From the NCBI GenBank assembly GCA_916048095.2, contig OU696575.1:10364468-10428467 (forward strand): a stretch of DNA of 64,000 bases, given 5' to 3'. Source of the stretch: Sacculina carcini. Taxonomy: Eukaryota; Arthropoda; Thecostraca; Sacculinidae. A program made the translations under genes and the position numbers. The notes under the pieces were generated by a model. That model saw only the letters and a list, made by a program, of their open reading frames with translations, was not told the origin of the DNA and did not search any database. This document shows positions 1 to 64,000 of this stretch, piece by piece. Positions within the stretch are counted from its first letter, which is position 1, and each line of letters starts with the position of its first letter.

Positions 1-1051
1 CTTCATGCTCTTTATCAGTCAATCCCTCCAAAACACACTATTTCATTCCAACCACCTTTGGACGCCCAATCATGCCAACTCAAAACCCTTTTCCACACAC
101 GAAATCTTGGTGTCACATTTGACTTCAGTCTTAGTTTTTCTCACCATATTGCTCAAACTGTACGCAAATGTAGATTCATCCTTCGCAGCCTTTATATCAT
201 TAGAAAATATATTGGCCAACGTACTTCAATCACACTCATACATTCATTTATTCTTCCTCATCTTAACTATTGTTCTTCCTTATCAGCGAAACAACAATCC
301 TCCTTGCAATCTATACTCAATCAATCGTGTCGTTTTGTTTTTAGACTCCCTGCTCGCCATCCTACATCTACTCTGCTTAAGAAACTAGGCTGGCTTCCCT
401 TTGAACTTTTGGTCCATACAAAATATGCTGCTTTATTTTCAAAATTATACATTCACCTGCTCCTCCACCCTTTCCTAAGGAACCGATCCACCCTTCGACC
501 CATGCCCATAATACCCGGAACTGTATCGCTATCCTTAAAATTCGCGCCCCGTCTGAATCTCCCTGGTCCTCGCGATCTTTTCAGTTCGTAGATCCTCGAC
601 TATATATCAAGCTGCCTTCTCATATAATCTCTGCCACGTCCAATAAATATTTCAGTCTTAAGCTTCATAAACATTTTCTGGAATCCTATCAGGCTATATT
701 TGCTTGTTTTTCCTCATGCTATCCTTCTCTCCAATGACTTTTTCGGCTCCCTACGACACATGTAGTTCCCATCTGTTGCGGTTTCCTCATCTTTGGTGAC
801 ATTTCCAACCACCGTCTTGACCGACCATCCTAGCTATGTATACCCTCTGTTCGCCCGCAACTTAGCTTATGCTTGTTTAACTACCGAGCTAGCTTCTGCG
901 ATACTTTAATTTGCGTCAATGTTTGTGTGCCGGCCTATATGCCTCATGACAATTTACATTTTTATTATTTTGCTCTTTTGTACTTGCCTTTACCCTGTTA
1001 AACCCGCCGATACTTTGTTGAAAGTGGCCAATACATACATACATACATACT
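1..1051 (+). mobile_element. CR1/L2-like LINE, 3' end (C-terminal reverse transcriptase part, 3' UTR, ACAT tail)
   Basis: An open frame at about 58-591 encodes the C-terminal part of a non-LTR reverse transcriptase. The cues are an NLGVTFD block, LIHSFILPHLNYCSS (the usual LIHSFI..RLDYCNSL motif), a Leu-rich LLKKLGWLPFELLVHTKYA block and a SKLYIHLLLHP segment, in the order found in CR1/L2-clade LINEs. The 3' UTR runs to a microsatellite tail of ATAC units at about 1030-1051, typical of these LINEs. The endonuclease and the catalytic palm lie beyond the left edge. The frame ends early relative to the family, so this is an inactive copy. Clade assignment is from motif pattern only. Confidence 0.75.
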
Positions 1052-1459
1052 ATCCTGTGCACCCAAAAACGTATAACTATCGAGTAACACAGATATTGAG
1101 GTGTAGATCAATTGCTAAATCCTAACAGCAGAAATTTTTACATTTCTGGATCGTCAGACCTGATATTCCATCTCTTTCTATTTTATCCTCATTTATATCG
1201 TTTCTGTGCCTTTTATCTGGAAAAAGTCACCAAACTTCGTGGTAAACTTACCTAATAAGAAGAAAAATATCAAAAGGTAACCTGACGATGAAAAAGTAAC
1301 CTAAAAATAAAAAAGTAACCTAACGATGAAAAAGTCACTTTTGGTAACCTAATAACTTTTTTAATAATTATCGTACACAACTTTTTCATTAAGTTTTAAG
1401 TAGCTTATGAAAAAGTGACCTTTAGGTGGAAAATTTACTTTTGACATTTGACAGCCCTA
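1052..1459 (-). mobile_element. hAT-type non-autonomous element, partial (same family as 30483-31905)
   Basis: Read on the minus strand this matches 30483-30870 nearly throughout: both start TAGGG(C/A)TGTCAAA and share a run of degenerate AGGTTACTTTTT units, then GGCACA, TTTCTGCTGTTAGG and an ACTCGATA block. Only one terminus is present (1459). The inner edge is joined directly to the LINE tail at about 1051, so the LINE probably inserted into this element and the other half lies off the left edge. The 8 bases after the terminus (CTTATTAG) resemble the target duplication of the second copy. Confidence 0.7.
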
Positions 1460-1484
1460 CTTATTAGTGTTGTATTACTAAAAT

Positions 1485-1556
1485 TAATGAGCCAGGTGAA
1501 ATTGGAAGAGAACGGACACAATACCTTGCATGATTGCAATATCCATACGCCTTGAT
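1485..1556 (+). repeat. Dispersed repeat, copy 1
   Basis: About 75 bp containing GAGCCAGGTGAAATTGGAAG and TTGCATGATTGCAATATCCA. It recurs in the same orientation at 39785-39862 with several substitutions. No coding sense or terminal repeat is visible, and the family is unknown. Confidence 0.45.
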
Positions 1557-1565
1557 CATCGAGAC

Positions 1566-2027
1566 CAGTGTTTCTCAACGTGGGCCATATGACCCCTTGA
1601 AGGTCATGGGATTGTTTGTGAGGTCATAGGATCAAATTTAAATAAAACATCAGATGTCACTATGCTTTCCCATGGGCCAAAAAAGATATATGTTGAAACA
1701 ATTTATTCTTCCATGTTATGATTGTTGTGTTGTACATTTCAATCGTGTGATTCGCCGCTACAGTGAGACATCCCCGGTGTTTGCCTGGCGCGTTTGTTTG
1801 AACCGCCAATGTGTGTGTATGTCCGTGTGCTCGGCCCGCCTGTACGTACGGTCGTGGCTTTGTTTATATGGGTGGTCGGTGGAAATAGTCACCGACATAC
1901 ATGAGCTAATCCTTTGGATAAGTCGCGACGATTCATGTGTGTATTTGGGACCACAAGGACTTCTAGGGGGCCGCAAGGACACACATTGTGTTGAACGGGG
2001 TCATGCATGAAAAGGTTGAGAACGATT
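1566..2027. mobile_element. hAT-type MITE with 8-bp target duplication
   Basis: The left end reads CAGTGTTTCTCAACGTGG and the right end, reverse-complemented, CAATCGTTCTCAACCT, the familiar hAT CAG.GGTTCTCAACCT terminal repeat. The flanks ATCGAGAC (1558-1565) and ATCTAGAG (2028-2035) agree at 6 of 8 positions, as expected for an old hAT target duplication. Open frames inside are chance frames. Confidence 0.7.
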
Positions 2028-2480
2028 GATCTAGAGACTCACACATACACACTGAAAAGTGCAACTCTAACTCTAACAGAAAATAACTCACACCGAAAAC
2101 GATATATGTTACAAGAACTGAGTTACTGTAAAACATCTATTAGAACGGCTTGTTCTATCTTTCAAACCTTACTTCGTAGTGTCGTTCAATTTGAGGGTGC
2201 CGCTCTATTTTTCTACTAGCTAATCAGAACTTTGAGAGGATACGTTGTTTCCTTCTGTTTGAAAAGAGAACTATGCAACGTATGCATATTTATTTAATAA
2301 AAGGCACAATACACGGTGATTACTGGTGTTTAATTAGCGGTACCGTTCTATCAGAGGGTACCGTTCGAATACACGTTTTACAGTATATTCGATGTGTCCT
2401 CTCTTTTTTGTCCGTTGCCTATCGCATCCCAAGTTCATGTGTTCTTGTGGTGTGGGGGCGGTGTAGTTGTACGAATTCAG

Positions 2481-2688
2481 CAGCTTGAACCCGGTGCTGC
2501 GCAAAATCACCGACTATCTGATCGAAGAGGCTTCGGCCGAGGAAGACGAGCTTATGGGCGTGTGTATCAGCTCGGCTCACACCGGCTCCGATCAAGCACC
2601 TCCGTCCGACACCGCCGACCAACAGACGACCAAAAGTGGCGACACTGGTTCCACGGAGACGGTGGATCGCGACGAGGAGCTGATCAAG
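2481..2688 (+). CDS. SRRT: SRRT internal exon (ITDYLIEE region)
   Basis: First SRRT exon in the window. It encodes [22 protein letters not shown], a Ser/Thr/Asp/Gln-rich linker and DRDEELIK. The acceptor is the AG at 2479-2480 (or a CAG three bases further on, same frame). The donor after 2688 is GTAAGC. The exon enters with one base completing a codon and leaves in phase 0. The linker is the least conserved part, as in other ARS2 proteins. Confidence 0.93.
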
Positions 2689-5600
2689 GTAAGCCGCCGC
2701 ATCTGTTGTTGTTAACGTTCCTCAAGTTGTCTGGCTGAACAACCTGAACAAGGAAATCCACGGCTCTGCGACCGGGTCATTCCACGGGTCTGTGGTGGAT
2801 TTGATGTTGTGGCGAAGCCTAAGTTAAGTGTGTGTAGTGTTCCATTCTCCTGTCGGTTGAGAATGTGGTTTGTTTTCTTGTGATGGCTTTGTGTGTGCTG
2901 ACTGCTACCCGACCTGGGCCGAATTCATCACCGCTAGCTCAGGAGGGCTGGTTGAGCCGTTTGCTATCGCTTCGCATTGTGTTTGTTTGAATACAGAGCA
3001 TTTGTTTGTTTGATTAGAACATTGAAGCATTGAACATTGTGTTTGTTCGCATTGTGTTTGTTTGATTAGAACCCAGGATACTTCGGCCTCTGTCGAAGTC
3101 TTTCAACATTAGAAACGCTAGTTCGAATCTGATGTGATCAGATTATGTATCTTAACATCAATTGAAATCTAGTCCAAATTGAATGTTGACATTGGTGTAA
3201 TTTTCTCATTTCGTTTTAAGGCGCTGTGATTTGAATATATTAGAGATTTTCCATAGTTCACCGCCACTGTCATTTGTTCTACCTAGGCGCTTGTTGGATT
3301 AGAACCCAGGATACTTCGGCCTCTGTCGAAGTCTTTTAATCACTCGGCCAATTTGACACTTGTCAGGTTTGTGCAATTTGGCTATTTGTATTCAACAATG
3401 CGCGTTGCTTTTCAGGTGCTGGACAAACTACTGCTCTATTTGCGTATCGTACACTCGATCGACTACTATAACCACTCCGAGTATCCGAACGAAGACGATA
3501 TGCCCAACCGCTGCGGTATCATTCATACCCGCGGCATTCCGCCCAGCTCTAAGGTCAGCCAATCAGTACAATAACATTAACTGTTGCTTTCTACTCAAAT
3601 TTAATGAATGAACTACTTTTTAGATTGAATTGCACAAACGATACATGTTTGTAAAATTGGTGTTTATAATATCCTTAATTATGTTTATTAAATTCAATTT
3701 TATATTTATTTTCAACTAATTTACTAATAAGTCTTTTTAGAGGGTTTCTCGTCAATTTTTTCATCTAATATCTCACGAGTGGAGAGAACCACTCTAGTAT
3801 AGACTCTAGTGAGTGTTGTTTTATAACAGAATGCCATCGTAGGTGGTATTTATTTGTGGTGGCATTTATTGTGATTTGTCTAGCATCAAAGCGATTTCAA
3901 TACATAGCAGTGGTCGGTATGCGAAAGGCAGGAATATTGCATGTAGAACTCAACAGCAAGAGTGTAATGGTTACGTGTAATTGTCCCGAGTAAATGTTGG
4001 TACACGTACGTGAAAATACATGACCAACGAACCAACAAGAATAGGCTTCGTTGAATTGCACTCATGGGGGCAATTGACCCTTTGAAAAAATTGGTGGCTA
4101 TGGTGCCACAGCCACGTGTTATATTCCGTCCTTGTCCAGGGGAGTGCTAACTGGCTCTCCTTTCATACAACACAATTCACCTTGTGTTTGTATTTGGACT
4201 ATATCACATTCATGTGTGTTCTCCAAAGTGGATGTTTCCAAGTTTTTGCTCCATAAGTTGAATGCAGTTGTCTCCTCAGCAATTGTATTATGGTTTTTCA
4301 TTTTTAAATTGTTTTCCAACGTTGAATATTTGCATTTGATACTATGACTCTGGATGTTTTGTTAATTAGTAGCTGTTTTAGTGTATGTAGAGGGCGCCAC
4401 AGTTTGCACGACTAAACTGGATACGTGTGAGACGCCAAGTTTCTTGCTTATAGTGCCTGCTTCTGGAATATTCTCGCGCCATTTTGCACTGCGGCGCTAT
4501 GGTTTCATTTTGTTCCGAATTATCAATAATTTGAACCATTGCTTGGTATTTAAAAAAAAATAAAAACTAACGGAAATTGTGTGGATTTTTACTGGAGAAT
4601 TTTCGGAGCCGAATTTACAGTTTTGTCTATTCTTCTACTTAACTTTGTTGTCATGGAATTATAACGTGGTACAGTGATGAATGTTGAGTGGCAATTTTGT
4701 GTGAAGATATACTGTTTCTTTGAAATCATAATTTCTTCATTTTTCACTGAATGTGGACCAGGTGTTTACTCGAATTATTTGCCTCACCACTCCTCTTATT
4801 CCTCTTTCAAGTCCTCTCTTTTTAGGTATTTGTTATTTGTCATTTGACCCTGCCACTGGTTGCCTTACTCCCTTTCCTACTGTTTAATTGCTATCAGTTA
4901 ATGTTGCGTTTATTCTACATTTTGTTTTCCTTGTGTTGAACCGCTTTGTGACCGGTGTTCACTTCTGTCTTTCGTGGTTTTCAACTGTTTTGTCGCTCAT
5001 GTGTTATATATGCGCTATAGCCAATGCATGTTGTTCGGGTCTACAATGATCTTCCTTCCTCAATCACTTCCTCTTCATCCTGTAGTAGATTTTCCTCCTC
5101 ACTTCCTAAATATCTTTTTGCTAAATCTTTTTATCCCATTTCTCGCACTCTTACACCTTACGCTTCCCTATGACTAATTTACAATTACTTTTGTTTTTAT
5201 TTATTTTCATTTTATTTATCTCCATTTTTTGTTCCTTTCTGTGAATTTTCTACTTCCTTTCTCACGTCTTATAATCGTGTACTGTTGTTTATCATTTTTA
5301 TCTCTCGCGTTTTTCGCGTTCATTGTTGTCATGTTTCTATGTGAGCGTTATACAAATGCTTTATTGTTGTTGTTGTTGTTGTTGTTATTCCAAGTTGAAA
5401 TCAGAACTATACTCCCAGAATTTCGGAATAACCATCTGCAATTTTCGAAGTCAATTTCCGTAGTAACCAGTCTATTTTGAATTGAACCACCGGTTCCAGG
5501 TTGGATAAGTTTATTTAAAGATTAATTTTATTATTTTGTATTATTGTGATGTCGGTTTTGGGGTGTTAGTATATGATTAAGAATTTTACATTCAAATATG

Positions 5601-8600
5601 TCAGTAACTTTTAAACGTATTTTCACCTTAAAAATGGCATTAAGTTATTTACAATTGAACGTTTTCACCGTCAAAATGGGATCATATTGTGTAGAACACA
5701 TTCAACACATTTTGACATTCTTGTTCAATGTTATTTTCTCTCTGTGTCTCGATAATCAGGGTATGTGGGTATTGCTGGCATGTACTTTATAGCGATCGTA
5801 CACTTCCCATCTGAGTTTTTTCATTGATTTCTATAACGCCAATAGTAATGACAATGTTTAGTCCGATATTTAACAAAACAGGCGTGAAATAGTGTCCTAT
5901 GGTCTATACTCTTCCTTCATTAACAAGCGTGTTCATGTGCGGAACACATATAGATGCAATTTGATGTTTGGATTTACAATGTACCCCGGATATAAGAGAA
6001 CCCCGATTATAAGAGAGTATTTCTTCTGGTTCGTCTTCTATATTGTACGTTATTGTACGCGATTTATGAGACTCTCTGCGCTCCCGACTCTTATATTTGG
6101 GTGGTCACTGTATTATGTACCGTAGATGCCTAGTGTTTGTTTGTATTGCACACGGGTGTTGTTGATTTGGTTCAAGGTGACGGCCGATGAGTTGCAAGAC
6201 TACATTTCCACATTCAAAAATAAGATTGGCTCGTTTCATCAGCCAATTCCGCGTCTGGACGATGCAGAATGCAAGAAACAAGGTCTAGGTGGGTGCTAAC
6301 ACACACCGTCTCACCATACACACACACACACATATCGGGAGAATTTAGCTTTGGGGAAGTCTGGTTTGACAGTTGGCAAGCCTCGTGAATAGTAAGCCAA
6401 AGTGATTACGAGCGAGCGACAGCGAGCGAGTTCATACTTGGTGTTACTAGAAAAATGAGTATGAGCGGCCGGCCCGCCGGCCGTGGTCACGCTTTTCAGA
6501 GGCTTATATCTCTGGAACCATAAGTCCGATTAACATGCGTTTTTTTTTGTTGGGCAGCCCAATCCTTCCTGCCGCGAACGAGACTATGCCGAATCATGTC
6601 AGTGCCCAGTGTGACAAGTGGCACGTGCCATATGCCCTCTTATAATTTAGCAGAAAACTTTGCCCATGCACGCAGACAAATGCATTTACGACAAAGTTTG
6701 ATTACATATGATAGCTTCGCGCTCGCTCGTTCATCGCCGAACACGGCGCCTTACTGGTTGTAGCCTTCACCAATGCATGCTAACTCACTATAAAATATGT
6801 AACACATCTACAACATATAACTAAACGATATCGAAAAATAACCGGATTAGGCGGATTCCATTTCAGGCTCGTAAAAGCTTTTCAGGTAGAATTGATAGTT
6901 AGCAAATATAGAATACATGTGTGATGAATGGTTCCAAACATGTCAAATAGAATATAGTTGTGTTTGCGGTTTTAGACAGGCATATGTAAGCGTGCTGGAT
7001 TCCGTACTATAATTCACAATACAAAACGTGAATTAGAAAGAGAATTAGAGATAAGAGGAAAGGTAAGCAATGCAATTATAATAATTATCATGAATTATAA
7101 TGATAATATCGTAATAGTAGTGTTTATTCACATCACATAGGGTGTTTACTATGCGAAAATGGACAGGAAGGGAAATTCACCTCAGAAAAGCAAATTACGC
7201 CACCTCAGGAAATCCAAACGAAGGAAAAAAGCAGTTCACCTCGTATGTATACGTGACCGTCACACACGATATGTCGTTTTCATTTTCAGACACTCAGTAG
7301 AAATGTACTTTTATTGCAGCCAATTATGTTTGCTGTGCTTTCTCGTTTAGGGTTGTTTTTCGATATCGTTTAGTTGTATGTTGTAGATACGTTGCAGATT
7401 TTATAGTGAGTTAGTATGCATTGGTGAATGCTACAATCACTCTGGCTTACTATTCACGAGGCTTGTCATTTTTCTGCTGTGTGCACTGAATATATATATA
7501 TAACAGTTCAACGCTGATTGGTTAATCAACGGCGCCAATTTCAAAATGCTAACGGTTTTGCGTGTACGTGTGCGCTGATTGGTTGATCACGCTCGGTGTC
7601 CGCTAGCTTGAGCTGTGATTGGCTGTGGACGCGCTGTCTATTTGCTAAATGGGCGCTGATTGGCTGTTCCTTGGCAGTGCTGAAAATCGCCGACGATGAG
7701 ACGGAGAAGTTTGTACAAGCCAACACGCAGGAATTGTCCACGGACAAGTGGTTGTGTCCCCTGAGCAACAAGAAATTCAAGGGTCCCGATTTTGTGCGCA
7801 AACACATTTTCAACAAACACTCGGAGAAGATTGATGAGGTTAAAAAAGAGGTGGGTGCACAGACACGCATTGGTTGACGTTTTTTTATTTTTTTATTTAG
7901 CTGCTGGCGATTAAAGGATATATTGAATTCAATGAATGGCTGGTACATGGTAGCATATTATTTGATAACGATATGCTGAACTGTGTAAGTTATTCTGGTT
8001 TCATAACAACAGTGGCTGATAGATGATATTTGATAGTTCGTCTCTTCTGCCGTACAGTTGTTATACTTATCTTTGTAAGAATTGCTTCATGTTTTGTTTT
8101 GTGATGTATGCCGATATTTTGTCCCACATATTGTGCTACCATTTGGAAAATGTATCTTGGCATTTATTTTTTCCCATTTTTGAATGATTTTTATATTATT
8201 TCCTCTGTGTATGCATATTTACGTGTTATTTCAGCTTGTTTCAAGATAAGTTTTAGTAATGTCAACGTTTATTTTCATGGAATCGCCGATAGTGCTCGTG
8301 TGGTTTTCCAGGGCAGTCTTTTATTAGTTGTTTGTGGCGCTTTGAGGTGGTGTATCTAATCACTAGGGTGACCTTTTGTTGCAAATGCAACTTTTTCATC
8401 ATATAATCTGTTCATCATAGGAGCCCAAAAATCAATATTGTATTGATCTGAGGTAAGTATTAAATAAGTTATAAATGCAACTTTTTGTTTTTAGCGCAAC
8501 TTTTGCCACTTTTTTCAGTTTTAAGAGCCACTATTTAGATTTAGGACAATTTTGAACTTTTAGAACAATTGTTTCATACTATGAAGAAAATGTTTCAGTT

Positions 8601-11506
8601 GTCATGGTGTACAATGCAGCATATGTTCATGTATTGTCAACATTAACTCGGTAAGCATGTATCTAGAAGGCGTGTGAACATTGTGTCCATGTGTGGTGCT
8701 AGACATCCTGCGTGTACATAGCACCATATACAGACACACATATGTATAGACACAATACAGACATAAATCTCTAGACACGTGCATTTGTGCAATAGAATTT
8801 AACATTATTTTTTTACTTTTCGAGTAACCTTAGAGCAACTAGCTAGATCAACAGTACTTGAATATAATTACCGCATACTCAGATGATGTTTTATCTGCAA
8901 AATCCATTTAGACCTTGGAACATTGAAGAAAATTAAAATCAAGTGAGAATTTCAAATTATATTGTGTATTTAAATGTCACTACCAGACATCAGTGCGCCA
9001 GACTCGACAGACTAGACAAGCATGTGAAACACAATCTTAACCCAACCGCGAAAATTCAAAATGCATAATTAAGTAGAAACAAAAACGTGAAACTCCCAAA
9101 ATGTAATGTTAAAGAGTGATTTCAGTTTTTTATATTTTAATACGCTATTATTAAAAATTTACGATATTTGGCGAACCATTGATCTCAACTTATTAGCGCA
9201 ACTATTTGCGATTTTTAGCGCTTCCAAATCGCCAGTGAGGTGACAGTTGAAACTCATGAAGCATGCGATCTTAGCACAACCGCGAGTGCTCAAAACGTAC
9301 TGCGGAAATAGTTATCGAATGTAAAAAGTACTAATTTTCCTCACAAAAGTATGTTTTTCATAATTCAGTGATTCTCACTATCCTTTTACAGGTTTTAGTG
9401 AGAAATTCGCAAAATTTTAAGTGCAACCTTTTAGCGCAAATTTTCGTAATTTTTAGCGCACCAAAAGGTCACCCTACTAATCAGGGTTGAAATATTTGAT
9501 TTACGATAAATCATCTTTGCTGACTTGGCGTCAACTTGTTTCTAGCTGCTAGTATCCGACTACTGAATATTTCACCGCACATTTTTCGCTCTAGTTCTCT
9601 TGTTCGCCTTTTTCCGTGAACTATTTTACTAGTTGATAAGCATCCATATGCCGGGGAGTTATCAAATCGTTGACTTCTACTGATGCGCTGCGCAGAATTG
9701 GGGTCCACTCACTGCTGAGTATTGGTTTTTCACACACAAATATCTCCTGTGTGGGATTTTCGAGGTCTTTTTTCATATCCCTTCTAGAAATATACCAATA
9801 CTGGTAACGAAAGTTCACACCCTCACTCTGTGGTGTCCTGTCCTGTCACTGTCCTGTGGTGTCACTCTGTCCTGTGGTGTTGTTTTGTCACTGAATCACA
9901 AAATCTGGTGGGGTGTTTTCGGCGGGGCTACGACCATTTACCCCAACGTACCAACTGATCCAACGCTAAAACGATGCGATGAAAACCAGCGATAGCAAAG
10001 ATAGGGCGCATTTTCCAATGGCGTACCTAGTGACTGAAAAATACGCGAGTGACCATTTGGTCCAATTTCCCATCAGCCATATGAACTTCAGTGGTTTTCA
10101 AACTGTTTAATGCTTAGATGTGCCGTTTAATGATTGCCCTGTGTAAACTGGGCGTTTGTGCTTAGATGTGCCGTTTAATGATTGCCCTGTGTGAACTGGG
10201 CGTTTGTGTAACTGGTGAACTGTGTAAACTGTGTAAACGTCTGTGTAAACTGGGCGTATATACGTTTGTGTATATATTCAATATAGGCTACCTGCGTGAG
10301 ATAGCCAACTAACCTCAGGGCGTTAATGGTTCAAACCCCGGCGGGTAAATCATCTGGGCGAATTCTACAATCCCACAGCCCCTGTCCACCCAGCAGTGAA
10401 TGGTACCAGATATCAGTCATGTGTTGTGTCATGCATTCTGGGGAGGTGGCCCTCTCTAATACGTCTAGCGTGGAGAGGGTCGGTTCTGCGGTGGCAGCGA
10501 GCTGCACGGGACACACCCGTGTTAACAAGTTTCGGCTTCTTCCTGTGTAACCTTTTACATCGAGCTTTTAATGCGACCATTTGTTAGTTGATCAAATTTA
10601 GATGCAGCCCGTCGAAGTTCATATCGAAAATACACATTTCAAAATCATTTCGCGTTATTTTATTACCAACCCTGCATACAGTCGACAGTCGCAAGCAAAA
10701 AATGGTTACGTATGGTCAAGTAGAGCATTATACGAATATTCTATAGCGTTTCATTATTCAGAATACGAGGTGTAGTTTTGAAATCGCCACATTCCGCCGT
10801 AAGTCAGCACTATCGAGCCTGAGGTGATCACTCAACAAACAATTGCGCTCAAAATTCATAGATATGACGCACAGCCAGGTCATGTACTCGGTATGCGACA
10901 CGAATATGAGTCTCCGATCATCACGCTTCATGCATGCATTATGCTTCAAGTTATTGTCGGCGACCAATCCAGTATGAGATGTGTTGCACCAGGCGAAATG
11001 CTGTCATCACCATCCCCTCAGGCCGTACACCTGTGCACAGGCAAACATTCAGTGAGTTCACATGCAATACCTTATGAAAACACATGCTAGCTCATCCATA
11101 AGTTGTAAAGGAACCTTGCAGAACATGAAGGGGACAGCTGAAAACTAGTCAGCAGCGGCAGGCAAAATGACAAACAAGCACACGTACACACTCAACATTA
11201 GTGTAGCACATTTCTAGCACCATATTATTATAGCACATTTGTTGTGAACTTGGGCTTGGTACATGACATCCACTATGTCTACAATGGCTACAGGTCCCCC
11301 TTTCACTAAGGAAAGTATTATCCGCTCAAAGGCGGGGGTATCATTGCTGCCACGCTACTCGCTGTGGCCTGCTCTTCATGGATTTAAACGGAATACGCAT
11401 GAAAACAAACATCACACATTCAAAAAACATTACAACACACATTTTGAAAACGGGTTTTCATATATACATACCCAACAATTAAATATAAACACACACAACC
11501 AAGCAC

Positions 11507-11569
<63 letters not shown>

Positions 11570-14500
11570 TAAATAAACATATATACAATTTTTTTTAAAT
11601 ACATGCACACACAATACACAGAACACGAGAGTATGCTTTTGAGCAATAGTACCAAACACACACACATACACCACAGGGATAAATACAAAAATTAACATAA
11701 TGTACGATTATGAGAGAGCACTCGGATATGATATTTTTTTTTTTTTTTTTTTTTTTCAATGCACACACACACACACATATATACATACATATACACGAGG
11801 AATGAAGCGCGAAGCTTGAGTATACATTACACCGGCAGTACCCAAGATGGATTTGAAGAATGAAGCCTATAATCATACCAAAAGAAGAAGAAGTTACAAG
11901 AATACCAAAACATCGCCAACCAATAAGCCACAAAACAGCTTCTTCAAGAAGCCATCGCTCGCGAAACCGGCCCAAAACAGCTGCAAGAATACCAAAACAT
12001 CTCCAACCACAAAGCCACAAAACAGCTTCCTCAAGAAGCTTCAAGAAGCCATCGCTCACTAAACAGACCCAAAACAGCTGCAAGAATACCAAAACATGTC
12101 CAACCAATAAGCCACAAAAACAGCTTCTTCAAGAAGCCATCGCTCAATAAACCGGCCCAAAACAGCTGCAAGAATACCAAAACATCGCCAACCAATAAGC
12201 CACAAAACAGCTTCTTCAAGAAGCTTCAAGAAGCCATCGCTCACGAAACAGGCCCAAAACAGCTGCAAGAATACCAAAACATCTCCAACCAATAAGCCAC
12301 AAAACAGCTTCTTCAAGAAGCCATCGCTCGCGAAACCGGCCCAAAACAGCTGCAAGAATACCAAAACATCTCCAACCAATAAGCCACAAAACAGCTTCTT
12401 CAAGAAGCTTCAAGAAGCCATCGCTCACTAAACAGGCCCAAAACAGCTGCGAAACAAAATTTTGGTCAAAACAAATTTTACGCCTTTGATAGGCCTGCCT
12501 GGTGCTGAGTCCTTGATCAATGAGCTCGCCTATCCCAGGCAAAAGTTCCGCTGCGTCATTGCTCTCAGCAACACTCGCGGCAGCTACTGGTCGATCTGCT
12601 TCAAAAGATGCCTTCCTTTTACACACTCTTGGAGTTGACAATTGATTCCCGACATCTCCAGGTGCCAACGGTACAGTGGTCGACTCGTTCGAGCTCTGTG
12701 TCTCCGACAATCTATACTTTCCATCGCGAATCCTTTTCAGAGTTTTATGTCTTCGATAGGCCTGCCTGGTGCTGAGTCCTTGAGCAATGAGTTCGCCTAT
12801 CCCAGGCAAAAGTTCCGCTGCGTCAGTGCTCTCAGCAGCACTCGCGGTAGCTACTGGTCGATCTGCTTCAACATCTGTCCCACTTCTGCGCACGTTTGGA
12901 TCTACCAATGGATTCGTGACCTCTCCAGGGGCCAACTGCGCACTGGTCGACTCGTCCGAGCTCTGTGTCCGCGACAACCAACCCATCGACAATTGACAAC
13001 CATCGATAACGCTCACGCAATCCACATTCCTTGAAGGAGACATGAAAAGCAAGCCCTCTCTGTCAACCTCATCATCCGCAACATGACCGTCAACTACTGA
13101 TTCACGTTCTTCCAATCCGCCAACAACAGCCGCCCCCACTCTATACAACAAATTTGAGCTCAAAAATGGATCAACATCTCCCGAGGTCAACTGCGCATTG
13201 GTCGTCTCGATTTGGGCTGGGCTCAAGCTTTGTGTCGGCGGGAACCAATCATCGGTAACGCCCAGCTCATTCACGTTCACGTTCCTTGAAGGAGGCGTGA
13301 ATTGGTAATCTCTGTCAATCTCATTCTCCACGTGTGGAGAATTCGGAGCGTGCTGATCAACACTGACCCCATCAATGTCATCCATATGCTGATCAACACT
13401 GACCCCATCAATGTCATCCATATGTGAAGATGGCGACACTGTTTCACCAGAAGCAACTGGAATCGACTCGGTGGAACTAACATCATCTACATCATCATGT
13501 CCGACAATAGAGTGACCGACGTTGGGGCCAGAGACAATGTTGCCCATGTGGGACAAGTACGAACGCAACTCTTCAAAGCTATTCAGCCCAATTGAGGCAG
13601 CTAAACGATAACCTGCCATTAGTTGCCGTTGAAGGAGCTTCCTTCTTCCTCGAGCATTGTGAACGGTCCGCCGAGAAGACCACGAAACCCGGATCATCTG
13701 CCTGGATTCCAGGCTTTTGTTGCGCAACTCATCCAGGCATTGAAAGATGCCTGGATTTCCGTGGAGTTTCCAGCGCAACCTGCCGTTGAACCCTTCCACA
13801 GCGTTGTTTGTCCTATGGACCTGGTCAAAATGGCTGAGAGTCTCGGCATCAACTCTGCTCAGCCAGTGTCTGGATACGTATTCCAGAAACCGCGTCATAT
13901 TAGCAGATGGTTCGACAATCTCCTCCTTGATGGCGTCGAACCCAGCCTGCAGCAAATGTGATGGCAAAGATGGTAAAGCGCACACTTGCTTCACTGGTCC
14001 CCGGAATGCATTTAGCCTCAAAGACCTGGCCTTGCGAATAACCGCCTGAGTGTAATGAAAAAAACACCCTTTCATTTGAACATTCGGGAAGACATCAACC
14101 AAGGACGAATGGATCGCCCTCTCAAAATCGGCCATAGCTGTTTTTGGCGAAAAAGTGGTGGCGATATCTGAAGTAGCCGAGCTCGTGATGGCAATGAGCT
14201 TGTGCCAAACAGCCCTGTAAAGCCCTGCTGTTCTTTTCGTCATAAGGACGAACGCTGTGGGGATGAACATGTCGTTGTACCGCGTGTGAACGGTAAAGAG
14301 CTGCTGAAACAGTTGTGGGCACACGTGAAAGGTCCCATCCACGAAAATTTCACAGTCGGCACACAAGAGAAACTGGAGCCGACTGGAAAGAAAGATCAAG
14401 GCAACACCGCCATTGTCGCCCGCGGTCACTTTACCACGATAAAACTCATCCCCCAGGATACCATTGCCGTACCGTGGACATTGCTCTAAAACGCTAGCAA

Positions 14501-17500
14501 GTTCGTCTGGGGAGCGAGGTACTGCCGGCGCACAAGTATACCGCGCAACGGCCATTCGCCGCCGTGTGCTGGGATACGCCAAGTTAGATCCGGGATTTTG
14601 GCGCTTGGCAGTGTTAAACAACTGCACAAGACGCTGAGGCTCACTGCGTGCCAGCTCGTAACACTGTGCTCGACAGCGTATGTCTGCCAGCGTTTGCTCG
14701 CAGGGCAGGTGATTGTGCTCCTGCCCGATTCGCACTGAGTCACCGCTGCGGATCGCCGAGCCCGTACAACCACTGTGCTTGCAGCGGAAATACTCTCGAT
14801 CGCGTTTGCTCCATTTACGATGATACACGAAGCCGTCCAGGTGATAATGAGCCATAACTCGTTTTTGACACAAAACCTCGATGCGCTCCATCATGAAAAC
14901 GATCAGCTTATTGGATGTCTGCAATACACAAATACAACAACATTTATTGAACATACAACAACATTTCACATACAACAAGTATTATTAGTATTTTATAGTA
15001 TTTAGTATTCAGTTCAATTCAATTCAATTCAAGTGTATGAATCCACACAAAAGCTTTGCTCATCATGGTCATCATTCATTGCATATCATTGCATCATACA
15101 TACACACATATATACACAAATACACATACATACATATATATACACATATATTTATACATACATATACACACATTCATACATGCATGCGTGTATATCTACT
15201 GACACACTCACACACGCTCGCACACTCATACATAAAGTAGTTGTTCTATTTAAAGTAACCAATTTTTCCAGTGGTAGAACTCTATATTTTACAAATATTT
15301 GTCTTGTGCTTTCTCTAGAAGATTTAAACTCAATTAATCTAATTATTCAATTTTGCAATTTACATGTTTCCAAATTACTTTTAAATGTTGATCCCCATGT
15401 TTCATTGCAGTAAGACAGTTGAGATCTCACTAGGCAATTATATAATAATAAGAAAGTTTTAATATTTATTAGTGGCCTGACCTGTCTTAACATAAAGGCT
15501 ATTTTTGCCATTTTTGCTTCCAAGTTCTTGATATGCCATTTCCAACTGATCATAATGATTAAGTACTCAAGAAAGGTGTGTTTGCATAGTTAAATATATT
15601 TTTTAAGTTAATTTTTGGTTTCTCTTACACATTTTGCATTTTTTTCGGATCAATGCCATTTCCAATACCACAACGGTGTCACCCACTCGCTGAGAATATA
15701 TGAAGCCGGACAAGGACACTGAAACTTACGAATTTTAGCTATAATTTATTTTTTTAAAGTATTTTTTTAATTTTTTTACATTTTTTATAATATTTTTTCA
15801 TTTGTTCCGCATCAATGCCATTTTCAATACCACAACGGTGCCACCCACTCGCTGAGAATATATGAAGCCGGACAGGGACACTGAAACTTACGAATTTTAG
15901 GTATAATTTATTTTTTTTAAGTATTTTTTTAATTTTTTTCGGATCAATGCCATTTCCAATACCACAACGGTGTCACCCACTCGCTGAGAATATATGAAGC
16001 CGGACAAGGACACTGAAACTTACGAATTTTAGCTATAATTTATTTTTTTCAAGTATTTTTTTAATTTTTTTACATTTTTTTAATATTTTTTCCGCATCAA
16101 TGCCATTTCCAATACCACAACGGTGTCACCCACTCGCTGAGAATATATGAAGCCGGACAAGGACACTGAAACTTACGAATTTTAGCTATAATTTATTTTT
16201 TTTAAGTATTTTTTTAATTTTTTTACATTTTTTATAATATTTTTTCATTTTTTATGCATCAATGCCATTTTCAATACCACAACGGTGCCACCCACTCGCT
16301 GAGAATATATGAAGCCGGACAAGGACACTGAAACTTACGAATTTTAGCTATAATTTATTTTTTTCAATTATTTTTTTTATTTTTTTTACATTTTTTATAA
16401 TATTTTTTCATTTTTTCCGCATCAATGCCATTTTCAATACCACAACGGTGCCACCCACTCGCTGAGAATATATGAAGCCGGACAGGGACACTGAAACTTA
16501 CGAATTTTGGTATTTTTATTACGAAAGTTGGTATTTTTATGAAGTTATTTGACCCAATCGCTGAAATTATTTTTGCAATAATTTTCTGCACCGACTTTTT
16601 TAGTTCTATATGAACTATTTCTAAGCATCTCTGCACCGATTTAAATGTTAGGCCTGACAAAACCATCAAAATTAACTAAATTGGTATTAATTATTACAAG
16701 TTTTTCACAATTTTTCCAGTCTACCGTCATTTCCTTCAAGTCTTACTCAAGTTTTATTTCTTTTTTGTTTTCTTTTGAATATTTCAAATTGTATATCTGC
16801 TTCAGTGCCATTTTAAACTCCGCCAAAATATATCCAAGTGTTTATATCACGCGTTTTACGGTTTAATGAGTTTTGGAGAACGGTTGTACATACCTTCCTC
16901 TAGGACACCCATTTTACCAAGCAATACCCTTAAGCCATGAACAAGAATTCACATTCACAATGCCAGAATAAGCCCACTAAATTCCAAACAGCTATAAATC
17001 AATTCATCGGATAGCTCAAATCCTACGGTACAATGACTACAGCCTAATATATGCAACAAATAGAAATATGCGCCATAATGTACAATTGAAACAATACATA
17101 TAACACACGTAGATCTATCATTAACCCTAATCGGATACTCATCAACTTTATCAAAATGGGCCAAATCCATAAACACAAATACGCTAAATAATGCAACATT
17201 CACCAAAAAACACATAATAAACCAAACCCTTGCAACCAATCGCTTCTCATACAACTAAACACAAAAAGTAAACCACGAGTAAACACGGTAAACCACAGGC
17301 AGGAAATGAGCAACGTTGGAATATAGGCGCATCACATACAATCACGTGCATTATCTCATCAGCTTAGATTAACAGTGATGCCAAAGGCATAGAAAGGGTT
17401 GGTGAAAGGGTTGATATATTCACTGAGTTTATGGAATAAATAAATCAATCAAATATATACATGTAAATGAATTAGTAATCGTCTTATACGACTAAAACAA

Positions 17501-20500
17501 ATAAAATATTGAAGTAAAAACTAGATTAACATTGACGTTTAGATTTACAGTGATGCTTAGATCAACAGTGATGCCAACGCATAGTTTTATCTTGGTGCAT
17601 AGTTTTTTCTCAGTTATTCATTTGAAACGTGCTTAAATAATGAACAAAGTGTTGAATTATATGTGATGTGCATATTTTAATGTTTGTTTTCAAATGATAA
17701 ACAAGCAATACACTGTGGCATATACATTTTTTGGAATTGATGTACTCTTGTTAATGACAAAGACATGAGTATACAGCAAAAAACATGTGAAAGTCGTCGA
17801 TTTAATTTGTTCGGTAATATTTTTTCTTCTAAAACTCCTGATACACAGAGATACACAGAGATACACAACATGTAATGATTCATGTTCAATAGTGAACCTT
17901 GTGCCAGTCGCGAAACGAGTGCAAGACATGTTTACTCATCATGCATTGATTCATTAAACTTCAAATAGGTTACCAATGCGCTGGCGCTGGCAATAGGAGT
18001 AGTGATAATTATTTGAATAGTCAAGTAAAGACGTATAGGACCAAATTCAACAATCCATTTGAGGTATAGAACCAATTAAACGCTAAGAACCCCTGATCTC
18101 AACTGACCTGAAGAGATGCAAAACTTACCGACTTAACTTAACTTAACTTACTTACCGAAATATACTCACCTTTACCTGTTCAAGACAAGTCACCATTTAA
18201 ACTCAATCAACACTGAACCCTAGCTGCCGTTTCGTTTCGAAATTGGCCCCTAGGACACTCACGTCAAGTTGCCTTCACAAATTTGGCAGTCTTCGTAGTG
18301 AAGCCAGCCTACTTTGGCAAATGGTTGAAGGCAATATTTGTTGCATCACATACAAGCAGCTACAACTGCTCGAAACTGCCGCCCTTCTCAAACAGATTTA
18401 TCAAGCCTGTTTATTTACCTGTTGAACCTATCGGCTATTGTGTGAGTTGTGCTGCGCATATGTGAGTAATATAGCAAAAGTGATAGTAATTCATTATTTC
18501 GGCAGACGAATAACACTATCAAAACTATCATATATGTAATAAATCTCTGCTAAAGAAAACATATCGTATAATGCAACTAGTCACTATAGATATACGATAT
18601 TCAGGCTTTGAATTGTAAGTGTACACGTTAATTTGTTTGAAAACCACTGAAGTTCATACAGCTGATGGGAAATTGGACCAAATGGTCACTCGCTGAATTT
18701 TCAGTCACTGGGGACGCCACTGTGTTAAGTTGCGATGCGATGCACACCGACTATTGGACCAGATGGTATGTTGGATCAAATGGTACTAGAGCCTTTTCGG
18801 CGGCGTGATTGTCTGCTCCCATATTGGGCTTCCGTCGTATGAGCAAGGGTTTAGCCTCACATAAGTACACCAACACTATCAACGTTTTCAAGCATTTCTG
18901 TGGACTGCTGAATTAACTGATGCATGAGATTGCTCTTCCACAGAGTTTCACGGTCATTTCATTTTGAATGGTTCGCAACCGATTGACCTGGTCTCGGTAG
19001 TATTTAAGTGGGTTGACTATGCCTACGTATGCACTCCAATTCCAATCTTCAAAGGTCCACAATTATTCAGTTAGTTTCTTGTGTAATCTGTCAATGGATG
19101 ACTAATGATCTGTTTGTGCTTGATGTGTTGTGTATGTCGTGTGTTGATGCTGGATTGCATCCAGCCTCTCATTATCTCAAGTGTCCCAGTTATTCATTCA
19201 CTTAGTTTCACTTGAATGGCAACGGCAAGATATCTGCTTTCAAGCCAGCGGTATTTTCTCCATGAATGGGTTTTCATCATGCGTTACTGTGTGGCGTTGC
19301 ATAAACCTTGTAATATTCAAATGGGCCTATGTGCGTTCAATGCACGTGATACTTGCTATATGAGCTGTGTGTGTGGGCGTAATGTTCTTGTCATAGAGGC
19401 AATTTGTTAGTTTGTCATCCAAGGCCACTTTGTTCTTGTGATTTAATCAGTGATTAGGATGAGAACTAATTTGTCCAATTGACTGGATCTGTAATTGGTA
19501 ATTCAAAGTGTAAACAAATGGTTTTGCTTGATTTGGTGGCGTATCTGTAATGTATTCGATCACGATTCATCTCATATCACATTGAAATTATGACGCAGTC
19601 CACCGAACTGAATGGTTCGTTTGTTGGCGCAACTTCACAAGTTTGCGCCATTGCATCAATGTATGATAGTTTCAGTTCAATGAACACTAATGACGCCTAC
19701 CAATCGGTTAGAAAGTTGACACGTTTGTGAGCGTATTAACCGTTGGAGTGACGTTTTTTGTGTATTTGTCTCAGCTGCTTGTGTGATTAGTGAACGTAAT
19801 TCAGACCCTGGCTTTCAGTTGACTTTCAGTGTTATCATTGTCAGCTTCATGCGCGCCATCACTGCCACTTATTTTCTCTTCTTTTTGTCACCGTGTGTGT
19901 TGGCCGCGTAGGTTGAGTTTTTCAACAATTACTTGCGGGATCCGAAGCGGCCCCAGCTGCCCGAGCACCCTTCGTCTCGCGCTGCTGGTCGCAAGGACAC
20001 TGGGGCGTCGTCCTCCAGTGCCGCCGGGCATTTCCACGGGGGCGGTTACCCGCCTCCAGCACCTCCCCCTGGACATCACGCGTGAGTACCGCTCCTTAAT
20101 AGTCCTCCGATTGTTACTTTTCAAGTGTGTCGATCAGTCTTTGGTGTAGAGTGGAATTGATTCATGGATATTTCAAGTCTATAGTATTTGATAAATGTTG
20201 GTCCTAGTTTGAGCCTTATTGTGATTTTAAGATTTCTTCTTGAAGACTTGTCGACTGACAGTTGTCATTAATCAGTCAACAAAAGTGAGTGTAGTTTGTG
20301 TATTGTTTCCAATGTCACTTGGCTAAACGATAATGTGTAAGGATTTTAATTCAATCGTTCTATATCTCATGCTAATTCTCCATTGATTATCATTTCGGTT
20401 TTCTGTTTCCTGTTTTTTTTTATTGACTGAATTGGAAGAAGCGGTTTTTAAATGGCACATAGCCTTGGTATAGCATGCATATGACCTTCTCTTTCTCAAA

Positions 20501-23500
20501 TTTATTTCATCTCGCTAATTATCCCACAAAAGTTAATTGGTATGGTAGGCGATGACTGTGACTATGCGACTTCTTGTACTGGGCCACATGGCACCGGCAG
20601 GAAGAAAATTATTACCTCTATCTTGCGTTTCCGAGATAGAATTTTACATCTACCTTGCATAGCCGGGAAACCCCTGACATCTCCCATGCTGTGAGCAAAA
20701 CAATGCCACATTCCATCTCTGCGTTGTTTTGTGTGACATCCAGCGGTTACTCTGGCTACGGATACCAGCGTTCCGGCGCCGGTGCTTATTCCGGATCGGC
20801 CGGAGGTTACCATCACCATCATCAGGCCGCGTCATCCGGAGCTGTCCGGGATCCTTACTATCGTGAGCCGTACTTGCCTCCGCGCGACGCTTATCCGCGT
20901 CCACCACGTCCGCACGGCAGAAGGTGAGCGCTTTACGCAGCACAAACACTCACTAACACATGTGATGGTATCAGTGTGCATTTATATTGCTAGGCGTTGG
21001 TGCAGAACAGTGATCTGATGCTTTTAAGAAACTGCACTGAAAACGGAGAAATCAATATTGAATCCGAACGTTCCAAAGTGTGGAAGTGAGGATGGTTAGA
21101 AGATCAGCCAGGGCGAGATGTGTAGCAGAAAAGTCAAGATGTTTCTAGACCAGTGATCCGTAACCTGTGGTGGATTCCCCACTGTTGGGGAATGGAGGGG
21201 ATACTAAGTGGAAATGAAAGGTAAGACAGATGGACAAATGTGTGTTTTATTCATCCGGTTATTTTTCCATTGACTTCCTGATATTGAATTTGGTGTAAAA
21301 ACTAAATGTACTGGATCTCTCAACGCTTTTGTGGAAAATCAAAAATTGGCTCATCAGGTAGTGGAGAATCAGGGATAAAGGGTTACTAAGATTGTTGGAG
21401 GGATAAATGTGTATGTGGCACCTAGAAGGATACATGTGTATTTGTAGAGTTAGTGTGTGTTCTTATTGCACTTCATTCAAACAGTGGGTTTTCAGTGCAG
21501 CCACAAAGTACACATTGAGAAAATCAATACTTATTCGTGTAATAATATACTTGCTCTGCTAGCGGAGGCCATCGCTCTTTTTCAACGCTACATTTTAACA
21601 TTTTAACATTTTCATAAAAATAATATCCCATTATTATTGCATACAGGACAAAGGAATGTACAATTGACTCTTTCAAGGTAGTATGGGCTGAAAAAGAAGC
21701 CAAAATAGTTATTTGTTGTCTTGAAAATTGCTTATAATTGCACATATATAATTATAATTACATATATAATTGTAAGTAGCTAAACATGGGTATAATTTTA
21801 CTTTTAAGTAAAGGTACGTTTAATTCCAAAGTAGGTTATACTTGAATATTTATCACGGCAAATATGAGGATTCACGCAAATGATGAAACAGACATATATA
21901 TGAAGGACTTCATTTTTCCGCTGGCCTTTTTCTAGATTTTGAGGCAAAGTGGCATAGATGTCATACGTTGAAACATGTTGAAGCATTCAGTGTCATCTTC
22001 ACTCAAATTGGCCATAACTGTGGAAATCAGTCAATTATATGGCAGCAGGAACGGTGACGGGCTTCATTGATGAAACACTACATATCCATGTCCATGATGA
22101 AACATTTTCCTTTGTCGATATCAAGATGATACTGTAGTTTTCTATCCAGACTGATCTTCTAACATTTTTCACTAATCCAGACGTTCACATGCTTTTCAGA
22201 TGATTTCCTGTGTTTAAAATGAGATACCAAGCGAATGCGATGCATTGCTGTGGCACAGAAATCACATGGAAAATCGAACAGCTTTGAGTCGAAATCGAAT
22301 CCAATGACACGACCTCTTGTATTCGTTATAGTAGCTGTCGCCCCCTTGACACATTCTAGTTCTTATGCCGCAATATGCTTTTGAGCGGTGTCGCAGAGAT
22401 CATAGAGATATCCGATCGCAGAGATCATGATCTTACATCGTCTGTACAGCTCTTCATCTTAACACCCGCCAGAAGTGTTCCTTCAGTCTGCCTTGTTAAG
22501 TGCCACTCAAAATGTCACCAGAAAATGAAATAGTTGTCCGAGTATGTACTTCATGTATCAAGAGAAACACATTCATCTGTTGTAGTCTTCACTATCAGAA
22601 TTGCTTTCTTTATCACCTGATTCTCGCCAATAGATGAACTGACGTACTGCAGCTTGTGTATGACAGCATCCAAAACCCTCTGAGCTGAATCGTCAGAAAT
22701 ATCAATTACACGTGTTTACACAACCCAAGCGAGCTTATTATACGACTTCAAACGGAGCTACGGATATTTCATGTCAGGTACGTTTGGTCCAGCTTCAGTG
22801 CCGGCTCTCATTCTCAACTAATCTAGCCTAGCTTACTCAACCTTACCTTACCTAACAATGAGAGAGATACGGGACTGAAGCGGGAACAAACGTACCTGGG
22901 CGTAACAGATCGTTCTCCCTCAAACCATTATTAAAATCAAATATCTCATTGAGCGGTACATTTGCGCCTTTGTTGAATACACTGCAGATCAATGTACTTC
23001 ATGACAGGGTCTTTCGACCAGGACCATGAATGAGCCATTTGGAGGAGTTCGCTACTTGGAGGGTCCACTATAATAATGTTCTTGTATTGCTTGTGTAGAT
23101 TGCGTTCGGGTTTGAACGCAGTCTCAAATGAAGCAATGGTGTCCTGAGAAAATGTCTCAGTTCATTATATTCAGCCTTCGCCGGGCGAGGTACAGGCTTA
23201 ACAAATTACAAACATGAAGCATACTCATTGAAGCCACTAGGAGCAATGGCTGGTTTCGTAGAACCGCCTAGAAATTTGACACATGGATGGTTAACAGGTC
23301 AGTATTTTTAACAGACAATATACTCGTCAGGACCAACAACAAATTTCTTGAATGATGTTGTCACATCAAGCCACTTCTGCAGTGGCGGCGCCAGGATTTT
23401 TCCCGTGGGGGCTAAGGAAAAGGATACAGGGCTTGGCGAAACATCAGGAACCACACTCGAAATGCTCATTATCAGGATGTTCGGGGGACTCAGCATATTG

Positions 23501-24307
23501 CTTTGGGGAGGGGTCTTCAGCCCCTCTGACCTCCCCCCTTTTTAGCCGCCTCTGCACTAATGTCTCTCACAATGGTCATTTGGCTGACGAAACACTCGGC
23601 ACCTTGTAGTTATTTCCGTTGCAGCTCACAACAACACACTTGTTCAACAATGCAAGCAATACTGCAGATTTCAACACTTTTGCAGCAATATAACAAACTC
23701 CATAACTCTGCTAACACATACACACACACTGTCAGGCCAATATACGGTTGTCTGATGCTGACGCAACTTCGTTCACAATATCTCCCTCGACCAATCATAA
23801 TTAAGCTGATGCACGCGTCGAATTAGATACAGCACCAAATTGTTCACTACACTGTCCTGCGGTAGCTGAATTAGATACAGTTAACTCGCAAGTTAGTAAC
23901 ATGATGGGCGCCAAGAGTCTTCATTACCTTTTCCCCTTTGTTTTCAAATATTGTTCATATTAAGAATATTTGTACATGAATTTCAAAAATTGCGATATAT
24001 CTTATACAGGTGTTTATAGATCTGGAATAATTAGAACTCTATGAATCGGCAGCTTCTATTATTATAGACTCACATTTAGGATACACATTTTAAGATGACT
24101 AATCCGTTAGTACATACTTGAAGGCATTTCATATGAAATATTCAACAGAACAGCATTGCAAACAGCTCACATGAATTCTATTAGCGCTCAGAATTGTTCA
24201 AATTTGCCATCACCTTTCAAACCATTTTTTTAGTTTTAGAATTATGTTTGTCCATCCCGGCTCTCATGTACTTGCTGAGTTTGTCCAAACACCACTTGTG
24301 TATGTGT

Positions 24308-24339
<32 letters not shown>

Positions 24340-25266
24340 TGACAGGGATCCCCGTGGGCTAGTGGCATACAATGACCTGGACGCCCCAGTCAGCTCTGAA
24401 CTATTCTAGCCAGTGTTCGGTAGTGACTGGCAAAGCCACGCACACACACACACACACAAACACACATAAAGTGGTTGAATAATAGCTTTCAAAAACTAAA
24501 TATTAAATGTTCATATGTCAATTTTTTCAAATTGGGTTATAGAATTAGAAATGAATATACCATCATGTAAGATGTGTATTCTAGGGTGTATTGTCACTAC
24601 TCTACGTAGTTCTCATCAGAATATGAATTATTGCGAGTACATGGACGTGTTTATAGGTGTAACTGGGTGTCATTATTTTATATTGTTTATTTCGCTCGAG
24701 TTTTCTCAGTTGTGCATGTAAGGATTCAATCACGTATGTGTGCGTATGTGTATGTGTGTGTGTTCACTTCAGTATAGTATATTCATTCTACTTTATGCCT
24801 TATATATTCATATATACCTTATGCCGTATATACCTCATATATCACCTTACATACCTCATTCTAACTTATATCATATTTCTCTCATAATTATTACCATATT
24901 TCATATTTCCAATATGTGCAGTGTTAATATTTGCAGCTTATTTCATTTGTGTTTTAATTGTGTCAATTTCATTGAGTTTGTCATTTAGTATGTGTTTCAA
25001 ATGTGTCATTCGTTATGATACCGTGTGTCATATATCATACTTTAATTATTAGATCTATAATTATAACAGTAATCACATTTTTAGTTTTAATTCAGTCGTA
25101 TGTTTTGTGGATGATTGTTCACCCACTTAGGTGTGTTTCCTATATGTTTGTGTATACAAACCTATTGTTCATGTGTGTGTGTGTGTGCTTGTGTGTGTGT
25201 AGGTTTAATCGGTCTCTGAACAGCTATCGAGACTTGGACGCTCCTAAAGAATCTGATGATTTCTAG
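2481..25266 (+). CDS. SRRT: SRRT / ARS2 (serrate RNA effector), 3' half of the gene, seven-exon chain with two alternative last exons
   Basis: ARS2 is a nuclear scaffold that links the cap-binding complex to RNA processing and decay (snRNA, histone mRNA and miRNA precursors). The spliced frame reads through all junctions: ITDYLIEE, then [10 protein letters not shown] and CGIIHTRG, then [12 protein letters not shown] and [15 protein letters not shown] (zinc finger), then [19 protein letters not shown], then a Gly/Tyr/Pro/His-rich tail and a terminal DLDAP peptide. The order and spacing match animal ARS2. The Arg-rich N-terminus, the DUF3546-type helical region and the RRM lie upstream of the window. 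Introns are about 0.7, 2.6, 1.4, 12.1, 0.7 and 3.4 kb (4.3 kb to the second last exon), and they host most of the mobile elements here. No frame break was seen in any exon. Identity is secure. The oddity is the duplicated terminal exon. Confidence 0.95.
3063..3358 (-). repeat. tRNA-like (SINE-head) sequence, one fuller and one partial copy
   Basis: On the minus strand, 3358 to about 3295 reads TTGGCCGAGTGATTAA (A-box-like), an arm with ACTTCG paired to CGAAGT, and CCTGGGTTCTAATCC (B-box-like), so it resembles a Leu/Ser-type tRNA head. A second copy of the ACCCAGGATACTTCGGCCTC part lies at 3066-3110. Fold and ends are incomplete, so this is a tRNA-derived repeat rather than a working tRNA gene. 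Confidence 0.5.
3416..3553 (+). CDS. SRRT: SRRT internal exon ([10 protein letters not shown] / CGIIHTRG)
   Basis: A 138-bp, 46-codon, phase 0-0 exon. It starts after a TTTTCAG acceptor and ends at AAG before GTCAGC. It encodes [30 protein letters not shown] and [13 protein letters not shown], one of the most conserved ARS2 stretches. The preceding exon ends ..LIK, giving the family junction LIK-VLD. Confidence 0.96.
5020..5390 (+). mobile_element. LINE 3'-end fragment with (TTG)n tail
   Basis: The frame around 5028-5173 reads [29 protein letters not shown], the C-terminal W-N-LP..I...S...F...LK..LF signature of CR1/L2-type LINEs. A T-rich 3' UTR and a (TTG)n tail at about 5362-5387 follow. 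Upstream T/C-rich sequence from about 4740 may belong to it but is too degraded to read. Confidence 0.5.
5977..6110. mobile_element. pogo-type MITE (CAGTG.ACCCCGGATA family)
   Basis: Termini CAATGTACCCCGGATATAAG and, reverse-complemented from the right, CAGTGACCACCCAAATATAAG are imperfect inverted repeats. A TA dinucleotide lies just outside each end (5975-5976 and 6111-6112). It is related to the copies at 26939-27040 and 63201-63387. Confidence 0.65.
6177..6288 (+). CDS. SRRT: SRRT internal exon ([16 protein letters not shown])
   Basis: A 112-bp exon between a TTCAAG acceptor and a GTGGGT donor, phase 0 in and phase 1 out. It encodes [20 protein letters not shown] and [12 protein letters not shown]. 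It corresponds to the moderately conserved helical segment between CGIIHxRG and the zinc finger in ARS2. The split codon G|TG restores the frame with the next exon. Confidence 0.88.
6378..7464. mobile_element. Unclassified DNA element with ~110-bp inverted termini, interrupted by a second insertion
   Basis: The left terminus AAGCCTCGTGAATAGTAAGC continues, after an interruption, as CACCAATGCATGCTAACTCA and AACTAAACGATATCGAAAAA. The right terminus (about 7350-7464) is the reverse complement of the joined left side with only scattered mismatches. The interruption at about 6409-6764 is GC-richer and bounded by GAGCGAGCG/CGCTCGCTCG inverted motifs, so it is probably a younger insertion in the left arm. 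The interior 6850-7350 has no recognisable transposase. No clear target duplication was found. Confidence 0.55.
7517..7663 (+). promoter_or_regulatory. Cluster of four same-strand ATTGG (inverted CCAAT) boxes just 5' of an SRRT exon
   Basis: ATTGG occurs at 7517, 7578, 7618 and 7659, each within GCTGATTGG(T/C)T or GTGATTGGCT, spaced 61, 40 and 41 bp. The cluster fills the intron end right up to the zinc-finger exon. CCAAT boxes are bound by NF-Y. The repeated CTGAT also fits branch-point consensus, so the cluster could be an internal promoter, a set of branch points or a decayed tandem repeat. Confidence 0.35.
7678..7850 (+). CDS. SRRT: SRRT zinc-finger exon
   Basis: A 173-bp exon, acceptor CTTGGCAG, donor GTGGGT, phase 1 in and phase 0 out. 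It encodes [35 protein letters not shown] and [16 protein letters not shown]. The Cys of WLCPLS and the His pair of KHIFNKH form the atypical zinc finger that is the effector and RNA-binding surface of ARS2. This is the best-conserved segment and leaves no doubt about gene identity. Confidence 0.97.
8364..9476. mobile_element. 1.1-kb hAT-type non-autonomous element
   Basis: The termini TAGGGTGACCTTTTGTTGC and, from the right, TAGGGTGACCTTTTGGTGC are near-perfect inverted repeats. The flanks CTAATCAC (8356-8363) and CTAATCAG (9477-9484) match at 7 of 8 positions, the 8-bp duplication expected of hAT. The interior is rich in short degenerate units (TTTTTAGCGCAACTTTT) and has no transposase. Confidence 0.85.
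9915..10115 (+). repeat. Dispersed repeat, copy 1 (inverted copy at 18640-18812)
   Basis: Shares GAGTGACCATTTGGTCCAAT, TTTCCCATCAG and GAACTTCAGTGGTTTTCAAA with the reverse complement of 18640-18812. Both copies also carry a TCGGCGG block at the far end. Coding sense and family are unknown. Confidence 0.6.
10100..10260 (+). repeat. Short tandem duplication, ~51-bp unit
   Basis: GCTTAGATGTGCCGTTTAAT followed by GATTGCCCTGTGT(A/G)AACTGGGCGTTTGT occurs twice in a row (about 10112-10209), then decays into TGTGTAAACTG units. Likely replication slippage. Confidence 0.65.
10270..10552 (+). mobile_element. tRNA-headed SINE, copy 1
   Basis: A B-box-like GGTTCAAACCCCGGCGGG is followed by a body shared with 59150-59456: CCCCTGTCCAC, AATGGTACCAGATATCAGTC, GTGTTGTGTCATGCATTCTG, GAGAGGGTCGGTTCTGCGGT, GGCAGCGAGCTGC and TTCGGCTTCTTCC.GTGTA. 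The head upstream of the B box differs from copy 2, so it is rearranged or from a different subfamily. It lies in the large SRRT intron. Confidence 0.75.
11490..11800. repeat. (AT)n, T-run and CA microsatellites
   Basis: (AT)n at about 11513-11565, an uninterrupted T run at about 11734-11756 and a short CA/TA stretch at 11761-11795. Open frames across this stretch are repeat translations. Confidence 0.9.
11867..12455. repeat. Minisatellite, alternating ~87/~97-bp units (about 184-bp higher-order repeat)
   Basis: Six units, marked by CAAGAATACCAAAACATC at 11898, 11985, 12081, 12169, 12266 and 12353, so spacings are 87, 96, 88, 97 and 87. Long units carry an extra CTTCAAGAAG. Copies differ at only a few positions. 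The unit lacks stops in minus-strand frames, so the MULE reading frame continues through it. Confidence 0.9.
12216..14978 (-). CDS. FLYWCH zinc finger + MULE transposase (Mutator-like element), open frame
   Basis: A single uninterrupted 920-codon frame. Residues about 20-90 form a FLYWCH-type zinc finger (Cys66, Cys71, His88, His90, with DGFVYHRKW). Residues about 200-400 form the MULE catalytic domain: VDGTF (Asp214), an LMTKRT.GLY block, ADFER (Asp284), GCFFHYTQ (His308) and NNAVEGFN (Glu395), a plausible DDE triad. From about 500 the chain is acidic, Ser/Thr-rich and repetitive: a tandem [12 protein letters not shown] pair and two copies of an [19 protein letters not shown] module. Beyond the second module the frame is translation of the minisatellite, so the natural stop has probably been replaced. 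Met29/30 (start about 14894) is possible, but TSNKLIVF upstream fits the FLYWCH start, so Met1 or Met9 is kept. The gene lies antisense in an SRRT intron. Terminal inverted repeats were not identified. It looks recently active or domesticated. Confidence 0.88.
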   Translation of the reverse strand: MLYVKCCCMFNKCCCICVLQTSNKLIVFMMERIEVLCQKRVMAHYHLDGFVYHRKWSKRDREYFRCKHSGCTGSAIRSGDSVRIGQEHNHLPCEQTLADIRCRAQCYELARSEPQRLVQLFNTAKRQNPGSNLAYPSTRRRMAVARYTCAPAVPRSPDELASVLEQCPRYGNGILGDEFYRGKVTAGDNGGVALIFLSSRLQFLLCADCEIFVDGTFHVCPQLFQQLFTVHTRYNDMFIPTAFVLMTKRTAGLYRAVWHKLIAITSSATSDIATTFSPKTAMADFERAIHSSLVDVFPNVQMKGCFFHYTQAVIRKARSLRLNAFRGPVKQVCALPSLPSHLLQAGFDAIKEEIVEPSANMTRFLEYVSRHWLSRVDAETLSHFDQVHRTNNAVEGFNGRLRWKLHGNPGIFQCLDELRNKSLESRQMIRVSWSSRRTVHNARGRRKLLQRQLMAGYRLAASIGLNSFEELRSYLSHMGNIVSGPNVGHSIVGHDDVDDVSSTESIPVASGETVSPSSHMDDIDGVSVDQHMDDIDGVSVDQHAPNSPHVENEIDRDYQFTPPSRNVNVNELGVTDDWFPPTQSLSPAQIETTNAQLTSGDVDPFLSSNLLYRVGAAVVGGLEERESVVDGHVADDEVDREGLLFMSPSRNVDCVSVIDGCQLSMGWLSRTQSSDESTSAQLAPGEVTNPLVDPNVRRSGTDVEADRPVATASAAESTDAAELLPGIGELIAQGLSTRQAYRRHKTLKRIRDGKYRLSETQSSNESTTVPLAPGDVGNQLSTPRVCKRKASFEADRPVAAASVAESNDAAELLPGIGELIDQGLSTRQAYQRRKICFDQNFVSQLFWACLVSDGFLKLLEEAVLWLIGWRCFGILAAVLGRFRERWLLEEAVLWLIGWRCFGILAAVLGLFRERWLLEAS
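15060..15240. repeat. (CATA)n/(CA)n-rich low-complexity tract
   Basis: Runs of ACATACAT, ATATATACACAT and CACACTC units. It lies between the MULE 5' side and a LINE scrap. No gene. Confidence 0.85.
15245..15560 (-). mobile_element. Non-LTR reverse transcriptase fragment
   Basis: The minus-strand frame 15553-15347 reads [37 protein letters not shown] and [15 protein letters not shown], the thumb-region pattern of LINE polymerases (W..HI..L..K..K....LYN.LV.S.LSYC...WG). Neither the palm domain nor a 3' tail is recognisable nearby. A short, old fragment. Confidence 0.65.
15645..16515. repeat. Satellite-like array: conserved ~95-bp core with T-rich linkers, six copies
   Basis: The core runs from CAATGCCATTTCCAATACCA through CACCCACTCGCTGAGAATAT and GAAGCCGGACA.GGACACTG to TTACGAATTTTAG. 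It starts at 15651, 15813, 15945, 16098, 16260 and 16423 (spacings 162, 132, 153, 162, 163). Cores are almost invariant, while linkers are A/T homopolymer-rich and vary in length. No coding sense was recognised. Confidence 0.9.
16516..18639 (+). other. SRRT intron, AT-rich, no confident feature
   Basis: Scattered short repeats (CAGTGATGCC units about 17360-17580, CTTAA units about 18130-18150). One minus-strand 99-codon hydrophobic frame at 16955-17254 is discussed as a finding but not called as a gene. Confidence 0.5.
18640..18812 (-). repeat. Dispersed repeat, copy 2 (inverted relative to 9915-10115)
   Basis: GAAAACCACTGAAGTTCATA, GATGGGAAATTGGACCAAAT and GGTCACTCGC mirror copy 1. The stretch CAGTCACTGGGGACGCCACTG corresponds to the CAATGGCGTACCTAGTGACTG part of copy 1. 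The two inverted copies bracket about 8.5 kb that includes the MULE gene. Confidence 0.6.
18813..19911 (+). other. SRRT intron end, no recognised feature
   Basis: Unique sequence with no coding exon or repeat I could identify up to the acceptor at 19911. Confidence 0.5.
19912..20081 (+). CDS. SRRT: SRRT exon ([19 protein letters not shown])
   Basis: A 170-bp exon, acceptor GCGTAG, donor GTGAGT, phase 0 in and phase 2 out. It encodes [20 protein letters not shown], then a Ser/Ala-rich linker and [18 protein letters not shown]. The first 20 residues are a hallmark of ARS2 directly after the zinc finger. The Gly/Pro-rich tail is the usual low-complexity part. Confidence 0.95.
20744..20923 (+). 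CDS. SRRT: SRRT exon (Gly/Tyr-rich tail)
   Basis: A 180-bp exon, acceptor ATCCAG, donor GTGAGC. It encodes [25 protein letters not shown] and [18 protein letters not shown], a disordered Gly/Tyr/Pro/Arg tail like that before the C-terminal peptide in other ARS2 proteins. It ends with two bases (AG) of a split Arg codon, completed by the single G that opens each alternative last exon. Confidence 0.88.
21154..21391. mobile_element. hAT-type MITE, same family as 56542-56799
   Basis: The left end CAGTGATCCGTAACCTGTGG is followed by GATTCCCCACTGTTGGGGAA, nearly identical to the inverted right end of 56542-56799. The right end GGGTTACTAAGATTG is a decayed inverted copy. The right boundary and target duplication are not clear. 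Confidence 0.5.
22020..23350 (-). pseudogene. Degenerate minus-strand coding remnant of unknown origin
   Basis: Several short protein-like stretches in shifting frames on the minus strand, for example [40 protein letters not shown] with CDFC..H..H-like spacing, [20 protein letters not shown] and [20 protein letters not shown]. Stops and shifts break it many times. I do not recognise the family. An old transposon gene is the simplest reading, but a processed host pseudogene is possible. Confidence 0.3.
23380..23554. mobile_element. Short hAT-type MITE (CAGTGGCGGCGCCAGGATTTTT family), copy 1
   Basis: Left end CAGTGGCGGCGCCAGGATTT, right end reverse-complemented CAGAGGCGGCTAAAAAGGGG. The flanks CACTTCTG and CACTAATG agree at 6 of 8 positions. 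G-rich interior. Relatives lie at 47235-47411 and 54310-54510. Confidence 0.65.
24300..24340 (+). repeat. (TG)n tract ending at the acceptor of SRRT last exon A
   Basis: About 40 bases of TG with two interruptions, directly followed by TTGACAG, the acceptor. It serves as the pyrimidine/purine-alternating 3' end of the intron. UG repeats in RNA are known binding sites of TDP-43-type proteins. Confidence 0.9.
24346..24409 (+). CDS. SRRT: SRRT alternative last coding exon A
   Basis: Sixty-four coding bases: one G completing the split Arg codon, twenty codons ([20 protein letters not shown]) and TAG. In vertebrate ARS2 the C-terminus is [20 protein letters not shown], so this exon keeps DPR..V.Y.DLDAP and the final Phe but has lost the acidic stretch after DLDAP. 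In other animals this peptide binds the nuclear cap-binding complex. No close AATAAA follows. A (CA)n tract begins 28 bases after the stop. Confidence 0.85.
24438..24466 (+). repeat. (CA)n tract downstream of SRRT last exon A
   Basis: CACGCACACACAC.. about 28 bases, complementary to the (TG)n tract just upstream of the same exon. Confidence 0.9.
25168..25201 (+). repeat. (TG)n tract ending at the acceptor of SRRT last exon B
   Basis: TG repeat with one CT interruption, running straight into the TAG acceptor at 25200-25202. Confidence 0.9.
25203..25266 (+). CDS. SRRT: SRRT alternative last coding exon B
   Basis: Again sixty-four bases in the same phase: G, twenty codons ([20 protein letters not shown]) and TAG. 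Ten of twenty residues match exon A, including DLDAP and the terminal Phe. This version keeps YRDLDAP and the acidic tail of the vertebrate peptide but lacks the DPR start. Equal length, equal phase and the same flanking repeats argue that A and B arose by tandem duplication and are spliced alternatively. Either could be the main form. Confidence 0.82.
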
Positions 25267-25268
25267 GG

Positions 25269-25295
25269 CAAACACACACACACACACACACACAT
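25269..25295 (+). repeat. (CA)n tract downstream of SRRT last exon B
   Basis: AACACACAC.. begins three bases after the stop codon of exon B and is complementary to both upstream (TG)n tracts. Confidence 0.9.
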
Positions 25296-25859
25296 TCATA
25301 TATACACATGTTTCATTTTCCTCACTTGTAACAGAGTTGGTTCATGTATGTATGCTTGCTTTTCTTGCGCGATATTTTCTTTGGACTTCGCTGTTACTGC
25401 TGGTGAATGTTTCTTTCAGATTCGTGTGTGAATGATGGACTTGATGCTTGGTGTGTGTATGTGTGTGTGTGTTGTTTTCTTGTCAAGTTTTCTCAATTGT
25501 GACTTTTCTTTCATGTGGTCATCGAGTGTTGATCGGAAATACACTCTCAATTCGGTTTTTTCCTGGTGTTTGGTTTTGCGTGCTTTTCTGACATTTTCTT
25601 TGCATATTTTTATCAAATTTTTTGAAACATCAATTGATTTGTTAGCAATGAAAAATAATAGGGAAAATTTATGCGTATTATTTACTAAGAAATTTCTTTC
25701 CGGTTAAAATTCCGCACCAAATATGGAATAATAACTGAAATATGATTCCGGTTTATTTCGTAAAGATATATGGGTACAGAGTTCGAACAAAAGTACAAAT
25801 TCTAAAATGCAAAAGAAAAAATAACTAAATCTACATCTTAGATGTCACATATTTTCAAC

Positions 25860-25865
25860 AATAAA
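25860..25865 (+). promoter_or_regulatory. Candidate polyadenylation signal for SRRT
   Basis: AATAAA about 595 bases after the exon B stop, in AT-rich sequence. It is the first canonical hexamer I noticed downstream. Its use is inferred only from position. Confidence 0.35.
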
Positions 25866-25866
25866 A

Positions 25867-28090
25867 TATTGTATAATAATTATGATCATGTTCTATACCA
25901 TTTTTAAAGTTCTTGTGCGGACGCAGAAAAAATTGCGCTGGTTAAAAATCTAAGCCAGACTATTTGACACTTGTATTGTGAAATGTACTAGGCGTTTCTA
26001 GACACACTTTCTGTTTATTTTTGATAACTTAACATTGATTATATATTGTTCTATCTATCGAATAATACTGGCCATATAATCTCAAATATATGGTTTTAAG
26101 TGGACAGATTTTTCACAATACTCCCCTCTGGCCTGCGAAAGCTGGTAATATATATTATATAAGAGATTGAATTTGAAGAATTATATATTTTGGAATATAA
26201 TTTATTGTGTTATCTAAATTCTGCCTCGTTTTTATCCATAATTATCTTATGTTAATAACCTACTAATTAGCAGCTGAGAATGGCTGTGTGCATAGACGCG
26301 GTAGTAATCGCGTCTTTTTTGTACTCACCAATTTGTATTTGTATTTCTATTATATGTATTTGTACAATCCAGAATTATTTTTCGGTTTTTTTATTATTTA
26401 ATGTCGGAGCACTGAATTTAGCTCCGTTTTTGACAATTTCTCTGTCCGCCACTGCCTAATTGTTGGGGTTTCTAGTTTTGCTGTCCCTTTGGTGTAATAT
26501 TCTAGTGCCGCCATTGGTTGATTTCACATTCGTTGACTCCCTTTAGTTTGTTAACGCTTGAGTCTATGGGGAATATTGGTATTGAATAATAGAATGACGC
26601 TTGACAATTCAAGCAATTCTAGCTCCACCGAATCAGCTGCCTTGATACGCCCATGTTGACACTTCCATAAATTCAGGAAAATTGAGATACATGGCCGAAT
26701 GGATGTTTAAGAGGATTCTATGTTTGCATGTGTGTGTGTGTCTGTGTGTATGTGTGTGCTCTCGGAATTTCGTGCTACTGCACCAATGATGATGGATGTA
26801 TTCCAAACTAGCTTCGCTGGCAAATTCTGCTCCTATGGAATTGTTATAGTTCTGCATGGACTAGTTTCTGCTCCGGTCTTTAACATTTGCATATTAAGTA
26901 ATTGAAGAATTTCCTATGGTCCATTCACAATTGTTATACAGTGTACAATAATCTGGGGGAAATATAATGTAAAGTATAGAAAACGGGCCCGAAAAAGTAC
27001 ACTTTTATAACCAAGCTTCTCTTACATCCGGGATACACTGTACATTATTTCTCCAAATGGAAATGCGGTTATTTATATGAAAACACGCAACCAGGCGACT
27101 TTTATCTAGGTATTTGGTGGAAAATTGACAAAACAATCCACAAATGAATATCTCACCAGTAAATGAAAATCTGTTCTATGAAGTTTGGGAAGAAATTAGT
27201 CATTTAATTTACAATTGGTTAATTGTATATTTATTTTGAGCAAACGATATTATCAAACAAAAATTAGCCTTCACTTGTATACGTATAACTCTCAACTAAC
27301 TGGAAACTGTCTTGCTAATTGTATACGTCCATCTTCGTCTGAATAAAATGCATTCATTTGAGCATTTTTAAAGCGTAAAATTTTACTGAATCACAGTACG
27401 ACTAAATATAACTATTAAACTGTTTTTATACTGTGATATTGACATATTCAGGCATTTATATTATTTCACTTAATTATGTTTCAAATTTCACTAATAAAAT
27501 ATTTTTGCTACGAAACGTTATGAAAAAATGTTGAGCGGCAAAACTAGTCGATTTTGTTCTATCGTTGGTTTTTGTGGTTCAAATTTGTTTTTTTTGTACA
27601 GTGAAAAATTTGGTTCAGGTCGATGTCGCTTTAGTCTTTTTTTATCGAATATTCAATTGGCATTTTCGCACAAAGCAATCAACCAATGCTGGGCCATTTT
27701 TTCAATTGCTATTTTGATGCTGCATCCTTCAATATCACTCTTGGTTGATAATTCTTCTAAGACACACCAGAATTTCAATAACTTGGAGTAATCGTAATAA
27801 CATTTTCGTTGCATGCGCTCACAATGCCAAGCACAATAATTTAATTGGCATATTTTATATGTTCATCACATTGAAACTTCCATACAGAGGACTTTTTGTA
27901 TTACTGTTTATATCTTATATTTATTTATTTTTATTCATAAATTGTTCAAGTAACTTGGTATATTTTTACGATTACTTCAATTTTATACTTGTTTTTTGTG
28001 TTTTTGTTAATTTCGAGGCACTCATTTCAGACGATAATGCGGTTCTATTTAATTTCAATGTACAGTCAACAAGTGTTTGTTTGTTTGAGT
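25867..28090. other. Intergenic AT-rich DNA with one MITE
   Basis: Apart from the pogo MITE at 26939-27040 and a short TG tract at about 26728-26759, I see no gene, repeat or conserved motif. Confidence 0.5.
26939..27040. mobile_element. pogo-type MITE, 102 bp
   Basis: Termini CAGTGTACAATAATCTGGGG and, reverse-complemented, CAGTGTATCCCGGATGTAAG. TA lies immediately outside both ends. Same family as 5977-6110 and 63201-63387. Confidence 0.7.
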
Positions 28091-28099
28091 GTTTGTGGT

Positions 28100-28400
28100 G
28101 GATTTTGGCGCCAAACCGCTGTCGAAATTAATTGCCCAATAAAATGGCGCGAAACTGCTGTACATCGCAATGAGGTGGCGGATTAATGCGCGCCGTTTCA
28201 TCGGCTGCTCGCGATGGTGGCGCCTCTGGCGGCCAAAGTTTCGTCACGGCGTCAACGGAAAGCGCTTTAGCTGCATTCGCGCGCGCCAAGTCGAAGTGCA
28301 TGTGTGTATGGCGTGGTTATTTATCAGTGGCGTCAAGTTTTGGCGCGCGCGCGCTTCTGCTCTTTTTTTGCGCGCCATTTGAGTGTAGTGCGTTGTCGAT
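28100..28400. promoter_or_regulatory. CpG-rich segment with clustered E2F-like sites, probable promoter
   Basis: This is one of the few GC/CpG-rich stretches in the window. It contains the palindrome TTTTGGCGCCAAA (about 28103-28115), AAAATGGCGCGAAAC (28141-28155, which is GTTTCGCGCCATTTT on the other strand), TTTTGGCGCGCG (about 28338) and TTTTTTTGCGCGCCATTT (about 28363). All fit the E2F/DP consensus TTTSSCGC. It lies about 700 bp before the GPCR coding exon and may contain its 5' UTR exon or the promoter of an unrecognised divergent transcript. No TATA box is evident. Confidence 0.45.
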
Positions 28401-29083
28401 AGCTGAGTAGAGACTGCCTTATTAGGCGCAACACACCTTAACGCCTCTTATCGCCGGAATCTACCAGCACGCTTGTTTTGTGCCATAACACAGTGTGGGC
28501 GTGTGGATCTCAGCTAAGGCAAACATGATGAACTCGGTATTTGCGAACGTAGAATTCCTCAGCATCGCAAGATAGACAGATTGACTGACAGTCGGACATA
28601 TTTGTGGGCTTGTGTGCGCGTGTATGTGCCCGTAAGTATTTGTGTCTGTTTGTGAGTGTTTATTTTTGTATCGGCCAATGTTTGCTTGCTCTGCCAGGCC
28701 AATTGCGGGTGTATTTCGTCAGAGATAGGGATTTGGTCGGTTGGTGATTTTGGCCGCAGAATCAATGTTTTTGTGATTCTAGCGTCGACCACTTGAATCA
28801 TTGTACTTTGGTAGTTATTTGTGTCTTTCTAGCGCTAGCATTTGTGTACGAGTTTAGACATGAATCGTGTGATTTCACCTTAATTGCTAGAGTTGTGAAA
28901 AATTAGATGCGGCGAAATTGTGCACAAACATTTTTGATGCGTGTGGTCAAATTTTCTGCCGATGTCGGAACTGCCTATAATATGGATTTTGATTAAATCG
29001 AGCCTGAAGAGACCAGAACAGCACATACCTTGCCGAGGATCATGAAAGTTCGTATTACGAAAGCCGGATTATCTTAGATCTCC

Positions 29084-29408
29084 ATGAACAACGTCACTAA
29101 CAATATGACAGCGTCTTCGCTGCTGCAACAAGTTGAGGACACTCGCCGCATCACTCAGACGTTCCTTATTCCTCTGGTAACGTCGCTGGGTTTCTTCGGC
29201 AACTGCTTGACCATGCTGGTGCTAAGTCGTCGTCGAATGCGCTCGTCGACCAACAGCTACCTGACGGCTCTGGCCGGATCGGACTCGATGCATCTTCTGG
29301 CCAGTTTCAGTTTATCGCTGATGCATTCGGTGCAGGGCATCAACAGTGTCGAGCATCGGTTCTATTGGATCTACTGGCCGTACGCCCTGTGGCTTGCCGA
29401 CGCATCAA
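29084..29408 (+). CDS. Rhodopsin-family (class A) GPCR, first coding exon, partial gene
   Basis: The 108-codon exon begins at ATG six bases after an ATTATCTTAG acceptor, so an untranslated exon probably lies upstream, and ends at a GTAAGT donor in phase 1. The extracellular N-terminus has sequons at Asn3 (NVT) and Asn7 (NMT). TM1 is about residues 27-49 with the diagnostic GN pair (Gly39-Asn40). The basic loop SRRRMRSSTNSYL leads into TM2 with LTALAGSD (Asp67 = 2.50), and the exon stops before TM3. The RMRSSTN.YLTALA signature is typical of peptide receptors such as the FMRFamide-receptor-like group, but the ligand cannot be told from TM1-2. No TM3-TM7 exon was found to the window end, so the gene either continues beyond 64 kb or is truncated. 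Confidence 0.78.
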
Positions 29409-29859
29409 GTAAGTTCACCTGTTTTGATATAATCGTTTTTTTTACATTGTTCCGTGTTTAACTTGGTTACTATTGATATCCACAAACAAGGCTAATTTGG
29501 GAAGTGCTGGAAACGATATATGGAGATAAAACATATTTAAAATTAAATTTGACGTAACGTAATTTAAATTACTCATAAACACACACACAATGCACAACAA
29601 CAGTAAATATAATGCAACGATGATTAAATATATCTAATTGAATATAAGAATAGTTCGAAATTTGTAATTGTATATATTTCTCACCAGTAAATATCTTAAA
29701 GTATTCACTATATAACATCAATATTTTACTTGCGGACAATTTGACTTTCCGCATCTTATTTTCAAGACACATTTCTTCACCTGGCATGTTCCATATTTCA
29801 GTAGACCGATGGCTGAAACAGCACTGAATCTGATTTGTACGCCTTCTGCATGTTAAGGT

Positions 29860-30440
29860 TTTTTTTGCTATTTTTCGAGTTGTTTTCACGGGAGCAAATA
29901 TATCAGCGACGCAATTTTCCAAGCAGAGTATTGTGACAGACCGAATCGAAAGCTGCTCAGAGATCAAGCTACACTAATCTTCCCTCATGAACACGATCCA
30001 GAATATCCTGTTTGTAATGCGTAATCGATACTAAGGCATCAGTTGTACCAAGATTTGATTTGAATTCACTCGGAGGCAGTAATTGTGGTCTCATTAATGA
30101 CAATGACATGATATCAAGCGGTCACACACTTTCGATACAAGTGTTGCTATTGAAATTGGCCGGTATTGGCTGACTAACAGCGGGCGACGAGGACCTTTTA
30201 GAAATGACAGTGATGTTTGCGCTCGTGCAGCAGTTTGGAAAACCGGCAGACCGCATCAGATGCCTGAATACAGCGTTCAACTTGTAGGGAAGTGAGCGGT
30301 TTCCTTCATAAATAAGGGAAGCATTCCATGAGAGTCAAGCGACTGAATCTATTAGGCACAAGTGAGCCAATGCACTGTTTTGACAGGAAGTGTTTCATGG
30401 CGAGGTTCTGCCGACTTAAATGTGTACCACCACTTCTGTT
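29860..30440 (-). mobile_element. Degenerate LINE reverse transcriptase (fingers/palm region)
   Basis: Minus-strand frames give, in order, an A.FPNCC..A....I.K fragment, SQYRPISIATLVSKVCDRL (the NYRPISL..VLSKV motif), GFKSNLGTTDALVSITHYKQ (QFGFR.G.ST.DA) and AAFDSVCHNTLLGKL (the AFD.V.H..LL.KL motif). Multiple stops and shifts make it clearly dead. It sits just left of the hAT element at 30483. Confidence 0.65.
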
Positions 30441-30482
30441 GGGCAAACGCCTCCGATAACCTAACCTTAGGTTGCTTATTAC

Positions 30483-31905
30483 TAGGGATGTCAAAAGTCA
30501 ATAAAGGTACTTTTTCACCTAAGGGTCACTTTTTATAAGCTACCTAGAACTGCATGAAAACGTTGCGTACGATAATTATTAAAATAGTTATTAGGTTACC
30601 AAAAGTTACTTTTTCATCGTTAGGTTACTTTTTTGGTTTTAGGTTACATTTTATCATCAGGTTACCTTTTGATATTTGTCTTGTTATTAGGCCACTTTAC
30701 CATGGACTTTGGTAACTGTTTACAGATAATAGGCACAAAACGGTTTATATGAGGATTTAATAGGAAAAGAGTTGGAATATCTGGTCTGAAGATCAAGAAA
30801 TGTAAAAATTTCTGCTGTTAGGATTTAGCAATTGATCTTCACTTTAATATCTGTGCCACTCGATATTTGATAGGGTCGCTTCAAAAAGTATCATTGAAAC
30901 AATATCATATCATATCAAGTATTTGTCACCAACATATAATTTACACCATCGTTGTGACATGGACCCACATAAGCATGCGCTTTTTTCATGTGGGCCCTTA
31001 ACAATTAATAAAGACAACGTACAAAATAGACGGTGACATCGTAACAAGACATAATTAATTACAACAAATATAGGCACACTGCTGAATCAGTCGATCTTCT
31101 CTCGACACGTCGAAGCATCACTGATTATTTACATTTTTATATATTGCGACCATTACTAAAACTATTAACATTTGCAATTAGTGTAATTCACATCTTATTC
31201 GCTCTCCACTTTAAAATTACAATTTGATGGTTATGCTTTTTATGCGATGTTAGCCAAATAATGTTAAATCATTTATGGTGATTTGTACTGGTGTAATCAC
31301 CATAAATGATTTAACATTATTTGGCTAACATCGCATAAAAAGCATAACCATCAAATTGTACTTTTAAAGTGGAGAGCGAATAAGATGTGAATTACACTAA
31401 TTGCAAATGTTAATAGTTTTAGTAATGGTCGCAATATATAAAAATGTAAATAATCAGTGATGCTTCGACGTGTCGAGAGAAGATCGACTGATTCAGCAGT
31501 GTGCCTATATTTGTTGTAATTAATTATGTCTTGTTACGATGTCACCGTCTATTTTGTACGTTGTGTTTATTCATTGTTAAGGGCCCACATGAAAAAGCGC
31601 ATGCTTATGTGGGTCCATGTCACAACGATGGTGTAAATTATATGTTGGTGACAAATACTTGATATGATATGATATTGTTTCAATGATACTTTTTGAAGCG
31701 ACCCTATCAAATATCGAGTGGCACATCGAAGAGCAGATCGAAGAGAGGATGGAAAAGAGGGACTGGTGTATTTTCTTTCGTCAGAACTGCAAAAAATGAC
31801 ATTTTTGAGGGATCATATGTTAGTTTTATGTTACTTTTTTAGGTTACCTCTTCTCGAAAATAAAGTTACTTTTTCTTATTTTTAGGTTACTTTTTGACAG
31901 CCCTA
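30483..31905. mobile_element. hAT-type element carrying a long near-perfect palindrome
   Basis: Termini TAGGGATGTCAAAAGTCAAT and, from the right, TAGGGCTGTCAAAAAGTAAC. The flanks CTTATTAC (30475-30482) and CTTATGAC (31906-31913) match at 7 of 8 positions, an 8-bp hAT-type target duplication. Outer zones are AGGTTACTTTTT-type units shared with 1052-1459. The centre is the inverted repeat described separately. No transposase. Confidence 0.85.
30852..31725. repeat. Long palindrome: ~432-bp arms, 11-bp loop
   Basis: Left arm 30852-31283, spacer TGTACTGGTGT (31284-31294), right arm 31295-31725. By eye the arms differ at about four places in 432 bp. A transcript would form one long hairpin. Copy 1 of the family (1052-1459) retains only the outermost few bases of the arm, consistent with a recent inverted duplication here. 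Confidence 0.93.
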
Positions 31906-31913
31906 CTTATGAC

Positions 31914-32590
31914 TGTGTACGTCCGCTTTTTGCACAATCAGATCAGGCCTAAACGGCCGCTTGCTTGATTTCCCGTTTGTTTGACTTTCCGCTTGCTTGA
32001 TTTAGTACACACATACAAACACACACACACACATGCACATGCACCTTGAACATGCTCTTTCTTCAATGAATGCGTATAATTTGTGAAAATGATGTTGTGT
32101 ATTTCTCCATGTTCATTAGTCGTTCTTGTAGTGCCATTACCTGAATGACGGAGATTGAATAGTTGAGCTTTTAGTTGATTTCGCACTTGTCATTGTACGG
32201 TCGTACAATTACTTACGACTTAATGGCCAGAGGTGTGAAGTTCAAACCCGTACATTTGTACGGTTCAAACCTTAAGTTTAATTACAGCACATATACGATC
32301 CGAATCACACGCATAAATGCATGGTTGCATGCCTGTTTTATCTATAGTAGGATATTGTCTACGGCTCAAAGATCTAAAGCTTTAAAGTGTGAGTTTATTG
32401 AATATCAGAGAATCTGCAAACTGTACAGAAAGTATCCACATACAGACAACATTTTTCTATTTGGAAAGCTACTCATGTGCCAATTATAAAGTACATTACT
32501 TTGTTGGTAAGTTCAAACAAATTAAGTTTGCTTATATAATATATAAATTTACGCATTTGAACACAGCAATGGAAAGGCTAATGTTCGCGT
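31914..32590. other. No recognised gene
   Basis: Mixed AT-rich sequence with a short CA tract at about 32010-32036. Nothing else identified. Confidence 0.5.
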
Positions 32591-32594
32591 GAAT

Positions 32595-32830
32595 TTATGC
32601 GTGGGCAAAGCCTCACGGCCCCGGCTGGCACACCGCAGGTCCGGCCGCACGGGTTTTGCAGTCACCGCCAGCATAGAAATTTGCACGGCTGCGCGCACAC
32701 AAAACCCGCAGTGCGACAATTGGGCTACCCCTTCAGAAACGAACCCAAACGTTTCACCTCGCCAGGGAATCGAACCCTGGAACTCTCGTGCACAGAGCGG
32801 GCGTCTTAGCCACTCGGCTACGAGGCGGAC
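32595..32830 (-). mobile_element. tRNA-headed SINE-like repeat (or tRNA-like gene)
   Basis: On the minus strand from about 32830: GCCTCGTAGCCGAGTGGCTA (A box), anticodon-like arm CTCT-GTGCACG-AGAG, and a perfect T arm CAGGG-TTCGATT-CCCTG (B box), then GCGAGGT pairing with the start. The D arm is weak, and a GC-rich ~160-bp body follows with no obvious terminator, so a SINE is likelier than a free tRNA. The loop would place GCA as anticodon, but the class II-type D region contradicts a Cys tRNA. Confidence 0.6.
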
Positions 32831-33073
32831 GATGCTTGCTTGCTTTTGCTTTTGAAGTTTGCTTGATCTTTGGAGTTAGCCTATCTATCTAGATTTTTTT
32901 ATTCATGTATGTGTATCATTTGAGTGGCATATCGAATATATGGTATCATATCAAATATAATATATATATAAATATATATGTTGTTTGAGTTGGTAAACGG
33001 CGTGTAACAGGGCTTGTTAAAGCGTGTTTCTCACCTAGTTGTTTTTCACCGAGTTGTTCAACGCGAGACAGAG

Positions 33074-33880
33074 TCAGAGACTCGTGGGTCCCGCCTTCCA
33101 GTTGTCATAATATTCTTTGAATTGTTTTATTGTCCTTTGGTCTGTTATGTTTGCCGGTATATTATTCCACTGATTGATGCAACTGTTTGGAAAACTGTAT
33201 TTCTCAACGTCCCTGCGAATCCTTTTTTGTAAAAGCCTTTGATCTTGTCCTCGTTTAGATGTTGATATTTCAAATAATTTGTCAACTTGAATGTCTTCTT
33301 TGCCTGTAAGACACTTGTAGATCATTATCATGTCTGCTCTCTCTTCTTTCTTTGAGTGTAGGCAAGTTCAATCTCTCCAATCTCTCCTCATACCCATTTT
33401 TTTATTCTGGCGTCCATTTCGTCATTGATCTTTGCACCTTTTCTAGTTTTTCAATATGTTTTTTTTTCAGGTGAGGGCTCCACACACATACTGCATATTC
33501 GAGGATTGGTCTGATCAATGTAGTCATCAATTTTGTGATCATGTCAAAATCCATGTATGTGAACGCCATTTTCATATTTGCTACTTTGTAGTTTGCTTTT
33601 CTGACTATATCGCTTATGTATTTTTCTGGTGTCAGATCCGAATTTATTTTGATTCCCAAATCTTTCACAACATCTGCCTCCTTCAGAACTGATTCTTCTA
33701 TTGGGTATCTCCAATTTGGCCTTCTCATTCCTTTGCCAAACCTGATGATGTATCATTTCTCTCTATTGAAATTAATCTGCCATTTTTTACTCCATGAGTT
33801 CAGATTGTCCAGATATAGTTGTAACTCTTTGCAGTCTTCTCCTGTCTTGACAGTTTGAGTCAGTGACAGTTCAGTTGTGT
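33074..33880 (-). mobile_element. CR1-like LINE, C-terminal reverse transcriptase region
   Basis: Read from right to left: LQLYLDNLNSWSKKWQINFN, VVKDLGIKINSDLTPEKYIS, LIRPILEYAVCVWSPHLKKK, IEKLEKVQRSMTKW, then MIMIYKCLTGKED, FEISTSKRG and NQWNNIPANI...FKEYYDNW. This is the standard thumb-to-C-terminus series of CR1-type elements. The frame shifts at least twice, around 33340-33400 and 33740. The 5' side is cut by a TG microsatellite. Confidence 0.8.
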
Positions 33881-33882
33881 AA

Positions 33883-33900
33883 GTGTGTGTGTGTGTGTGT

Positions 33901-33947
<47 letters not shown>
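33883..33947. repeat. (TG)n microsatellite
   Basis: About 65 bases of TG with one TA break. It abuts the 5'-truncated end of the CR1-like LINE. Confidence 0.95.
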
Positions 33948-33949
33948 AC

Positions 33950-36230
33950 CACACGTGCGCCCGTGCGTGTAATTGCCCTGCGGCATCGAGATTGTGACCA
34001 ACTCGCCGCTGATTGGCTGAATGGAGTCCCCGTCTTGTGACCTTGTCTACTCCTCTATGTCACTTATGCGGGAATCTATTTTCAGCCTTTGTCGTATATG
34101 GTGTGCTATAGAAGCTGTGTATGCTCTTGTTATGTTCATGTACGTCTATTTGTTATTGTGGGGTTAAATTGTTAGATGTTTTATATTTACATTGATATTT
34201 CTCTTTAAATACTGCATACAAAGTGGTAATTTAAGTATAAGCTGACCCATATACAAGTAAAAATATATCAAGTTTTATTCGATTGAGCATACATAAATAT
34301 AACTCAAAACACTTGATTTTTGCATTGTTTTTTAGACAATTTTTGTCGTATCTTTCAATAATTTCTCGATGTTCTGACCGGGGTATTATTTTGTGTTTTT
34401 GTCCGTGTTTGAAATTCGTTACAATTTTGCAAATTGGTTTTGCCTGAATCATGTGCGAAAAGCGGGCATTTATTGTGATATTGAATGTCCGTGATGAAAT
34501 TGCCGTTCAGTTTGAAAGACATCAAAATCTTGCGAACGTAAAGATCAGATTTCAATGTTGACACATTTGTGGCAATGATTTGAGCGCGGAGTAGAATTAT
34601 TCTTGTCGCATTCGGAGCCAACACAGATCACACAAAGAACAGAATACTCTCGGAAATATGTGGCTAAATAGACGTTTGGCTGAGTCAGAAGCATATATTT
34701 TAGAATTATGTTTTAAAAATAATAAAATTATAAATTTTCAACACTTTATCAACTTTTTATCATCTCGTTAAGTATAGGCAAGTTAGTTAATGCTGTATGG
34801 CGAATTACTACTGAAAGTTGTTCTGAAAGTTCTTCATAAGTCCAGCTAGACTATTTTCACGAGATTTACATTCCGACTAACTTTTGGGGCATTTCTACCC
34901 ACTGTCAAGACACTACTTGATTGCATACCCATTTTTCCTCGAATTAAATTTGCTGCCTCCGGTTAATTTATCGTTGCAAATTTGTGCAAACATAAACGGT
35001 TATATACGGTGCATAAAGTTGTTTTATTCAATAGAAAATTGTGCTGTAGACTGGCAAATTTTCCTGAAAAAAAACTTGCAATTCTCATTTTGACAAAAAG
35101 TATTTTGTTCTTTATTAAAAAAAACTTTTTTGTTAGGAATGACTACATACAAAATTTTCATTTGAATTGCACATGTGAATTTTTCGCTCATTATTTCATT
35201 TGGCTTGAATTCCCCGTGACAAGAGGAACAAACAGAAACAACCCAGAAACGGGTTTTTATATTCGCTATTTAAATAAAAAATCCAATTGAAGCGCAGCAC
35301 AACATACCATACCAGATAGTATAATATAAAATACCAACCAGGTAGTATAATATATAATACCAACCAGGTAGTAATGGAATAATTTGCTACTTGACTTGTT
35401 GAGAATGTGTATCAAATGTCACATGCACACACTTATGCACACACACACATATACACACATATACACGTACATACACACATATACACACATATACACATAC
35501 ATACACACATATACACACACATATACAAGCAAACACACACACACAGCTTCGAGCTATTTTTAGCCTATAGATTATTATTGAATATATATTTACATCCTTA
35601 TTACGAATACTGTATCATAGAGATCATGTAGTTTTATCACCATTTTGCCTCCCGCCAAATAACATTACCTCATCTTTACTTGCATATGCGTTTACCATCC
35701 CTAATATTTGCTATACTATCTCTAGTATTTGGTTAAATCATCCCACATATGAGGACCGTGTCCGCATAATTACCTACGTAAACCCATTATTATAAACGCT
35801 CATAATTTTCCTTATACAGTATTATTTTTTTCTTTATGTATTGTTTCAAGGCTCTTAGAGTATGACGAGTCAGTAGGGAAAGCTAGCAATCATCCGCCTT
35901 GTTATTACTCCCTAAGGACTGGCTGTAGATATTATCACAGTAGTTCATCATTGCTTTGTGTATAATTTTTCCCTAGGATCGCAACACGCTGGTATTATTC
36001 GGTGTATCCTTCAGTTTATGTTATTTGCCTTGGTTTTATCTGTGCTGCTGGTTTAGACCTATTTATTTAGATATGGATTGTTTGTGTTTGTGTACTTAAA
36101 ATATCGGCGGTTAAGTGTGGCGAATGCATGTATGTGTGTGCGGGTGAATTATCTAGATGAGATTGGAGAACAGTACGCTCGGATAATTAGATTTAGCAAC
36201 AATAATGAATTAAAGGCGACCAATAAATCG
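33950..36230. other. Gene-poor stretch with a CA/TA tract
   Basis: AT-rich, with a CACACATATA-type microsatellite at about 35420-35545 and repeated TAGTATAATAT units near 35310-35370. No coding exon recognised. Confidence 0.5.
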
Positions 36231-36239
36231 ATACTGGAT

Positions 36240-37497
36240 GACGTCATCGTGGAGCAGAACAGATTTATCTTGCCAGTGGCTTTCAAACTTGATCACTGGT
36301 CGCCAACCCATATCGGTCTAATTTCTCAACTTCTATCGCGCATCGCTGCCTGGGCGTCCTCAAGAAATCTCCTTTTGAATCCTGAAAAAAACTCATTATT
36401 TCTTATTTCACCCTCCCAGTACTGCTGCTTGTTCTGTCAACTTGCCTCTTTTATCTCATATACGTAATCTAGGTGTTGTTCTCGATCCCACTCTAACATT
36501 CTCTCAGCATCTTTAAAAAATTTCCCGCCTCTGTCGTTTCACCTTGCGCCAATTTTACCCGATACGCTCTCATATTGATATTGCGTCTGCTCTCCTCTTA
36601 GTGAACTCGTTTATTTTTTCTCGTCTCGACTATTGTAATTCCTTATTCTTTCATCTTCCTAAGAAGTCCATTCGCTCTCTTCAATATATCATCATTTTTT
36701 CTTGTTGTTTCGTTCTTCGCCTTCCTCCTAAGACACCCACCTCCGCTCATATCCGAGAACTCGGCTGGCTGCCAGCTCTTTCAAGGATACAACATAAGAT
36801 GTGTTGCATTGTATTTAAACTACTCCACACATCTTCTCCTCGCTCGTACTTGCTCTCACTTTTTACCTTCTCTGATCGTCCTTTCAGCCGCCGTCCTGCA
36901 CCTCTTGTTTGCCCTCCCGCCGACCACTTATCAAATTGGTCTGCGAAGTCTTTATATCTTTCTGCCCCCCCCATTATATAACTCTCTTCCTCCTCATATC
37001 CTTCGTCATAAACCATATTCTTCCTTTTCCTCTGCGCTGCATAAGTACCTGCTCTTTCTTCCGTCGCCGCTCACACCTTATAGATTGCATTGACACTACT
37101 TTTGTATATATATATCTCCATATTTTCGTATCTCCATATTCTCGCCATGTATATATTCTTACTAATAGCACTTAACTTTGTGTTTTGTTTTCCTGTTGTG
37201 CTTTTGATTCCGCTCACAGCCCCTGATCTTATGTTTGTGCTAATCGTGCTTGTATGTGACGTGCGCCAGTGTTCGTATTTGTCAGTTCATGTCTTTGTGG
37301 GGTTTTTTCACCATAAAATAATTCGGTGTTTTTCTTCCCTGTTATATTCTTGTCCTTGCTAGCTCTTGTTTTTTCTTCTTTTTGAGCTACCGTTTTGATG
37401 TAATTATTGCTCTTGTATCTCTATATCTCATGTTTATCGCGCCTTTGTTGATTAGTGCGCTATATCAAATACACGGTTGTTGTTTTTGTTGTTCCTT
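36240..37497 (+). mobile_element. CR1/L2-like LINE, 3' part with tail
   Basis: Protein blocks in order: LISQLLSRIAAWASSRNLLL with NPEKN, RQFYPIRSHIDIASALLLVN, SFIFSRLDYCNSLFFHLPKK, LRLPPKTPTSAHIRELGWLP, RIQHKMCCIVFKLLHTSSPR, and YNSLPPHILRHK...SSALHKYLLF. This is the CR1/L2 C-terminal series. At least one frame shift (around 36470-36540) separates the first two blocks and another lies near the end. The 3' UTR ends GTGCGCTATATCAAATACA and a TTG-rich tail at about 37471-37497. Confidence 0.8.
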
Positions 37498-37697
37498 TCA
37501 AGTTCATGTTGTGGTTTGTTATTTTATGAATTTGTTCTTCCTTCTGAAATCGTTTTTGATCAAGGTGCAGCACACACTTCGTATAATCTATTTATTTCTA
37601 TGTAACAATACCGCTAAATCAGAAAGACATTCAGAAGTTTTTTTGTTTTCAAAATTGTTATCTTATACTAGGCAATTTTGCAAACATTTATGACACA

Positions 37698-38277
37698 CAG
37701 TCGACTCTGCAAATAGCAGACTCAAAAAGACCGAAAAAAAAGTCCGCTATTTTAGGTATCCGATATTTGGAGGATTCCTGTGCAGCAGTGAATATCCATT
37801 ATAACATTGTACTGTGAATCGTTCATTTTTCACAAAATCTTCATTTATCATTTACCAATTTGCATCTTTCTCATATTACTCTACCAAAACGTTTCATTAC
37901 TCCAGAAAATTATTCAGCTCTGCGGCCTTCTCCTCTGGATGACATGGTTTTGGTATGCCGCAGTTTGCAGGAGAGACCCGTTTCATCAATGCTGAACACA
38001 TAATTAGTCTCCGATACAATAGTAACCGGAATTGTCAATGTTATACGAAGCTATACATTCCTGTGAGATTCTTGTGCGAGATTCTCAACAATCTGGGGTT
38101 CTAGGCGACCGTCTAGTTTACCTATGCCCAATAATATGTCTGTGCATATGTCTATAGTCGGCCCTAATATACCACTCATCTATACCATCTAGCTATTTGA
38201 GTGGAGACCAATAGATCATTCCGCTATTTGAAGGCTTCCGCTATTTGGAGGAGTCCGCTATTTGGGAAATTCCACTG
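37698..38277 (-). mobile_element. Tigger/pogo element remnant with DETGL motif
   Basis: Termini CAGTCGACTCTGCAAATAGC and, reverse-complemented, CAGTGGAATTTCCCAAATAG. TA follows the right end. On the minus strand about 37930-38040 reads IVSETNYVFSIDETGLSCKL, the pogo-family second catalytic Asp motif (DETGL), then RHTKTMSSRG. The rest of the transposase is missing or unreadable, so this is a deleted autonomous element. Confidence 0.75.
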
Positions 38278-40927
38278 TATTTTTACACAAATATATTTAT
38301 GTAAATATTTTAATACATGTGCAGGGCGTAAGAGTTCTGCCCATTTTTCGGTTTCAGATGTATGCTATTTATATTGGATATATAAAATAATTTTTATAAG
38401 CCCCCACTTGGGTCCTTCCTTCTTTGAAAACTTCTGCACACACCACTGCTTAATTACAATTTAATATTATTTATAATGTGAAACGTTTGCTACGTGTACA
38501 TTTCCACATGTAAATGTTAATCATTTGTTTTTTCACGAGCAATTTTTGTTTTTCTGAAATATATCATTTTACACCATTATTGTATCTGTTCTTTATGTGA
38601 CTATTTCATAAAGTCCTTGATGATCCTGAGTACTTGACTTCTGCTTGTATTTTCTTGGCATTGGTTCAATGGAGTTTTGCACTCTTAAACTTGCGTGTAG
38701 TCTGGCTTTGTCATGTGTCGATTCAATATCAGAACGATTGATCAATGAGGTATGTGTGTGTATGTGTGTGTATGTGTGTGTACGCCAGTCTTCTTATCAC
38801 TTATATGACCGCAATTTTCAAGTGTTTTGTTTTGAGAAGTTTCAATTATTTTCTGCAGATGTTTGATGAAAAATCGCGTATCAGGTCGATTTTGATGATA
38901 TGTAATGGCATTGCAAATGGATTTTCAACGCACTAAATCATCTTTTGACCAGAAAAAATACAAAAAGACTCCACACAATTAACGACATAACATTTTTCTC
39001 TGATAAAACAAATATTTTTTGCACAATTTTACAATTCACCTGTACATTTTACAAAAACATCATAATATCTCCAACTAATTTTTTCCCAATTTTTTAATGC
39101 GTTTCTCTGACAATAGGATGTAAAATTTGGTATCAGTTTGGTACCTTTCTCAAGACATTGTTGTTTTCAATGTAATTTACAGTTAAAGACCGTGAATTTA
39201 CCGGAAAAATTTAACAAGTGCTTGCGTACAACAGCAGCAACTTGATAAAACAATAGGCAGTTATTTGTAAAAACACAATTATTAAATCCAATTAAATTAT
39301 TCAATACGAAATTACAAAAACGAGTACGTGCTATAGACACTATCCATTTTTTAGCATCGGTCCCTTCAAATATCCTTCAGCTTTGGTTTTCAATTTTGTA
39401 TATGGTTTTCAACGTTCGATTTTCTCTTTACAAAAGAAATTGTTCACGTATTCCTCACCGAGATACATACAAATACATATCAACACAATACATACACACA
39501 CACACTGGCGTAACTTTATATTAAGACGTTAGGCATGTGTACAGCATACCATTCTTTTTCTGTCTCCGCATGTTGTGCTCATTTCTCCAGAGCATTAGAT
39601 GTGCGTGCGAGTGGATGATTGCATGCAGCTATGCAACGTTTGTGCAACATTTAGGAGAAACAACGTTCACAAGCCTAATCTCTTATAGAAATCAATTATC
39701 ATATCTTAGATTTTCATCAGCAAATGGAAAAGTGAGAAAAGGGAATTGTTTTATTCATTTTATTAATAATAATATTAATATTTAATTCAATGAGCAAGGT
39801 GGAATGGGAAGAGAGTGAACGTTATAATTTGCATGACGGCAATATCCATGCACATTGAGCATAAACAGATACAGATCAATTCTAAATCTTTATAAACAAA
39901 ATTGGAAACTCCTATTATATGAAATGAAATTAAAGGGACTCAGAATTTTTCACAAACGACCACAGCATATTAGCCTAGCACGACTACAAGGATCTCACGA
40001 TCGGCAGATCATAATTATAATCCATGTTTTTATAGTCGGCTCAATGGCCAGAGCTATTTCAGGGTGAAAACTTCGGTCTGCCAAGGTTTTATTTATCCAA
40101 AAGAACTAGCTTGATTATAGCATGAATTATATCAATGTTAATAAAGTACAAACATGTGCAATAGTTTAATGAAAAGCGCGAATTAACTCGTAAATGATAG
40201 GAAAGGATGATTTTTTCGGCATTTAGTATATGTGGAACAAACAGAGCATTTGAACAATACTTCCGGAGAAAAATTAAAATTTTCCATAGGCCTATTTGAT
40301 CATGCTACTAATAACCTAGTGTTTCAGGCCTGAACAGTGATGTGGGCCTAATGGACAGATGCTCTTAACGTCTTACGGTAAACACACACATATCGACTAT
40401 CAGAAAACCAAATCATCATATGGAATGTCACCGAATATATTGACTATGCATGACTTTTGTGTCAACAAGTTAGTTTCTAGCGACAATAAACAGGACTGAT
40501 GTATGAAAAAATATGCAGTTATCAGATATTTCCTCCAACGGAACAAACGAAATATTTAGCTGTCAAAAAAGACCGCCAACCAGAGGCTGGGCTTATATAT
40601 ATTAAATATGCATGGTGTTTATTTATTAATTAAATACTTCTTATAATTTATTATTTATTTGTTAAGTAAAATTTGTTAAATTTCTTTATTAATAATTTTG
40701 GCGCTGAAAAATTGTGCTTCCGATTAATTTGCACAATTAAAATAATGACTTTTTTGTATTAATCTGCCTCCTGAACTTTTAATTATTTTTGTAAAAAAAC
40801 GATTTATGTTTTTCTTCGGTATTTTCTGCATAGGATTATATCTTTTATATCATAAAATATACAAACAATAACATACAATCCATGTAACAGATACATGTAT
40901 TTTGGCTCATAAAAGAGGCAATATATG
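38278..40927. other. Gene-poor AT-rich stretch
   Basis: Contains the second copy of a short dispersed repeat (39785-39862, relative of 1485-1556) and a small TG tract at about 38753-38781. No gene recognised. Confidence 0.5.
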
Positions 40928-41134
40928 TGTGGTGTTATCTAATGCCTCAATACAAACACTCACTGCCTAAGGATAGGTTTTTAATAACTCGGAACACAGC
41001 ATACACATCTGCAAACCGCACATAAACAATCGCACAAAAAGCACACATATATAACGCATGTAAACAATCGCAATCAATGTCCAGATCAATGATGCCACTC
41101 ACTAACAGAAATAACAACAACAAATATCACTATA
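40928..41134 (-). repeat. LTR (3' LTR of the Ty3/gypsy fossil)
   Basis: 207 bp beginning TGTGGTGTTATCTAATGCC on the + strand. Pairs with 45534-45740 at all but about 12 positions by eye. Confidence 0.9.
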
Positions 41135-44100
41135 TCCACCGTCCGCCCAAACACATTCACACAGAACATTCACACAACGTTCACATAAAGAGTATAATAA
41201 CTGTTGCACCCAATCACCACCAGAGGTGTCAATGTGCATGCAACGATGTCTCACTTCCACCGCCTTCGTTCTGCACGTACACATACACACATAATCACAA
41301 ACATTCACACCGAGCATGTACATTAAGAGTATAATCACGTATCATAATCAGCATAGCGAACGGGCGGTCGCCTGCTCCTCGACGAACGCCTAATCATGGA
41401 CCGATCATCACCCGCCTCTTCACCGATAACAGTTTCTTCTCTGACCGCTGAATGCTATATAGGGGTGTAATTGCACGAACATGTGTGTATGTGTGTGTGT
41501 GCTTGTGTGAGTCGTGCGTTGTCGTATATTGTGAGTTATACACATGTGTGTATGTATGTGCGTATTTGCGTGACCTGTTCTGCGGAGTGTTTGATTAGCA
41601 TGTGTGTGTGTGTGTGTGTGCGTGCGCGCGTATGTATGTGTGTGTGCGTGCGCGCGACTGCGTGTGTGTTTTTGTACAATATGCTGAGAGGAGTTCGGTG
41701 CGGCGGCACTGAAGCAGCCGGAAGTCTGGTTGGAGAAGGGTGGCAGTGCTAATGTGGGTGTATCGCGGGGTTGTTGTGTTGCTGGTGGTGTTTGGTGTGG
41801 CGAGCGCGGGAGATGGAGAGTTGAATTGGTGTGGTGCTGTGGCGTTTAGTTCCTTTGTGTTTTTAGTCTAGAATTATACGTTCCCAATTTGTGTTTTTTT
41901 CTTTTTACAACCACAAGAGGCTCCGGGCTCAGTAGAGTGATTGTCGTCCGGTGGTCGAGGCACCTCTGTTGGTACCTCAGGAGGACCTCAGGTGGACTTC
42001 GGTGGACCTCAGAGGGACCGTCCTCGATGTGGACCACAGGAGCATCTTGACACAGTCCTGCAGGAGCCAAATGTCTCAATGACACGAGTGGTTCGCGCCC
42101 ACTAGGCAAGCGTACTCTGGCATACATATAGTTTACTTCAATAATCTTGACGACTTGTACCGCAGGGTCATACTTACTACACTGAAGACAACGCATTAAG
42201 GCTCGTTTTGCAGTCAACAGCCAAGTCGGCAATGGAAGTCCGTTAGTCGTTCTCCGTTTGTGACGAAAAAGTCGTTCGTGACGAGTGGCATTGGTTACTG
42301 TACACAGCAAATAACGCAGTGAATGCAGCACCACAGAGAGTAATTGCTCCCAACAACTGATTTTCAGGTTGCGCGAGTAACAGCCCATTTGCAATGAGTT
42401 CCATATTACTCCGTTATAACGTTCCACCTGCTCGTTTCCTTGTGGATTATAAGCTGTTGTGAAAGTTTGGATCACGTTGTTGGATAATATGAATTCTCGG
42501 AAATGTTGAGAGGAAAAGCTTGTGCCTCGATCTGAATGCACACACTCAGGCATACCAAAAACAGCGAATAGTGTTGTTAGACAACGAACTGCCCACAACG
42601 ACGAAGTATCCGGAGTTGCAAAAGCAAAAGGAAACCTAGAATACTCATCGACCACCACAAAAAGGTACTTATTATGAGAGACAGATGGAAGTGGTCCTTT
42701 AAAATCTAAGCTAAGTTTTTCAAAAGGTCGAGTAGCCTTGATCAAGGTATTATAGGGTTTCACAAATTGGGGTTAAAACCTAGCACATGTGTGACAACCA
42801 CCCACAGTTTTCTTCACTTCATCTAACGTATGCGGTAAATTTCGCGCTTTCACGAAATGCCGTAACCTCGTGATTCCCGGGTGACATAAGCTCTCATGAA
42901 GCTCAGCTAATTTGTCAACTTTAACCGAGACTACGACGTCAGCACGCGAAATCATATCGGGGGTCACGTTCATTTCACCCGGTCTATTCGAGATTTCGTA
43001 ACTGTGACATGCTAATTCCATCCTCTATCTAGCGGTCTTATCGTTCTTCACCATTCCTCTGCTCGTTTTGTCGAACATAAACGATACTGATTTGTGGTCC
43101 GTAATCAATTTAAAATGCCGTCCCAAAAGCAAGTATCTCCAGCGCCGGATCGCCTCGACAATTGCAGCGGCTTCTTTCTCAATGGAAGAATGTCGTCGCT
43201 CGGTGGGATTCAACGTCCTCGAAAAGAATGCGACGGGTTTGCCGTTTTGCGAAAGAGTAGCGGCCAACGCGTTGTCGGAGGCATCTGTTTCTATCACAAA
43301 TTGAGCCAAATCATCTAGAGGAGCAAGTGACGCTTTAGCTATATCTCGCTTCATATTCTCGTACGCCAACACAGCGGGAGGATATAACGGGAACGAATGA
43401 GTGTCCACCAGGGGACGTAACTTTTCCGAAAAACACGGTATCCACTTAGAGTAGTGGGAAAACATACCCACCGCACGTTTCAACTACCTGTCATCATGGG
43501 GCTTTGTTAAGTCAATCAGCGTTCTTAACCTGTCAGGATCCGGACGAATGCTACCCTTTTCAATCACATGACCCAACATTTTTATGGACATTTTGTTAAA
43601 ATTGCATTTGTCATAGTTAAATGCGACTTGGTATTTTTCTATTGATTTCATAAAAAAAAAATTAAGATTATTATCATGCTCTGCTTGGGTCACATAACCA
43701 CATAACCACATCAACTGCTTGCAACACATTAACTGCTTGGATCACATAACCACATCATCTACATAGGCAAATGTATCTTGAAGGTTTTCATCTTGAACAA
43801 TGTCACTGAGCACTTTTTGAAAACACGCTACTCCATTCGTTACCCTAAAAGTTATTCTTGTGAATTCAAACAGTTTACCGTCTGCTTCAAATGCCGTAAG
43901 CTTGCGGTCGTTGGGATGAAGGGCAATCTGGTGGTAAGCTTGCCGTAAATCTATCGAGCTGAAATAAGAGTATTGCGAAATTTTATCAATTATTTCGCTG
44001 ATACTCGGTAATGAATATGCATTTAATTTCATGAAGCCTTTGATAGTTTGCGAGTAGTCAATAACCATTCTTGGCTTTCCATTTTATCAATTAACCACGA

Positions 44101-45533
44101 GAACCTGAGCTCTCCATGGACTAGAACTGGACCTTATCATCTTTTCACTAAAAAGTCTACTAACCTCTGTCTTGATGAATGCGCCTTCGTCGTGAGAACG
44201 TCGTCTGGTCTTCGTTTGTATTGGCCTGCAGTCCGCTCACAAGCTCGTGAACAGCGACGGAGCCTGCACCTTGGCAGGGACCAGGCCGCAAACATCCATG
44301 CTCGGCTTTGCCCCACCGAATTTCATGGTGACACAGTCATAGGCCATCATGAAATGTTGACCCAACAACACTGGTGCACATAAATCTTCCAATAACGCCA
44401 AGCGGAAGTCACTGAATACGTCTTCTTGTGTTATAATATCAGCTACACATTCTCCAATTATGCTGGTTTGATGCTGGGTTGCAGCCAAACTAACGGTACC
44501 CGAAGCAGCCTGAATATGTAGACCCAATTTTTGGGCGTGAGCCAACCTGGTGAAACTTCTCGTACTTCCCCGATCTACACACTGATCGTACACACAGCTA
44601 ACTTCAAGCCATGTGTGATGCCATTGGCGACAGCAGCGAGAAAGTTCATAGAAGCCGACAGGCCTTTTGAAGATTTGTTTTATGATTCCCACCGGCATAC
44701 TTTCGAGAAATGGCCCACTTTCCCATAACTATGACATGTAGCATTGCGTGCCCCATAACGAAACCTTGGGTGAGCTGGTCCACCACAAAAGTCACACCTC
44801 TTCACGACCGCAGCAGTAGTCTCGATGAAGTTTTGATCCTTGTTGTTTTTTGTTCGCCGACATACCACATTCCTCCGATGATTGAGCCACGCCGTCATCA
44901 TTCACCTCAAACGTAGAAGGATGTTCGATTCCATAGGCTTCCGACTATATTTGTGCTCTCTCCAGTGCTCGTGCTTGAGCTGTAGCTTCATCCAGACTCT
45001 AATTCAAGTTTTCCAGCAGACGCTGACGTATCAAGTTCGATGAGATCCCATTAATGAATGTGTCGCTTCACTTATATTTTCCTCCGCCCTCGCGTCAGTG
45101 AAGCCACATTCAGCTGATAGGGACTGCAAAGCCTCAAGATACGCGTTGAGAGATTCACCTGTTTCTTGCCTTCTCGAAGTCAGACAATGCCTAGCAAAAA
45201 TCACACTTCTCGGCTTGACATACCGAGACGATAACAAACTGATTGCTTCATCATACGACTGAGCTCTTTTCACAAATTTGTGACAATCACACGACAGGTA
45301 GACACCGAGCAATGTGAGCTTCAGCATTTCTTCTTCTGGATTAACGGCATGCATAAGTGCTTCAAACTTGCATTTCCATACATACATATCCTCCCCCGAA
45401 CCAACACTTGGGTCCAAGTCTAACTGTTCAGGCCGTAAATACTACCTACATACCTATGATTGAGTTATTAAAATTGTTTCTATGATTACTACTTACTATG
45501 GTGAATACTTTACTATGATTGAGTTATTAAAAT

Positions 45534-45740
45534 TGTGGTGTTATCTAATGCCTCAATACAAACACTCATTGCCTAAGGATAGGTTTTTCATAACTCAGAG
45601 CACAGCATACACATCTGCAAACCGCACATAAACAATCGCACAAAAAACTCACATATATAATGCATGTAAACAATCGCAATCAATCGCCAGATCAATGATG
45701 TCAGTCACTAACAGAAATAACAACAACAAATATCACTACA
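45534..45740 (-). repeat. LTR (5' LTR of the Ty3/gypsy fossil)
   Basis: 207 bp, TG..CA on the + strand. Just inside it a 24-bp motif (CTATGATTGAGTTATTAAAA..) occurs twice, at about 45453 and 45513. Confidence 0.9.
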
Positions 45741-45840
45741 CTATGAAATACATTTATCATTAATTATTGGGATATATAACGTAAGAGTATCTCTAACTCA
45801 ACGAGATATGGGTTCAACGATTTTGAATTATAGCTACGCT

Positions 45841-45987
45841 AATATATGATGTATATATATATATATATATATTTATTTATATATGGAACCTTGTGGCCCC
45901 TTGGGTTATATTTGGCGTTGAAACACACACTCATTAATTTGCAAATGACTCGCTAGTGTGTGTGTGTGTGTTTGTCTGTGTGTGTGT

Positions 45988-46026
<39 letters not shown>

Positions 46027-46047
46027 TGTGTGTGTGTGTCTGTGTGT

Positions 46048-46092
<45 letters not shown>

Positions 46093-46252
46093 TGTGTGTC
46101 TGTGTGTGTATTTGTGTTGACTAATGCTAAACTAAACGCACACACACACACACGTGCTTACTGGGCTTGATTTAACTTTGGTGTTTGCCGAACAAGTTCT
46201 TAATCAAGAGCATTCGTTGTGCTTAGTCAGTTTGTGCCTCTGTGTGTGTGCC

Positions 46253-46348
<96 letters not shown>

Positions 46349-46375
46349 TGTGTATGAGGGTGTGTGTGTCTATCT
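45841..46375. repeat. (TA)n then two long (TG)n microsatellites
   Basis: (TA)n about 45848-45872, TG with regular TC interruptions 45955-46120, and an almost pure TG array 46236-46372. Translations of these are Cys-Val or Thr-His chains without meaning. Confidence 0.95.
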
Positions 46376-47056
46376 TTTGAACAGTAACGACGCATGTAAG
46401 TTCATTTAAAAAGAAAACGTTGCAATCTAGTTACTTGATTGTAGCGAGTTTGTTATAGAAATATTTTCCACATATCAAACGTTTGAAAACCGGTTTTTTA
46501 CTCTGGCTTACATTGCTTATTGCATATTAATTAAAACACGCACTTTATAGTTAAATTGAAATGTGGCTAACCCAAAAATTGTTATCCAATTGACAGATTT
46601 GTTTTGTTTTTCTGCAAATTTTCTGTTCATTCCATTTCAGTTTGTCTATTTTTCAATGCAATTTCTCGCTATCTTTGTTCGTATTTATATTTTTTTCTCA
46701 GTACAATCCAATTTGCACAGGGACTCGGGTTTAAATGCCCGTGTGTCACTTAAATCAGTAGCTCTGAAACTGTCTCAGCTTTTGCGTCCTTTTAAAATCG
46801 GCGGTCATTTCTCACCCCCGTGATTTATGTTAGCTATATATAAAAATTAAAAATGTAAAACGACGTAATAACATTGTTTTCATTCATTCTGGTTAAATTT
46901 CAAATAAGAAAAATGTGTATGTATAAGCCAAAAATATATTTGGTTCAAAATTACATTATTTCTTGTCCGAACAGCACAGGCATATTCGCACCCCTTTGGA
47001 ACCGGGTTCGCACCCTTTGTGAACCCCTCATATATATGCTCCCGACAGCAATGACC

Positions 47057-47058
<2 letters not shown>
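46376..47058. other. No recognised gene
   Basis: AT-rich unique sequence between two microsatellites. Confidence 0.5.

Positions 47059-47059
<1 letters not shown>

Positions 47060-47109
<50 letters not shown>
47060..47109. repeat. (TG)n microsatellite
   Basis: About 50 bases of uninterrupted TG. Confidence 0.95.
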
Positions 47110-47234
47110 ATTTTGTCTGCGCAAATAAGGTGCACAATTTGGCACTTTTCAATTTTCCAAATGCGCGTTGATTTCGTCTGTTTTGCGTTGTTTTTTTTGC
47201 TTACTAATGCGACTGCACCCGACTGTAGACTGTG

Positions 47235-47411
47235 CAGTAGTGGCGGCGCCAGGATTTTTCCAGAGGGGGGGCTGGGAAAACACGCGGAGCCTGGCGAAAA
47301 ACTACATTTGAAATGCTCATGGTCTGAATGTAGGGGGTGGACTCAGGGGGGCTTGGCATATTTTTTGTTGAGGTTTCCTCTAAGCCTCCCCTCTTGTCAC
47401 CGCCACTGCTG
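47235..47411. mobile_element. Short MITE (CAGTGGCGGCGCCAGGATTTTT family), copy 2
   Basis: Left CAGTAGTGGCGGCGCCAGGA, right reverse-complemented CAGCAGTGGCGGTGACAAGA. The interior GGAGCCTGGCGAAAAACTAC and TGAAATGCTCATG.TCTGAATGT parallels copy 1. No clear target duplication. Confidence 0.6.
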
Positions 47412-47676
47412 TGGAAGTTTGTCGGATCCCAGCTCATTATAATGCGCCGGGTGAGAAATATGTTTGTATTGAGAAACTGTACTGGCTGCTCTCAATTCCA
47501 AATGCGTTTGCAGTCCCTTCGGATAGCTTGAAAATTCACATTGACTGTTGTTTGTGTGCGTTTGGCGTGTGAATCTGATTTGCATTGTTTCAGTTTGAGT
47601 TTGCCACGATTATTGTGAAACAAACGAGATATCATTCTGGGAAAAAATGGGAACTGCAGTCTGCGTTCAAATATTG

Positions 47677-47790
47677 TGCACTCAAATCTTGACCGAAACG
47701 CGCACTCAAAACTTGACCGAAACGCGCACTCAAAACTTGACCGAAACGCGCGCTCAAAACTAGACCGAAACGCGCGCTCAAAACTTGCCA
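47677..47790. repeat. 24-bp minisatellite, about 4.5 copies
   Basis: Unit GACCGAAACGCGC(A/G)CTCAAAACTT, starting at 47691, 47715, 47739 and 47763. It is CpG-rich in AT-rich surroundings. Its minus-strand reading (FERAFRSS repeats) is incidental. Confidence 0.9.
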
Positions 47791-47799
47791 CACAAAGTT

Positions 47800-49980
47800 G
47801 CCTTTTGGGTCCGCTATGGGCTCTCTTTATCGCTCAGTGATTTGCAATTCAACACTGACATCATCGTGGCGTCACTCAAACGGAAACTGATTTCATATCT
47901 CGCCTCTATTCGACGCACATACTCATCGCTCTTGAGAGTTCTGTGCATACAAATTACATAATTATAGACCGTCAGATCTTGTGCCTTTCAAAATTCCTAT
48001 AAGCCATTTTAGTGTTATTTTAGCGTTATTAGACGCTCTTTTAAATATATACCATATGTATTCTTAAATTGCATAATTAGTCTAATTGATATAACGTTCA
48101 ATAATAAAATATTTCAGTTTTTTTTAAATGAACTAACTTCTTATTGAACATATTATTTTGTAAAATTGGTATAAAGTCATGATTTGTTTTGTGTCTAGCG
48201 CAATCCTCTTTTCTGAAATTGATTTTTCAATTTTTCCGCTTAGATGTTTAAACATTGGTCTACGTTCTGGATAATTAATATTTTAATTGTTTGGATCAAA
48301 ATCATTTAACTAACTCGGCCTCAATTTTAAAAGCCTTCATTTGACTAGTAAATCCAAAATGGTTTTTCTGACAAAATTTATTCAACTTCATGCGGTCATT
48401 CAACGCACACAGAGACAGTTCTCGAGATGAAAGGACATCTTTCATACAGTCGAGCTGCGTTGTATGATTCATGAAAACACATCAAGTCGAGATTTATCCG
48501 CCTATTGTGGCGTGGTGACACTTGCGCTATTACCGCTTGTGTGTCCCATCAAAAACACTTTAGCAAAATTCACACCAGCTGTCTGTCAAGCTGATGTTTG
48601 ACCAAATTATGTTTGTCAGCTGTTTTATTCGAAAATCGCGAGGTTTTACTCACCATTTTGTGTGTAATTATATCTGATATATGTAGTCGGGTTTGTTTAC
48701 TATATAATTGAAATTGTAGAATTTTGCTGGATGATTTTAGTTAACCACTTTGTGGTAGGGGAAATGTTTTTAATGTTTTTATAATGTTTCAAGTGACAAA
48801 TTTTTAAAAATGGCACAGTATATTATATTCTTTTTGTAGGACAAATATAATACCAACGCTTTAAAAACTATTATTCTGATGGCAGTAAATTATACTATTC
48901 TTCTGATAACCATAATTGTATATTCGACAGTAAATTTTGTATTATACACAGATATATAATGTTTTTGTAGTGGATATAGGGTTGTGTTTACACTCATTAA
49001 CTTAATTATGTGCTGATTTTCTAGTTTATATTAATGTCAAAATGAACATCTATTTATTTTAAAAGAGCAATATTATATAAAATGATAACGAGTGAGAATA
49101 TTAGGAGTTTATCTTATAGAATTACAACAAATTGGGTTAGTTGTAAATAAAATAAGTAAAAAAAGAACAAAAATAAATCAATGTTCTCAACAGTAAAAAT
49201 TCTTATATTATGGACAACATATTTATTACCACACAATATCACCGAAAACCACGTCATGTGGTAAATCTTGTAAGAATAATTACAATATTAATTGAAAAAC
49301 AAGCGTTTATAATTTACTCAATTAAATTTTCAATGTATCCCAGCTATATTTTTCCCAAAAATTGGTGTATTATAATATCCTGTTTTCTATAAAAAAAATT
49401 AAGTTCTCACCAGAACATCCTTACCACGTCAATATTTCTTAAAATTTATCAATTTATATATTTGCCTCTTGGTAAATTTTATACTTACGTTGACTTTTTG
49501 CGGTAGGCTTTTTTCCATATTTCCATTTCCTTTTTTTCCAGCTGCCTTACATACCAAAAATGATGTTATATCATAAAGAAACTTCTTTGAAGACAATTTC
49601 CTCAAGTGTTTTTAAACGATTTGATATTTTGTATTTGGCTAGTGAAAAACGCTCCTTGATAATGACTTTGTAAAATCAATATTGTTGCATCATCCCAGGA
49701 ATTTCCCGATCAAACGACTCAATTTTACTCTAGTGCAAAAAATCACCACAGCTAGACAATTTTTCCCATTTGAAGGTCAAATTGTTTTTTGTTGTCTGAT
49801 GATTGCACTTGTTTGATTGTTCGTTGACAGTTTCCAATCAAACGTACTTGCGATTTCGCATCAGATAACACCTAGGTATTGCCAGTGTTCATTCATTTTC
49901 ATCAAATTGCGCGGTGAAATTTTTTCCCAACGCAAAACCGCATCAAATGAGTGTTTCAATTGATACTTGATTGATACTTG
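47800..49980. other. Gene-poor, very AT-rich stretch
   Basis: No exon, terminal repeat or conserved motif recognised. Confidence 0.5.
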
Positions 49981-50035
49981 ATTATTGTATTTTCCATGTA
50001 ACACAGCTCATATTGCCTGTCTGTTTTTGCGTGAC

Positions 50036-50042
50036 TGTGTGT

Positions 50043-50116
<74 letters not shown>

Positions 50117-50155
50117 CTGTCTATCTGTGTATGCGTAACTGTGTGTATGTGTGCT

Positions 50156-50194
<39 letters not shown>

Positions 50195-50499
50195 ACGTCT
50201 GTCTGCCTATCTGTCTGTGTGTGTGTATGTATGTCTGTCTGTGTGTATATCTATATGTGTGAGTGTGTTTGTGTGTGTGTGTGTGCATGTATATATATGC
50301 ATATGCGTGTGTGTATATGCCTGTCTGCCTGTGTGTGTGTGTGTGTGTGTGTATGTATACCTGTCTACCTGTATGTGTGTGTATGTATGCCTGTATGTGT
50401 GTGTGTATGTATGCCTGTGTGTGTGTGTGTGTGTGTGTATGTATACCTGTCTACCTGTATGTGTGTGTATGTATGCCTGTATGTGTGTGTGTATGTATG

Positions 50500-50556
<57 letters not shown>
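50036..50556. repeat. Complex (TG)n array with higher-order units
   Basis: Pure TG at both ends. The middle contains a duplicated block of TGTATACCTGTCTACCTGTA and TGTATGCCTGTATGTG units (about 50350-50425 and 50437-50500). Repeat expansion, not coding. Confidence 0.95.
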
Positions 50557-50599
50557 ATTTGCTGTGTAACTTCATATCGGCTAATTGGCTGATACGAGG

Positions 50600-53500
50600 A
50601 AAACATTGATTGGACGTGTGAACATGCATTGGATGTGTATTTGCATACATATTACGACTAGCAATATATGCCCGCTTGTCAGCATATTTGCGTGTTGTAT
50701 ATGATCGACGTGGCTTGTATCATAATGCTCTGGCAATGAGAAAACCCATTTTTCCAACATATATATACATTGTATATGCATATGTATATTCGTTGACCTC
50801 GGATATTGAAGGTTCTTTGTGCGCTGTTTTTTGCTGTGAAATTCCGATGACATAAGCGGATTTTGCACACTTTCTGACAACTAAGCAGTTTCATCATGAA
50901 GAATTATACTTTAATCTTATTTATTTATCCACTCATTTCAGAATATTTGTTTGTATAATAAATATTTTGGTTCTAATGGTAATTATTAATTATGGGTTAT
51001 ATATTGGGTTATGTGTATAGTTAAATAAGAATGATTTTTTCCAAATTAAATATAATAAAATAATTTATTCGAGTATAGGTGAGAAATATTTTTTTTACTA
51101 AAAAATTATTGATACAATATGAAAATACGATAAATTGTTGATAAGAATGATACACAATTGAATTTCAAATACATAAATTGTTTATTTCAATTGGACATAA
51201 ATTAGCTAATTAGCAGATTTTAAGTATTTTATTTTCTTTGACAATTAGATTGCGCATGAGTTATAATGTAAACATTTCTGTCATCTTTGCTCGTACTCTA
51301 ATACAGAATTATGCCAGTAATGCACAATTATATTCATGCTGAACATAATGTTAACCAGCGCAATAAGCTTGAAGACAAATGTCATATTAAGGTATGAGTT
51401 AAACTGACAAAAGTATCAGATAGGCATCACTTATGTAAATGACTCGTTGAATTCTAGTGGGGCGCATTTGAATAAATTGAGTCGTTTTTTTGCCAGTTTA
51501 ATTTAGCAACATAGTCGGGGCGAAATTGTTCACATTTGTAACGCCGGCTGTTTTGAAGATTCCACCACTCAGACTCTGACATATCACATCAATAAAAGAC
51601 AGCTTATTAAACACCATAGGGAAATTTAATATGCCAAAAGTATGTTCATTTAACTTTATATTTAATTTAAAAATTGGTAATATGGAGCGTTAGAATTTGA
51701 TCTAGTTTCTAATTTAAAATTTTAACCATAATGTCTTATGCGAGACGTATTTATATTGTTACTTTTTCAAAAAATAAAGATTATTAGGCAGGATGAATGT
51801 TCAGTCACTAAAAATGGCAGAATAGGCACGATAAAACAGCAAAATATGCAAATATAAGCATTTATTAATACTGAAACAAACATTATTGATTAATTACGTT
51901 AAATAACACATTATAACCGGTGTTTTATACACATAATAATTGATATTTCAATGTTTTTAAAAGTAAAAATGTGTCCACGATCGGAGAGCAGATACTTAAT
52001 GAGTGAACATTTATTTCAACGTCTACAAACGTGATTGGAGCATATTTAAAGTGTGGAAGAATATTTGCACCTAAATATGACACAGATACAAGCTTGTCCA
52101 CTTCAATGATCTAAGAATTTTTAGTTGCACAAAATCTTCTTTTACCTTGAGTGCGCTTCTAAGTTTCGCCTATACATCACGCCCATTTTCACCAGGAACT
52201 GGAGGTATGCTGTAAACAGTGTGTATAGTGGAGACCAACTCTTTAAACTGGGTGTTCAGTACTTTCATTCCTGAGGCAATTTTGCTCCGAATGTGAATGT
52301 ACACACACGCACATACGATACATACATACATACGCGATCCATAGTTTTCGATTAAGCGGAAGTAACGTTAACTGTTCTCTGAGTGCGATCAGACAAACAA
52401 ACCCGCATCGCGAAGATAAACGTCAATGCAGAATAGCCAATATATGCCGTATGCATATATCTGTCTCAGGCATGTGAATGCGAAATCAAGCCTAGCTATA
52501 TCACCTCTGTATATTCTTATCTGTGAACTCATTTACTTGAAAGCATTCAATATCAATTTATATTATTTGTTGATGAAATAGGCAATATTTTGACGAATTA
52601 GTCGTTTCAAACGTTTCGAAACACAATTTTCCAAATTTTTGTAATAAATTCAAAGTTATATTTATAGGAGTAATAATATGAACACAATTAGTAGCATCAA
52701 TAAGTAAGCTAAATATTGAATTCCACGAAATAGCCTTTATCATCCCAGGTATAGAAAATATTGATGGATTTCAGCCAATCGCCAATTCAATTCGAGATCG
52801 CCTCAAATACCTAACGTATATATTCGGGGAAAATATTGAAGCAATCTAGCAATGCGTTATTGAGTTACAGTTATGTTTCCATGTGGGAACACTATGAACA
52901 CAGCTACCAAAACTTACCGTATATAATCGAAATGTTAAAATCTGTACATAAATTATACAATTGGAATATTTATTGATCAATTATTGTGTATAATCAAAGA
53001 TTTATTGATTTTAAGCTTATATATGTTGAGTATTGCCTAATAACGGTATAAAATAATTATTTTGAGTCATTTAGATATTTTTCACGGAATTGGTATTCTT
53101 GTAGCTTGGCTTCTGAACAAAATGGCTTCTGACAATGCGCTTGCTGAATTGATATCCTGCATCTACCTACCCATCTTCCATCTGCCTACATCTAACCATT
53201 GAACATCTACTGGCAGTTATGCTACTCTACTTCAAGCCATATGTGTGACCAAGAGACGGTCCAATATATCAACACCATACATATCCTCGTTACATTTGGG
53301 TACCAGAAAGTAGCTGCTTCACCTTGATACTCGATGCTTTTCCCACGACGAGTAGTTTTTGTGTATTTATATGATGATTCTTAAACATAATAAACTGAAT
53401 ATGTCGTATTAAGTTTATCTTAATATAGTTGTTATTCCATATACACACATATGTACTTGTTCATCACAGCGGAAATCAAAATGCTTTTTTCCTCTTTCAT

Positions 53501-53740
53501 CTTTTTAAAAGCTGAATCTGATTTGATCAGTCTGGCTGCACCAGCATTTCTGCGCTCTTGAATTCTAGTAGATTTGATGTTGTGCTCGGCAAGTGACTCC
53601 AACAGAGCATACGATGAGAGAAAAATTTTCAAAATACACTTTATATCTGACGAATGCAGAACAAGAGCGAATAATGGTACTCATGATCTTACACGCTTGT
53701 GTTCAATGGACCTACGCATGATATTGTCATTTCTCTTTGT
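50600..53740. other. Gene-poor AT-rich stretch
   Basis: No gene, RNA or element recognised. A short (CATA)n occurs at about 52317-52334. Confidence 0.5.
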
Positions 53741-53750
53741 CCAGCGTCAG

Positions 53751-54028
53751 CAGAGCCGTTGCGAGGACTTATGAAGCCCCCCCGAAGGCCACACTTGGGG
53801 CCCCTCTCGAAAGCAACACTTGGGGCCCCCATTATAAATAAACTATTAAATAATGAATTTACTTATTATACATAATCACATAATACAAGCTCAGGTGAAA
53901 ACATCTGAGCAAAAAGGTTAAGGCTATACATAATATGATAAATTTGAATGTCATGCGCGGAGCAACGGGGCCCCTCAACACTCGCCTCCCCCCGGCAGAG
54001 GGGTACGGGGGCGGTTGCTACGGCTCTG
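53751..54028. mobile_element. hAT-type MITE, 278 bp, with target duplication
   Basis: Termini CAGAGCCGTTGCGAGG and, reverse-complemented, CAGAGCCGTAGCAACC. The flanks AGCGTCAG (53743-53750) and AGCGTCAT (54029-54036) match at 7 of 8 positions. The interior has GGCCACACTTGGGGCCCC units. Confidence 0.85.
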
Positions 54029-54309
54029 AGCGTCATCATATGTGGGCAATCATCATTGTCGCCCATCAGTCATATTTTGCTGCCAAATATACAAACATTG
54101 GTTTGTCACGAATGAACATCTTTGCTGAATGTCACACATAGAATGCCACCATTGATTTATCAGTACCATGTTCGTACTTATGAAAAAATATAGTGCATTT
54201 TCAGATTTTCACTCAGCATAATACAGACAGACTCAATTTAAGCCAATTTTTTTCCCACTCATAATTCTTGTTTTCCATCACATTCTGTTGAAATTTATTG
54301 AACTCAAAT

Positions 54310-54510
54310 CAGTGGCATCCCCAAGGGGAATGGGGGGGGGGGGTTTGGAAGGGTTAATTCTTCCACGAAAAAAGTGCCAAAAGTGCCCCCTGAACCTCCC
54401 AAAAATACATTTTTAGTGTAGTTACATATATTTCGCCAAACCTGCACATCTTTTTCCTTAGCCCCTCTCCCCCTCAGCCCCCCACCGGAAAAATCCTGGC
54501 TACGCCACTG
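54310..54510. mobile_element. Short MITE (CAGTGGCG.AGCCAGGATTTTT family), copy 3, inverted
   Basis: The right end reverse-complemented reads CAGTGGCGTAGCCAGGATTT. The left end is CAGTGGCATCCCCAAGG. G-rich interior as in copies 1 and 2. Confidence 0.65.
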
Positions 54511-54529
54511 CCACATCTTTTTTTTCTTA

Positions 54530-55147
54530 AATATTACAATTGTGCGTCTATGGGTATGTTACAATGTGCGTGATACGTACGAGTGAATATAGACGTGTTT
54601 GTGTGCGCGTGTGTTAGTTTGCGTGGAAGAAATATATTTTGGGTAAATTTATGCACCCAAGTTCATAGTTCATTTTACCTTGCGCTCCCTCATTGTCTAA
54701 TTTGTATTTAAATTTCATTGGTATTCATATTTCTTTCTTCCTTAAGCCTTAGCTGAAACTGCTAATCTAAAAAAAGTAAAATTAATCAAATGTGTACCAT
54801 TTTTTGCAACCCCTAAACGAAACACTATATTTTGTGAAAAATAGGTCAAGTTTGGATGAGTGCTGTGTTTTGCATAATATAAAAACACAATATAAATATA
54901 TCTCTTTAGAGCCTGTCTCATGCTCTATCCGAGAGTGGTCTGACTTTTATAATCGGTTAAGCATGTCGGGAGAAAATATCCCATAAATTGCTTATACCCA
55001 CATGGGAACGTTGGGAGGATATAGGTTAACCCATATTTATCGATTTATTGCACCGCAATGGACTAATTTGCATCTGTTCTTCTTTGTCACAACGGGCAGG
55101 CTGGTGCAACATTTATCAAACAAACATACATACACCTATCTGTCAAA
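54530..55147. other. No recognised gene
   Basis: Unique AT-rich sequence. Confidence 0.45.
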
Positions 55148-55149
55148 TA

Positions 55150-55858
55150 CAGTCAAATATCACTACTATGTCACCCTTCGGTAACGAACAAGTGGTATAT
55201 TAGCGAGAATAGCATAGTAGCGAGGGCTTGTAAAAACGACCCTATTTTCCCAACGAAAACGCCTTTATTATAAAACGGCTTTGTTTTAAAAATTTGTCCA
55301 TCAGTTTCAGACCGAAGCTCTCCAAAATCGTCGGCTGGTGCATCATTTTTCTGCGGATTCCCAGCATCTCGTTGTGTAAACGATCCCACACTTGCATCAC
55401 ACCGTGGTTTCCGCTACTCTGCTGTCTGAACTTCCTGACGTTGGTCCATGCGCACTGGGCTCATTCGAGCTGACTTATTTCCTACTCGATATTTATATCT
55501 TCGACTTTTGCTTTCCAGCAGCTCCTAGTAGTTGAGCACTTCATCTACATCCTCTTCCAGCATAAAAGATCCACCAGTCGCAAGGTGATCGTCGGCTTCA
55601 GTAAGGTCAGAAAGCTCGACTTCCTCGTTCCCGTGAATATTTTCTTCATAAATCAGATCTTTCCAGATCTCGAGCAGTTCAGAATATTCCGGTTCAAGCT
55701 GGATCTCTCCTTCGACAAGCTTTGCCTTCGCAAGACAGTTCCTTATCGTCGACAAAAGTGGCATAGTAGTGAGATTAGGGGTGACATAGTAAATTGAGTT
55801 CATATATAGAAACTCGTCGGGACCGAGTAAAAGTGGCATATTATCTAGATTTGCACAG
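55150..55858 (-). mobile_element. Tigger/pogo deletion derivative with transposase C-terminus
   Basis: Left end CAGTCAAATATCACTACTAT, right end reverse-complemented CTGTGCAAATCTAGATAATA, with TA outside each end (55148-55149 and 55859-55860). The minus-strand frame 55839-55525 ends in an acidic tail (EEVELSDLTEADDHLAT, FMLEEDVDEVLNY) like the C-terminus of Tigger transposases, followed by a ~370-bp 3' region. A second TIR-like GGCATAGTAGTGAGATTAGG lies inside at about 55761, so the 5' part was lost by internal deletion or one copy landed in another. Confidence 0.65.
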
Positions 55859-55861
55859 TAG

Positions 55862-56540
55862 CAGTGGCTTTGTATTCATATTTGATTGGATTTTAATTTT
55901 CATTTCGGTTCCGCCTCAATGAATCCTTTAAGAGCGATAGCATGCCATATGTTGTTATGTAGTATTGTAACTGTCCCAAATGCACACACACACGCACACA
56001 CACAAACACACTGGGTCTTAAGGTTGTATTCTTATTAACATAACTTGCTGTGTATGCCGACAAATTTCCCTTCGATTTCAAATATGATTAATATATTTTT
56101 TATTATTAAGAATTTTCTGGTCACTAGAATCTTGACAACCACTGGTTAATACAACATAATTGAGGTGCCAAATATTTATGCGTACACAAACAAATTGTTG
56201 TTTTTTCAGTGTTTATAAATTATCGTATTTTATGTTTCCATCCAATATATGAATACAAATGTTTGCTTAACAATTTTCCAGTTTAGTTTCTATAGTGTTG
56301 CGTAATTATCCAATAAAAGTATATATATATATATATATCTACTGAATTTGTCAGAAAGTGTAGATAATTATTTTTGTTATTTAGTTATTACATATTTATT
56401 GTTATAATTACAGTGGTAATTACCATTTATCAGCTTTGTTTCTCTTTTGATCGTCAAACTTATTGTTGCGAAACTTGTGCGCAAGTGTGCAATTTAATTA
56501 TAATCAGTTAAATATATTAGAACCAGAGGAACCATTTAAG
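55862..56540. other. No recognised gene
   Basis: AT-rich. CA tract at about 55983-56010 and (TA)n at about 56317-56339. Confidence 0.5.
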
Positions 56541-56541
56541 C

Positions 56542-56799
56542 CAGCGGTTCATAACCTTTTTTCTCTGATTCCCCACTTTTTAAGGGGCCATCCCTTCATT
56601 TTCCGCAAAAGCGCTGATAAATTCAATAAAATCAGTTGTTACATCAAAGTAAATGTCAAGAGGTCATTAGCCAAAAAATAAGCGAATTTGAATGAATAAA
56701 AACACACATTTGTCCTGTACTGTTCGACCTTTAGCTTCACACTTGGCAACTCTTTCATTCCCCACCAGTGGGGAATTATCCACAGGTTCAGAACCACTG
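56542..56799. mobile_element. hAT-type MITE (CAG.GGTTC..AACCT)
   Basis: Left CAGCGGTTCATAACCTTTTT, right reverse-complemented CAGTGGTTCTGAACCTGTGG, both with a nearby ATTCCCCAC. The flanks ATTTAAGC and ATTTGGGC agree at 6 of 8. Shares its end sequence with 21154-21391. Confidence 0.75.
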
Positions 56800-58590
56800 A
56801 TTTGGGCAGATATTGTTATGTGAATTGTGTTTTGTGAGAAGAACAACAACCCTGGTTTTGGCGGTCGTTTGCGGCATTTGTGGTGTTTACTGGGAAAAGC
56901 TTTTCCCATTGGCCGACGAGATGCGTGTCGTATTTGGTCCCAGGAGCCATGTCTGTGTAGATTGCCGAATCAACTAGCTTCCTAATTCGATTGACCTCAG
57001 ACATTCAGCTATCCGACCCGCCTTCACTTGGCAACCATTGTCGGCTTGTCGACAGATCCATCTCAATTGGTTAGTGGCCGCGAATGGATACAACATCAGA
57101 GGCGGCACCAATAAATATCATTGTCAATAAATAATGGAGCTCTTCCTGCCCCCAAAATTACCCTTAATACCTCCAAATGTATTTTTGCGCTCACCTAACT
57201 CCCTAAATAACACATGCGCTTAGGGTTTTGTTAATTTCTCTATCATTCCATCATTTAGCCGCTAGTCAGTTTCTGAAGGAAGGTTTTCTTGTTAGATACC
57301 ACTTTCACCCCTGGTATAGGTCTTGGTCGAGTCTGATCTGGTAAGATGGATGTCTGTGTTAATTGAGTTTTCCTTGAGCAATCGCCAAAAGTCTGTCGCA
57401 TCCAATCTATGAGGATTTATGCGTTTATATGCGCGGAACAAGATCAAATTATGATAAGATATTGTCCCAGGCTTGTCATCCATGTGCATATCTTGCTTGC
57501 TCATGCCCATATTTGATATTGTCTTTGTCCTAATGGAAAAATCCAACACATACAAAAATATGCAATATAAGCGATTTCGCTAATTGACTGACAAACATAC
57601 AAACGCACCATATATACAACAAATATAAACTGCTGTTGTCTAGGAACAAAATATCATCTATTGAAGATACAAGAGATATTACAATTATCTAATTTTTCAC
57701 AAATCAATCTTTTTTCTGTCATATTCTACGTAAGGGTCAGATTTATTTGATGCTGTTGGTAAGTCATTCATATATGTGTTTGTATATGTGTTTTTGTGTG
57801 TATAAGTGTTTGACTGTGAAATGTTCAACCATACGCTAATAACAAGATATATACAGTATATGAAATGATGTTTTCAAGAGTTTTGCTAATTTCACTCGCG
57901 TATTTTGCAAGATTTGGACTTATTCAAGCCAATTGTGTTCATAGCTAGTCGTTCAATGTTTCTTATCTTGATCCAATAGCAATCGGTCAGTCTTCGTCTC
58001 CATAGCAACGGAATGAATATTCATCTTGCGTGAATCCTAAATATATCATGTCACTGGAATTCTAAGCCTACGATTTCAAATTGTACTTACATAAAATGAT
58101 ATTTTCGGAAAATTGGAATTTTTTCTTAGAAACTTGCATATATTCAACGGCATTAAAGTGATAAAAAATAATTATATTCAGCGCCAAAATTTTAACGATC
58201 CTTCTGAACATTTGTGAATCATCACAGGAATAAGCTGACAAACAATTTTTATAATAAATTCAAAATCACATTGCTTAATAAATATAATTTTTTTTCATTG
58301 AATAGCTTAAATAGTCCGACTTTATTAACATTAAGCTTATTTCAACATTTTGTGATGTTCAGTTTGTGATTGTAATAAATGTTGCTGAATTATTTTCAAT
58401 GTTCATTGAGTGCTTTGGTTTTGAAAATTCATGTGAACATGTCGTTTTTTCGCCCAGTATATTCCTTGAATACCAGTTTTCAAGTTTTAGTTTTCATGTC
58501 GCTCTCAACGATTGTACAAGAAGACATTTGCTGCAATGAGTAGAAAGAAAACTTTTTGTCTTTCCTTCTACTTAACAACATTGTCACGAA
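56800..58590. other. Gene-poor stretch
   Basis: No exon or element recognised. The minus-strand frames at 56816-57004 and 57292-57555 look like chance frames. Confidence 0.45.
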
Positions 58591-58599
58591 TTGACATCG

Positions 58600-58936
58600 A
58601 CTCACACACGCACACACACCCACACACAAAACAAACACACACACATGCACTTACACACACCCACACACATACATACACACACAAACCCAAACACACAAAC
58701 ACATACATACACACACCCACACACAAACACATACATACACACACACATACATACATACACATACATACATACATACACACACATACATACATACACACAC
58801 CCACACACAAACACATACATACACACACACACACACAAACACATACATACACACACACACACAAACACATACATACACACACACAAACACATACATACAC
58901 ACACACACACGCAAGCACACACACACACGCATTTCT
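58600..58936. repeat. (CA)n/(CATA)n array
   Basis: About 340 bp of CACACA alternating with ACATACAT blocks in recurring CACAAACACATACATA units. Confidence 0.95.
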
Positions 58937-59149
58937 ACGCTGCACATGACAACTTCACACGACAAACACAAATTTGTTTTGGATGCTATATATTCCCAAG
59001 ACACGCTTGTAACTCCCCTTAGGAATTGGCGCATACAGGAAATATCCATGCAGTGCAGAAATGCTAGAGGCATAGTCCTAAGGGCTGCACAATCATCAAG
59101 AACTTTGGAATATTATACAAACTTGTATTCACCAATGCGTTTTCATTTG

Positions 59150-59456
59150 TGGACTCCGTGGTGTAGTGGTAGCACATCCGCCTCACAAGCGGGAGGTTCG
59201 AAACCCGGCGGAGCAGAATTTCTTGGGCGTATCAATAATCCAACAACCCCTGTCCACTTAGCAGTAAATGGTACCAGATATCAGTCAAGTGTTGTGTCAT
59301 GCATTCTGGCGATGCATCGTCCCTCTCTAATACGTCCATCGTCCTTGTGGCGCCATAGCGTGGAGAGGGTCGGTTCTGCGGTGGCAGCGAGCTGCGCGGG
59401 ACACCTGTGTGTGTTCATAAGCTTCGGCTTCTTCCCGTGTAGCAGCTGTTACTTAG
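59150..59456 (+). mobile_element. tRNA-headed SINE, copy 2 (Val-like head)
   Basis: The head ACTCCGTGGTGTAGTGGTAG has an A box, an anticodon arm TCCGC-CTCACAA-GCGGG with CAC at the anticodon position (Val type), a B box GGTTCGAAACC and a 3' CGGAG pairing back to CTCCG. The T stem is broken and bases before it are missing, so this is not a working tRNA. The body (GGTACCAGATATCAGTC and following) is shared with 10270-10552. It ends in AT-rich DNA at about 59456. Confidence 0.85.
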
Positions 59457-59944
59457 GCCTTTAAACTTTTTAATTATTACATCAATTCACTGTTATATTT
59501 GTGTGTTCTTATTTTTATTGTACTTATTAATATTTGGGTAATTATTAATTATTGACTTTTAATTATTCGTGTATACCGTCCGTCATACAGTTATTCGACT
59601 AGTATACATCTGGTATGCAACATTTTTATGCATTTTGGTAGCAAAATCGCTAAATTTCTACGCAAATCTCTAGCTGGCAGCTCTCATCTCACGGCGGCTG
59701 CTTTGTATTCGCGAAAAATTGCCAAGCAGATGTGCCGGCTCATTATGCAAACAGTAGTGACTTGTTCAACCGTGCAACATGCAATAAATTACACCCAGCC
59801 TCCGGTGTAATTTAACAGACTCAATTTCAGGCCAGTGCAACTATACACCAGGAATTCAAACTAACTTGACTATCCGTCCAAGTTTACAGATACGCACGCA
59901 GTTAATTGCTAGTCGCATGAAAGTATTTTTGTATGCATATATCA

Positions 59945-59945
<1 letters not shown>

Positions 59946-59980
<35 letters not shown>

Positions 59981-60223
59981 TTGTGGGTCAGTGTGTGTGT
60001 GTGTGTGTGTCAGTGTGTGTGGGTCAGTGTGTGTGTATGTGTGTGTGGGTGTGTGTGTCAGTGTGTGTGGGTCAGTGTGTGTGGGTCAGTGTGTGTGTCA
60101 GGGTGTGTGTATGCAGCGCCTTAGAGACCCTCTAGGTGTAGGGCGCTATATAAATATCTTAATGTAATGTAATGTATGAGTGTGTGGGTGTGTGTGCCAG
60201 TGTATATCAGTGTGTGTGTGTGC

Positions 60224-60282
<59 letters not shown>

Positions 60283-60487
60283 AGTGTGTGTGTGTGTGTC
60301 AGTGTGTGTCAGTGTGTGTGTATGTCAGTGTGTGTGTGTGTGTGTGTGTGTGTGTCAGTGTGTGGGTCAGTGTGTGTGTATGTGTGTGTGGGTGTGTGTG
60401 TCAGTGTGTGTGTGTGTGTGCCAGTGTGTGTCAGTGTGTGTGTTTGTGTGTGTGTGTGTGTGCCAGTGTGTCAGTGTGTGTATGCGT
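59946..60487. repeat. (TG)n array with CAG interruptions
   Basis: TG runs broken by TCAG and CCAG at irregular spacing, in two blocks (59946-60110 and 60176-60487) split by a LINE/SINE tail. Confidence 0.95.
60112..60178 (+). mobile_element. L2-type LINE/SINE 3' tail with (TAATG)n
   Basis: GCGCCTTAGAGACCCTC, AGGGCGCTATATAAAT, then TAATGTAATGTAATG, matching the widely conserved AAGCGC.TTGAGAC...GCGCTATATAAAT tail hairpin of L2-clade LINEs and the SINEs they mobilise. Only the tail is present, flanked on both sides by TG repeats. Confidence 0.7.
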
Positions 60488-60489
60488 AG

Positions 60490-61395
60490 ACGGTTAATTC
60501 TTGACAACACAATGATAGCGTAGCAAAATGTCAGAATTACAGCAAAATACAACTGTTTGTACAAAATTCACTGACAGTGGGCTTCTATGCTTCGCGCTTG
60601 TTTGTATATCTGTCTGCCTTTTGCCTGTATGTGTGTGTATGTGTGCATGTGTGTATATGTGAAGAATAGAAGAAAGAAACGTGTATTGGCGCTCAGACTG
60701 TTAGTATGGAGCGCTGCTCCAATTCACAATACATCACAATAAACAATATACATCGCAAATATATACACAATATCAGTATATAATACAGTATTTGTTTGAA
60801 AATTCAAAAAATGTCCTTATCATCAGTGCATACGATCATATCAAAGATCATGCAAGCTCCACCGCAATTGGTTAATATGCAACGCACATTTTAAAGCATT
60901 CATCGACTAATTTTGCAAGGTGCTTCAAAACATCAATGTTTTTGCACTTCATCAGTTCGACAAATTTGTATTGCGCTTTCACTTGCCATTATTGTTGCGG
61001 TATATATTTTGTCCTCATTTGTACTATAGTCGGGTTCTGACACTGTATCATCATGTGGTACTCGTCTCTAATTCTGTTATCATTGCACAAGTCACAGTAT
61101 CGTTGATGTCGTGGTGTCCCACTGTAGCGGCCTCTAGTCACTGCCAGCCTTTGATTACTTGTCCTTATTTTGTCAAGTTTATCCGGTCTTGTTTATTGAG
61201 TTTTATTAGGTAATCTTCCATCTCGTAAGTCGTCTTATATAGTCTATAATTACAGCACAGCGTTTTACTTGCCATATTCGAATATCATTGGTTAATCCAT
61301 ATATCTTTGAGTTTTCTTTTAACCATATGCATTGTGCTAACGGGATTATATATATTCTGTAGTGTCCATAAGCTGCACAGCCCGCACTCATTACA
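60490..61395. other. No recognised gene
   Basis: AT-rich with a short TG tract at about 60630-60660. Confidence 0.5.
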
Positions 61396-61397
61396 AA

Positions 61398-61420
61398 TGT
61401 GTGTGTGTGTGTGTGTGTGG

Positions 61421-61482
<62 letters not shown>

Positions 61483-61549
61483 ATTTCATCCATATCTTCG
61501 CCTTGTGTGAGCTAACTTTTCGAAAAGTTGTTTTTCTGACCCTGTGTAG

Positions 61550-61614
<65 letters not shown>
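61398..61614. repeat. Two (TG)n microsatellites
   Basis: 61398-61479 and 61549-61614, separated by about 70 bp of unique sequence. Confidence 0.95.
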
Positions 61615-61616
<2 letters not shown>

Positions 61617-62770
61617 ATTCAGCTGTCTTCGTTGTTCATATGACGGCTTTGTGTGGCCGGAAAGGACAAAGGAAAGATAAATGAAAAAGCATGGTGAAAA
61701 AGTCAAACATTATACGTACATCAGGAAAGAGCCCTATCGTACGAGGCATTGATTTGTGCAATGTTGATTGAAACTTTGCAAACGCAGCGATAACAGGAAT
61801 TCAATTTGAGAAAGTATTTTGTTTCATAGGTGCCGCACAAGATTTTTTGTTTAAACTTTTACTTTTGAGCGTGCGCTTAACGTTAGAATTTTGAAAAAAA
61901 TCAACTGAAAATGTTCGCCCAACTACATTATTGACTAAGTTTCCTTATTGCTTTTTCTTTCATTACTTTTCGCTTGCAGATCGTTTTGTCTAAGCGGCCA
62001 AACAACTACACAGCATGAATTGTTTGGCTTAAATAATTTTCATTTGATTTTTATATTAAATCCGTATTATGACATTATCTAAATTTGACCAGTGGGTTCA
62101 GCTCCCAAGTTTGATTTACGAAATCGTAGTTCTTCAGTTTTTCTTGGATTTGGATTCATATATATATTGAAAAAGAAAATGGACTTCCGCATCTAAGTGT
62201 CTCTTTTGATACCTGGCGAGTTGTTGAATGATATTATATATGTGTCTAGATATTTATGGCACATTCCAGCACCAACAAACCACAACAGCTTATACTTCCT
62301 ATGGCGCACATAGATAGTTATAGACGCAAATTAATGAGTTAAACAGACAAAAAAGAATATTGCAAATTGAAGAGAGGCACAGACCAGAACACGCAGAGAT
62401 CAACATGCATGATAATCATACGTGTGCAATAGATACTGCTAAATTGTATTTAACAACCATTGTTTGTTCTTGTTCGAGTTTTGTGTTTGGTTCTGCAGTA
62501 TGCTGTATATTCACCATCTTCTCTATGGATTATTATGAAGCACAGGATGGATTTGTTTCACTATACACAATTAGCTTGACGTACAAAAATATCACATTCC
62601 CGCCCGTATGCTGTGACAAAATTCAAATTGACAACACTTTTTTCCACTCGTGTCGTAAACGTACACTTGCATTTCCTGTAGGAAATCGCTCCGGTTTTTT
62701 TTTGGTCATCAAACTCAATTGTTCTGCTTGTGAATATCTCGCTGTCTGCTGCCAAAAGCATTTGTCCGTC
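61615..62770. other. No confident gene
   Basis: A 139-codon frame before the CA array (about 62360-62773) is hydrophobic and Cys-rich but has no recognisable family and no splice support. It is treated as chance. Confidence 0.45.
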
Positions 62771-62946
62771 ATCACACACACACACACACATACACACACA
62801 TACACACACACACACACACATACACACACACACGCATACACACACATACACACACACACTCACACACATACACACACACACACACATACACACACACACA
62901 CACACATACACACACACACATACACACACATACACACACACACACG
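62771..62946. repeat. (CA)n array with TACA units
   Basis: About 175 bp of CA with regular ATACACACACA spacing. Confidence 0.95.
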
Positions 62947-63200
62947 CCGTGAGTAGCTGCGCTGTTTTATGAGCTCGCTACATTGAGATTCCAGCGAGAA
63001 AAGAGAGAGAGAGAGAAAGAGCGGTTTCAAAATGCAACCTGACCTCGTAGTTTTCACAACGTCGGCTGGCTTGTAAAACATAGACGAGTGGAGAACGAAA
63101 AGATGCGAGAAGAAAAACGTGTATATATATTTCCTGAAACAGCGAAATAGTTTTACCAAGACACTTTTTTTTAATTGAATCAATAGAAAATAATGTTATG

Positions 63201-63387
63201 CAGTGTACCCCGGATAAAAGAGTTGTCGAAAGCGTTGAAAAAATCTTATTTAACCGCAGTTGTCTTATATCGGGGAAAAATTACACGTAAAGTATGGAAG
63301 ACGGAACCCATGAAATACTCTCTTATAATCGGGGTTGTATTATTCACGGGATGAACTATATATTAATCTTAATTCCGGGATACACTG
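63201..63387. mobile_element. pogo-type MITE, 187 bp
   Basis: Left CAGTGTACCCCGGATAAAAG, right reverse-complemented CAGTGTATCCCGGAATTAAG. TA follows the right end. The interior repeats the CTCTTATAATCGGGG theme seen in 5977-6110. Confidence 0.75.
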
Positions 63388-63389
63388 TA

Positions 63390-64000
63390 TATGCATTGCA
63401 TATTTGAGTTTATTTTGAGTTTTTCCATTTACCATGTTCGCACGTCCGTCATGTGCTGGTTACAGATTTTATGAGACAACCCGATCTTAGCTGCCCGCAC
63501 AATATAACATACTGGGCCTGTTATTATTATTATTAATTACAGGCAAATCCAGTAGCATGGGAAGAGTGCAAGCACTATTACCACCCTAAGGTGGGCCTGT
63601 TTTTGGTGTTTGGGTGCTCTTGCTACGCCCCTGACAGTGGCTGTGACGAAAACACATATGCCAAATAGCAGCATGCAAAACAGCCGCCAAACAGATGCAT
63701 CTTGGCATGAATTTGTATTCAGCGCGCCCGGTGGACATGGTGAATGCAGTTGTTCAAACGAAACACCGCAGCACCAAATAATTCCATTCATTTTGCACCG
63801 CAAAAACGTGCAATTGTGCAGAACTATATATAGTACATTCGTTTATCTTTCTATTTTATTTTTTACTCAAATTTCATATCCTCGAATTATATTTGCATTT
63901 TATCTACCTTCCACTTTTGACGTTACCTACTTGATATATTCTTCAAATCCAATTGCATATATCCTTTACTTCACATTTACATTCATTTACATTTACATTT
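63390..64000. other. No recognised gene
   Basis: AT-rich to the window end. A short minus-strand frame at 63537-63803 shows no family signature. Confidence 0.45.

Follow-up and report, generated by a model that had tools for sequence, protein, structure and literature searches.

Two alternative last coding exons of ARS2 in Sacculina carcini encode predicted cap-complex docking tails

The ARS2 locus

The window, the whole 64,000-nucleotide stretch of Sacculina carcini DNA that was analysed, carries part of the gene for ARS2 (SRRT), which is about 45 kb long and starts upstream of the window. ARS2 influences the fate of new RNAs: it couples the cap to their export, to 3'-end processing, to small-RNA pathways and to decay. 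The spliced protein matches the Pfam families ARS2 (154.9 bits, cut-off 30) and SERRATE_Ars2_N (107.4 bits, cut-off 27.3). One ARS2 locus was detected in the 264 Mb genome, and among the matches listed the closest named relatives are barnacles. Coding exons were placed by alignment to human ARS2 and by consensus splice sites:

2467..2688, + strand: ARS2 coding exon; alignment to human ARS2, consensus splice sites
3416..3553, + strand: ARS2 coding exon; alignment to human ARS2
6177..6288, + strand: ARS2 coding exon; position judged by eye, with fitting splice phases
7678..7850, + strand: ARS2 coding exon; alignment to human ARS2, PF04959 match at 7683-7853
19912..20081, + strand: ARS2 coding exon; alignment to human ARS2
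20744..20923, + strand: last common coding exon, shared by both isoforms; read directly, ends ...GGC AGA AG/gtgagc in a split Arg codon

Two homologous last coding exons

The common exon is followed by two alternative last coding exons, A and B, each preceded by a (TG)n tract:

24300..24345, + strand: (TG)n tract and acceptor of exon A; read directly
24346..24409, + strand: alternative last coding exon A (tail A); read directly, frame test, A-type tails of relatives
25165..25202, + strand: (TG)n tract and acceptor of exon B; read directly
25203..25266, + strand: alternative last coding exon B (tail B); read directly, frame test, B-type tails of relatives

The acceptors read ...tgttgacag before 24346 and ...tgtgtgtag before 25203. 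Both exons open with a G that gives Arg (AG/G) with the donor at 20923, and both have 64 bases including the stop codon, leaving 20 codons after the Arg. Both tails contain DLDAP and finish in Phe-TAG. A and B are homologous exons in tandem that share one donor and one phase. The earlier note was right on the exon length, the opening G, DLDAP, the Phe-TAG end and the identity of 10 of 20 residues. Only 31 of 64 bases are identical, which together with the residue identity argues that the copies do not stem from a recent duplication. Exon A was found once in the genome. Both strands of 94 kb hold 144 frames built in this way (AG, one base, 20 codons, stop); apart from the A/B match itself, the best match to tail A among them is 4 of 20 residues. 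In approximate dinucleotide-block shuffles (n = 300) the best match ranged from 3 to 7, with 7 reached in three of the 300.

Contacts with the cap-binding complex

In the crystal structure of the human cap-binding complex (CBC) with ARS2 (PMC5670239), ARS2 contacts CBC through Asp852, Arg854, Ile856, Tyr859, Asp869 and Phe871, with Arg854, Tyr859 and Phe871 forming the main grip, and this tail is apparently the sole contact of ARS2 with the cap complex. R854A and Y859A together severely weaken binding, and F871D alone has no major effect. DLDAP, though highly conserved, has no density and apparently makes no contact with CBC. The paper also reports phosphosite evidence for human Tyr859.

Both window tails have Arg854, Tyr859 and Phe871 (human numbering) at the human spacing, with the Phe as last residue, 12 residues after the Tyr. 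DLDAP is also equally placed in the human docking peptide and in both tails, and tail A has Asp852-Pro853 as well. In human ARS2 Asp852 supports Arg854; this position is Asp in tail A and Phe in tail B. The best match of both tails is the human peptide in 5oo6, with E-values that are weak (0.012 and 0.51) because the query has just 23 residues. The solved human peptide is a single tail, whereas Sacculina has two, by way of alternative exons. The CBC-docking peptide at the NELF-E C-terminus uses the same site with Arg, Tyr and Phe as key residues (PMC5670239), but it comes from a separate gene and competes with ARS2, while the two Sacculina tails belong to one gene.

The pockets on the other side of this contact are largely conserved in Sacculina carcini, at nearly all of the listed residues. 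CBP20 keeps Y50, E53, M71, L73, K78, Y89 and D107, with A80 changed to P, and CBP80 keeps Y461, S558, H561, C616, M648 and H651, with I609 changed to L and R610 to K.

Tail pairs in other arthropods

Protein records of other arthropods contain similar A/B pairs; the earlier note had proposed a comparison with related species as a check. Twelve were picked by hand among the best 120 of 1193 and the best 120 of 1332 protein-record matches, from barnacle, locust, tick, spider, bee, flies, Daphnia and shrimp. In all 12 the upstream sequence is identical, and the isoforms split right after an Arg in 11 and one residue later in Daphnia. In eight species both isoforms lie on contigs of equal length, taken as the same contig. 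The reading of A and B as two alternative last coding exons, each encoding a CBC-docking peptide, is well supported, since similar isoform pairs exist in arthropod records and both window tails keep the key human contacts.

The pairs include Amphibalanus X1/X2, Schistocerca gregaria X11/X13, Dermacentor andersoni X2/X6 and Drosophila X-isoforms. Like the Sacculina exons they give two tail types that part after the same Arg, but they are entered merely as numbered isoforms, with one-tail records of each type. The isoforms are mostly predicted records. In the Amphibalanus and Trichonephila pairs the A and B contigs differ in length, no contig is given for one Daphnia record, and the spider B record bears the label UNVERIFIED_CONTAM. 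P0001, from a barnacle-like source, has an 876-residue frame with tail B on a contig of 2828 bases, which is almost certainly a spliced transcript given that frame length.

Of the 20 residues of window tail B, 14 are identical in Amphibalanus B and 17 in P0001 B. Window tail A matches Amphibalanus A at 11 of 20 positions, barely more than the 10 of 20 at which it matches window tail B, which suggests that tail A changes fast.

What separates A from B

The tail survey covered 234 sequences (232 listed matches and the two window tails), with a recognisable tail in 178. Tails were classed by the presence (B) or absence (A) of Arg at 860, with the Tyr as search anchor, giving 45 distinct A and 48 distinct B tails that are not independent. 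Arg854 is found in 44 of the 45 A tails and 46 of the 48 B tails. DLDAP is intact in 46 of 48 B tails versus 23 of 45 A tails, and the combination Arg860-DLDAP is seen repeatedly among B tails, from fly to tick. A tails thus often lack DLDAP yet keep the CBC contacts. The earlier note had contrasted the VSSELF end of A with the acidic KESDDF end of B; that contrast is real in the window, but the difference that recurs between A and B among the tails surveyed is DLDAP.

Barnacle, fly and decapod A tails retain DLDAP, which means that the division of labour between A and B proposed below does not show in every lineage. Barnacle B tails have no acidic residue at 852, those of Drosophila and decapods stop two residues short, and four Drosophila records (P0159, P0160, P0162, P0163) have a tail B without Arg854.

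Possible functions of the two tails

Sacculina ARS2 probably has two homologous, interchangeable tandem last coding exons, both encoding CBC-docking tails and derived from what was probably one retained duplication, with B also serving a DLDAP function. Splicing from 20923 to 24346 would give tail A and from 20923 to 25203 tail B, and Sacculina carcini RNA would use both exons. With Arg854, Tyr859 and Phe871 rightly spaced, each tail is a predicted CBC-docking peptide, and both would bind through the Arg and Tyr. The choice between them would change the further role of the tail: A would serve for docking and keep its CBC grip while DLDAP is freer to drift, and B would combine docking with a DLDAP function and keep the motif. 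The choice may also tune CBC binding, as had been proposed, but the apparent lack of CBC contact by DLDAP gives part of the A/B difference a less direct reading.

A serious alternative, though one we consider somewhat less than probable, is that the tails bind CBC about equally and that the switch serves a DLDAP partner, phosphorylation of Tyr859 next to a residue 860 that differs, the stability of the protein, or the two 3' untranslated regions. Arg854 and Tyr859 persist in almost every distinct tail, A or B (the Tyr being the search anchor), and the missing density for DLDAP and the phosphosite evidence for human Tyr859 fit this reading. The region that differs, however, covers 852 and 866-871, and some of these positions contact CBC.

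If both tails are conserved as they appear, arthropods could change the grip of ARS2 on the cap complex, or what accompanies it, by splicing. The A/B pair is also a natural experiment on the DLDAP puzzle, in which the most conserved motif of the tail apparently makes no cap-complex contact. Since A tails often lose DLDAP and keep the contacts, comparing A with B within one species would bear directly on the role of the motif. It is possible, and we propose it tentatively, that this is an ancient arthropod cap-complex switch, in which one duplication before the radiation left tail A for docking and tail B for docking plus DLDAP, and regulated last-exon choice sets DLDAP function on cap-bound ARS2 and competition with NELF-E in flies, ticks and barnacles.

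No description of an ARS2 tail swap was found in the literature searched. The earlier claim that no ARS2 with two tails has been described holds to that extent, but both isoforms are already in public protein records, unremarked.

Age and origin of the duplication

The pair probably comes from one tandem exon duplication before the crustacean/insect split, perhaps before all living arthropods, with both copies kept. In a leave-lineage-out test of nine A/B pairs with 256 label swaps, the A/B labelling ranks 1 of 256, 1 without position 860 and 2 without the YxDLDAP core. With coarser lineages the corresponding ranks are 1, 2 and 3. Tail comparisons firmly favour one old duplication within crustaceans and insects, and less firmly the same duplication reaching chelicerates, whose membership is weak because both chelicerate B tails score closer to the remaining A tails when position 860 is dropped.

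It is rather doubtful that tail duplications arose repeatedly in separate arthropod lineages, for example independently in chelicerates. The behaviour of the chelicerate B tails agrees with repeated origin, as do the short tails (about 20 residues), the closeness of the mean identities (A-A 8.9, B-B 10.2, A-B 8.3 of 20) and the enrichment of C-terminal swaps in human tandem exon duplications (77 of 236 events; PMC9741552). Against it stand the first rank of the A/B labelling, the divergence at or beside an Arg in 12 of 12 pairs, and the reappearance of Arg860-DLDAP in B tails from flies through ticks. In tandem duplicated exon substitution and alternative last exons, such as those of tropomyosin C-termini (PMC9741552), homologous tandem exons likewise swap a homologous C-terminus and are often ancient; the swapped piece in Sacculina differs in being a defined protein-docking peptide. 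The main text of PMC9741552 has no mention of ARS2 or SRRT.

3' ends

Each exon is followed by a candidate poly(A) signal:

24502..24507, + strand: candidate poly(A) signal ATTAAA, 93 bases past the stop of A; hexamer match only
25860..25865, + strand: candidate poly(A) signal AATAAA, 594 bases past the stop of B; hexamer match only

A GT at 24420 (TCG/GTAGTGA), just past the stop of A, would leave 10 untranslated bases. Exon A could then be a skippable stop-containing exon that, when included, is joined from this weak donor to exon B as 3' untranslated sequence and, when skipped, leaves tail B. This seems unlikely, as the donor matches the consensus poorly (judged by eye) and the ATTAAA lies 93 bases beyond the stop of A. 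The skippable-exon reading predicts the same two proteins. That a single tail is made in Sacculina and the other exon is a decaying relic is improbable: the identity of only 31 of 64 bases and the 11 of 20 residues shared with Amphibalanus A agree with decay, but both exons have an intact frame, stop, acceptor and set of contact residues, window B is close to the B tails of Amphibalanus and P0001, and the records of relatives contain both tails.

Two predicted alternative last exons of ARS2

The ARS2/SRRT gene is about 45 kb long; its 3' part fills the first 25 kb of the window, and its 5' exons lie upstream. Pfam confirms both ARS2 domains in its protein. The ARS2 family profile has one match in the genome that holds the window (264 Mb, 43 contigs, eukaryotic), and no second ARS2 gene was found in this family search. 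The junction between two exons upstream of the window (at about -9091 and -7857 in window coordinates) is unphased and was bridged as protein, which leaves the finding of two last exons untouched.

The last common exon of ARS2 ends at 20923 within a split codon (AG/gtgagc). Direct reading gives two exons that can complete it:

24346-24409, exon A: the G of the split codon, then 20 codons and TAG
25203-25266, exon B: the G of the split codon, then 20 codons and TAG

This agrees with an earlier note on this DNA, which described two 64-base exons that complete the same split Arg codon and encode tails alike at 10 of 20 residues. With A and B set aside, 94 kb contains 144 frames of this form, and none matches tail A at more than 4/20 residues; among 300 approximate shuffles the best match to tail A was 7, reached in 3 of them.

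Tail pairs in other arthropods

Two protein searches, each limited to its best 120 matches (out of 1193 and 1332), gave 232 distinct proteins, whose C-termini were all printed. The 40-residue tail alone, used as a protein database query, returned no match besides itself. The top-scoring record among the matches listed is P0001, which has 876 residues, is encoded on a 2828-base contig and carries tail B. The span matching it in the window gene is interrupted by many introns, which makes it almost certain that P0001 derives from a spliced transcript. Next best among the matches listed are two barnacles, Pollicipes and Amphibalanus, the closest named relatives. In a FastTree phylogeny of the ARS2 C-terminal half, the window protein and P0001 form a clade (0.968) that joins Pollicipes and Amphibalanus at 0.997. 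The species is accordingly placed as a barnacle or a near relative of barnacles, and may branch outside the stalked and acorn groups.

The earlier note proposed alignment to the ARS2 of relatives. Two tail types recur among the records listed. The C-terminus of Amphibalanus amphitrite isoform X1 is DPRSIVDYRDLDAPPDVDLL, and that of X2 is different. Twelve A/B pairs were picked by hand, 11 within one species and one across two Penaeus species. All are identical up to the Arg and split at the next residue in 11/12, one residue later in Daphnia. In eight species both isoforms lie on contigs of equal size, which we take to be the same contig: Schistocerca gregaria, Dermacentor andersoni, Eufriesea mexicana and five Drosophila (innubila, yakuba, teissieri, subpulchrella and tropicalis). 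For Amphibalanus and Trichonephila the two isoforms are on contigs of differing size, no contig is given for one of the Daphnia pulex records, and the record of the spider B tail carries the label UNVERIFIED_CONTAM; a second gene, a haplotype or an error may lie behind the pair in these cases.

Predicted contacts with the cap-binding complex

The crystal structure of the cap-binding complex (CBC) with ARS2 is reported in PMC5670239; of three papers in searchable full text that contain DLDAP, it alone is about ARS2. In the passages of that paper covered here, residues 852-861 (human numbering) form the proximal site and 868-871 the distal site, with Asp852, Arg854, Tyr859, Asp869 and Phe871 named as contacts. 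Joint mutation of Arg854 and Tyr859 severely weakens binding, and F871D by itself has no major effect. Arg854, Tyr859 and Phe871 are present in both window tails; tail A has Asp852 and Glu869, and tail B has Phe852 and Asp869. The human tail, as given in those passages, joins features of A and B (Asp852, Arg854, Tyr859, Arg860, DLDAP and Phe871).

The human CBP80 query segment was checked against a solved chain, and the human CBP20 query is taken to be correct. The species' own CBP20 keeps Y50, E53, M71, L73, K78, Y89 and D107, with A80 replaced by P. Its CBP80 keeps Y461, S558, H561, C616, M648 and H651, with I609 replaced by L and R610 by K. CBP20 has one strong locus (plus three weak RRM matches) and CBP80 a single gene region, and both tails therefore most likely face one receptor. 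The NELF-E tail was not found in the genome, where the sole match is weak and RRM-like (E 8.7e-5).

The tail motif is recognisable within the last 32 residues in 178 of 234 sequences (the 232 proteins plus the two window tails) but not in the other 56, many of which visibly stop before the tail. Merging identical tails among the 178 leaves 45 A-like and 48 B-like ones. The two classes are defined by the absence or presence of Arg at 860, except that the Amphibalanus A tail was moved by hand into the A class. Related species are counted separately, and the counts in the table are thus not independent. The A-class exception to Arg854 is the arguably misfiled P0095 (Darwinula stevensoni), and the B-class exceptions are two distinct tails shared among four records of Drosophila (P0159, P0160, P0162 and P0163).

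Features kept in distinct A-like and B-like tails
Arg854: A 44/45, B 46/48
DLDAP intact: A 23/45, B 46/48
Phe at 871: A 36/45, B 18/48

Splicing would select tail A or tail B, and either would dock on the cap-bound CBC through Arg854 and Tyr859, with tail B contributing Arg860 and a DLDAP that is intact in nearly all B tails. The choice of tail likely alters a further property of ARS2 on the cap, and may alter its affinity as well. Apart from the two exons as read and the contact residues that both tails keep, we infer every step of this scheme.

Among the matches listed from open full text (for example 20 of 69 and 25 of 224), we found no description of an ARS2 tail isoform pair, in keeping with the earlier note, which knew of no ARS2 with two tails. 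The covered passages of PMC5923425 and PMC7078254 contain no tail isoforms, SRRT and ARS2 are absent from the main text of PMC9741552 on tandem exon duplications, and Ars2 and CG7843 are absent from PMC8055025 and PMC4617972.

Origin of the tail pair

Nine pairs (18 tails) were scored with each lineage left out in turn, and the A/B labelling was ranked among 256 within-pair label swaps. It ranks 1 with the full tail, 1 without position 860 and 2 without the whole YxDLDAP core, with 16/18, 16/18 and 15/18 tails correctly assigned, respectively. Residues 852-858 alone assign 13/18 correctly, and 866-871 alone 14/18. When insects, chelicerates and barnacles are each withheld as a whole group, the labelling comes 1, 2 and 3 among the 256 swaps, and 15/18, 15/18 and 13/18 tails are correct. 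These scores favour well a single duplication before the crustacean/insect split. For chelicerates, the main grounds for placing them in the same duplication are Arg860 and the junction that they share: the spider B tail scores as A in every test, as does the tick B tail once 860 is omitted.

Several separate origins of the pair are unlikely, but they keep a minority share of the probability because chelicerate B tails fit their class poorly. Recent local duplication is rejected, since exons A and B are identical at only 31/64 bases. The best explanation, which we consider likely, is two homologous, interchangeable last exons encoding CBC-docking tails, probably from one tandem duplication. 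An ancient arthropod switch between a docking tail A and a docking-plus-DLDAP tail B, from one duplication before the arthropod radiation, is more tentative and falls somewhat short of an even chance. Confidence in both is held down by the weak chelicerate B tails.

Flanking repeats and neighbouring features

Among the 15 ARS2 exons examined, (TG)n-rich tracts precede several acceptors, including those of exons A (24300-24345) and B (25165-25202), and CA-rich sequence lies shortly 3' of A, B and two upstream exons. These complementary repeats could enclose each of the four exons individually. RNA folding of the (TG)n/(CA)n flanks predicts strong hairpins, which for each exon folded exceed 100/100 mononucleotide shuffles. 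The hairpins are given no weight as evidence, since complementary simple repeats pair anywhere and the acceptors of other ARS2 exons are TG-rich too.

Other features of the window are as follows:

12216-14981, minus strand: open frame of 921 aa that contains a MULE transposase domain (44.4 bits), antisense in the large ARS2 intron 7851-19911; by eye, its C-terminal part looks like a short repeated unit
29078-29461, plus strand: open frame that looks, by eye, like the start of a seven-helix receptor
41846-45441, minus strand: retroelement-polyprotein-like pieces (reverse transcriptase, RNase H and integrase-like), as judged from the open frames by eye
55525-55875, minus strand: 116-aa open frame with no obvious low-complexity sequence, which may be an exon of a different gene
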